From: a virus
Reading direction: 5' to 3' (one strand)
Length of the DNA: 34,964 nt
IMG/VR virus record: IMGVR_UViG_3300028548_004606
Location: 1 to 34,964 of that record
Shown here: positions 1 through 34,964 of the stretch, in pieces
How positions within the stretch are numbered: position 1 is the first letter of the stretch
How the letters are laid out: each line of letters starts with the position of its first letter
Notes under the pieces: model-generated
Told to the model about the DNA's origin: nothing
Database searches by the model: none
The model's input: the letters and a program-made list of their open reading frames with translations, nothing else
Program-made: the position numbers and the translations under genes

Positions 1-69
1 ACGGAGCTTACGCTCGTATGTAAGAATGAAGCTGCCAGCGGTCTTATTGCTGACCTAGCTGTTTCTTAA
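1..69 (+). CDS. Major capsid protein, C-terminal fragment (5' truncated)
   Basis: The first frame is open from base 1 and ends at TAA 67-69. It gives 22 residues ending EAASGLIADLAVS. This resembles the extreme C-terminus of SU10/DUF5309-type phage major capsid proteins, which commonly end in a NEAASG-type segment. The N-terminal 246 codons of such a capsid protein sit at the right edge of the window in the same phase. The two pieces are therefore probably one gene split by the choice of window ends, with some tens of residues missing between them. The piece is too short to assign without that context. A terminator follows within 30 bases, as expected after a highly expressed capsid gene. Confidence 0.7.
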   Translation, partial: TELTLVCKNEAASGLIADLAVS

Positions 70-95
70 AATAACGTAACTACGCTGTAAATTAG

Positions 96-123
96 CCTCA
101 CCCTTTCGGGGGTGGGGTTTTTT
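96..123 (+). terminator. Rho-independent terminator after capsid gene
   Basis: An 8-bp stem CCTCACCC (96-103) pairs with GGGTGGGG (110-117), with one T-G wobble and a 6-base loop. It is followed directly by six T residues (118-123). It lies 26 bases after the capsid stop and before a new strong ribosome binding site at 128-133. It probably lowers transcription into the downstream small genes and the cargo block. Confidence 0.85.
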
Positions 124-142
124 AATCGAGGAGAAAATAATT

Positions 143-244
143 ATGCCAATGGTCAAAGGTAAAAAGTACGCATACACGACAGCAGGTAAAACGGCAGCGG
201 CAAAAGCAAAAAAAACTCCCGCTAAGAAGAGAAGGAAAAAGTAA
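143..244 (+). CDS. Short lysine-rich basic peptide
   Basis: 33-residue ORF with a strong Shine-Dalgarno GAGGAG at 128-133, 9 bases before the ATG. The product starts MPMVKGKKYAY and ends in a run of Lys, Ala and Arg (about 14 Lys or Arg in 33). Small basic peptides of this kind often follow the capsid gene in phages of this type. A nucleic-acid-binding or packaging role is possible but unproven. Its TAA overlaps the next ATG (TAATG), which indicates translational coupling. It is short, but the ribosome binding site and coupling make it convincing. Confidence 0.7.
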   Translation: MPMVKGKKYAYTTAGKTAAAKAKKTPAKKRRKK

Positions 245-528
245 TGCTGATCAAAGAAAAGATTATCCCTACCGAGAAAGGGATTGAAATTCAGAAGACA
301 TTTGATAATGACGTATATATTGAAGAAGCCAAACAAATTAGAGATCAGGGGCTAGGGCAAACGGGCGAGAATCGTTTAGTCGGCAGAATACCTGTTCATC
401 TCGTCGTTCAGTGGATGAAAGAAGCTGGCTTGTCTTGGAGTGATACCGAGGCTAAAAAAGACCTAATTCGCAAGAAAATGCTATCAGGTGAGTTTGATGC
501 ATTTCGCGTGTGGAAAGGAAGCTACTGA
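244..528 (+). CDS. Conserved phage protein, unknown function
   Basis: 94 residues, starting in a TAATG overlap with the preceding basic peptide gene. The middle and C-terminal part (IPVHLVVQWMKEAG, then a Lys/Asp-rich helix and a terminal FRVWKGSY) resembles small proteins often found just after the capsid gene in podovirus-like phages. No enzymatic motif, signal peptide or membrane segment is visible. The next gene starts in a TGATG overlap, so the two are translated together. A structural or head-completion role is a guess from position only. Confidence 0.65.
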   Translation: MLIKEKIIPTEKGIEIQKTFDNDVYIEEAKQIRDQGLGQTGENRLVGRIPVHLVVQWMKEAGLSWSDTEAKKDLIRKKMLSGEFDAFRVWKGSY

Positions 529-701
529 TGGCAACTAACAAGGAATCGTTAATGATCCACGAAAAAGAGTGTGCGCTGCGGTATGAGCATATCCAGACGC
601 GCTTGGAGTCAGGCAACGCAAGATTTGACAAAATAGAGCGCCTCATCTTTGGCGTCTACCCGTTTATTTTAGCGGCGGTAGCCATCGGCAAGTGGCTGTA
701 G
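528..701 (+). CDS. Small membrane protein, holin-like
   Basis: 57 residues from ATG 528, which overlaps the previous stop (TGATG). Shine-Dalgarno AAGGA at 515-519 supports this start over an upstream in-frame codon at 510. A hydrophilic, helix-forming N-terminal half (HEKECALRYEHIQTRLE) is followed by one C-terminal membrane segment (FGVYPFILAAVAIGKWL). This layout resembles XhlA-type or other small phage lysis membrane proteins. With the adjacent 710-1060 gene, which has the opposite topology, it may form a holin/antiholin-like pair. The function is inferred. Confidence 0.55.
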   Translation: MATNKESLMIHEKECALRYEHIQTRLESGNARFDKIERLIFGVYPFILAAVAIGKWL

Positions 702-709
702 AGTAACTT

Positions 710-1060
710 ATGGATAGTGTCGTTAAGCTGATTAATGAGGTGGGCTTTCCTATCGCTGCCGCTTTGGGCTTAGGTTTATTTATTTGGAAACTTATTAATC
801 GTATTATTGATGGCTTAGAGACAAAGGTAGATACGTTAGATGACAAGCTAGTTGAGCAGATAAGTAACCTGGAACAGCGGTTGGGTGGAAAATTAGACGG
901 ACAGCATGGAATACTGATTGCTTTAATAGATCGAGTACGCTCTGTCGATAATGAAATCATACGCCAAGACGTATTGCTCAAGACCGTATTAGGTGTACCA
1001 CAATTGTTACAAACTGATCGAATTGCAAAGGCAGACAGAGATGACCAGCGAAAGGACTAA
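710..1060 (+). CDS. Membrane-anchored coiled-coil phage protein
   Basis: 116 residues. The N-terminus holds one membrane segment (about residues 11-28, GFPIAAALGLGLFIWKLI). A long charged, probably coiled-coil region follows (KVDTLDDKLVEQISNLEQRL), with a basic tail. Similar small proteins occur near lysis genes in marine phages, where no function is established. Its 3' end overlaps csgF by 20 bases, so csgF is likely translated after it. It could belong to the lysis cluster (membrane spacer or holin partner) or mark the upstream edge of the inserted cargo block. Confidence 0.55.
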   Translation: MDSVVKLINEVGFPIAAALGLGLFIWKLINRIIDGLETKVDTLDDKLVEQISNLEQRLGGKLDGQHGILIALIDRVRSVDNEIIRQDVLLKTVLGVPQLLQTDRIAKADRDDQRKD

Positions 1061-1493
1061 GATTATCGCAAGCACATTGCTTTGGATAACAATACCAATC
1101 ACTGCCGATCAGATGACCCATAAGTTTAAATCACCTTCCTTCAACGGACAAAATACCTCGTCGCACTGGTTAACCATAGAAAACCAAGAATTTAGCCGAA
1201 AAAGCGACATAGCTGATGAAATAAAAGCGTACCAGGATGAACTGGCAAGGGACCAGGAAAATACTACCCTGGCCCGGTTTATCCGCAATCTTGAATCTCG
1301 GATCTACGCGGAGCTATCGAGGCAGCTAGTCAATAACCTGTTCGGTGAAACTATGTCTACCGAAGGGATATTGGAACTAGAGGGCAACACTATCCAATAC
1401 TTTGTGGATGGCGATTTCATAACTTTGATAATAACGGATGCCGATGGCAATGAAACTACCATTACACTTCCTGTCGGTTCTTTTAGTTTCTAG
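1041..1493 (+). CDS. csgF: Curli assembly protein CsgF
   Basis: 150 residues from ATG 1041, chosen because it gives a signal peptide (hydrophobic core IIASTLLWITIPITA, likely cleavage after Ala22). The mature N-terminus (MTHKFKSPSFNGQN, residues 25-38) matches the CsgF signature known from E. coli (MTFQFRNPNFGGNP). In E. coli this peptide inserts into the CsgG pore and forms its second constriction. The C-terminal beta-rich part (FITLIITDADGNETTITLPVGSFSF) also fits the family. In curli systems CsgF is exported and couples secretion to nucleation at the cell surface. It overlaps csgG downstream. An insertion rich in charged helix residues (about 50-95) separates the two conserved ends. Confidence 0.88.
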   Translation: MTSERTKIIASTLLWITIPITADQMTHKFKSPSFNGQNTSSHWLTIENQEFSRKSDIADEIKAYQDELARDQENTTLARFIRNLESRIYAELSRQLVNNLFGETMSTEGILELEGNTIQYFVDGDFITLIITDADGNETTITLPVGSFSF

Positions 1494-2265
1494 CTGTTCA
1501 ATTGTTGACCAGTTTGATGATACCTTTGAGCAAAGATTTAAAGCTAACGATGTGTCAAAGATTACCGATCTGCAAACTACGGCTCTAATCAACGCTAAAC
1601 CTCCAGCCGTACAGCCAGTAGTCGCTGTATATCCGTCCTCCTTTACAGATCAGACAGGGCAGCGCAAAAGCAATAGCTCATTCGCTCTATTCTCAACAGC
1701 CGTTACACAGCAACCTAGCGCCCTCCTTATACGCGCCTTAAAACACGCAAGCGGAGGCAAATTCTTTCGAGTAGTGGAAAGGGTGGGCTTAGATAACCTT
1801 ACAAAAGAAAGGCAGTTAATACGATCAGCGCGTGAGCAGTTATCCCCGGGTGGTGAGACTAACAAAGTACCACCACTGTTGTTTGCTGGTGTCTTGTTTG
1901 AGGGTGCAGTTCTATCGTATGAGTCAAATCTTAAAACTGGAGGAATAGGCGCACGGTGGCTAGGTATTGGTAAGAGCGCACAGTACAGAAAAGACAACAT
2001 CACAGTCAGCTTGCGAATGGTATCAGTAGCCACTGGCGAGATACTGTCTGAGGTTATGTCGCAGAAAACAGTTTACTCCTATGCTCAGTCGGAGGATGTC
2101 TTTCGTTTCATTGAAATGGGAACGGAATTAATTGAGATTGAGGCAGGGAATTCATCTAACGAGAGCAGCACAATCGCTCTGATGAAAGCCATCGAGCAAG
2201 CTGTATTGGAGTTAATGAACATTGGTTTTACAAGAGGGTTTTGGGCTTATGAAAAAGATGAATAA
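1450..2265 (+). CDS. csgG: Curli secretion channel lipoprotein CsgG
   Basis: 271 residues from ATG 1450; in-frame ATGs at 1438 and 1444 are alternatives. A lipoprotein signal ends in LLVSSC, making Cys16 the lipidated residue. Conserved CsgG blocks follow: PVVAVYPSSFTDQTGQ, FSTAVTQQPSALLIRAL, a membrane-hairpin region with YESNLKTGGIGARWLGIG, VSLRMVSVATGEILSEV, and IEQAVLELMNIGFTRGFW. These align well with E. coli CsgG, a nonameric outer-membrane pore that exports curlin subunits. Length is near the family norm (277 in E. coli). The pore-lining loop differs from E. coli: the conserved Phe is kept (Phe81), but the preceding Asn position is Leu80. The gene overlaps csgF and the next gene, so the three are co-translated. 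Confidence 0.93.
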   Translation: MKLPLHFLSVLLVSSCSIVDQFDDTFEQRFKANDVSKITDLQTTALINAKPPAVQPVVAVYPSSFTDQTGQRKSNSSFALFSTAVTQQPSALLIRALKHASGGKFFRVVERVGLDNLTKERQLIRSAREQLSPGGETNKVPPLLFAGVLFEGAVLSYESNLKTGGIGARWLGIGKSAQYRKDNITVSLRMVSVATGEILSEVMSQKTVYSYAQSEDVFRFIEMGTELIEIEAGNSSNESSTIALMKAIEQAVLELMNIGFTRGFWAYEKDE

Positions 2266-2974
2266 AGTATTATTATCCTTGTCACTTTTAAGCACTGCGG
2301 TGCTGGCTGCCGACAATGAAATATACATTTCCCAGGCAGGGGCTACGGCCTCGATAGACGTCGAGCAGTTAGGTATCAGTAACTTAATTGGCGGTCTTAG
2401 CTCATCGGCTGGAAGTCTAACGGCATTTGATTTGGATGGCGCATCAATGACCTTAGACATAAATATGATAGGCGCAACCAACAAGTTCTTTGGTGATATT
2501 TGGGCAGATAGCTTTACTGGTAACTACAACTTCACTGGTTCAACTAACCTGTTTACGATCCAAGTAGACCCCACAAATACCTATGGTGCTGACTCTAGTA
2601 ACCATCAAGTCGCGGTGACAGGCGCATCTAACACAATGACTCTTAATCAAGGGACTTCAGCACTAGCGGCTACCTTAGATTTAGATTGGATAATACAAGG
2701 CTCTAACAACACGATCACCTCAAATATAAATATTGATGGCGCGACAAACTTTATGGATATAGACGGCAGTGATAACACTGTGACCTACACAGGAGCAGGC
2801 GTTACTGCATCGGCAGGAGGTTACTTCTACCTCGACCACACTGGCGGATCGAGGACATTCAATGTACAGCAGCTTTCAACCCAAGATAATGACTGGCTCA
2901 AGATTACCTCTGTTGGTTCTTCTGGTACTGTTTGTGTCATTCAAAACGATCAAGGCTCAAGCCTCGGCTGCTGA
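2249..2974 (+). CDS. Secreted curlin-repeat-like protein (candidate CsgG substrate)
   Basis: 241 residues. ATG 2249 gives a clean Sec signal peptide (KKMNKVLLSLSLLSTAVLA, cleavage about residue 20). The mature protein starts with a curlin-like unit, YISQAGATASIDVEQLGISN, matching the Q-x-G-x-x-N pattern of CsgA/CsgB repeats. Looser units follow with Gly-Ala-Ser/Thr-Asn turns (GATNKF, GASNTM, GSNNTI, GATNFM, GSDNTV), consistent with a stacked beta-solenoid rich in Asn, Thr and Gly. Cys229 and Cys241 lie in the last 13 residues, unusual for a curlin. It overlaps csgG by 17 bases. The likely role is the amyloid or surface-fibre subunit exported by CsgG. Identity as csgA or csgB cannot be decided. 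Confidence 0.75.
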   Translation: MKKMNKVLLSLSLLSTAVLAADNEIYISQAGATASIDVEQLGISNLIGGLSSSAGSLTAFDLDGASMTLDINMIGATNKFFGDIWADSFTGNYNFTGSTNLFTIQVDPTNTYGADSSNHQVAVTGASNTMTLNQGTSALAATLDLDWIIQGSNNTITSNINIDGATNFMDIDGSDNTVTYTGAGVTASAGGYFYLDHTGGSRTFNVQQLSTQDNDWLKITSVGSSGTVCVIQNDQGSSLGC

Positions 2975-3998
2975 TATTGGGGGAGTCTCTGAGGTTTCTG
3001 GATACGCTCAAATTAAGCGAGGGACATCGGCTAACAATGCAGACTTAGCGTTCTCAATCCAAAGCAATGATCAAGCTGTTACTAGCAACGGCAGAATGGC
3101 GATAACCTTTCTTGATGACTCAACGGTGAAGCTAACAGAGCATAGCCAGCTTACGATAGACGAATACATTTTTGATCCAGACCCCAGCAAGTCAAAGATG
3201 GCGCTGACGTTTGGTCTTGGCACAGCAAGGTTTATTAGTGGCACGTTAGGCAAGATAGATAAACGCAACATCGCACTAAAAACTCCAACTGCTGATATCG
3301 CTATTCGTGGGACAGACTTCACTGCAACAGTGGATGAGTTAGGCCGCAGTCTCATCATCCTATTGCCAGATCAATACGGTGTGTCGAGTGGTGAGATTGA
3401 GGTAATCACAGCAATGGGTGCTGTCTTGCTCAACAAACCGTATGAGGCCACAACAGTCTCAGTGTTTGAATCTGCACCAAGCAAGCCTGTCATCTTAGAC
3501 CTTACGCTTGATTTCATTGACAACATGCTAATCGTTACACCCCCAAAAAAAGAAACGGTAATAACGGAAGAACGCACAACCAAGGTGGCAAACATACTAG
3601 ACTTTAACGGACTAGATATTGACTATTTAGAGCAGGATTTTCTGTCTGATGATAGCCTTGAATTTACCGAGCTGGACATAAATTTCTTAGACGTCAATTA
3701 TCTGGAGGACTTACTTAACATTCTAGATGCACTAGCGATAAACGAGGAGGAGGATAAATTAAAACAAGTCTCAGGTGTCACGATAGCCGGGACAACCTTG
3801 GGCGCTGATGCCGAAACCCAGATCACTACTCTAATTACAGGTCAAACAATCAGCCTAATGAGAAACGTGAGCGAATATACAAGGCTCGATTTAGACATTG
3901 CTGGGGGGTATACCGTGATCCTGATTCAAGACGGAATTTCAAATAAAATTAAGATTAATGGTGGTGACTCAACCATTAGGATATTGCAGGAAGGATAA
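2889..3998 (+). CDS. Secreted FecR-domain protein with curlin-like C-terminus
   Basis: 369 residues from ATG 2889, chosen because it places a signal peptide first (SRLPLLVLLVLFVSFKTIKA); an ATG at 2862 is in frame upstream. A FecR domain spans about 35-150: SGYAQIKRG, FLDDSTVKLTEHSQLTIDEY and the hallmark TPTADIAIRGTDFTATVD. Two related acidic segments follow (LDIDYLEQDFL and LDINFLDVNYLEDLL, about 242-277). The last 30 residues hold ILIQDGISNKIKINGGDS, echoing the QLGISN unit of the preceding curlin-like protein. FecR domains of this type often occur with CHASE2 cyclases as envelope sensors or anchors. The gene overlaps the curlin-like gene by 86 bases and the cyclase start (TAATG). Confidence 0.82.
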   Translation: MTGSRLPLLVLLVLFVSFKTIKAQASAADIGGVSEVSGYAQIKRGTSANNADLAFSIQSNDQAVTSNGRMAITFLDDSTVKLTEHSQLTIDEYIFDPDPSKSKMALTFGLGTARFISGTLGKIDKRNIALKTPTADIAIRGTDFTATVDELGRSLIILLPDQYGVSSGEIEVITAMGAVLLNKPYEATTVSVFESAPSKPVILDLTLDFIDNMLIVTPPKKETVITEERTTKVANILDFNGLDIDYLEQDFLSDDSLEFTELDINFLDVNYLEDLLNILDALAINEEEDKLKQVSGVTIAGTTLGADAETQITTLITGQTISLMRNVSEYTRLDLDIAGGYTVILIQDGISNKIKINGGDSTIRILQEG

Positions 3999-5776
3999 TG
4001 AAAAAGACGATTATAGGGGCTGTTGTTGCGCTGTTGTTTTCTCTTTTAATCTATCAGCCCACCTTGCTTGAGGTTATAAAGCTAAGAACCTTTGATGCTT
4101 TGGTGCAGACTCAAGAGCCTACTGGCAATCTGGTAGTGCTGAATCTGACAGAGGATAATATTCACCAGGAAGGCGGTTGGCCTTTCCCTCGTCAAAGACT
4201 CGCTGAGATTCATGTTGATCTATTGAATGCCGGGGCAGCCTCAGTATCTTGGGTTGCAGTCTTTAGTGAGCCAGATCGGTTCGGGGGTGATGCGGCTTTT
4301 GCGGAGGCTCTCTCTTATAACACTAGTGTCATCGCCATGTTTGAGACTGATGGATTTAAAGACACACCCAAGACCGAAGGAACGGTTATTCTTGGTGATG
4401 ATGTGGGCGGTATACGGGCTCAAGGCGTTACGCAGAACATAAAGCCATTAAGAGATGTAGCCCTTCAAGGGATAGTCTCAGCCCCGGTGGACGTTGATAA
4501 TCTTGTTAGACGTATGCCTTTGTTAATGCGGTCTAATGATGGATGGATTGCCAGTTTCGGCATGCAGCTACTCAAAGCTGTTACAGGGACAAGCACTTAC
4601 GTTATTAAAACTAACGCTAATGGCATTCAAGAGGTACGCGTCAAGCAGCTAAACCCTATTCCAACAGACACTAATGGCAGAGTTTGGGTCAATTGGATAC
4701 AAACAGACACCACTTCCCTTAATAAAATGGATGTTGCGGGAAAGATGGTTATTGTCGGCACGACAGCCAAAGGAATACTACCTCAAATCGCAACGCCTAT
4801 CGGGTTGGTATATCCGCATCAGATTCAAGCATCGCTCTTAGAAACGATATTACACGCGTCTAACAAGCCGATGCCGATGATACCGCAGAGCGCTTTACTG
4901 TACGAGATATTGATCTTTACTGTTGGTGTGGTGCTGGTATTTTTGTTTATTAACTATCTTGGTGTCTATCTTGGCCTAGCGTTATCGGCGGGCTCAATCA
5001 CAGCAATGGGTGCGTTTGGATTTTACCTCATACAACGTGGAATTCTAATCGACGTAACCTGGGCAATGATCTCTCAGTTCGTGGTCGCAGCAGCCACGTT
5101 CTATCTTAATTACAAAGAGCAATACAAGCTAAGACAGTTAATCAAAAAGCAGTTTGAACACTATTTAGACCCTCGCCAGGTTAAACGGTTACAGGACAAC
5201 CCCAGCCTCTTAAAGCTGGGAGGTGAGAAGCGATACTGCACGTTCTTGTTTACTGATGTTCGTGGCTTTACCGCCTTGTCCGAAAGGGTAAGCCCGGAAG
5301 AGGTTGCTTATATAATGAATCGAGCCTTGACCGCACAGCAATCCGCAGTCGCTGAGTGTCACGGCATGGTCGATAAGTACATTGGCGATGCAATGATGGC
5401 AATATTTGGTGCGCCTTTAGCCTTGGAAAATCACGAAGATTGGGCTATCAAATGCGCCAAGCAGATTCAAATCAACATGGAAGAACTGAACAAAGAGTTT
5501 ACGGCGAAAGGATTACCACCGATCCAGATAGGGATAGGCATTAATAGCGGTGATGCGATCATTGGCAACATGGGCAGCGACCAGAGGTTTGACTATACGG
5601 CCATAGGTGATGCCGTCAATATTGCTGCCCGGTTAGAATCTGGGACGAAAGCAGCAGAGGTTGATGTGTTAATAGGGATCAGCACGAAGCAACGCTCTGG
5701 CAGTAGCTTGAAAGAATTGCCTCCGATTGAGGCAAAAGGTAAGGCTGAAAAGCTGCTTGTTTATACACTAGCGTGA
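3998..5776 (+). CDS. CHASE2-domain class III adenylate/guanylate cyclase
   Basis: 592 residues. One N-terminal membrane segment (about 3-21), a periplasmic CHASE2 sensor domain (about 25-290, with FDALVQ, GGWPFPRQRLAEI and the GKMVIVGTTAKG block), and three membrane segments (about 302-319, 322-345, 352-371). A cytoplasmic cyclase domain (410-592) follows. Catalytic residues of class III cyclases are present: metal-binding Asp420 (FTDVRGF) and Asp464 (VDKYIGDAMMAIFGAP), Lys460, the DYT motif at 532-534, and transition-state Asn541 and Arg545 (NIAARLE). It should make cAMP, or possibly cGMP, in response to an envelope signal. It starts in a TAATG overlap with the FecR gene, so sensor partner and enzyme are made together. 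A full-length membrane cyclase is very unusual phage cargo. Confidence 0.93.
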   Translation: MKKTIIGAVVALLFSLLIYQPTLLEVIKLRTFDALVQTQEPTGNLVVLNLTEDNIHQEGGWPFPRQRLAEIHVDLLNAGAASVSWVAVFSEPDRFGGDAAFAEALSYNTSVIAMFETDGFKDTPKTEGTVILGDDVGGIRAQGVTQNIKPLRDVALQGIVSAPVDVDNLVRRMPLLMRSNDGWIASFGMQLLKAVTGTSTYVIKTNANGIQEVRVKQLNPIPTDTNGRVWVNWIQTDTTSLNKMDVAGKMVIVGTTAKGILPQIATPIGLVYPHQIQASLLETILHASNKPMPMIPQSALLYEILIFTVGVVLVFLFINYLGVYLGLALSAGSITAMGAFGFYLIQRGILIDVTWAMISQFVVAAATFYLNYKEQYKLRQLIKKQFEHYLDPRQVKRLQDNPSLLKLGGEKRYCTFLFTDVRGFTALSERVSPEEVAYIMNRALTAQQSAVAECHGMVDKYIGDAMMAIFGAPLALENHEDWAIKCAKQIQINMEELNKEFTAKGLPPIQIGIGINSGDAIIGNMGSDQRFDYTAIGDAVNIAARLESGTKAAEVDVLIGISTKQRSGSSLKELPPIEAKGKAEKLLVYTLA

Positions 5777-5786
5777 GGTAAAATTT

Positions 5787-6170
5787 ATGATAGGAGCAAT
5801 AGTTAATGGAATTACAAATCTTGGCAGCACCTACTTAAAGAATAAAGGGGCTGAAAAGCAAGCTATCCATGAAAGCAAGATGACCCAAATTAGCGGTGAT
5901 GTTGATTGGGAATCTAAGATGGCAGCAGCCTCTGGGGACTCGTGGAAAGACGAATATCTAATTATTTTATTAACGTCCCCCGTTATTGCAATTATGTATG
6001 GCGCAGTTACCAATAACCCTGAAATTATAGCTCGCGTGGAGTATGGCTTTACGGTTCTCAATAGTCTTCCTGAGTGGTTCAGCTATCTGCTAGGCGTCGG
6101 TGTAACTGCATCATTTGGAGTCAAAGGCGCAGGTCAATTTATGAAACTTAAAAACAAGCTAGGTAAATAA
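5787..6170 (+). CDS. Holin, 3-transmembrane type
   Basis: 127 residues. The N-terminal part is hydrophilic and amphipathic. It is followed by hydrophobic segments YLIILLTSPVIAIMYGAV, a second region around GFTVLNSLPEWFSYLLGVGV, and a C-terminal Gly-rich stretch with a basic tail. The SWKDEYLIILLTSP block resembles the 3TM holin family described for gene transfer agents and many phages (GTA_holin_3TM). Its TAA overlaps the ATG of the endolysin gene (TAATG), giving the usual holin-endolysin pair. It would form membrane lesions to time lysis. Confidence 0.8.
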   Translation: MIGAIVNGITNLGSTYLKNKGAEKQAIHESKMTQISGDVDWESKMAAASGDSWKDEYLIILLTSPVIAIMYGAVTNNPEIIARVEYGFTVLNSLPEWFSYLLGVGVTASFGVKGAGQFMKLKNKLGK

Positions 6171-6529
6171 TGCAAAAGTATAAGTATTTTAAGATAGAAG
6201 ATTTTAACTGTCAGGAAACGGGCGAAAACGAAATGGACATCGAGTTTATAAAAGGACTAGATAATCTTAGAGCCGCTTGCGGATTTCCGTTTGTGATTAC
6301 CTCTGGATTCAGAAGTAAAGAACATAGTATAGAGGCCGCTAAAGTTGCAGCCGGCAAAAAATTAGGCACTCACGCGCAAGGAATTGCATCTGACATTCGA
6401 GTATCTGGAGGAAGCCAACGAGCAAAGATAGTAAAACACGCATCAGCAATGGGTATGTCAGTAGGTGTTGCGAAAACATTTGTACACGTTGATACACGAA
6501 AGACAGAGCAGATGTGTTGGTGTTACTAA
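6170..6529 (+). CDS. Endolysin, M15-family peptidase
   Basis: 119 residues with the M15_3 layout: ITSGFRSKEHS (residues 43-53), then THAQGIASDIRV, which supplies His68 and Asp75, and FVHVDTR, which supplies His106. These three residues are the expected zinc ligands, and Asp108 is also conserved. Such enzymes are L,D/D,D-endopeptidases that cut peptidoglycan cross-links. No signal peptide is seen, so release depends on the holin. The C-terminal MCWCY with two Cys is unusual. This is the last gene before the attachment site, and it converges with the integrase gene. Confidence 0.88.
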   Translation: MQKYKYFKIEDFNCQETGENEMDIEFIKGLDNLRAACGFPFVITSGFRSKEHSIEAAKVAAGKKLGTHAQGIASDIRVSGGSQRAKIVKHASAMGMSVGVAKTFVHVDTRKTEQMCWCY

Positions 6530-6558
6530 TCTCATAGATCGAGGTGGCTATGTGATTT

Positions 6559-6589
6559 TAGTGGGCAATCTGCATTATAGTGGGCAATC
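6559..6589 (+). repeat. Paired TAGTGGGCAATC repeats, putative integrase arm sites
   Basis: TAGTGGGCAATC occurs at 6559-6570 and again at 6578-6589, two exact copies spaced 19 bases start to start. An inverted copy of the first 11 bases is at 6721-6731 and a one-mismatch copy at 6786-6796, on the other side of the tRNA-like core. Short repeats flanking a core on both sides are the known layout of arm-type integrase sites in attP. The assignment is inferred from arrangement. Confidence 0.6.
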
Positions 6590-6623
6590 GTGTTTTTGCT
6601 AAATCGCTACAGCCCAGTGAGAA

Positions 6624-6673
6624 TGGTGCACCCGGAGGGATTCGAACCCCCGACCAAGTGGTTCGAAGCCACC
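6624..6673 (-). other. attP core: 3' half of a tRNA-Arg(UCG) gene
   Basis: Read on the minus strand, this is the 3' half of a tRNA. It has a 5-bp anticodon stem (GGTGG/CCACT, one G-T) with loop CTTCGAA, giving anticodon TCG, then a 5-base variable loop TGGTC, a T stem GGGGG/CCCTC with loop TTCGAAT, acceptor strand CGGGTGC, discriminator A and encoded CCA (6624-6626). The matching 5' acceptor strand GCACCCG and a D arm are absent upstream. It is therefore not a complete tRNA but the segment that would restore a host tRNA-Arg after integration. The integrase gene begins next to it. Confidence 0.85.
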
Positions 6674-6720
6674 CGCTAATAGTGAATTAAACTTATATTA
6701 ATCAATGACTTACTAAAATA

Positions 6721-6796
6721 ATTGCCCACTATGATGTGTTAGTGAATAGGCTTGAAGCGCACGAACTGCGCGGCCTTGTTTTAAATAGCGGGCAAT
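6721..6796. repeat. Right-side arm-type repeats of attP
   Basis: ATTGCCCACTA (6721-6731) is the reverse complement of the left-side repeat. TAGCGGGCAAT (6786-6796) is a direct copy with one mismatch that reaches the integrase stop codon. Between them lies a small inverted repeat GCGC (6757-6760 and 6768-6771) with no convincing T-run. No gene is visible in this interval. Confidence 0.5.
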
Positions 6797-7953
6797 TATT
6801 TAAGGTTAAATGGTATGACTGTTTCGGGTTTTCTACGATAGACCCGGTTGGTTATAGCAGTGCTGTGATGTTGCAATAGTTTGGCAGCGTGTTCGGCACT
6901 ATCAACATCTGATGCGGTCTTAGCTCTAAGGTCGCGCTCTTGAAATCTCTCTGATAATTCTGTTCCATCCATCGCCTTATCCATACTTCTACGCCACTGG
7001 GAATCGAAGTTCGATGTTTCGCCTTTCTCATTGATCATCGGCTGTCCTGTACTCGATGCAAATAGATAGAATGATTGAACCTTTAGCCATTTGGTTCGCC
7101 ACTTTATAACGTCATTAATTATTTCCTTCAATCCAGTCGATTGACCCTCGTAAACAAACGGCAGGAATGACGCTTTACCTCCTTTCTTCCCGGCAGTTTT
7201 CTGTCTCTTTGGAAAATTCAAACCATCTGGTGTGATGTCGTTCATCTTAACTCTAAGCAACATAGATTTATCTTTACCTGTTGCCATCTTTAATGGGGTG
7301 TACACTCGTATGAACGCATTGCACGCATCCATGAAATAACCTAACTCGTCATCTGTGACATAGCGATCACGATCATCAATTTGGATTTTGCCCACAATTC
7401 TTTTGGATGGGTGGTGAATCTTGCACCCCCATTCAATAGCTTTAGCAAACAGGTGAGATATAACCTCGATGTCTAGGTTGGCTTGCTTTGCGCTTTTGTG
7501 GTGATGGATGTAATCTCTATACTGAAATACCTGATGCGATTCAAAGTCTACCACTGGCTGATCTAAATCAAAGACAGCCGTCAACCTACTCATTGATTGC
7601 AAATTGCTCTTCTGTGTTTGCCATGCTTTCTTTGGGATAACTTCTAGCTGATACCTGATGAACAAAGCCCCTAGTGTATAAGGCTTGTCTGATGTTGAAA
7701 TTTTAGATGCCCACACTGTAAAAGCGTTTTTCTCTGCTTCCGCTAGGCTCTTACCCTCACCCAATTTAATCTCTGCTTTATTGCTCCACAGATGCTTGGC
7801 CGATGGGGGCGGCTTAAACCAGATCACATATTTGGCGTTAATACCTCTCTTCCTTAATCGCCAACCAGAAGGGTATTTTTTGTTGCCTGTAATGATCCGT
7901 TGTCTAGCCAAGGGCTGCAAAATCCATCTTATATTCTTTTGGTTTTGGCTCAT
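6796..7953 (-). CDS. int: Tyrosine-type phage integrase
   Basis: 385 residues from ATG at 7953 (an in-frame ATG at 7977 is possible but overlaps the upstream gene more). The layout is an N-terminal DNA-binding part, a SAM-like core-binding region (about 90-185, ending FAKAIEWGC) and a C-terminal catalytic domain. Active-site features are RDLRAKTASD (340-349), LLQHHS with His362, and nucleophile Tyr372 in NRVYRRK. Two positions look non-canonical: the box I Arg position in TGKDKS is Asp228, and the first residue of HxxR is Arg340. It lies directly beside attP and should catalyse integration into tRNA-Arg. It is the last gene of the leftward operon. Confidence 0.9.
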   Translation of the reverse strand: MSQNQKNIRWILQPLARQRIITGNKKYPSGWRLRKRGINAKYVIWFKPPPSAKHLWSNKAEIKLGEGKSLAEAEKNAFTVWASKISTSDKPYTLGALFIRYQLEVIPKKAWQTQKSNLQSMSRLTAVFDLDQPVVDFESHQVFQYRDYIHHHKSAKQANLDIEVISHLFAKAIEWGCKIHHPSKRIVGKIQIDDRDRYVTDDELGYFMDACNAFIRVYTPLKMATGKDKSMLLRVKMNDITPDGLNFPKRQKTAGKKGGKASFLPFVYEGQSTGLKEIINDVIKWRTKWLKVQSFYLFASSTGQPMINEKGETSNFDSQWRRSMDKAMDGTELSERFQERDLRAKTASDVDSAEHAAKLLQHHSTAITNRVYRRKPETVIPFNLK

Positions 7954-8104
7954 GAAATTGCTCAACTGGAACAACAAAAGAGCCGTCTGGTCTAATCCTA
8001 TAACTATAGCCCATAAAATCCAAGACCTTTAATTGTTTAGATCGGCTCTTTGCCCCTGTCAATTCTTGAACATCGTTAGCTGACAACCAGAACTTAACTA
8101 GCAT
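7904..8104 (-). CDS. Small DUF4224-like protein upstream of integrase
   Basis: 66 residues from ATG 8104. The sequence FWLSANDVQELTGAKSRSKQ followed by LDFMGYSYRIRPDGSFVVP fits the DUF4224 pattern (short proteins with LTG, R.KQ and RPDG motifs). These are regularly encoded just before phage integrases and are suspected of directing recombination (excisionase-like). Its 3' end overlaps the integrase start by about 50 bases, and its start overlaps the upstream HTH gene stop by 11 bases. The excision role is inferred from position. Confidence 0.75.
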   Translation of the reverse strand: MLVKFWLSANDVQELTGAKSRSKQLKVLDFMGYSYRIRPDGSFVVPVEQFHEPKPKEYKMDFAALG

Positions 8105-8303
8105 AATGCCACTCTGCAATCGTTACTTTGTCACCATAGCGATTCAGAACTTGTCTGCGCTTAGTCTCAATCGGATGCCCCATTGCTCGCAGCTCACTGA
8201 CTCTTGCTGGCGCTTCTAATATGCCTAAATCGTCCCACGAGTTTAGTCGAGTTAACGGTCGGCCTGATTTCAAGTGGTCTAGTATTCTTTGTGCTTGTGT
8301 CAT
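8094..8303 (-). CDS. Small helix-turn-helix protein (HTH_39-like)
   Basis: 69 residues from ATG 8303, with AGAGG 5 bases upstream; a GTG at 8309 is an alternative. The sequence QRILDHLKSGRPLTRLNSWD, then LEAPARVSELRAMGHPIETK, matches the winged-helix pattern of short phage proteins in which ARxxELRxxGHPI forms the recognition part. It probably binds DNA in excision or early control. It is followed by the DUF4224-like gene with an 11-base overlap. Confidence 0.7.
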   Translation of the reverse strand: MTQAQRILDHLKSGRPLTRLNSWDDLGILEAPARVSELRAMGHPIETKRRQVLNRYGDKVTIAEWHYAS

Positions 8304-8400
8304 AATCACCTCTTAATGTGTAAAAAATATCTAAAATAGTCGCCGTTAAAAACAGCGTTATGAAAATTCCCGCAATTAACTGCTCTAAAATTTCTATCAT
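8194..8400 (-). CDS. Possible small single-pass membrane protein
   Basis: 68-residue ORF with a Shine-Dalgarno-like GAGG 10 bases before ATG 8400. Residues about 7-28 (QLIAGIFITLFLTATILDIF) form a membrane segment. The rest is hydrophilic. More than half of it lies in another frame of the HTH gene on the same strand, so the C-terminal part may be fortuitous. No family is recognised. Without it the interval 8304-8460 would hold no gene. Confidence 0.35.
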   Translation of the reverse strand: MIEILEQLIAGIFITLFLTATILDIFYTLRGDYDTSTKNTRPLEIRPTVNSTKLVGRFRHIRSASKSQ

Positions 8401-8460
8401 AATTTAGACCTCAGATAAGATGCCCCGTTGTGGACGGTGGGGCTGACCGTAAGGGGTCGT

Positions 8461-8736
8461 TCAGAAAGGGATATCTGAATCCGCATACTGTTCTTTAGGA
8501 ATCGGTGCTATCGCTTGCTGCACCTGTTGCATCCCATTGTTGTGCGCCACTTCCTTCTTATTAAAGCTAGTCTTCATATACTTGGTGCCGGATTTAGAAG
8601 TGTTAATCCAGGCGCTAAACCAGTATTCAGTTCCGTCAATCATTGCATTCCCTTTGTAATCTGGATGCTGGTCAGACTCCTTTTTATCGTTTTTAAACAG
8701 CACACCGCTGTCGTCTTTCTGTTCATATTCGCTCAT
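8461..8736 (-). CDS. Phage protein with SSB-like acidic C-terminal tip
   Basis: 91 residues, with strong AAAGGAG 8 bases before the ATG. The core GVLFKNDKKESDQHPDYKG followed by GTEYWFSAWINTSK resembles small phage single-strand-binding or DUF736-like proteins with one OB-like sheet. The protein ends DSDIPF, the same type of acidic, Phe-terminal tip that bacterial SSB uses to recruit repair proteins. A single-strand DNA-binding role in replication or recombination is inferred. It starts in an ATGA overlap with the upstream gene. Confidence 0.65.
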   Translation of the reverse strand: MSEYEQKDDSGVLFKNDKKESDQHPDYKGNAMIDGTEYWFSAWINTSKSGTKYMKTSFNKKEVAHNNGMQQVQQAIAPIPKEQYADSDIPF

Positions 8737-8969
8737 GCTACTTTCTCCTTTAAGATGTCCGATTCAAATAAATCCCAGTCAAATTTCAAAGGCTTAAAGC
8801 CGTTTAGACTTGATAGGCTTTCGATATTGTCCAATTCAGCTTGGTGCGTTTGTTTCATTGCTACCATTGCTCCGCGTTTTTCCGCTATCTGAATTTTAAG
8901 CGCAACAATTTCAGCACTAATTTTGTCTTGATAAACCTTCATTTCCTCTATCGTCTTCACTTCTTTCAT
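8733..8969 (-). CDS. Small coiled-coil protein, unknown function
   Basis: 78 residues, with AAGGGGA upstream of the ATG, the ribosome binding pattern shared by several genes of this leftward operon. Residues about 5-50 are charged and heptad-like (YQDKISAEIVALKIQIAEKR), predicting a coiled coil. The C-terminal part is aromatic and acidic (FKPLKFDWDLFESDI). The stop overlaps the next start (ATGA). Position between two recombination-type genes suggests an accessory role, but no homologue is recognised. Confidence 0.65.
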   Translation of the reverse strand: MKEVKTIEEMKVYQDKISAEIVALKIQIAEKRGAMVAMKQTHQAELDNIESLSSLNGFKPLKFDWDLFESDILKEKVA

Positions 8970-8989
8970 GGTCTTTCCCCTTGGTTAAA

Positions 8990-9592
8990 TTAAATTGCTT
9001 GAGCGACAGCTAATCCTGCCTCTCGAAAGTCACTGGTTTTAATAGTGGCTAGTTCTTGCGTGGTAAACATGCCGCCCTTTGATGGGGCTTTCCATATTGA
9101 CCGTTGCTCTTCCTCATTAAGCTGACCCCATTCCTCTGCCGCTGTCTCAAGGTCTGCATTGGTAAGAGCATCCTTAATCGCGCTGATGCTGGAGATATGC
9201 TCACGGACTGCCGCGTTGTAGTTAATAAGTTCCTCAGAGGCTTTCAGAGCTGTTTGCTGAAGGATCGCATCAGTGACTTCATTGGCTGATGCATACTCAG
9301 TCCCACCAAAGCCAACCGCTGACAATGCTCTACCGATTGCTGATGTTTCACAGTTCTCAAGCGCAGAAGTCTTGTTGATGTTGGTACTGCCGCGCAACTC
9401 TTCTGCGTAGCCAGTACCTCTAATGCGTCCAGACTCATCTTTAATGGTGGACTTCATAACGACTAGATTGCCGTCTGAGATTAGATCAGTCTCAATCGAC
9501 CATTCTTTGTGAATAGGTGATGCAAGGAACTCATTGACGCGCAATGCGACAGTCTTGTATTCCTTGTTATGGATTTTTACGATGCCGTTCAT
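8990..9592 (-). CDS. Conserved phage recombination-associated protein
   Basis: 200 residues. The diagnostic block is YAEELRGSTNINKTSALENC followed by ETSAIGRALSAVGFGGTEYA (about residues 62-102). This block recurs in phage proteins encoded with single-strand annealing and SSB genes, where it is often left unnamed or called a putative single-strand DNA-binding or recombination protein. N-terminal part: a small beta domain (YKTVALRVNEF, WSIETDL, VMKSTIKDESGRI). C-terminal part: a helical tail. It sits upstream of the SSB-tailed protein. The exact biochemical role cannot be read from sequence. Confidence 0.7.
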   Translation of the reverse strand: MNGIVKIHNKEYKTVALRVNEFLASPIHKEWSIETDLISDGNLVVMKSTIKDESGRIRGTGYAEELRGSTNINKTSALENCETSAIGRALSAVGFGGTEYASANEVTDAILQQTALKASEELINYNAAVREHISSISAIKDALTNADLETAAEEWGQLNEEEQRSIWKAPSKGGMFTTQELATIKTSDFREAGLAVAQAI

Positions 9593-9780
9593 AGTGAAGA
9601 CCTAGCTGTCAGCATTTGCTCTAACGCATGCCGCGCTGCATAACCTCGATCATAATCAGGGTCGCAGCCGCGTTCGTGTCGCTCACCTTTAAGGCAATCA
9701 AGTTCGCCCTGCAAGAAAGCGCTAACATTCTTAATGTCGTTGCTTACTAAGTGTTCATCAAACTGCTTTTGAATATTCAT
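9589..9780 (-). CDS. Small early phage protein, unknown function
   Basis: 63 residues, with AAGGGG 6 bases before the ATG and an ATGA overlap with the downstream gene. It contains LQGELDCLKGERHERGCDPD and YDRGYAARHALEQML, suggesting a short helical protein with two Cys. A GYxxRHALEQ-type end occurs in small phage early proteins that I cannot assign to a function. The ribosome binding site and coupling support it as a real gene. Confidence 0.6.
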   Translation of the reverse strand: MNIQKQFDEHLVSNDIKNVSAFLQGELDCLKGERHERGCDPDYDRGYAARHALEQMLTARSSL

Positions 9781-9791
9781 GCCATTCCCCT

Positions 9792-10112
9792 TTAAGAGCG
9801 ATTCTCGATCTGTGACCGCGCGTATTCAGTGACTTGATCAAAGACGATTTCACCTAGCGCCTGATAATCTTTTCCCGCGATCGCCAATAACAAAGCCTCT
9901 TCAACTCTTTCGTGTTGAATGGCGTTCTGCCGTTGCTGATAAAACCCATTACCCCACGGATAGGGGTCAGCAACGCCATCACGCCCAATTGCTTCCCATA
10001 AAAAATCCGGGTCACTAAGTTGTTTGCAGATAGTTGAGTGAGTGATCGGCTCTTCAAATACTTCAATATCTTCAGGTGGATCGACTCGATTTGGATCATC
10101 GGTGTAAGTCAT
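9792..10112 (-). CDS. Acidic early protein, first gene of the leftward operon
   Basis: 106 residues from the second of two adjacent ATGs (10112), which has better spacing from AGGGGA. The N-terminus is acidic (DDPNRVDPPEDIEVFEEP). A central part with FLWEAIGRDGVADPYPWGNG leads to a helical C-terminus (EALLLAIAGKDYQALGEIVF). No family is recognised. As the first gene behind the leftward early promoter it is expected to be expressed at once on induction. Confidence 0.6.
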   Translation of the reverse strand: MTYTDDPNRVDPPEDIEVFEEPITHSTICKQLSDPDFLWEAIGRDGVADPYPWGNGFYQQRQNAIQHERVEEALLLAIAGKDYQALGEIVFDQVTEYARSQIENRS

Positions 10113-10135
10113 CATTGTTCCCCTTTAAATTAATA

Positions 10136-10199
10136 GCATTCAACGTGGTTAGGTATATACATTATGTGAATGCTTGACCCAAGTATACACACAACGTGG
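10136..10199. promoter_or_regulatory. Leftward early promoter with three operator-like sites
   Basis: On the minus strand TTGGGT (10177-10182) and TATATA (10154-10159) are separated by 17 bases, a plausible promoter for the leftward operon. Three sites related to the palindrome CCAC-N5-GTGG overlap it: GCAT-TCAAC-GTGG (10136-10148), ATAC-ATTAT-GTGA (10157-10169) and ACAC-ACAAC-GTGG (10187-10199). This arrangement is like a lambdoid left operator with three sites. The rest of 10116-10371 shows no supported gene. Evidence is motif resemblance only. Confidence 0.55.
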
Positions 10200-10459
10200 T
10201 CAAAATAAAGGGTTTATTTTAAATGAGTGTAACGGTTGACCTATGCGAATATAGAATGTTACGGTGTGTTGGTAGTTGATTAATGTTATAAAGTTAGCAC
10301 AAAATGGAATAACCAGCCCACGAGAAGAGACGGCAAACAGTCAATTTAAAGGCTATTAGGTGATTATTTAGATGAAAATATTTTTAGAGAATGGCGGCAT
10401 CGAAGGTGCCGAAATAATAAAAGGCTTAACGCCAGATGAGGTGTTAGCGTCGAAAGAAG

Positions 10460-10810
10460 CTATGATTTGCGTTTTAGCAGTAATTTCAAAACTTCAGTCG
10501 CTTGCTGAAGATCAGCGCTATTCAGACGCGCCACTTGTTGCATTAGAGCGAACAGTTCTGCCTGAGATTCACTGAGAGTCTCTGTTACCGCGCTATCTGG
10601 CGAATCTACGCCTAATAAATATGCGGGGGTGGTTTCTAATACCCTGGCAAGAATGACCGCTTGCGGCACCTTTAAATCGCGTATTCCTGATTCATAATTA
10701 GCAATTCTTGAGGTAGATAGCTCACCGCCCGTTTTCGCGGATAGGGTAGCTAGTGACCATCCGAAGATGCCACGCGCAGCCTTTATTCTCATATTCTTTT
10801 TTGCAGTCAT
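10460..10810 (-). CDS. Phage repressor, XRE-type helix-turn-helix
   Basis: 116 residues. An HTH_XRE domain spans about 6-66: KAARGIFGWSLATLSAKTGG, then recognition helix region STSRIANYESGIRDLKVPQA and VILARVLETTPAYLLG. The remaining 50 residues are helical. There is no S24-type autocleavage domain, so relief of repression would need an antirepressor or another signal rather than RecA-assisted self-cleavage. A promoter with a perfect TATAAT and a palindromic operator lies just upstream, indicating autoregulation. It is divergent from the Cro-like gene, the normal arrangement for an immunity region. Confidence 0.88.
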   Translation of the reverse strand: MTAKKNMRIKAARGIFGWSLATLSAKTGGELSTSRIANYESGIRDLKVPQAVILARVLETTPAYLLGVDSPDSAVTETLSESQAELFALMQQVARLNSADLQQATEVLKLLLKRKS

Positions 10811-10837
10811 TGTGTTGACTCAGTTTCGAGTGAAATC

Positions 10838-10866
10838 ATTATATCCCACGTTAAGTGGGTTTGACT
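10838..10866 (-). promoter_or_regulatory. Repressor promoter with embedded operator
   Basis: On the minus strand AGTCAA (10861-10866) and a perfect TATAAT (10838-10843) are separated by 17 bases. The spacer is almost filled by the palindrome CCCAC-GTTAA-GTGGG (10845-10859). Transcription would start about 20 bases before the repressor ATG. A protein bound here would block the promoter. The -35 match is poor, which fits an activator-dependent or weak maintenance promoter. Confidence 0.6.
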
Positions 10867-10946
10867 ATTAAAAATAAGAATTTACGTTAGTTGATAAAAA
10901 CTTTTGCATATACTTAGTTAAATAATTTTTTATGCACTAGCGGATG

Positions 10947-10961
10947 ACCACATTATGTGGT
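10947..10961. promoter_or_regulatory. Operator: perfect palindrome before Cro-like gene
   Basis: ACCACAT-T-ATGTGGT is a perfect 7-base inverted repeat around one central base, ending 13 bases before the ATG at 10975. It matches CCAC-N5-GTGG and shares its pattern with the sites at 10845-10859 and 15394-15406. It should be the right operator. A weak rightward promoter (TTGCAT 10904-10909, TTTTAT 10928-10933) lies just upstream, but I am not confident of it. Confidence 0.7.
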
Positions 10962-10974
10962 TTAATTGCTTGCA

Positions 10975-11184
10975 ATGAAAAACACTAAAAATCGATTTCA
11001 AAACTATCTCTCTTATCTTGGCGATCTAAAAGCGTCTGAAAGTTTAGCAATTTCTGAGCGCGCTGCTCAAGCCTATCGCCTGGGGGAAAGACGGCCTCGA
11101 CCCCGCGACATTGAGAAGATTATGCGCGCAGCAAACGGCTCCCTGAGTTACGCCTGTTTTTTCGAGCCTGTCGTCCATGAATAA
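10975..11184 (+). CDS. Cro-like DNA-binding protein
   Basis: 69 residues from ATG 10975 (a TTG at 10966 is less likely). A small helical protein containing LAISERAAQAYRLGERRPRP, then RDIEKIMRAANGSLSY. This reads as a Cro/YdaS-like helix-turn-helix in which ERAAQAYRLGERRP is the turn and recognition helix. It lies divergently from the repressor with a palindromic operator directly before it. It is followed by the replication gene with an 8-base overlap. There is no clear Shine-Dalgarno sequence. It probably represses the repressor promoter to favour lytic growth. Confidence 0.7.
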   Translation: MKNTKNRFQNYLSYLGDLKASESLAISERAAQAYRLGERRPRPRDIEKIMRAANGSLSYACFFEPVVHE

Positions 11185-11974
11185 AATATTGGTCGCTCCC
11201 CTAGAGGCTCTTACTGATACTCGATTGACAGATCAACAGCGTAGGGTGTTGCTTACTCTTTTTAGTTTTCGAGGAAAAGTAAGCGATACAGTGTGGCCTG
11301 GAAGAGAGTTAATTGGTCAACGCGCTAATATTAAAGATTTGGGTAGAGTTGGAAAATGTACGACTGCTCTGCGCGAACTGGGCTGGCTTGTAAAATGGAA
11401 AACAGGTGGTTCCGGCCATAATACTTATCGTCTGACGTTTCCTGATGCCCTAAACAGTGCTTTAACCGCTGAAGAGGTGCATTTAGAGTCATGTTTAGCA
11501 TTGGAGGCAGAATCCGCCCCTAACGATGAATCTTCATTCGGGGCAGAATCCGCCCCCCATTCGGGGCAGAATACGCCTCCTGATACGGGGCAGAATTTGC
11601 CCACTGCATTAAACAAACCAGTAGAACAAACCAATCAACAAACCATATATAAAAAAATCTATCTTGATTTAAATGATCCTTTGATCGACTTGTACAAGGA
11701 ATTTATTGATCACCGTATTCAGAAAAAGGATTCGTTAACTCAGTATAAATTTACGTTGTATCTAAAATCTGTGCGGCGATGTGTTGACGAATTAAATGTC
11801 ACGCCGGAGTTTGTGATTGAGAAAACCATTGAAGCGGGGTGGAAGTCTGTCGAACCGTCTTGGTTGTCCAACAGGAACCCTAAAGTCAACGTCAGTGACA
11901 GCTTGCGAAAACAAAGTATTTCAGATGCGTTAACGGATCGGTCTTGGGCTGCTGGGTTGGTGCTAGATGGATGA
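11177..11974 (+). CDS. Phage replication initiator (O-like, winged helix)
   Basis: 265 residues. The N-terminal 90 form a winged-helix domain (TDQQRRVLLTLFSFRGK, VWPGRELIGQRANI, CTTALRELGWLVKW, HNTYRLTFP) like lambda O or HTH_36 proteins. The middle (about 110-145) is a repetitive segment (AESAP, GAESAP, GQNTPP, GQNLP) encoded by four iterons. The C-terminal domain is helical, with WKSVEPSWLSNRN near the end, a pattern seen in DnaD/O-type replication proteins that load helicase. It should bind the iterons in its own gene to start replication. No helicase or helicase loader gene is found next to it, so host DnaB may be recruited directly. Confidence 0.75.
   Translation: MNKILVAPLEALTDTRLTDQQRRVLLTLFSFRGKVSDTVWPGRELIGQRANIKDLGRVGKCTTALRELGWLVKWKTGGSGHNTYRLTFPDALNSALTAEEVHLESCLALEAESAPNDESSFGAESAPHSGQNTPPDTGQNLPTALNKPVEQTNQQTIYKKIYLDLNDPLIDLYKEFIDHRIQKKDSLTQYKFTLYLKSVRRCVDELNVTPEFVIEKTIEAGWKSVEPSWLSNRNPKVNVSDSLRKQSISDALTDRSWAAGLVLDG
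11503..11604 (+). repeat. Four iterons inside the replication gene, candidate origin
   Basis: A repeat with consensus GGGGCAGAATNCGCC occurs at 11503, 11540, 11563 and 11587 (spacings 37, 23 and 24 bases). Copy 1 has GGAGGCAG, and copy 4 has TTGCCC. The 22-24 base spacing of the last three puts them on the same DNA face. Iterons within an O-like gene define the origin in lambdoid phages, and the same organisation is inferred here. The AT-rich stretch after 11634 could be the unwinding region. Confidence 0.7.
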
Positions 11975-12137
11975 TTCCAGTGAAGCGGTTAATCAGGTGA
12001 AGCGTTTAAACGCAAGCGGTTGGACGGCTTACATTTGCCTTGACTCCCTCAACAAGCTGTCTGTTCGCACTAAAAATTCCTCGTTCTTTAATTTACAGAT
12101 TATTGAAGTCTGCAAAGCGTCAGGTGGGTCGCAATGA
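11967..12137 (+). CDS. Small protein between replication and NinB-like genes
   Basis: 56 residues. ATG 11967 overlaps the replication gene stop by 8 bases, and TGA 12135-12137 overlaps the next start as ATGA. The sequence runs MDDSSEAVNQVKRLNASGWT to a C-terminal IIEVCKASGGSQ. It has no recognisable domain. The perfect chaining of overlaps on both sides and complete tiling of an otherwise empty 160-base gap are the evidence for a real gene. Confidence 0.6.
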   Translation: MDDSSEAVNQVKRLNASGWTAYICLDSLNKLSVRTKNSSFFNLQIIEVCKASGGSQ

Positions 12138-12568
12138 AAATACTTGTAAGACGCACAAATCAAAGTCTATTTCCTGTTGGCGATGAAGCCAGAAAAGCGA
12201 TTAAAGAGCTGCCATCAGGTGCGATCGAGATTGATTTTGGCTCGCCTGGTAAACGAACAGGCAAACAGAACAGCAGCTTGCATGAGTTCTTTGAGCATAT
12301 CGCAAACGCTTGCAATGATTCGGGGCATGAAATGGAAATCACTTCACCGATGTTGAGCAAAACCATCACAGTGCAATGGACAAAACAGTCAATTAAAGAA
12401 CACATCTGGCGGCCAGTTCAGGTCGCTATGTATCCCGATACGCACAGCACAGCCGATTTAAAAACTACCGAATTGATGAAGGTGACGGAGCAACTACAGC
12501 ATTTTTTAGTAACTCGTTTTAGTTTAAATATTGATTTTCCATCTATTGAAAGCAAGAGCAATGTCTAG
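12134..12568 (+). CDS. NinB-like phage recombination protein
   Basis: 144 residues. Recognisable elements are RTGKQNSSLHEFFEHIANAC (about 42-61), TVQWTKQSIKEHIWRPVQVA (79-98) and a helical C-terminus ending DFPSIES. The pattern R-T-x-x-Q-N-x-x-L-H followed by W-x-x-x-x-x-K-x-x-x-W-R-P-x-Q is common in phage proteins placed between replication and nin-region genes; some are annotated NinB or as a recombination mediator. It overlaps both neighbours (ATGA at the start, 8 bases with the methyltransferase). Assignment to NinB proper is uncertain. Confidence 0.6.
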   Translation: MKILVRRTNQSLFPVGDEARKAIKELPSGAIEIDFGSPGKRTGKQNSSLHEFFEHIANACNDSGHEMEITSPMLSKTITVQWTKQSIKEHIWRPVQVAMYPDTHSTADLKTTELMKVTEQLQHFLVTRFSLNIDFPSIESKSNV

Positions 12569-13382
12569 TGTGGATACTGCCAAAGAACTACCCACTGTCC
12601 TCTCATTTTGCTCAGGATATGGTGGCATTGAAAGAGGACTTGACCTTGCCGGGTTTAAACATCGAACAGTCGCTTATGTCGAGATCGAAGCCTACGCGAT
12701 TGCGAACTTGGCAAACAAGATGGAAAGAGGGGAGCTTTTACCTAGCTGTATATGGTCGAATCTTAAAACCCTGCCAGTACAACCTTTTCGAGACAAAGTT
12801 GACCTCATCACTGGCGGCTATCCATGTCAACCATTCAGTGCAGCAGGAAAGCGACTTGGAGAAGAAGACCCAAGACACTTGTGGCCTTACATCAGGCGAC
12901 ACATTGAATCAATTAGACCTGTTCGAGTCTTCTTTGAAAACGTCGAAGGACACATCAGTCTTGGATTGCGAGAAGTCATTAGCGACTTGGAAAGCCTTGG
13001 TTATAAAACGACGTGGGGAATATTCTCAGCGCGTGAAGTTGGCGCTCCTCACCAGAGAAAAAGAGTCTACATCTTGGCCAACAGCAACGGTGTTCGATGT
13101 AACAGGGGGCAGTTATCCGACAGAGTTAGTAAACGGCCAATGGAGATCGAAGCACAGCAAAGACCCCAACAGCCCGTGGTACGGAGCAAAATTAAGGGAT
13201 GCGGTAGAAAAACACGAAAATCACACTGGGAAATTGAACCCCGATTGGGTCGAGTGGTTGATGGGTGTGCCGACAGGGTGGACAGAATACGATTACTCGG
13301 AAATGCAGTAGTGCCACAGACAGCTGCTAAAGCATGGATAACCTTAAACAAACGCCTGGAGGCACGTGCCGCTAATGGCTAA
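12561..13382 (+). CDS. DNA (cytosine-5) methyltransferase
   Basis: 273 residues from ATG 12561. C5-methyltransferase motifs occur in order: I, VLSFCSGYGGIERGL (13-27); IV, GGYPCQPFSAAGKRLG with catalytic Cys89; VI, ENV (126-128); VIII, QRKRVYILA (165-173); X, RIRLLGNAVVPQTAAKA (242-258). The target recognition region between VIII and X is only about 70 residues, so the protein is short for the family but appears complete. It would methylate phage or host DNA, perhaps to evade restriction. Nearly its whole length is overlapped by another open frame at 12568-13311 that carries its own conserved motifs. Confidence 0.92.
   Translation: MSSVDTAKELPTVLSFCSGYGGIERGLDLAGFKHRTVAYVEIEAYAIANLANKMERGELLPSCIWSNLKTLPVQPFRDKVDLITGGYPCQPFSAAGKRLGEEDPRHLWPYIRRHIESIRPVRVFFENVEGHISLGLREVISDLESLGYKTTWGIFSAREVGAPHQRKRVYILANSNGVRCNRGQLSDRVSKRPMEIEAQQRPQQPVVRSKIKGCGRKTRKSHWEIEPRLGRVVDGCADRVDRIRLLGNAVVPQTAAKAWITLNKRLEARAANG
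12568..13311 (+). CDS. Overlapping +1-frame ORF with conserved phage motifs
   Basis: 247 open codons from GTG 12568, in the +1 frame of the methyltransferase and wholly inside it. The second half is not random: it contains SLKTSKDTSVLDCEKSLATW, KRRGEYSQRVKLALLTREKE, SWPTATVFDVTGGS and finally GKLNPDWVEWLMGVPTGWTE. I recognise the WPTxT and KLNPxWVEWLMGxPxGWT segments from phage proteins encoded with or fused to cytosine methyltransferases. The same DNA encodes methyltransferase motifs VI, VIII and X in the other frame. Either both frames are translated (overprinting) or one database family is a frame error. The start is uncertain; only the C-terminal part looks protein-like. Confidence 0.45.
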   Translation: MWILPKNYPLSSHFAQDMVALKEDLTLPGLNIEQSLMSRSKPTRLRTWQTRWKEGSFYLAVYGRILKPCQYNLFETKLTSSLAAIHVNHSVQQESDLEKKTQDTCGLTSGDTLNQLDLFESSLKTSKDTSVLDCEKSLATWKALVIKRRGEYSQRVKLALLTREKESTSWPTATVFDVTGGSYPTELVNGQWRSKHSKDPNSPWYGAKLRDAVEKHENHTGKLNPDWVEWLMGVPTGWTEYDYSEMQ

Positions 13383-14163
13383 TCCATATTTTATAAATGA
13401 AAGCGCGGTAATTGCTTTTAGTGGTGGGCGATCTAGCGCATATATGCTTTATAAAGTTATGGAGGCGCATGATTTCGTTTTGCCTGATTTTGTAACAGTG
13501 ATCTTTTGCAACACTGGCAAGGAGATGCCACAAACTTTAGATTTTGTGAATGATTGCGCTGTTAATTGGGGTATTGATATTGTGTGGCTTGAGTACGACG
13601 GAAAAAAATCTTTTCAAGTAGTTGATTACGAAACGGCAAGCAGAAAAGGAGAGCCGTTCGCTCAATTAATTAAGGATAAACATTACCTACCAAACATGAT
13701 GGCTAGATTTTGCACGAGCGAATTAAAAGTGCTAACGATAAGCCGCTATTTAAAAACTGAAAACTATCTACGATTAATTGGTATTAGAGCCGATGAGCCT
13801 AGAAGAGTAGCCAAAATGAAAAGCAAAGAAGATCATTATTTGCCGATGGCTGTGGCTGGGGTAAGCGAAAAAAATATTAATAATTTTTGGCAATCTCAAG
13901 AATTTGATTTAGCAATGCCTGATGCTGGGGTAAATACTCTTAGTAATTGCGATCTATGTTTTTTAAAAGGGTACAAAATAAAAAGATCAATAGTAGAGCA
14001 TTTTCCTCATACAGCTAATTGGTGGGCAGAACAAGAAAAGCTAATTAATTCAAGATTTAGATTCGATCAGCCTAGCTACGCAGATATGAAAATAATCGCA
14101 ACGGATCAGGGGCAGCTATTTGATTTTGATGATGAATCAATAGCCTGTTTTTGTGGCGACTGA
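13375..14163 (+). CDS. PAPS-reductase-like (adenine nucleotide alpha hydrolase) protein
   Basis: 262 residues from ATG 13375; GTG 13366 lies closer to GGAGG (13358-13362) and is an alternative. The PP-loop motif AFSGGRSSAYML (residues 14-25) binds nucleotide. It is followed by FCNTGKEMPQTLDF, RFCTSELKV and two C-terminal Cys pairs (NCDLCFLKG and ACFCGD) that could bind metal. This is the phage branch of the PAPS reductase/DndC-like superfamily. True sulfate reduction is unlikely in a phage. Roles in nucleotide or tRNA/DNA modification have been suggested for relatives. It is flanked by a DNA methyltransferase and NinG. Confidence 0.85.
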   Translation: MANPYFINESAVIAFSGGRSSAYMLYKVMEAHDFVLPDFVTVIFCNTGKEMPQTLDFVNDCAVNWGIDIVWLEYDGKKSFQVVDYETASRKGEPFAQLIKDKHYLPNMMARFCTSELKVLTISRYLKTENYLRLIGIRADEPRRVAKMKSKEDHYLPMAVAGVSEKNINNFWQSQEFDLAMPDAGVNTLSNCDLCFLKGYKIKRSIVEHFPHTANWWAEQEKLINSRFRFDQPSYADMKIIATDQGQLFDFDDESIACFCGD

Positions 14164-14591
14164 TGGCTAAGAGGAAAACGCCAACTATTGCTCAAGAGGT
14201 CGAAAAGGCAGCGGTTGCATTGCAGGAATTGGTGCGTTTAAAAGCGGCTGATGATAATGGCTACTGCACCTGTATTACCTGTGGCGTTGCCAAGAAATGG
14301 AATGATGGAATGCAGGGCGCACACTTTTTTCAGCGCGGTCGAAAATCAACAAAGCTATTAGTTGAGAATGTCCATAGTGCCTGTGCTGGGTGCAACAAGT
14401 GGCTGCATCACACCACCAGCGGGGTACTGATTTACCGCCGATACATGGTCGGTCTTTATGGTGAGGATGGTCTTGATGAGATGGAGGCGTTATCTCGCAC
14501 GACTAAGAAGTATACCCGGGCAGAGGTTGAGGACATTAAAGCTGATTTTAAAGAGCAGATTAAGTTCCACAAAAAGAGGATCGGAGCATGA
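14163..14591 (+). CDS. ninG: NinG-like recombination protein (Rap)
   Basis: 142 residues from ATG 14163, in a TGATG overlap with the preceding stop. Zinc-binding and HNH-like features of lambda NinG are present: YCTCITCGVAKKW (two Cys pairs), MQGAHFFQRGR with a His, VENVHSACAGCNKWLH, and a helical C-terminus (YTRAEVEDIKADFKEQIKF). Lambda NinG (Rap) promotes recombination, binding branched DNA or cutting Holliday-type junctions. Its place between the replication genes and the Q-like gene matches the lambdoid nin region. Confidence 0.87.
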   Translation: MAKRKTPTIAQEVEKAAVALQELVRLKAADDNGYCTCITCGVAKKWNDGMQGAHFFQRGRKSTKLLVENVHSACAGCNKWLHHTTSGVLIYRRYMVGLYGEDGLDEMEALSRTTKKYTRAEVEDIKADFKEQIKFHKKRIGA

Positions 14592-14743
14592 GCGAGCATA
14601 AGAAGACGGTTAAAAAAGATAATATGGCGTGTATTACCTCATCCGGAACGCTGACCTTAAACGCTGACTTTACGGTTGCCGATGTCAGGACAATACAACG
14701 GTTCCTACATCAAGTATTAGAATCGGTGGCAAGCGATGAGTGA
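14588..14743 (+). CDS. Small nin-region protein, unknown function
   Basis: 51 residues. ATG 14588 overlaps the NinG stop (ATGA), with GGA just upstream, and the TGA at 14741-14743 overlaps the next gene by 8 bases. The sequence MSEHKKTVKKDNMACITSSG then VADVRTIQRFLHQVLESVAS suggests a small mixed alpha-beta protein. No family is recognised. Overlaps at both ends and tiling of the gap support it. Confidence 0.6.
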   Translation: MSEHKKTVKKDNMACITSSGTLTLNADFTVADVRTIQRFLHQVLESVASDE

Positions 14744-15281
14744 GCTTCTGGCGATGTTAACCCCTGGTTCACCGGAGTTACGGCCTGATATGATCCGTGG
14801 GACGTCTAAGAATAGGATCAGTGCGGGTGATGTGGCGGCCTGTTTAGTCCATGTTGATCGTCACACCTATTTGTACGCTTTGGCAAAATTCTGTCTAGAC
14901 ACTAACGCACAAAATGAGCTTAATGATTTAGCCAGGGCAGAGGCTGCGGCAATGGACTATCGGACAGAGGTCCGTGAGCCCGACAACGTCGTTGATCGTC
15001 TTGCCCTAGCTGCGCTGGACTATTCCATCTTGGCTGGCCGCTGTATGCAGTGTGGCGGCACTGGAGAGCTTAACATCAGATCAATAATCAGCGTGTGTGA
15101 TCGCTGTCATGGCAGTGGAAATTCAGAACTCTCGGTTAGAGGGCTTGCCAAGGTGCTAGGGGTGGGACGATGGCGGGCGCAAAAAGTATGGATGCCACGG
15201 TTTCAGTCGTTAGTATCCGACTATCAGGTTAGGGATGATGCCCTGCATATTGTTATAAGACGGGGTTTGCAGGGTGAGTAA
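14736..15281 (+). CDS. Q-like late antitermination protein
   Basis: 181 residues. A zinc motif is formed by CMQCGGTGE (Cys103, Cys106) and CDRCHGSGN (Cys121, Cys124). A putative helix-turn-helix follows (VRGLAKVLGVGRWRAQKVWM, about 134-153). This combination is seen in phage Q antiterminators, which bind DNA near the late promoter and let RNA polymerase ignore terminators. It is nearly the last gene of the early operon, directly before a candidate promoter and terminator and then the terminase genes, exactly where Q belongs. Confidence 0.75.
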   Translation: MSELLAMLTPGSPELRPDMIRGTSKNRISAGDVAACLVHVDRHTYLYALAKFCLDTNAQNELNDLARAEAAAMDYRTEVREPDNVVDRLALAALDYSILAGRCMQCGGTGELNIRSIISVCDRCHGSGNSELSVRGLAKVLGVGRWRAQKVWMPRFQSLVSDYQVRDDALHIVIRRGLQGE

Positions 15282-15387
15282 GGGCAGCGAACAAAGGCCC
15301 GGTGACCGTCAAGCCTTCGAGCGCAATTGGGAGAAGATATTTGGGGGCAAAGGCGATAAAAAAAAGAAGAAAAAAACAATCAAATAA
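15274..15387 (+). CDS. Short SKGS-type phage protein
   Basis: 37 residues from GTG 15274, overlapping the Q-like gene by 8 bases. It starts MSKGSEQRPGDRQAFERNWE, continues KIFGGKGD and ends in a run of six Lys then TIK. Very short proteins of pattern SKGSxxRPxxxxxFxxNWxxIFG are common, unexplained companions of phage early or late boundary genes. The motif makes this a gene despite the GTG start. The poly-Lys tail is encoded by a long A-rich stretch that could be prone to slippage. Confidence 0.65.
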   Translation: MSKGSEQRPGDRQAFERNWEKIFGGKGDKKKKKKTIK

Positions 15388-15393
15388 AAGTAA

Positions 15394-15433
15394 CCACATT
15401 ATGTTGCGTAACCAGCCAAAGTGTGGTTATATA
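15394..15433 (+). promoter_or_regulatory. Candidate late promoter with operator-like site
   Basis: CCAC-ATTAT-GTTG (15394-15406) matches the palindromic operator before the Cro-like gene in 12 of 13 bases. It runs into a possible -35 TTGCGT (15404-15409), followed after 18 bases by TATATA (15428-15433). A promoter here would drive a short leader up to the terminator at 15497 and, with Q, the late operon. The -35 match is weak. Confidence 0.35.
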
Positions 15434-15496
15434 TCCCCATGATAGGGTTTTTGACTCTCAACGCTTAACTCACAAAACAATATCCTCCCTTTTTTG

Positions 15497-15520
15497 GTCG
15501 CATTTGCGGCTTTTTTTATT
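15497..15520 (+). terminator. Terminator before terminase genes
   Basis: The stem GTCGC (15497-15501) pairs with GCGGC (15506-15510), with one T-G wobble and loop ATTT. It is followed by TTTTTTTATTT from 15511. It lies between the Q-like gene region and TerS, the place of the lambda tR' terminator that Q overrides. The stem is short, so efficiency may be modest. Confidence 0.6.
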
Positions 15521-15564
15521 TCTGTTTCTGGGCCTGTTTAAGTATCCCAGAGCGAGGTGACCCT

Positions 15565-15942
15565 ATGGCTAGACCTACCGTAATGACAGATGATGTGCTG
15601 TCGAAATTACAACACGCCTTTACGATGGGCTGCACAGACATTGAAGCCTGTATGTACGCGGGCTGTAGCCAACCGGCACTCTATCGGTATCAGGAAAAAA
15701 ACGAAGAGTATCGAGAGCAAAAAGCGGTATGGAAGTCTAACCCTTTTATGTTGGCCCGTATGGTGTTGGTTGATGCGTTAGTGGCAAAGGACGTTAACAC
15801 CGCGCACAAGATGATTGATCGTAAAGAGGGCGGCAAGTTATCCCTTGATCACACCTCTAGCGATGGCTCAATGAAGCCAACTATTATTCAGTTAGTGCCT
15901 GTCACGCCTGAACTTGAAGACGATGCAGACAGCAGACATTAA
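15565..15942 (+). CDS. terS: Terminase small subunit
   Basis: 125 residues, with GAGGTGA before ATG 15565. The N-terminal helix-turn-helix (MTDDVLSKLQHAF, GCTDIEACMYAGCSQPALYR) resembles the DNA-binding domain of phage small terminases, which recognise the packaging site. A helical oligomerisation part (EYREQKAVWKSNPFMLARM) and a flexible acidic C-terminus follow. It overlaps terL by 20 bases. Together they form the packaging motor at the start of the late operon. Confidence 0.82.
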   Translation: MARPTVMTDDVLSKLQHAFTMGCTDIEACMYAGCSQPALYRYQEKNEEYREQKAVWKSNPFMLARMVLVDALVAKDVNTAHKMIDRKEGGKLSLDHTSSDGSMKPTIIQLVPVTPELEDDADSRH

Positions 15943-17218
15943 TCTGCCTGAGAAGCTGGTCCCTGTATTCTCTGGTGATGCCAGGTATAGAGGCGCCTTT
16001 GGAGGGCGAGGTTCAGGTAAGACAAGAACATTTGCCCTGATGACAGCTGTTAAAGGCTACCAGTGGGGTATGTCAGGCCAGTCAGGTCAGATACTTTGCG
16101 CTAGAGAGCATTTAAACTCTCTGGATGAGTCCTCGCTTGAGGAGATCAAGAGCGCCATACGAGGCGTTGATTGGTTAGCTGATTACTATGAGGTGGGTGA
16201 GAAGTTCATCCGCTCTAAGGACGGGCATATTAGTTATGTGTTTGCCGGGTTAAGGCGTAACCTCGATTCGATCAAGTCTAAGGCCAGAATCATTATAGCC
16301 TGGGTAGATGAGGCAGAGCCGGTATCAGAAGAGGCCTGGCGTAAGTTAATTCCTACGGTACGAGAGGACAACTCTGAGATATGGGTGACCTGGAACCCGG
16401 AGGCTGCACGATCCAGTACGAACAAACGATTTAGGGATACCCCGCCTGAAGGCTCTAAGATTGTAGAGCTTAACTGGCGTGATAACCCGTGGTTCCCAGC
16501 AGTTTTAGAGAATGAGCGGGTGGCAGACAAGAAGCTACGCCCTGACATCTATGACCATGTTTGGGAGGGAAACTTCCTACAGGCCCATGAGGGTGCGTAC
16601 TACTCACACTTAGTTGAAGATGGCAGACGAGAGGGTCGAGTGGGTAATGTCCACCACGATCCCTTAATGGAGACTAGAGCGTACTTTGACATTGGTGGGA
16701 CAGGTGCTAAGTCTGATGCAACGAGCATATGGACGGTTCAGTTCTACAAGTCAGAGATCAGGGTATTAGGATATTACGAAGCGCAAGGGCAGCCATTGGC
16801 CACTCACGTTGCCTGGTTAAGAGAGCAGGTACAGGATATTAAGACGGTGGTGCTTCCCCATGATGGTGGAACGCACGACAAGGTCTACTCGGTCAGCTAC
16901 GAGTCAGCGTTAAGAGATGCTGGTTTTAATGTGATTATCGTCCCCAATCAAGGGAAGGGTGCTGCTGGCCACCGAGTAGAAGCCGCTAGAAGAATTTTAC
17001 CTTCAGTGTACTTTAACGAACCGGCCTGTGAGTCGGGTATTGAGGCACTCTGCTGGTATCACGAGAAGCGTGATGAGAACCGGGGTGTAGGCTTGGGACC
17101 GAACCATGATTGGTCATCACACGCAGCGGACGCCTTTGGCATGATGGCGGTGGTCTATGAGCCGCCTAATTCATCCTGGGGTAAGCCGCTGAGAGTTAAT
17201 TTAAAGGGTATTGTATGA
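15923..17218 (+). CDS. terL: Terminase large subunit
   Basis: 431 residues from ATG 15923 (TTG 15914 is rejected). The ATPase domain has Walker A GGRGSGKT (27-34) and Walker B IIIAWVDE (123-130) with the catalytic Glu130. The adjacent coupling segment is WVTWNP. The nuclease domain has the first metal-binding Asp256 in YFDIGG, a central DGG (VVLPHDGGTHD), and the final NHDWSSHAADAF, where the last Asp fits the third acidic residue. It packages DNA into proheads. It overlaps the next gene by 4 bases. Confidence 0.95.
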   Translation: MQTADINLPEKLVPVFSGDARYRGAFGGRGSGKTRTFALMTAVKGYQWGMSGQSGQILCAREHLNSLDESSLEEIKSAIRGVDWLADYYEVGEKFIRSKDGHISYVFAGLRRNLDSIKSKARIIIAWVDEAEPVSEEAWRKLIPTVREDNSEIWVTWNPEAARSSTNKRFRDTPPEGSKIVELNWRDNPWFPAVLENERVADKKLRPDIYDHVWEGNFLQAHEGAYYSHLVEDGRREGRVGNVHHDPLMETRAYFDIGGTGAKSDATSIWTVQFYKSEIRVLGYYEAQGQPLATHVAWLREQVQDIKTVVLPHDGGTHDKVYSVSYESALRDAGFNVIIVPNQGKGAAGHRVEAARRILPSVYFNEPACESGIEALCWYHEKRDENRGVGLGPNHDWSSHAADAFGMMAVVYEPPNSSWGKPLRVNLKGIV

Positions 17219-18087
17219 GCAGAATTAAAGGGATTATTGATGCTGTGTCTGATCTTGCTATGGATTACTCTTCTCGGATGGCTAGGGCTAAAGAGCAAGG
17301 TTTTGATACTGATACGCCTTATTATCATGGGACACCGGCTGAAGATATAGAGGCCTTTGATATCTCGCCAGAGCAAAGAAGGTTTCCCAAGTCTTTTGGC
17401 GTACACATGGCGAATACAAGGAATGAGGCCACGCATTATAAGCCGCCGACCTCTGGATCAGTGCAGGAGCTTTATGCGGCCCCACAGAATACGCTGGAAA
17501 TAGATATACCCAGGGGTGGACATTTTGTGTCGGCATCTATGAAAGCTGACCTCGATAGAGGCGATATTGTTAGGCAACTGGTTGATGCCAAGAGGGATGG
17601 AAACCCCTATGACTCGGTCAGGGTACGAAAGGATATGCCACCGGATTGGACGGATTGGTCAGGTAAAGAAGGCTATAACGAAAACTTGATCATGCTAGAC
17701 CCGACTAGAGTTAGATCGGTTGACGCAGCATTTGACCCCGCAAAGAAAGGCTCATCTAATCTATTAGCCAGTGCTGCTGGTGTTGGTCTATTGGGTGCCT
17801 TGGGTTCAGAGGATGCTGATGCCTCACCCAGTAAAGGCTTATTCGATTCAATGGGTGATACAGCACTAGAGTCTATGTCAGGCGTTAACCGGGCAGTCGC
17901 TGATGGGGTGAACTTCTTAACCTCTGATCAAATCAACGCAATATTAAACCTATCGGGGAGCGATAAGCGCATCCCTGATCTTTACGATATACCAGGTATT
18001 GAGGGCGGTACACAGGGTAACTACATGGAACCAGGTCTACTCCGTCAAATTGTCCGACAGGGCAGTGAATTTCTAAGCCCAATCTAA
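17215..18087 (+). CDS. Putative ADP-ribosyltransferase-like virion protein
   Basis: 290 residues. The N-terminal half carries YYHGTPAEDIEAFDIS (about 36-51), GVHMANTRNEATHY, and NLIMLDPTRVRSVDAAFDP (about 156-174). The order HGT, a Gly-rich turn with an NEA, and DPxxVRSxxAAFDP matches the ART domain of phage polyvalent proteins. A hydrophobic segment LLASAAGVGLLGAL (about 183-196) follows, then a linker ending EDADAS. Such proteins can be packaged and injected to modify host targets. A clear catalytic E-x-E cannot be picked out, so activity is uncertain. It starts in an ATGA overlap with terL. Confidence 0.65.
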   Translation: MSRIKGIIDAVSDLAMDYSSRMARAKEQGFDTDTPYYHGTPAEDIEAFDISPEQRRFPKSFGVHMANTRNEATHYKPPTSGSVQELYAAPQNTLEIDIPRGGHFVSASMKADLDRGDIVRQLVDAKRDGNPYDSVRVRKDMPPDWTDWSGKEGYNENLIMLDPTRVRSVDAAFDPAKKGSSNLLASAAGVGLLGALGSEDADASPSKGLFDSMGDTALESMSGVNRAVADGVNFLTSDQINAILNLSGSDKRIPDLYDIPGIEGGTQGNYMEPGLLRQIVRQGSEFLSPI

Positions 18088-18096
18088 GGTAAACAC

Positions 18097-18720
18097 ATGG
18101 CTATAACGACTTACAGCGAGCTTAAAACAAGCATTGCTGACTACCTCAATCGCTCGGATTTAACGGCGATCATTCCGACGTTTATTGCGTTGGCAGAGGC
18201 TCAGATCAATCGTGATGTCAGGCACTGGCAGATGGAGAACAGGGCTACAACTAGCTTTGATGGTCAATACGGTACTCGACCCTCTGATTGGATAGAGACC
18301 ATTAGGCTGCAACTAACTGGCACTGGTACGACCTCGATGTCATTAATCAGCCAACAGGCGATGGCCGATAAGCGCATGAGTGCTGACAATGTTGCTGGAA
18401 GGCCCTTGTTTTACACGCATTCAGAGTCGCAGTTTGAGTTATACCCGAGCCCGGATGGTGCTTATGCCGCCGAGGTATTGTATTACCAGCAGGTTCCGGC
18501 TTTAAGTGACAGCGCAACATATAACTGGCTGTTAAGGTCTGCACCTGATCTTTATCTTTACGGGGCGCTTATACACTCTGCGCCTTATCTTGTGGAAGAC
18601 GGAAGGGCAGCGGTATTCGCACAGATGTATGGTGCAGCGGTTAATCAACTAAACCTTCAGTCCGAGGCATCAAAGACCTCTGGGGCTGGACTTAAATTAA
18701 AGGTAAGAGGACTAGGATGA
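18097..18720 (+). CDS. Head-tail adaptor protein
   Basis: 207 residues. It starts TTYSELKTSIADYLNRSDLT and continues FIALAEAQINRDVRHWQME, then FELYPSPDGAYAAEVLYYQQ and PDLYLYGALIHSAPYL. This pattern is typical of phage adaptor proteins (SU10/P22 gp4-like) that join the portal to the tail nozzle. The helical N-terminus and beta-rich middle fit that role. It overlaps the next gene (ATGA). The P22-like nozzle and portal elsewhere in the operon agree with this call. Confidence 0.8.
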   Translation: MAITTYSELKTSIADYLNRSDLTAIIPTFIALAEAQINRDVRHWQMENRATTSFDGQYGTRPSDWIETIRLQLTGTGTTSMSLISQQAMADKRMSADNVAGRPLFYTHSESQFELYPSPDGAYAAEVLYYQQVPALSDSATYNWLLRSAPDLYLYGALIHSAPYLVEDGRAAVFAQMYGAAVNQLNLQSEASKTSGAGLKLKVRGLG

Positions 18721-19097
18721 GCTTTACAAACTTTTTAGAGACAGAGATTTTAGATCATGTATTTGGCGGCAATGCTTATACAGCGCCAAGTAACTTATAC
18801 CTTGGACTGTACACTGGGGCGCCTAGTGATACTGGCGGTGGTACTGAGCTATCAGGTAGCGGTTATGCGCGTTTGGCAATGGCAATGAGTGTGTCAGGCA
18901 ACTTAGCGACTAACAGCGCGGCTGAAGAGTTTGCAACGGCTACTGGTAGCTGGGGAACAGTGAGTCACGTTGGCGTATTTGATGCGGCGACTAGCGGCAA
19001 CCTAATGGCGTATGGCACGTTGTCTGCAAGCAAGGCTGTGGCAACTGGCGATGTGTTTAGAATTCCCGCAGGCGATCTTGATATTACGCTGACATAG
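18717..19097 (+). CDS. Phage tail/virion protein (gp80-like)
   Basis: 126 residues beginning MSFTNFLETEILDHVFGG, with YLGLYTGAPSDTGGGTELSG, a central GYARLAM, and a C-terminus GSWGTVSHVGVFDAATSG to GDLDITLT. This strongly patterned small beta protein is common among tail genes of many phages and is often called a tail fibre or gp80-like protein. It probably forms a small trimeric or ring element of the tail tip. It is coupled to the adaptor gene by a 4-base overlap. Confidence 0.72.
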   Translation: MSFTNFLETEILDHVFGGNAYTAPSNLYLGLYTGAPSDTGGGTELSGSGYARLAMAMSVSGNLATNSAAEEFATATGSWGTVSHVGVFDAATSGNLMAYGTLSASKAVATGDVFRIPAGDLDITLT

Positions 19098-19098
19098 A

Positions 19099-19677
19099 AT
19101 GTTATACGGTCGGTTTAAATATGGTCAGGCTGCGTATTCGACGGCTGATCTGGAAGAGGGCGCCTCTACAATAGCATCAGCCTCGGCGGTGACGGCCAGT
19201 GGTCTAGTCATTAAAGAGGGTGTCAGTGCCATTGCATCGGCCTCAACAGTCAGTTCATCTGGCACCTTAATTCGGTTAGGGGCTTCAACAATTGCAGGCG
19301 CATCAAGCGTCTCAGTATCTGGTCTTTCAGTCTTAACTGGAGCCTCTGCCATTGCGTCAGAGTCAGGCATGTCTGTTACCGGGTTACGGGTTAAAGATGG
19401 CAGCACAGCGATAGCTGCTGTGTCATCGACAACGGCAAGCAGCGTTATGGTGGTTAGTGGTCAGGCCGCTATATCCGCTGAAAGTCAGGTCACGCCTAAC
19501 GGCTTCATAACAGCGTCTGGTTTAACCTCGATTAGCGCCCTATCAACAACAAGCGCGAGCGGCGTGATCCTCTGGATCGATAACGCAGCAGATGACAACA
19601 CCTGGGCAGACACTAGCCCCACAACAAACACCTGGGCTAATACGTCCGACAACGATAATTTATGGGAGGCCGCTTAA
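19099..19677 (+). CDS. Tandem-repeat tail protein (22-residue Ala/Ser repeats)
   Basis: 192 residues. After YGRFKYGQAAYSTADLEEG, about seven imperfect repeats of roughly 22 residues follow (pattern GASxIASxSxVxxSGLxVxx), through residue about 155. The C-terminus is Trp-rich (NTWADTSPTTNTW and DNLWEAA). The repeats are low in charge, suggesting an extended beta or solenoid shaft. The short W-x-x-T-S end resembles tail tip proteins that hold a fibre. It is directly followed by the large S74-containing fibre gene. The exact role is inferred from this position. Confidence 0.65.
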   Translation: MLYGRFKYGQAAYSTADLEEGASTIASASAVTASGLVIKEGVSAIASASTVSSSGTLIRLGASTIAGASSVSVSGLSVLTGASAIASESGMSVTGLRVKDGSTAIAAVSSTTASSVMVVSGQAAISAESQVTPNGFITASGLTSISALSTTSASGVILWIDNAADDNTWADTSPTTNTWANTSDNDNLWEAA

Positions 19678-21774
19678 ATGGCTGATACAACGACGACTAC
19701 ATATTCACTGGTAAAGCCTGAAGTTGGCGCGTCCGAGGACACTTGGGGCACCAAGATCAACACTAACCTGGACAACATTGACAACCTGTTGGACGGGACC
19801 ACGGCTGTTGCTAACATGGACCTGAACACCCCTGATATTGATGGCGGTACTATTGATGGCGCAGTTATCGGTGGGGCTACTGCTGCGGCAGGGACTTTTA
19901 CTGATGTAGTGGCCGCATCACTAGACATTAGCGGCAACATAGACGTTGACGGCACTACTAACCTAGATGTCGTGGACATTGATGGTGCTGTGGATATGGC
20001 AAGTACTCTAGCGGTTGGTGGCGTAGTAACAGCTAACGCAGGTGTAGTAGTAGATAACTTTACGCTTGATGGAACTACATTAGCTTTAAGCTCTGGCGAC
20101 CTGACACTAGATTCAGCAGGAGACATTATCCTTGATGCTGATGGTGCAGATGTTCGTTTCAAAGATGCTGGTACTGAATTTTATAAAATTCGAAATGAGT
20201 CAGGAGTAGTACAGCTTGTCTCTACTGTTTCAGATAGTGATATACATATAGTAGGCAACGATGGTGGTTCAGCCATTACAGCCCTCGCTTTTGATATGTC
20301 AGCGGCAGGTGCGGCTACGTTTAATTCTACGATTTCTGGCACAATAGCTACGTTTAGCGGCGATGTAAATGCTCGTAATTTTACGGGTGTAGATGACGGC
20401 AACACATTCATAAATTTTCCGGGAAGCGATATAATAAAGCTCAACACGGCGGGTATTTCCAGATTTCAAATAGCCGCAGACGGCTCACTCAGCACCCCAA
20501 CGCTAGGAACACAAAACTTACGCTTAGGTGCAAATGCAGGTAACAGCATTGCAAGTGGGGGTAATTATAATACTTTAATAGGAGATGGTGCGGGGACAGA
20601 TTTCACTACAGGGTGCGTACAAAATGTCGCCTTGGGAGTTGATGCATTAGCTAATGATGTGAAAGGCTGTAACAGTGTTGCGATTGGTGCATATGCTTTA
20701 AATGCTCAATCATTTAGCAGTACAACTAATGCTTTCAATACAGCAGTTGGAAATGAGGCAGGATTGAGAGTCACAACAGGAATTCGCAACACCCTTCTTG
20801 GGGCCTCCGCAGGAGACGCTATAACTGACGCTGATGAAAACGAAGCTATTGGCTATTCCGCTCTGTCTGCTAACGTACTTGGTAGCGGTTCTGTTGCTGT
20901 TGGTTCATTTGCTCTTAGTTCACAAAACCCTGCATCAGCCGTGACAATGTACAACGTTGCCGTTGGAAACGGAGCCGGAGCCGGCCTAACAACCGGCACG
21001 ACCAATAGTTTTTTGGGCGGTCTTTGTGGAGACGGTACTAATGATGGTACGGCTAACACCGCAATGGGTTATTCAGCTTTATCTGCTAATTGTGGCGACG
21101 GTAACACAGCAATCGGTGCTAGTGCGGGTGCAATAGTCACTGGTGATTTCAATACGCTAGTGGGAGAAGCGGCAGGTAATGCCGTAAGTTCGGGTGGAAA
21201 CAACTTACTGCTAGGAACAAGCGCAGGACGTACAGGTAGTCCTGGGGGCAATATCACAAGCCACAGTAATAGAATATGTTTAGGTGATAGTAGTATTAGT
21301 GAAGCAAATATTAAAGTGGATTGGACTGTATCTTCTGATGCGCGAGACAAAACAGACTTCACAGCCTTAGACCTAGGCTTAGACTTTGTTAAAGCACTAG
21401 CCCCTGTTACTTATAAGTGGGATGAGCGTTCTAAGTACATTGATAAGACTGACGTAACAACCTATGACGATAATGGCAATGTTGACCATGAAGGTTGGGA
21501 AATAACAACAGACCTTAACGCTATTACCCATGATGGAACTCACAAAGAAGATTGGTTGGATATAGGCTTTAAAGCTCAAGAAGTAGAAGCCCTTGAGATT
21601 GCCGCAGGATACAACAAGAGCAATAAGACTAACCTAGTTTCTAGTCACACAGGTGACGGCAAGCAAATGGGTCTCAAGTACAGTAAGTTTGTACCGATCC
21701 TAGTCAAAGCTATCCAAGAGCAAAACGCCTTAATTGAAGCACTCACCGCACGAATCGTAACTTTAGAAGGGTAA
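19678..21774 (+). CDS. Tail fibre with C-terminal S74 intramolecular chaperone
   Basis: 698 residues. The N-terminal attachment part ([20 protein letters not shown], then [12 protein letters not shown]) leads to a Gly/Ala/Asp-rich shaft. A head region has repeated NxAxG-type units ([45 protein letters not shown]; about residues 290-530), like trimeric autotransporter heads. The C-terminal 150 residues form a peptidase S74 chaperone: [10 protein letters not shown] with the Ser553/Lys558 pair, [21 protein letters not shown], and a coiled-coil end [14 protein letters not shown]. The chaperone trimerises the fibre and then cleaves itself off. This should be the receptor-binding fibre. Confidence 0.88.
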
Positions 21775-21780
21775 ATAATC

Positions 21781-22101
21781 ATGGCAGTAACTTGGAACAT
21801 CACAAACGTACAATACAACACAGACTCAGACAAGGGCGTAGTACATGTCGCTTGGAGTGCTTCAGAAACTGAAACAGTTAGTGGCGTTGACCACATAGGC
21901 ACTGTATCGGGCATGGAGTCTTATACACCAGACGCAAGTGCCGCAGGGTATAAAGCCTATGCTAGTCTTACGGAAGCTAACATTCGCGCGTGGATCAAAG
22001 CAACACTAGGTAGCTCAGAAGTAACTGCCGTTGAAGGCAAAGTAGCCGCGCAGATTATTAAGAACAAAACACCACCAACCGCATGGGGAGTACCTTGGTA
22101 A
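21781..22101 (+). CDS. Small conserved phage protein after tail fibre
   Basis: 106 residues. It starts AVTWNITNVQYNTDSDKGVV, has VVHVAWSASETETVSGVDHI, and ends IKNKTPPTAWGVPW. Beta strands come first, then a helical segment (TEANIRAWIKATLGSSEVTA). Small proteins ending in a P-x-x-x-G-x-PW pattern occur beside tail fibre genes and are probably virion or fibre-assembly components, but no activity is known to me. The stop overlaps the next ATG (TAATG). Confidence 0.65.
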   Translation: MAVTWNITNVQYNTDSDKGVVHVAWSASETETVSGVDHIGTVSGMESYTPDASAAGYKAYASLTEANIRAWIKATLGSSEVTAVEGKVAAQIIKNKTPPTAWGVPW

Positions 22102-22262
22102 TGGCATATTTAATAGACCTATATGTACTTGCAACAAGCCTAGTGACTATCGCTAGTGTTTTATGCAACTACACAGACACGCCCAAGGACGATGCGTTTG
22201 TAGCTAAAGCGTATAAGTTACTTGAGCAGTTTGCATTCTTAGGGTCAAAAGCCAAGCAATAA
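22101..22262 (+). CDS. Small single-pass membrane protein
   Basis: 53 residues from ATG 22101, in a TAATG overlap with the preceding gene. Residues 3-22 (YLIDLYVLATSLVTIASVLC) are a membrane segment; the rest is polar with a basic end (DTPKDDAFVAKAYKLLEQFA). It fills a gap of 185 bases. Small membrane proteins among tail genes can be accessory lysis or superinfection proteins. No family is recognised. Confidence 0.6.
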   Translation: MAYLIDLYVLATSLVTIASVLCNYTDTPKDDAFVAKAYKLLEQFAFLGSKAKQ

Positions 22263-22287
22263 CTCCCGCGTTAAAAGGACAATAACT

Positions 22288-23760
22288 ATGGCGCTTGTAG
22301 CCCTTGAACTCCCGGCGGGTATTTACAACCACGGGACGGATTTAGACTCGTCTGGCCGTTGGATTGATGGCAACTTTATCAGATGGCAGAACGGTTCTGT
22401 TCGGCCTATTGGTGGATGGACCACCCGCAAGGCCAGCGCAACTGCATCAGTCCCTAGGGGAGCAGTCGCTTGGACAGATCACTCTGATGATGCCCACATT
22501 GCAGTAGGTACGCACAATAAATTGTATGCCTTAAATCAAGGTTCAACAGTCAGTGACATCACGCCGACCAGTTTTACAGCAGGCGCTGTTAACGCCAATG
22601 TTAACTATGGCTTTGGTGGACAGACTTACGGCAATACAGGATATGGGACATCACGCGATGCCGAGTTACCTGCGGCTGTAACAACCTGGTCGCTTGATAA
22701 CTTTGGTCAGTATTTGGTCGCTTGCTCGTCAGCGGATGGGAAGATATATCAATGGCAGTTAAACGGGTCAACAGTCGCTGCTGTTTTAAGTAATGCGCCT
22801 ACGGGCAATAAAGCAATGATGGTGACTGACGAGCGTTTTGTGTTTGCTTTAGCGTCTGGCGGTAACCCACAAAAGGTTGCCTGGTCGGATCGAGAGAACA
22901 ACAACCTATGGGCGGCAGCGACAACTAATCAAGCGGGTGACATTGAACTGCAAACCACGGGCGAGATTATGTGCGGCATCCGGGTAAAGGGTTCGGCGCT
23001 AATACTAACCAATTTAGATGCTCACTCGGCAACGTATGCAGGCCCCCCGTTTGTTTACTCGTTTAGTCGGGTTGGCACATCGTGCGGGATCATCTCTCGC
23101 CAAGCAGCTATCGCTGTTGATGAGGGTGCGTTTTGGATGGGTACAGGAGGCTTCTTTCAATACAACGGAAGCTCCGTACAAGAAATGCCATGCGAAGTTT
23201 CAGACTATGTCTTTACGTCACTAAACGCAGCGCAACGCTCAAAGGTCTGCGCGATGCACAATTCGCAATTTGGTGAAGTCTGGTGGTTTTATCCATCTGG
23301 CGACTCGATGGAGAATGATCGCTATGTAGTCTATGACTATAAAGAAGGTCACTGGAATATCGGTACGCTATCACGTACATCAGGCGTTGACTTAGGTGCT
23401 TTTAGGTCACCGCTCTGGTTTGATGCGTCTGGGAACTTGTACAACCATGAGTTTGGACTAGCGCATGACTCTGCGCCATTTGTAGAGTCTGGGCCTATTG
23501 CGATGGGTAGCGGTCAGAGCATTATTAAAGTCAACGAAATCATCCCCGACGAGGGTTCGCAAGGTGAGGTAAGCCTGACGTTTAAGACGCGCTTTTATCC
23601 TAACGGTGAAGAGTCTAGTCATGGTCCCTTCACGCTAGGCAATCCAACCGGGGCAAGGTTTCAAGGTCGCCAGGTAAGGATGCGGATAAACGGCACTGAC
23701 CTTAAAGACTGGCGCGCAGGCAAGATGCGGTTAAACGTAATTGAGGGAGGCAGACGTTGA
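22288..23760 (+). CDS. Tail nozzle protein (P22 gp10-like)
   Basis: 490 residues. It begins LELPAGIYNHGTDLDSSGRW and GNFIRWQNGSVRPIGGW, the classical start of phage stabilisation/nozzle proteins. Repeated beta blades follow (VGTHNKLYAL, GQYLVACSSADGKIYQW, SDRENNNLW, GSALILTNLDAHS, GGFFQYNGSSVQEMP). The end GRQVRMRINGTDLKDWRAGK with NVIEGGRR is typical. The protein would form the hexameric beta-propeller nozzle under the adaptor ring of a short-tailed phage. It overlaps the next gene by 4 bases. Confidence 0.83.
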   Translation: MALVALELPAGIYNHGTDLDSSGRWIDGNFIRWQNGSVRPIGGWTTRKASATASVPRGAVAWTDHSDDAHIAVGTHNKLYALNQGSTVSDITPTSFTAGAVNANVNYGFGGQTYGNTGYGTSRDAELPAAVTTWSLDNFGQYLVACSSADGKIYQWQLNGSTVAAVLSNAPTGNKAMMVTDERFVFALASGGNPQKVAWSDRENNNLWAAATTNQAGDIELQTTGEIMCGIRVKGSALILTNLDAHSATYAGPPFVYSFSRVGTSCGIISRQAAIAVDEGAFWMGTGGFFQYNGSSVQEMPCEVSDYVFTSLNAAQRSKVCAMHNSQFGEVWWFYPSGDSMENDRYVVYDYKEGHWNIGTLSRTSGVDLGAFRSPLWFDASGNLYNHEFGLAHDSAPFVESGPIAMGSGQSIIKVNEIIPDEGSQGEVSLTFKTRFYPNGEESSHGPFTLGNPTGARFQGRQVRMRINGTDLKDWRAGKMRLNVIEGGRR

Positions 23761-24392
23761 GCTTTCAGTTACCACAACCGATTGGCCCTGATTGGAAGTT
23801 ATGGGGCAAGCGGCTAATTGATAACCTATCGTCTACCCGATCACAGTTAGTTTATCGTTTAACAGGCGACTCTGCGGCATCTCAAGGCGTCATGCTTTGG
23901 GATAGCACTGGATACCCGGTGATCGCTAAAGGTAACGCCTACAAGCAAATGCTATTGGAAGGAGGCTGCGGCCAATTCTATGCAACGGCTACTCAGACGG
24001 CCTCAAATGCAAACACCGCCACACCAATTACGTTTAACAGTGCAACGCAGGTTAATGGCTTGGCGATTAATGGATCAGACGCCACCAAAATTGACTGCAC
24101 CGAAGCCGGACTGTTGCACGTTACGGTAACCGCTCAAGCGACAGCAAGCTCTAGTTATATTGGGTATCTGTGGATTAACGTCAACGGAACCGATGGATTT
24201 GCTGTTAGAAAGGCCGTTGCTGGAGCCGATATAATCAGCCATACGGCGCTTGTAACAGTAGCTGCTGGCAATTATCTAAAGGTTATCTACTCAGTGTCTA
24301 ATACGGGCTTAACGCTGCCTAATGCAGCCGCATCTTCACCCATACCCGCAATTCCTGCGGTGCAGGTTTCGATTACCCGAATAGAGCAATAA
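23757..24392 (+). CDS. Tail protein with C-terminal jelly-roll-like domain
   Basis: 211 residues, starting by a 4-base overlap with the nozzle gene at a TTG or equivalent codon. The N-terminal part (LPQPIGPDWKLWGKRLIDNL) looks like a helical anchor. Then comes a short link (MLWDSTGYPVIAKGNAYKQM). The C-terminal 130 residues are beta-rich (CTEAGLLHVTVTAQATASSS, YIGYLWINVNGTDG), like C1q/TNF-type jelly rolls that form trimers on fibre tips. It probably is a minor tail fibre or spike. Fold assignment is by pattern only. Confidence 0.6.
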   Translation: MSFQLPQPIGPDWKLWGKRLIDNLSSTRSQLVYRLTGDSAASQGVMLWDSTGYPVIAKGNAYKQMLLEGGCGQFYATATQTASNANTATPITFNSATQVNGLAINGSDATKIDCTEAGLLHVTVTAQATASSSYIGYLWINVNGTDGFAVRKAVAGADIISHTALVTVAAGNYLKVIYSVSNTGLTLPNAAASSPIPAIPAVQVSITRIEQ

Positions 24393-24758
24393 ATGTCGCT
24401 AAGTGATGAGCTTAATCGGTGTAGACCGTGGATAGAGGCTGCACTGGAATATTCAGGTGGAACTCATTTATACCAGGATATTGTTGAGGGGATTGCAAGT
24501 GGGCACATGCAGTTTTGGCCAGCCGCTAAAGGTTGTGCGGTAACTGAAATTATAATCTTTCCCCGCAAGAAGGTATTTCATATCTTTCTAGCCGGTGGAG
24601 AAAAGCATCAAATCGTGGACATGGACGATTCAGCATTGGCGTTTGCCAAGGCGCAGGGCTGTTCAGGTATGACAATTGCCGGTCGAAAGGGCTGGTCTCG
24701 GGTATTAAAAACAAAAGGGTGGACCGAAGCGTTCACCACACTCTCTAAGGATATTTAA
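24393..24758 (+). CDS. Conserved phage virion protein, GNAT-like
   Basis: 121 residues. The sequence RPWIEAALEYSGGTHLYQDI, GHMQFWPAAKGCAVTEIIIF, then KVFHIFLAGGEKHQIV and TIAGRKGWSRVLKTKGW fits a conserved phage protein placed before internal virion proteins. Its strand-helix order recalls GNAT acetyltransferase folds, also described for T7 gp13. An acetyl-CoA site is not visible. It may help assemble the ejection proteins. It starts directly after the previous stop. Confidence 0.6.
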   Translation: MSLSDELNRCRPWIEAALEYSGGTHLYQDIVEGIASGHMQFWPAAKGCAVTEIIIFPRKKVFHIFLAGGEKHQIVDMDDSALAFAKAQGCSGMTIAGRKGWSRVLKTKGWTEAFTTLSKDI

Positions 24759-24759
24759 T

Positions 24760-25701
24760 ATGTCAGGTGGAAAAGGCGGTAGCCAAACATCACAGGTTGA
24801 GATTCCAAGTTGGATTCAGCAACCCTCAATGCGAAACATGGCGAGGGCCGAGGACGTACAGCAAATCGGTTATCAGCCGTACATGGGGCCTGATGTCGCT
24901 GGATTTACAGAGCCACAGCAGCAAGCCATGCAGTCTAATATTGATGCAGCCTCTGCCTTTGGGTTGGTTGATCCAGGCATGAACGCGATGGACGGTATGC
25001 CACAGGCAACGGATTATAATGGCATGTCCGGTTACTCCTCGTTTCCGCTGTACGAACAGGCAGTGAATGACATGAACGCCGCTAACCCAGAACAGGCTGC
25101 TGCTTATGGCAGCCTATTTGGTAATGAGACAGGCTTTCAAGGGTTTCCAGGTGTCAACCCAGGAATAGGCCCAGGCGCTCCCGGTGGACCAAGTGGTTAT
25201 CCTGGTGGTAATCCCGGCAGTAATTTGGGTGGCGGTAGCACTTATACCCCTCCCGGTCATACGTATGGACCTGATTACCCTGGTGGTATGCCTGGTGATC
25301 ATCAGTTAGCGTCAGGCCCTGATATGTCGAACTATTTTACAATGGACCAGGTAAACGACTTGTTTGCTAACCAACAGGGACCAGACCTATCGGGTTATGC
25401 CACTAATGAGTCGGTGAGCAATCAGTTCGATAATTTCAATCCTACTGGCCCAGCGCCCTATGATGATTCAGGAATAATGGATTTAATTAGAGGCAATCAA
25501 TCGGCAATACAGAATGCACCTAGCTATGACGATTCACAGTTAAGAAGCGATATTGACAGCAGATTTAATAGTTTTGAGGCCAACGCAGGGGTAAAGCCAG
25601 CACCACGGGATTTATACGACGATTCGGGTCCAGTGATTAATCAAGGTCTTGATATGTTCTCTCCGAAAATGCTACAAAATTCTAATAGAAGGAAGTTTTA
25701 A
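24760..25701 (+). CDS. Gly/Pro-rich virion protein
   Basis: 313 residues. The start GGKGGSQTSQVEIPSWIQQP and the part VQQIGYQPYMGPDVAGFTEP, with PQQQAMQSNID, resemble structural proteins of short-tailed marine phages that lie next to the internal virion genes. Residues about 125-190 are Gly/Pro-rich (GGPSGYPGGNPGSNLGGG). The C-terminal part is acidic, with repeated DDS units (APYDDSG, PSYDDSQ, DLYDDSG). It probably belongs to the ejected or internal core. The exact role is unknown. Confidence 0.6.
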   Translation: MSGGKGGSQTSQVEIPSWIQQPSMRNMARAEDVQQIGYQPYMGPDVAGFTEPQQQAMQSNIDAASAFGLVDPGMNAMDGMPQATDYNGMSGYSSFPLYEQAVNDMNAANPEQAAAYGSLFGNETGFQGFPGVNPGIGPGAPGGPSGYPGGNPGSNLGGGSTYTPPGHTYGPDYPGGMPGDHQLASGPDMSNYFTMDQVNDLFANQQGPDLSGYATNESVSNQFDNFNPTGPAPYDDSGIMDLIRGNQSAIQNAPSYDDSQLRSDIDSRFNSFEANAGVKPAPRDLYDDSGPVINQGLDMFSPKMLQNSNRRKF

Positions 25702-25702
25702 C

Positions 25703-27289
25703 ATGGCAAATGGCGGCGCAAAAGGCACATTACAAGCAGGAGTAATGAACGGTGGCCGACCGAAGCCACAGGTAGACCCTGCATCTTTATACTCTGACCC
25801 AGCTCTTAACCCGAATTTTGCCCCCCAGCAAATTATGGGGAGTGCGGGTTCGACAGAACCACGATCTTTTGGTGGTGCGGAGATCATAAGCGATGGTCCA
25901 GGCTGGAGGGGTCCACAACCCGGACAACCTCAACCACCTTTGACTAATAATCCACCACAGCCACAGCCACAGCCACAGCCACAGCCACCAGGACAACGTG
26001 CCCCAAACATTAACCAAACAGCAGCATCGGGCATTAATGACTCGATCAGTGGTGCGCGTAGAGAAATGGGATTTCAGCCGGGTACGGTCGGCGCTAATGG
26101 TTATCGTGCAGGGTTCTCTCGAGGTCAAGGCTACAATGCCGCTGGCGCAGCAGGTAGAGGATACCAAGCAGCGGGAACCAATGGGCAAGGCTTTGATGCA
26201 GCCGGTGTTAACTCTCAAGGTTATGGCGCAGAACGTGTTGCGGATCGCCCTGGGATTAGTGCTGACAGCGTGACAGCGGGTCAAGTCGGCAATACCGACC
26301 TTTCTCGTTATATGAACCAATACGATACGCAAGTCATTGATAACACGCTCTCTGATCTAGATCGCTCTCGACAGCTACAGCAGCAAAACATTGGTGCTAA
26401 CGCATCAGCCGCCGGTGCCTATGGTGGCTCTCGTCATGCTTTAAGAGAGTCTGAAAACAATCGTAACTACTTTGACCAGGCCGCAAAAACGTCATCAGCA
26501 CTGCGTCAATCTGGGTTTAATAACGCCCAGCAGATGGGTCTGACTGACATCCAAAACACGATGCAAGGAGACCTTGCAAACCAAGGGGCGAACTTACAAG
26601 CGGGGACGTTAAACGCTAATCTTGGACAGCAGCGGGCAATGGCTAACCAGATGGCGGGCAATCAAGCCTCTCAGTTCGGCGCAACGGCGGGTAATCAGGC
26701 GTCACAACAAGCCTCTGCACAACAACAAGCTGCAAATCAGTTTGGTGCCCAAGCGGGTAACACATCAGGGTTGGCTAACCAGGCGTCTTTAAATCAAGCG
26801 CGTCAGTTTGGGTCTCAGGCAGGTAATACAGCCAATCTAGCCAATCAGGCAGCGTTTAACAATGCGGGTCAGTTTGGGGCACAGGCAAGGAACACATCAG
26901 GGTTAGCGAATCAGTCGGCCTACAACAACTCAGGTCAGTTTAATGCCGGTGCGCGTCAGGCAGCGCAACTGGCTAATCAAAACGCTGGGCTGGCTGGATC
27001 ACAGCAGCGCCTATCAGCGGCCAATCAGTTAGGTAATTTATCTAATCTAGGTTTCGGTATGGGCCAAACAGTAAGCGGTAACCTTGCCCAAGACGGTGCC
27101 ATGAAGCAGGGTATGAACCAGCTATTAATTGATGCCGCTAAGAACCAGTTTAGTCAGTACACCAACTCACCTTATCAGTCTATTGGGCTGCTATCTCAGG
27201 CATTGGGTGCCTCACCGGTCCCTCAAACTACCACCACCAGCAAGCAGCCAGGGTTGTTTGATTACCTAACACTCGGCGCAGGAATGTAA
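25703..27289 (+). CDS. Gln/Asn/Ala-rich repetitive virion protein
   Basis: 528 residues from ATG 25703, with AAGGAAG upstream. The N-terminal linker contains a Pro-Gln run encoded by a DNA microsatellite. It is followed by Gly/Ala repeats (GYNAAGAAGRGYQAAGTNGQ, GFDAAGVNSQGY). The C-terminal half has long repeats of a QFGxQAGNTSGLANQA type (about residues 325-440). A conserved segment DTQVIDNTLSDLDRSRQLQQ with GAYGGSRHALRESE precedes them. The same segment occurs in virion proteins of related podoviruses. It is probably an internal or ejected protein that forms long helices. Confidence 0.65.
   Translation: MANGGAKGTLQAGVMNGGRPKPQVDPASLYSDPALNPNFAPQQIMGSAGSTEPRSFGGAEIISDGPGWRGPQPGQPQPPLTNNPPQPQPQPQPQPPGQRAPNINQTAASGINDSISGARREMGFQPGTVGANGYRAGFSRGQGYNAAGAAGRGYQAAGTNGQGFDAAGVNSQGYGAERVADRPGISADSVTAGQVGNTDLSRYMNQYDTQVIDNTLSDLDRSRQLQQQNIGANASAAGAYGGSRHALRESENNRNYFDQAAKTSSALRQSGFNNAQQMGLTDIQNTMQGDLANQGANLQAGTLNANLGQQRAMANQMAGNQASQFGATAGNQASQQASAQQQAANQFGAQAGNTSGLANQASLNQARQFGSQAGNTANLANQAAFNNAGQFGAQARNTSGLANQSAYNNSGQFNAGARQAAQLANQNAGLAGSQQRLSAANQLGNLSNLGFGMGQTVSGNLAQDGAMKQGMNQLLIDAAKNQFSQYTNSPYQSIGLLSQALGASPVPQTTTTSKQPGLFDYLTLGAGM
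25955..25984 (+). repeat. CCACAG microsatellite (five units)
   Basis: Five exact CCACAG hexamers encode a Pro-Gln run in the virion protein; the following unit is CCACCA. Such tracts can expand or contract by slippage without shifting the frame, so the linker length may vary between isolates. Confidence 0.85.
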
Positions 27290-27291
27290 CT

Positions 27292-27696
27292 ATGTACAGC
27301 ATAGAAAATGATGATGAAGAGAAAATGCGGAAAATAGCCCAGCAACTGTTTATTAAGCAAAACGCTGAGAAAGACCTAAACAGCACAATGACGCCACCAG
27401 CGATTAATATTCCTCCACCAGCGGTTGCAGCACCTGAAGTTCCTCAAACGATGATGGACCAGATGCAGCCCTATCTTCAACAGTTAGGTCAGAGTGCCCA
27501 AGGATATACCCAAGGATTTACTGCTCCAGGCATTGATCCTGTTCAGCGCGGCGGTGGGCCTATGCAGCCAAGTTCTATTCCGATGGCAGCGTATGGTCAG
27601 GGGCTGGTTAGTCAGATGGGAGAGCCTCAGTCCGACGATGAAGATAAAAAAGCAAAAATGGCAGAAATGATAATGAAAATGATGGGAGGTGGATGA
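27292..27696 (+). CDS. Small Pro/Met/Gln-rich virion-associated protein
   Basis: 134 residues. A charged helical start (NDDEEKMRKIAQQLFIKQNA) is followed by a Pro-rich middle (PPAINIPPPAVAAPEVP) and a C-terminal basic helix with KAKMAEMIMKMMGGG. No family is recognised. Its stop overlaps the next ATG by four bases, and it lies between two internal-protein genes. A chaperone or minor component of the ejection machinery is possible. Confidence 0.6.
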   Translation: MYSIENDDEEKMRKIAQQLFIKQNAEKDLNSTMTPPAINIPPPAVAAPEVPQTMMDQMQPYLQQLGQSAQGYTQGFTAPGIDPVQRGGGPMQPSSIPMAAYGQGLVSQMGEPQSDDEDKKAKMAEMIMKMMGGG

Positions 27697-28886
27697 TGAC
27701 ACCAGAACAAATGAAGCAGATACAGTTGATGAATAGCCCAGGCTTTAGGGCCGCTGTACAAGCAAGACCCGCTTCCAACACGCCCTCAATGGCACCACCA
27801 GCCGCCGCACCACAGGCCCCTCAAGGCTTATTGGCAAGGATGGGCGCCGGTATACAGAACTTTAGGTCTGACCCAGAGAAGATGGCTCGATTACAGATGG
27901 GCTTGAACTCTATGCGTCTGAACCCGGATGCGGGGATAGCGGCATCAGCAGGGAACACCATTAAACAGGCGCAAGAGCGTCGTATGTTAGGTGCTAATGC
28001 TAATTCAACGATTGCCTATTTAAAGGCACAACCGAATAATCCAATGGCTAAACAAGCCCTTGCGATGATTGAGGCAGACCCTAGTTCTATTAAAGAGGTG
28101 TTGGTTGCGTTTCGGAATAACCAATTTAAGCCAGAAGCAATGCCCAAAACTATTGGCACTGTACAGGTTGCCCAAGAAGACATGGTGGTTGGTGAGGTCA
28201 CGATTAAAAAGGGTAATCAATATGTGATTAACCATAAACCCGGTATTGGATACTCTGCGGTTGATCTTGGCACGACGGGGCAAACAGCAGCAGACAAGAA
28301 TAATATGGCTTTGGACCTACAAAAATCCGAGTGGGATTTATCGGCAGGCCAAAAAAAGGGCGAGGAAGTATTTAGGCAGTTTAATCTTATTGATGATCAA
28401 ATACAGAGCTTTGCGCGAGCAGGAGAGTTGGTTGACGAGGGCGCAAAAACTGGCTTTGTTCAAAAGTTCTTGCCCTCAACCTCTGCGGCAACGACCGAGC
28501 TTCGTCAGATCGCAAATAAGATGGGTATTGATATTATTAATTCCGCTACATTTGGTGCCCTAAGTGCTACCGAGCTACGGCTTGCGTTAGAAACAGGCTT
28601 TGACCAAAATCTATCAGGTGATGCACTGGTTGAGTATATCCAAAATAAGATTGCCGCCCAAACTAAACTTAGAAATGCGTTAATGCCTGAAGTGCAAATG
28701 CTTCTTGGAGGCTCTGGGCTTAAAGCCTACGCTGACTACAAGATAGACAACAGAAAGCGTCACGACGCAGCACAAGATGCTTTCAGTCAAATACAGAAAA
28801 ACATTCCTAGCCTCACTGCTGAAGAGTGGAGAGACTATAATCTGGAAGAGCGCGAAGCGGTGATGAGAGACGGGGGTTTACTATGA
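27693..28886 (+). CDS. Putative internal virion/DNA ejection protein
   Basis: 397 residues. The N-terminus is Pro/Ala-rich (SMAPPAAAPQAPQGLLARMG). It is followed by a helical segment (PEKMARLQMGLNSMRLNPDA) typical of podovirus internal proteins, a small beta part (VQVAQEDMVVGEVTIKKG), and a helical C-terminus with GALSATELRLALETGFDQNL. The last part resembles the C-terminus of phage proteins ejected with DNA. It overlaps its neighbours by four bases at each end. It would form part of the trans-envelope channel during infection. Confidence 0.6.
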   Translation: MMTPEQMKQIQLMNSPGFRAAVQARPASNTPSMAPPAAAPQAPQGLLARMGAGIQNFRSDPEKMARLQMGLNSMRLNPDAGIAASAGNTIKQAQERRMLGANANSTIAYLKAQPNNPMAKQALAMIEADPSSIKEVLVAFRNNQFKPEAMPKTIGTVQVAQEDMVVGEVTIKKGNQYVINHKPGIGYSAVDLGTTGQTAADKNNMALDLQKSEWDLSAGQKKGEEVFRQFNLIDDQIQSFARAGELVDEGAKTGFVQKFLPSTSAATTELRQIANKMGIDIINSATFGALSATELRLALETGFDQNLSGDALVEYIQNKIAAQTKLRNALMPEVQMLLGGSGLKAYADYKIDNRKRHDAAQDAFSQIQKNIPSLTAEEWRDYNLEEREAVMRDGGLL

Positions 28887-30856
28887 GCAATGCCTTAGAG
28901 GAGCTTCGCAAAAAGAAGGCTAACGCTAATCTACCGCGAATAGAGCCTACTACAGAAGCGGCTCCACAGGGCAGCTACGCCGGTAATTTGTTGCGAACCG
29001 CAGTAGGTCAGGGTTTTGGCTTGGGGTTCGGTGATGAGATTGAGGGGGCGATCAACAGCGGTCTTTCTCAGCTTAGTGATGACCCAAAGACCTATCAACA
29101 AGCGCGCGGTATCGCTCGAGCAAAGATAAAGCAGTTCCAAAGTGAGAACCCCGGCGTTGGCATCACTAGCGAGATCGTGGGGGGGTTAATTCCTACAGTG
29201 ATCGCCATGATGACGGGTGTCGGTGCCCCCGCTGGTGTGGCCAATGCAGTGCGACTCGGCAATTTAGGAGGTCGTCTTTTAACTGCAGGAAAGGTAGGTA
29301 CTGCCGCTGGCACAGGATACTCTGAACAAGGGCTTACTGATAACCCACTTGGCTTGGCCTACGATGCAGGAAAGGGTGCGGTAGCGGCGATGGCTGGTGG
29401 TGAGATTCTTAGAGGAGCGGCTAGAGGCGCAGGGTCGCTTTACGATAAGGGTGTCAACGCGATTAGAAATAAATATGGGGATGGTTACGCCGGGAAGGTA
29501 CAAGAGTACCTCAATGACTTAATGAAGCGCACTGGAAAAAGTCTCGATGAGACACTTGAGGACATCAGAAATGGTGCTGTAATGTCAGAAGATGAGCAAT
29601 TATTGGCAAGTTTAAGGCTTATCGCAAGTAAGGGGGGCGATGCGTCTGGCGACATAAAGAACGCTGCCAAGATTCGTGCAGAGCAAACGCGAGGCAGCGC
29701 TAAAGAGGCGCTAGATGAGGCATTAGTGCCGGGCCAATCAGGGCAAAATGTTCGCAGGGTTTTAAAAAGCACCGATGAAGAGTTAAAGGCTGATCAAGCG
29801 GCTCAATACGAGAGCATCTATGCACAATCTAAAGCCATACCCAAAAGACTTAGCGACCGTATAGTGGGCATGATGCGAGTTAACCCCCAGGTCCGAAAAA
29901 TGTTTGTTGAGGACTTTGAGTCAGCCCGATTAGCCAACCCAAGGTATCAGCAATTGTTTAAAATGGTTAAGAATGAGGATGGTACTGAGACCCTTGAACT
30001 ACTACGACCTATTACTTTAGCCGATGCCGAGGGCTTTAGGCGTAACCTTAAAGAAACTGCGAGCATGATCTTTGAATCCCCCAACAAGCGCAACACGCCA
30101 GGCTTTAATTATAACAAAGCAGAAATTGCTGTTAGGAGCGATATTGATAAATTCAGCCCTGATCTTGCAGCGGTTCGAGGTTCCTTTGCTGACCGTGAGG
30201 CCGTGGAAGCTGCAATTAGGCTGGGTAGGCAAATGTCTAGCAAGAGTTCAGATGAAGTGGGGGTTGCAATGGACACCTTAACAAGCCCAGAGCAATTAGC
30301 CGGGTTTAGGGCGGGCATGCACAATGCGGTTAATAAGAAGTTTTCAGATAGCGGTGGTCTTTGGAGCGCAAGGGCGGGTGGCCTTGATGTTTCAAATCGT
30401 ACCCCTAACGCGCTCATGAAAGAAATCTTGCCAGAGGATCAGGCAGATGATGTGATTGAACGCTTGGGCCGTTATGGTATGGCCAATCAGGTTAATCAAA
30501 AGGTCAAACCAGCCGGTGGTGCCATCACTCAATTTGCAGAGGCCGCTGGCAATGAACTTGACGCCGTAGGAACCGCTGGTGTGGGGGTTCAATTAGCGCG
30601 TGGTGATTTACCTGGTGCAGCGCTTTCCTTAATGAACAAATTAAGGCCAAAAGACTTAGGGTTAAATGACAAGCAGCTACAGTCAGTGGTAAAGGTATTG
30701 TTTTCAGAAGACCCTGAGTTTGTGCGTCGGGCATTGGCTGACAACACGACAGTGGGTGAATTAAACAAAAGAATAATCCGAATTGCGCAAAATATGGAAA
30801 TTGGTGGGCAAAATATCGTTCGTCGGCAATCTCCAGGCATATTAGAAGACTTTTAG
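28883..30856 (+). CDS. Large internal virion protein with membrane-active helices
   Basis: 657 residues. The N-terminal region has Gly/Ala-rich amphipathic and hydrophobic helices (GNLLRTAVGQGFGLGFGDEI, EIVGGLIPTVIAMMTGVGAP, AGKGAVAAMAGGEILRGAAR; about 30-180). This is the usual look of ejection proteins that insert into the inner membrane. The rest is a long charged helical region (KAIPKRLSDRIVGMMRVNPQ, DAEGFRRNLKETASMIFESP). It is the last gene before a hairpin and the portal gene. No lytic transglycosylase motif is visible. Confidence 0.65.
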   Translation: MSNALEELRKKKANANLPRIEPTTEAAPQGSYAGNLLRTAVGQGFGLGFGDEIEGAINSGLSQLSDDPKTYQQARGIARAKIKQFQSENPGVGITSEIVGGLIPTVIAMMTGVGAPAGVANAVRLGNLGGRLLTAGKVGTAAGTGYSEQGLTDNPLGLAYDAGKGAVAAMAGGEILRGAARGAGSLYDKGVNAIRNKYGDGYAGKVQEYLNDLMKRTGKSLDETLEDIRNGAVMSEDEQLLASLRLIASKGGDASGDIKNAAKIRAEQTRGSAKEALDEALVPGQSGQNVRRVLKSTDEELKADQAAQYESIYAQSKAIPKRLSDRIVGMMRVNPQVRKMFVEDFESARLANPRYQQLFKMVKNEDGTETLELLRPITLADAEGFRRNLKETASMIFESPNKRNTPGFNYNKAEIAVRSDIDKFSPDLAAVRGSFADREAVEAAIRLGRQMSSKSSDEVGVAMDTLTSPEQLAGFRAGMHNAVNKKFSDSGGLWSARAGGLDVSNRTPNALMKEILPEDQADDVIERLGRYGMANQVNQKVKPAGGAITQFAEAAGNELDAVGTAGVGVQLARGDLPGAALSLMNKLRPKDLGLNDKQLQSVVKVLFSEDPEFVRRALADNTTVGELNKRIIRIAQNMEIGGQNIVRRQSPGILEDF

Positions 30857-30886
30857 ACTAAAGATGTAACCCAAACTTATCCCTTA

Positions 30887-30904
30887 ACCGCCTTTGTTGG
30901 CGGT
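30887..30904 (+). terminator. Hairpin before portal gene (weak terminator)
   Basis: A perfect 6-bp stem ACCGCC (30887-30892) pairs with GGCGGT (30899-30904), loop TTTGTT. It is followed by CTTTCTCGT, only a broken T-run. It may attenuate transcription or protect the mRNA end between ejection and head genes. Confidence 0.5.
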
Positions 30905-30923
30905 CTTTCTCGTGGAAAAACAT

Positions 30924-33005
30924 ATGGAACTTAAAAAACTGACCGACGATGACATCAAGCAAATTGCTTCAGACGCGGTAGACAATGCGGAAGACTTTGT
31001 TAATTCAGAGATCGTCGATAATCGACTCAAGGCGCAACGCTACTATGATGGTCATGTAGACATCGGTGAAGAGGATGGTCGATCAAAGGTTGTGGCCACC
31101 AAGATTAGGGACAAGATACGCGCTATTAAGCCAAGTCTTATGCGGGTGTTTTTATCCACAGACAAGCCTGTTGAGTTTGCTCCAATGGGGCCAGAGGACG
31201 CTCAGTTCAGTGAGCAAGCGACAAAATACGTTAACTATAAGTTCAATCAACTCGGTGGTTACCGAATTCTACAGGAAGCGTTTAGCGACTCGCTGCTTAA
31301 AAAATGCGGTGTTGTGAAGTGCTATTGGGATGTAGAAAAGAAGAGCGAGACCTATGACCACCAAGACCTACCTGATGAGCAGTTTAGTCTCATTGTCAAT
31401 GATCCGCGAGTAGAGGTTATTGAACACTCAGAGAACATCGAGATCGATATTGACGAGATGGGTATGGAGCAACAGCGCTCTAGCCATGATGTAAAGATAT
31501 CGGTCACCGAAGAGTACGGCGATCTTGTTATCGACACCCTGCCGCCAGAAGAGTTCTTTGTCTCCTCTGATGCCACCTCTATTGAGGATGCCTATTGTGT
31601 GGCCCATAAGCGTGATATGCGGGTAGGTGACCTGGTGGCGATGGGATATGACTTTGACGTTGTCTCTGAACTGTCTAGCGTGGAGACCGATAACTTTGCT
31701 GATGAAGAGCGTTTTGAAAGACAGAACTTTAGCTTTGGCAACGAAGAGCAGCCCCTTGATCCGTCGATGAAAAAGGTCGCGGTTTCTGAGGTCTACATGA
31801 AGATTGATGTGGACGGCACTGGTGTCCCGGTCATGCACAAGATTCTGCTCGGTGGTGGCTCTGATGAACTGCTTGATTATGAGCCTTGGGGTGACCTTCC
31901 CTTTGCCATGTTTCAGCATGATCCAGAGGCGCACACCTGGGTAGGAAATTCATTAGCTGACATCCTATTCTCAGAGCAAGACGCTTCAACTGCAATGCTT
32001 AGAGGCGTGTTAGATAACGTCGCACTGACCAACAACCCTCGGACTGAAATCGTCGAGGGTCAGGTCAATGTTGATGACTTCTTAAATAACGAGATTGGCG
32101 GTGTAGTTAGGACCAAGCAGAGTGGTGCCATTAATCCTTTGACGGTTCCCTTTGTTGCGGGTCAGACGCTAATAGCGGTTGAGTATTTAGATACGCAGAT
32201 CGATCATAAGACTGGCGTATCCGCAGCCTCTTCAGGTTTAGACGCTAACGCCTTGACTGGGACAACGGCCACGGCTGTTAACGCCACTATCCAAGGCGCA
32301 GCCACACAGATTGAGGTGATGGCAAGAAACTTAGCCGAGGGTGGTGTGACTCAACTGTTCAAGTTGATGCTCAAGCTGACCATTGAGAACTGCGATAAGG
32401 TCGAGATGATGGCCATTTCAGGCGGCGATTATATGCCGGTTGATCCACGCTCTTGGAATAAAGAGATGGACGTTACGGTCAATGTGGGTCTGGGTACGGG
32501 CAAAGAGGGTGAGCGCTTAATGGCGCTTCAGCAAGCCCTGGACATGCAGGTGCAAATCTTTACCAATTACGGTGTCGGTAATGGCCTGGTCGGTATGACG
32601 GAGATCAGGAACACACTCGCCGATATGTTGGCGCTGGGTGGCCTACGCAACATTGATCGTTACTTTAAGCCGATGACTGTAGAACAAGAGATGCAGATGC
32701 AGTCACAAAGCCAGCAGGGTGAGCAGCCAATGGATCAGTCAACCGCCTATCTTCAGGCAGAGCAATTAAAGGCCCAAGCCAAATCTCAGAGTGACATGGC
32801 CCGAATTCAGATAGACGCACAGAAAGCAGTAGCAAAGGACGATCGAGAGCGTGATCAGATGGACCAAGACCTGTTAGTAAAAGCGGCTGAGATATACGGC
32901 AAGTATCAAACCAACGTGGATGTCGCAGGGGTGAAGCAAGCCCAAGCAGTCCCACGTTACCCACAAGAATCACCAGCCCAGGCGGTAACAGGCGGTAGAT
33001 TTTGA
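30924..33005 (+). CDS. Portal protein, P22-like
   Basis: 693 residues from ATG 30924; a GTG at 30912 and an in-frame start at 30894 are less likely. Features of P22-type portals: ERFERQNFSF, SVTEEYGDLVIDTLPPEEFF with a TSIEDAYCVAHK block, PFAMFQHDPEAHTWVGNSLA (wing), and ALTGTTATAVNATIQGAATQ before the stem/crown helices. The C-terminus is Gln-rich and helical (QMQSQSQQGEQPMDQ), fitting a barrel. It forms the dodecameric DNA channel. The length matches P22 gp1 (725). Confidence 0.87.
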   Translation: MELKKLTDDDIKQIASDAVDNAEDFVNSEIVDNRLKAQRYYDGHVDIGEEDGRSKVVATKIRDKIRAIKPSLMRVFLSTDKPVEFAPMGPEDAQFSEQATKYVNYKFNQLGGYRILQEAFSDSLLKKCGVVKCYWDVEKKSETYDHQDLPDEQFSLIVNDPRVEVIEHSENIEIDIDEMGMEQQRSSHDVKISVTEEYGDLVIDTLPPEEFFVSSDATSIEDAYCVAHKRDMRVGDLVAMGYDFDVVSELSSVETDNFADEERFERQNFSFGNEEQPLDPSMKKVAVSEVYMKIDVDGTGVPVMHKILLGGGSDELLDYEPWGDLPFAMFQHDPEAHTWVGNSLADILFSEQDASTAMLRGVLDNVALTNNPRTEIVEGQVNVDDFLNNEIGGVVRTKQSGAINPLTVPFVAGQTLIAVEYLDTQIDHKTGVSAASSGLDANALTGTTATAVNATIQGAATQIEVMARNLAEGGVTQLFKLMLKLTIENCDKVEMMAISGGDYMPVDPRSWNKEMDVTVNVGLGTGKEGERLMALQQALDMQVQIFTNYGVGNGLVGMTEIRNTLADMLALGGLRNIDRYFKPMTVEQEMQMQSQSQQGEQPMDQSTAYLQAEQLKAQAKSQSDMARIQIDAQKAVAKDDRERDQMDQDLLVKAAEIYGKYQTNVDVAGVKQAQAVPRYPQESPAQAVTGGRF

Positions 33006-33247
33006 GTGTAAGAGAAAAGGCTCAACGATACGCCCGCCTCGCGGGTGATGATGTATTTATTGAGCTTTTACAGGATGTCAGGGATGGCGCTGTTAGCGTC
33101 TTTCTGGAGCAGTCTCGTGACGATGAGGCGATTAACCGAGCGCGGAATTTAATTGATGCGCTCAACACTTTAGAGACCACAATCAACGCAGTTAAACTGA
33201 ACGATTTGGTTGAAAATAAAAGGAAACAGTACCGTGGAAACGACTGA
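33002..33247 (+). CDS. Small helical protein between portal and scaffold
   Basis: 81 residues. No ATG is available at the 5' end; TTG 33002, overlapping the portal stop by four bases, is the best start. It is fully helical (REKAQRYARLAGDDVFIELL, INRARNLIDALNTLETTINA). Similar small genes lie between portal and scaffold genes in marine podoviruses. The function is unknown; a head assembly factor is possible. It overlaps the scaffold gene by 14 bases. Confidence 0.6.
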   Translation: MSVREKAQRYARLAGDDVFIELLQDVRDGAVSVFLEQSRDDEAINRARNLIDALNTLETTINAVKLNDLVENKRKQYRGND

Positions 33248-34205
33248 AGCAATAATGGATGGCAGCATTGAATCTGCCGCAGAAGCGATCTTAGAGCAAC
33301 CCAAAACAGAGGAAGCGGAGGTTGAGGAGGAGGTTGAAAATACCGAACCTGAGACTGAAGAGCCCGACGAGGAGGAGCCTGAATCGCAGGATGAAAATGA
33401 AGACGAAGAAGAAGACGATATTAGTGAGGACGACGAAGACGAAGACGATGCCGTTCCTGAGAGTCAGACTTTCACTGTCAAAATAGACGGTGAAGAAAAG
33501 GCTGTAACTCTCGACGAACTCAAGCAAGGTTTCTCCGGTCAGAAGTTTGTTCAGAAAGGTATGCAGGAGAACGCTCAAGCGCGAAAGCAGACTGAGGATG
33601 TTTATAACGCATTACTGGAATCTCGTCAGCAAGTGACAGACCTTTTTCAGAAATTGCAAAACGGAGGCGCTGCTCGCCAGCCTATTAAGCCAGACCTAGC
33701 CATGTTAGACACCGATCCAATCGGATACGTCGAAGCTAATGCCCGGTTTGAGCATGATATGCAAGCCTATCAAGGTGAGATGCAGCAATATCAACAGGTC
33801 GCTCAAGACCAGCTACACGCCCAAAATATAGCCCTAGAAGCCCATCGAAACCAAGAGATGTCTAAGCTCTTAGAGATCATGCCTGACTTGAAAGACCCCA
33901 CCAAGGGGAAGGTAATGAAGGAGCAGATGCTTGCGGTCGGTAACGAGTACGGTTATTCGCCGGACGAGATATCAACGATTGTGGATCACCGGGCTATCCG
34001 AGTTTTGGAGGATGCTAGAAAGTATCGAGAAATTGTAGCAGGTAAAAGCAAGGCCGTTGAAAAGGCGACTCACAAAAAGAGAACGCAGCCGTTAAAAGCA
34101 GGGTCTAAAAAAGTAAAGTTAGGCGCTAAAGAAATTCGGAATAAGCAAAATAGACTGAAAAACTCAGGCTCAATTGATGACGCGGTCGCGTTAATCTTGG
34201 GCTAA
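33234..34205 (+). CDS. Capsid scaffolding protein
   Basis: 323 residues from GTG 33234, preceded by AAAGGA at 33218-33223. The N-terminal 75 residues are extremely acidic (long Glu/Asp runs). A short beta segment (QTFTVKIDGEEKAVTLDELK) follows, then a long helical, Gln-rich coiled region (ARFEHDMQAYQGEMQQYQQV), and a basic C-terminus (HKKRTQPLKAGSKKVKLGAK) that would contact the capsid protein. This composition and the place directly before the capsid gene are classical for scaffolds. Confidence 0.85.
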   Translation: METTEAIMDGSIESAAEAILEQPKTEEAEVEEEVENTEPETEEPDEEEPESQDENEDEEEDDISEDDEDEDDAVPESQTFTVKIDGEEKAVTLDELKQGFSGQKFVQKGMQENAQARKQTEDVYNALLESRQQVTDLFQKLQNGGAARQPIKPDLAMLDTDPIGYVEANARFEHDMQAYQGEMQQYQQVAQDQLHAQNIALEAHRNQEMSKLLEIMPDLKDPTKGKVMKEQMLAVGNEYGYSPDEISTIVDHRAIRVLEDARKYREIVAGKSKAVEKATHKKRTQPLKAGSKKVKLGAKEIRNKQNRLKNSGSIDDAVALILG

Positions 34206-34226
34206 ACCTTTATTGAGGAAATTATC

Positions 34227-34964
34227 ATGGCACAACCATCAAATACGTTTGACTCCTATGACGGAGCAAATTCAATAAAAGAGGACTTGAGTGGAATTAT
34301 AGAATCGGTAAGTCCCGAAGACACCCCGTTTTTTTCTGCTTGTAAAAAAACAAAAGCAACTGCTACTTTGCATGAGTATCAAACTGACTCATTGCGCGCT
34401 GCTGGAGCCAATGCTCACATTGAAGGCGATGCAACCGCCGCAGAAGCTCGTACAGCTACCAACCGTTTAGGTAACCGAACTCAGATTTTCAAAAACGCCG
34501 TAGTGGTAGCTGATACTGATGCAGGCTTGTCAAAAGCAGGTAAGAATAGCGAGATGGCGTACCAAGTCATTAAGGTCGCAAAAGAGCAAAAATTGGACAT
34601 AGAATTGGCTTTGTTTGCCAATAACGCTGTAGTCGCAGGTAGTGCAAGCGCTGCTCGTGAGCTAGGTGGTGCGCCAATTTGGTTAACTACTAATGACAGC
34701 TTTGCGTCTGGAAACTCTGGTGCAGCTCCAAACGGCACTGGCGGCGCTCGTACAGATGACGGTACTCCTCGTGATCTTACGCAAGCTATCTTTGATGCAA
34801 CTATGCAGAGCATTTGGACTGCTGGTGGTAACCCAGATACTGTTTATCTGTCTCCTTACCAAATGAACATTGCGCTAGGCTTTACTGGTAACAACAACCA
34901 GCGGTCAACTGTTCAGGCTGGTGATGCGAAAGTAGTTAAGTCACTCGACGTTTATGTAACGCCC
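34227..34964 (+). CDS. Major capsid protein, N-terminal part (3' truncated)
   Basis: 246 codons are present before the window ends. TGAGGA (34214-34219) precedes the ATG at 34227. The sequence (MAQPSNTFDSYDGANSIKED, SPEDTPFFSACKKTKATATL, RLGNRTQIFKNAVVVADTDA, KLDIELALFANN, then GGNPDTVYLSPYQMNIALGF) fits the SU10/DUF5309-like HK97-fold capsid family. The final NNNQRSTVQAGDAKVVKSLD would lead into the P-domain end. The missing C-terminus is in part at bases 1-69 of the window. Full length should be a little over 300 residues. Confidence 0.92.
   Translation, partial: MAQPSNTFDSYDGANSIKEDLSGIIESVSPEDTPFFSACKKTKATATLHEYQTDSLRAAGANAHIEGDATAAEARTATNRLGNRTQIFKNAVVVADTDAGLSKAGKNSEMAYQVIKVAKEQKLDIELALFANNAVVAGSASAARELGGAPIWLTTNDSFASGNSGAAPNGTGGARTDDGTPRDLTQAIFDATMQSIWTAGGNPDTVYLSPYQMNIALGFTGNNNQRSTVQAGDAKVVKSLDVYVTP

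Follow-up and report, generated by a model that had tools for sequence, protein, structure and literature searches.

This locus raises the question of whether a half tRNA gene that adjoins an integrase gene and is flanked by short repeats is the site through which a marine virus joins the chromosome of its host, and which host that would be. The window, by which we mean the whole stretch of DNA analysed, is an IMG/VR virus record of 34,964 bases. We consider it highly probable (roughly 0.9) that the locus is a lambda-type attP of a temperate phage whose integrase inserts into the tRNA-Arg(UCG) gene of bacteria of the SAR92 clade (Porticoccaceae). The elements of the site are as follows.

6559 to 6569, plus strand: arm-type site P'2, TAGTGGGCAAT, at an offset of +54/55 from the core that is kept in relatives
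6578 to 6588, plus strand: arm-type site P'1, TAGTGGGCAAT, at an offset of +35/36, kept in relatives
6603 to 6623, minus strand: conserved block TTCTCACTGGGCTGTAGCGAT, directly after the CCA, at the start of the P' arm
6624 to 6673, minus strand: attP core of 50 bp, the 3' half of tRNA-Arg(UCG), reading GGTGGCTTCGAACCACTTGGTCGGGGGTTCGAATCCCTCCGGGTGCACCA in the minus-strand sense
6700 to 6712, plus strand: IHF consensus site AATCAATGACTTA, an exact match to WATCAANNNNTTR, on the part of the P arm that separates the core from the inverted arm site
6721 to 6731, minus strand: inverted arm-type site P1, ATTGCCCACTA on the plus strand, at an offset of about -56, kept in relatives
6786 to 6796, plus strand: arm-type site P2, TAGCGGGCAAT, with one mismatch to TAGTGGGCAAT, abutting the integrase stop codon at an offset of about -124

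The core starts at the first anticodon-stem base and runs through the loop CTTCGAA (anticodon TCG), the variable loop, the T arm and the 3' strand of the acceptor to an encoded CCA, which bears out the description in an earlier note of a clean 3' tRNA half. A complete tRNA, which the note named as the finding that would speak against it, was not detected in the window by ARAGORN or Rfam. The crossover (overlap region) is likely to be the 7-nt anticodon loop, which is flanked by the inverted anticodon stem. The repeats were also recovered where that note had placed them (6559, 6578, inverted at 6721, and a near copy at 6786). At one mismatch or fewer, TAGTGGGCAAT has only four matches in the whole 35 kb, all within 238 bp around the core; shuffling gave an expectation of 0.79, and none of 100 shuffles reached four. 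The IHF consensus had been overlooked. It lies at about -39 and at the same place in relatives, being exact in most and having one mismatch in L150/L134 and L027, but since the window holds seven matches to this consensus versus 1.7 expected, the site is moderate evidence alone. The block TTCTCACTGGGCTGTAGCGAT is almost invariant in seven related viral attPs and four host scars, and its exact 17-mer CACTGGGCTGTAGCGAT occurs in the searched host genomes only beside the tRNA or within scars. In most relatives and scars the block is better conserved than the arm sites, and it may serve as a site for a core-proximal or an accessory protein. With the att region as query, blastn matched no annotated phage.

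The genes around the site are those listed here.

6170 to 6529: M15 endolysin gene, bordering the attP core on the side away from the integrase gene (int)
6796 to 7911, minus strand: tyrosine integrase gene (phrog_1 integrase, E 9e-13), with a probable start at TTG 7911 and a reading frame open to TTG 7977
7904 to 8119, minus strand: excisionase (recombination directionality factor) gene, xis, overlapping the int start (phrog_1266, E 1.3e-6; phrog_4764, E 3.2e-6)
10460 to 10810, minus strand: HTH repressor-like gene (PF01381, E 1.9e-8; phrog_8)
11177 to 11974, rightward: lambda-O-like replication gene, faced by the repressor-like gene

The integrase gene adjoins attP, its 3' end at 6796 lying about 120 bp from the core, and its overlap with xis, together with the relatives, makes 7911 rather than 7977 the probable start. 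The repressor-like gene appears to mark a temperate control region, and beyond the replication gene lie genes for a terminase, a portal and a DNA-ejection-like protein; the temperate phage is probably short-tailed. A second contig, L031, links window positions 30886-34964 to window positions 1-8987 across a 150-nt gap at >99% identity. As read from this overlap, the window is a near-complete circle in permuted form, about 35.1 kb in size; with its two ends linked in L031, it represents the free phage form with attP intact and not a prophage. On the plus strand, a gene encoding CHASE2 and adenylate/guanylate cyclase domains (3998-5776; PF05226 E 1.5e-35, PF00211 E 9.5e-21, phrog_35576 E 4e-136) lies near attP; it is possibly lysogenic cargo acting on cyclic-nucleotide signalling of the host.

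The exact 50-mer was scanned once in 84,980 species genomes, with one genome per species, and was found in 27 stretches. This result agrees with the predictions that bacterial tRNA-Arg(UCG) genes with an identical 3' half exist and that the core would lead to the host. The titles of the 27 matching records are Porticoccaceae, SAR92 clade, HTCC2207, MOLA455, or uncultured or unspecified Pseudomonadales, Cellvibrionales or Gammaproteobacteria, so that the 50-mer is restricted to SAR92/Porticoccaceae-type records if the unspecified titles are included; in this one scan of 84,980 species it was absent from any clearly different group. At least 24 of the 27 stretches belong to 112 genomes of one family, a set that was searched independently. 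ARAGORN called a complete tRNA-Arg(tcg) in 25 of the 27, all with the same 5' half, GCACCCGTAGCTCAGCTGGATAGAGTA, and the integration site named in the earlier note, a tRNA-Arg gene with anticodon UCG, therefore stands. An empty site, in which the core is followed by a strong intrinsic terminator, was present in at least 13 of the 27. When the host 5' half was joined in silico to the phage core, the resulting attL held a complete tRNA-Arg(tcg), while attP and attR held none. Because the tRNA half is exact only in SAR92-type bacteria, it indicates both the insertion site and the most likely host. A tRNA half can persist in a phage that has since moved to different hosts, and near-identical tRNAs beyond the Porticoccaceae could serve an integrase that tolerates mismatches; judging from the att matches and scars, the host is very probably of the SAR92 clade.

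Host loci L002, L009 and L020 consist of an intact tRNA followed by TTCTCACTGGGCTGTAGCGAT and arm repeats, that is, by a phage-type P' arm, and are attL-type junctions; L027 ends in a P arm and half tRNA and is an attR-type junction. No phage genes of the window type remain beyond these junctions, which we therefore call scars. Of prophages bounded by this core, for which a search had been proposed, attL- and attR-type junctions of the same phage type are present in SAR92-type genomes, and no intact copy was found. The 112 family genomes yielded scars and integrase fragments only, with three fragments related to the integrase and a single terminase relative (35%). As these genomes are fragmented MAGs, one per species, the absence of a prophage is weak evidence.

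Several further structures were seen at or near these tRNA genes. In L009/L076 (G002:C43; L076 6100-7700), an intact tRNA-Arg is followed by the P' arm, the last int bases CCATTTCAGCGT, the P arm and a degenerate core, all within about 200 bp. The entire phage is absent from this stretch, and a second P' scar lies 1.2 kb further on. We considered this structure as a mobile or non-autonomous mini-attP and set the idea aside, since a single case is insufficient and a deletion scar explains the structure. A cluster of genes that by eye resemble copper or metal-handling genes (L108, G006:C59, 15828-16905) ends in a P arm and half-tRNA core, lacks an integrase, and is possibly an island using the same att as phages of the window type; that the copper-type cluster of L027/L108 is cargo of an integrase-less element was rejected, as no second end was found. 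Two copies of tRNA-Arg(UCG) lying 10 kb apart in X_MB111 were rejected as an attL/attR pair, both being complete, with their own terminators and with ordinary-looking host genes between them. In HTCC2207 (L072, 8173-9463) an unrelated gene with DUF6538 and Phage_integrase domains follows the same tRNA-Arg(UCG) at a distance of 62 nt, indicating that a second type of element uses the site. Decayed relatives of the window integrase lie just upstream of a complete tRNA-Arg(TCG) in L078 (8376-9414) and of a complete tRNA-Lys(TTT) in L079 (5855-6182), as if these elements had supplied the 5' side of the tRNA and its promoter.

Seven related viral attPs (L149-L155, of which L149 = L032 and L150 = L134) were compared with that of the window. 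All of them keep the site offsets within 1-2 bp. Their arm motifs, together with that of the window, fall into three classes, and all four sites of a genome carry the same class.

Window class: arm motif ATTGCCCACTA
Class A (L149 = L032, L150 = L134): arm motif ATTCACCCAC[CT]A
Class B (L151-L155): arm motif [AT]TTGCCCCA

Integrase residues 32-66 are only 49-54% identical between classes A and B, compared with 88-97% in the remaining blocks (Fisher p 6e-9 and 2e-8), and are 97% identical within class A and 83-100% within class B. Divergence was counted over residues 32-66 and not from residue 1; a count from residue 1 was dropped, since 7977 is probably not the true start. An AlphaFold2 (AF2) model places these residues within or close to strands one and two (39-43 and 50-54) of a three-stranded sheet and helix. 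The window integrase resembles class B at residues 41/43/45/51/53, along with the motif 'GC', and class A at residues 37-38/54-61, along with the motif 'CAC', and across these three lineages the shared pattern suggests which residues may read which bases. The earlier reading of the repeats as arm-type is supported, on comparative grounds, by their joint change at all four positions across relatives and their co-variation with the integrase N-terminus.

In sister phages L115 (12100-13466) and L119 (11000-12390), with portals 84-87% identical, different integrases occupy the same genome position. The attP of L119 (portal identity 84%) is a tRNA-Lys(UUU) half beside an integrase different from that of the window; the 44-nt 3' end of this tRNA-Lys matches one genome of the same family without a mismatch, and 20 others with three or fewer. 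These data indicate that integrase/att cassettes are swapped.

The AF2 model of the integrase, built from a 20-sequence alignment, had a pLDDT of 71 and a pTM of 0.54. Its best PDB matches were all to lambda integrase (E 3e-11), with the alignment spanning the whole length of lambda Int. The modelled protein thus has the lambda-type fold, with predicted N-terminal beta-sheet arm-binding, core-binding and catalytic domains. An earlier model from three sequences was useless (pLDDT 34), and an alignment of eight sequences spanned too much diversity to be used for scanning contigs. The window integrase escaped Pfam at its normal threshold but was recognised through PHROGs, the sister sequences and the fold; sister sequences match PF00589 at an E value of about 4e-4, below the Pfam cut-off. 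Of the catalytic set, K260, R351, H370 and Y380 are present, while D236 occupies the Arg I position, next to K237, and R348 that of His II. Arg I is a nearly invariant residue. All seven distinct clade members aligned, the window included, carry box I as TGKDKSM (residues 235-237 region) and ERDLR for EHDLR; the alignment is gap-free at the motif, and relatives at about 34% identity carry TGxRRGD, TGxARGD or similar, lambda-type enzymes TGxR. Relative to L134, and with synonymous sites close to saturated, dN/dS was about 0.04 for residues 99-393 and 0.08 overall; the low ratio implies that the integrase is under constraint (purifying selection). We offer tentatively, as a proposal that is more doubtful than not, that the clade has a re-wired active site in which a relocated basic residue replaces Arg I (Asp236/Lys237 for Arg I, Arg348 at His II), combined with an N-terminal domain that is swapped together with all four arm sites at one attB. 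If true, the clade would contain naturally orthogonal systems for integrating into a single tRNA.

That the half tRNA is a relic, carried by a phage that is integration-defective or now lytic and no longer uses its attP, would fit the lack of an intact prophage with the core and the replacement of Arg I. It is hard to reconcile with the dN/dS of the integrase, with the preservation of the four arm sites, their spacing and the IHF site in seven relatives through concerted changes, and with the presence of xis and a repressor-like gene, and we regard it as quite unlikely. Very improbable is the view that the repeats are regulatory operators or chance matches unrelated to integration: short repeats by phage gene ends are often operators, but these number only four in 35 kb, surround the core at fixed offsets and change in concert with the integrase N-terminus.

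Another reading is that the tRNA-Arg core is in use, but that some different gammaproteobacterium sharing this tRNA 3' half serves as the main host. In its favour, the core sites that integrases recognise are short, the titles of several among the 27 records are broad, and genomes G003 and G006 are absent from the list of the family set. Against this stand the lack of an exact 50-mer in any clearly different group in the one scan, the location of scars of the window phage type in SAR92-type genomes, and the tRNA-Lys att cassette of the sister phage, which independently fits the same family. We consider such a host unlikely and retain integration into the tRNA-Arg(UCG) gene of SAR92-clade bacteria as the best explanation, weakened by the missing intact prophage and by an Arg I that is not Arg.

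From the observed anatomy of the site, the host tRNA matches, the attL- and attR-type junctions and the arm/integrase co-variation, we infer that the window phage itself lysogenises SAR92 bacteria. In the proposed mechanism, the N-terminal domain of Int would bind the four arm sites P2, P1, P'1 and P'2 while its other domains bind the anticodon stem-loop core, IHF would bend the P arm at 6700-6712, and strands would most likely be exchanged in the anticodon loop. At attL, the 50-bp core would make the tRNA whole again by joining the phage 3' half to the host 5' half, and the other half-tRNA would stay at attR, next to int, with Xis presumably controlling direction. The predicted attL is the host 5' half, the core and TTCTCACTGGGCTGTAGCGAT; the predicted attR is AATATAAGTTTAATTCACTATTAGCG, the core and the host terminator.

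This reading ties a marine virus known only from metagenomes to a named, partly cultured clade, SAR92 (e.g. HTCC2207), and makes exact junction sequences available for finding it in cells and reads. No temperate phage of SAR92 was found in the literature searched, which took in few subscription papers and excluded bioRxiv. Three arm classes on one core form a natural data set on arm-site recognition by integrases, and the unusual catalytic box lends itself to direct testing. The window attP belongs to a well-known kind, and the arm-class co-variation and the catalytic box raise its usefulness above average.

The lambda intasome, in which Int is heterobivalent, supplies the mechanism (PMC4880445). 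As in lambda, the integrase has a predicted N-terminal domain for arm binding, arm sites flank the core, an IHF site lies between core and arm, and xis adjoins int; the window site differs in that the core is a tRNA half, in having one clear IHF site versus three in lambda, and in an integrase with D/K for Arg I and Arg at the His II position. Mycobacteriophages that integrate at tRNA attB sites rebuild the tRNA with cores of 30-45 bp, whereas the window core is 50 bp and targets tRNA-Arg(UCG) of a marine gammaproteobacterial clade, and ARAGORN finds no phage-encoded tRNA in the window. The integrase of Xanthomonas phage PBR31, among the closest from annotated isolates (about 33% identity over 87%), likewise has xis just upstream of int, but phage and host are different and PBR31 keeps Arg (TGMARGD) where the window clade has Asp-Lys. 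In Cluster K1 mycobacteriophages a changed arm-site consensus accompanies N-terminal Int substitutions at the same core (PMC3203893), and the principle that arms and Int change together is therefore already known from a smaller published case. The present phages resemble Cluster K1 in combining one core with differing arm motifs that track the Int N-terminus (PMC3203893), and they differ from it in having three arm classes, an N-terminal difference that is much greater (roughly half of 35 residues), and unrelated phages and host.
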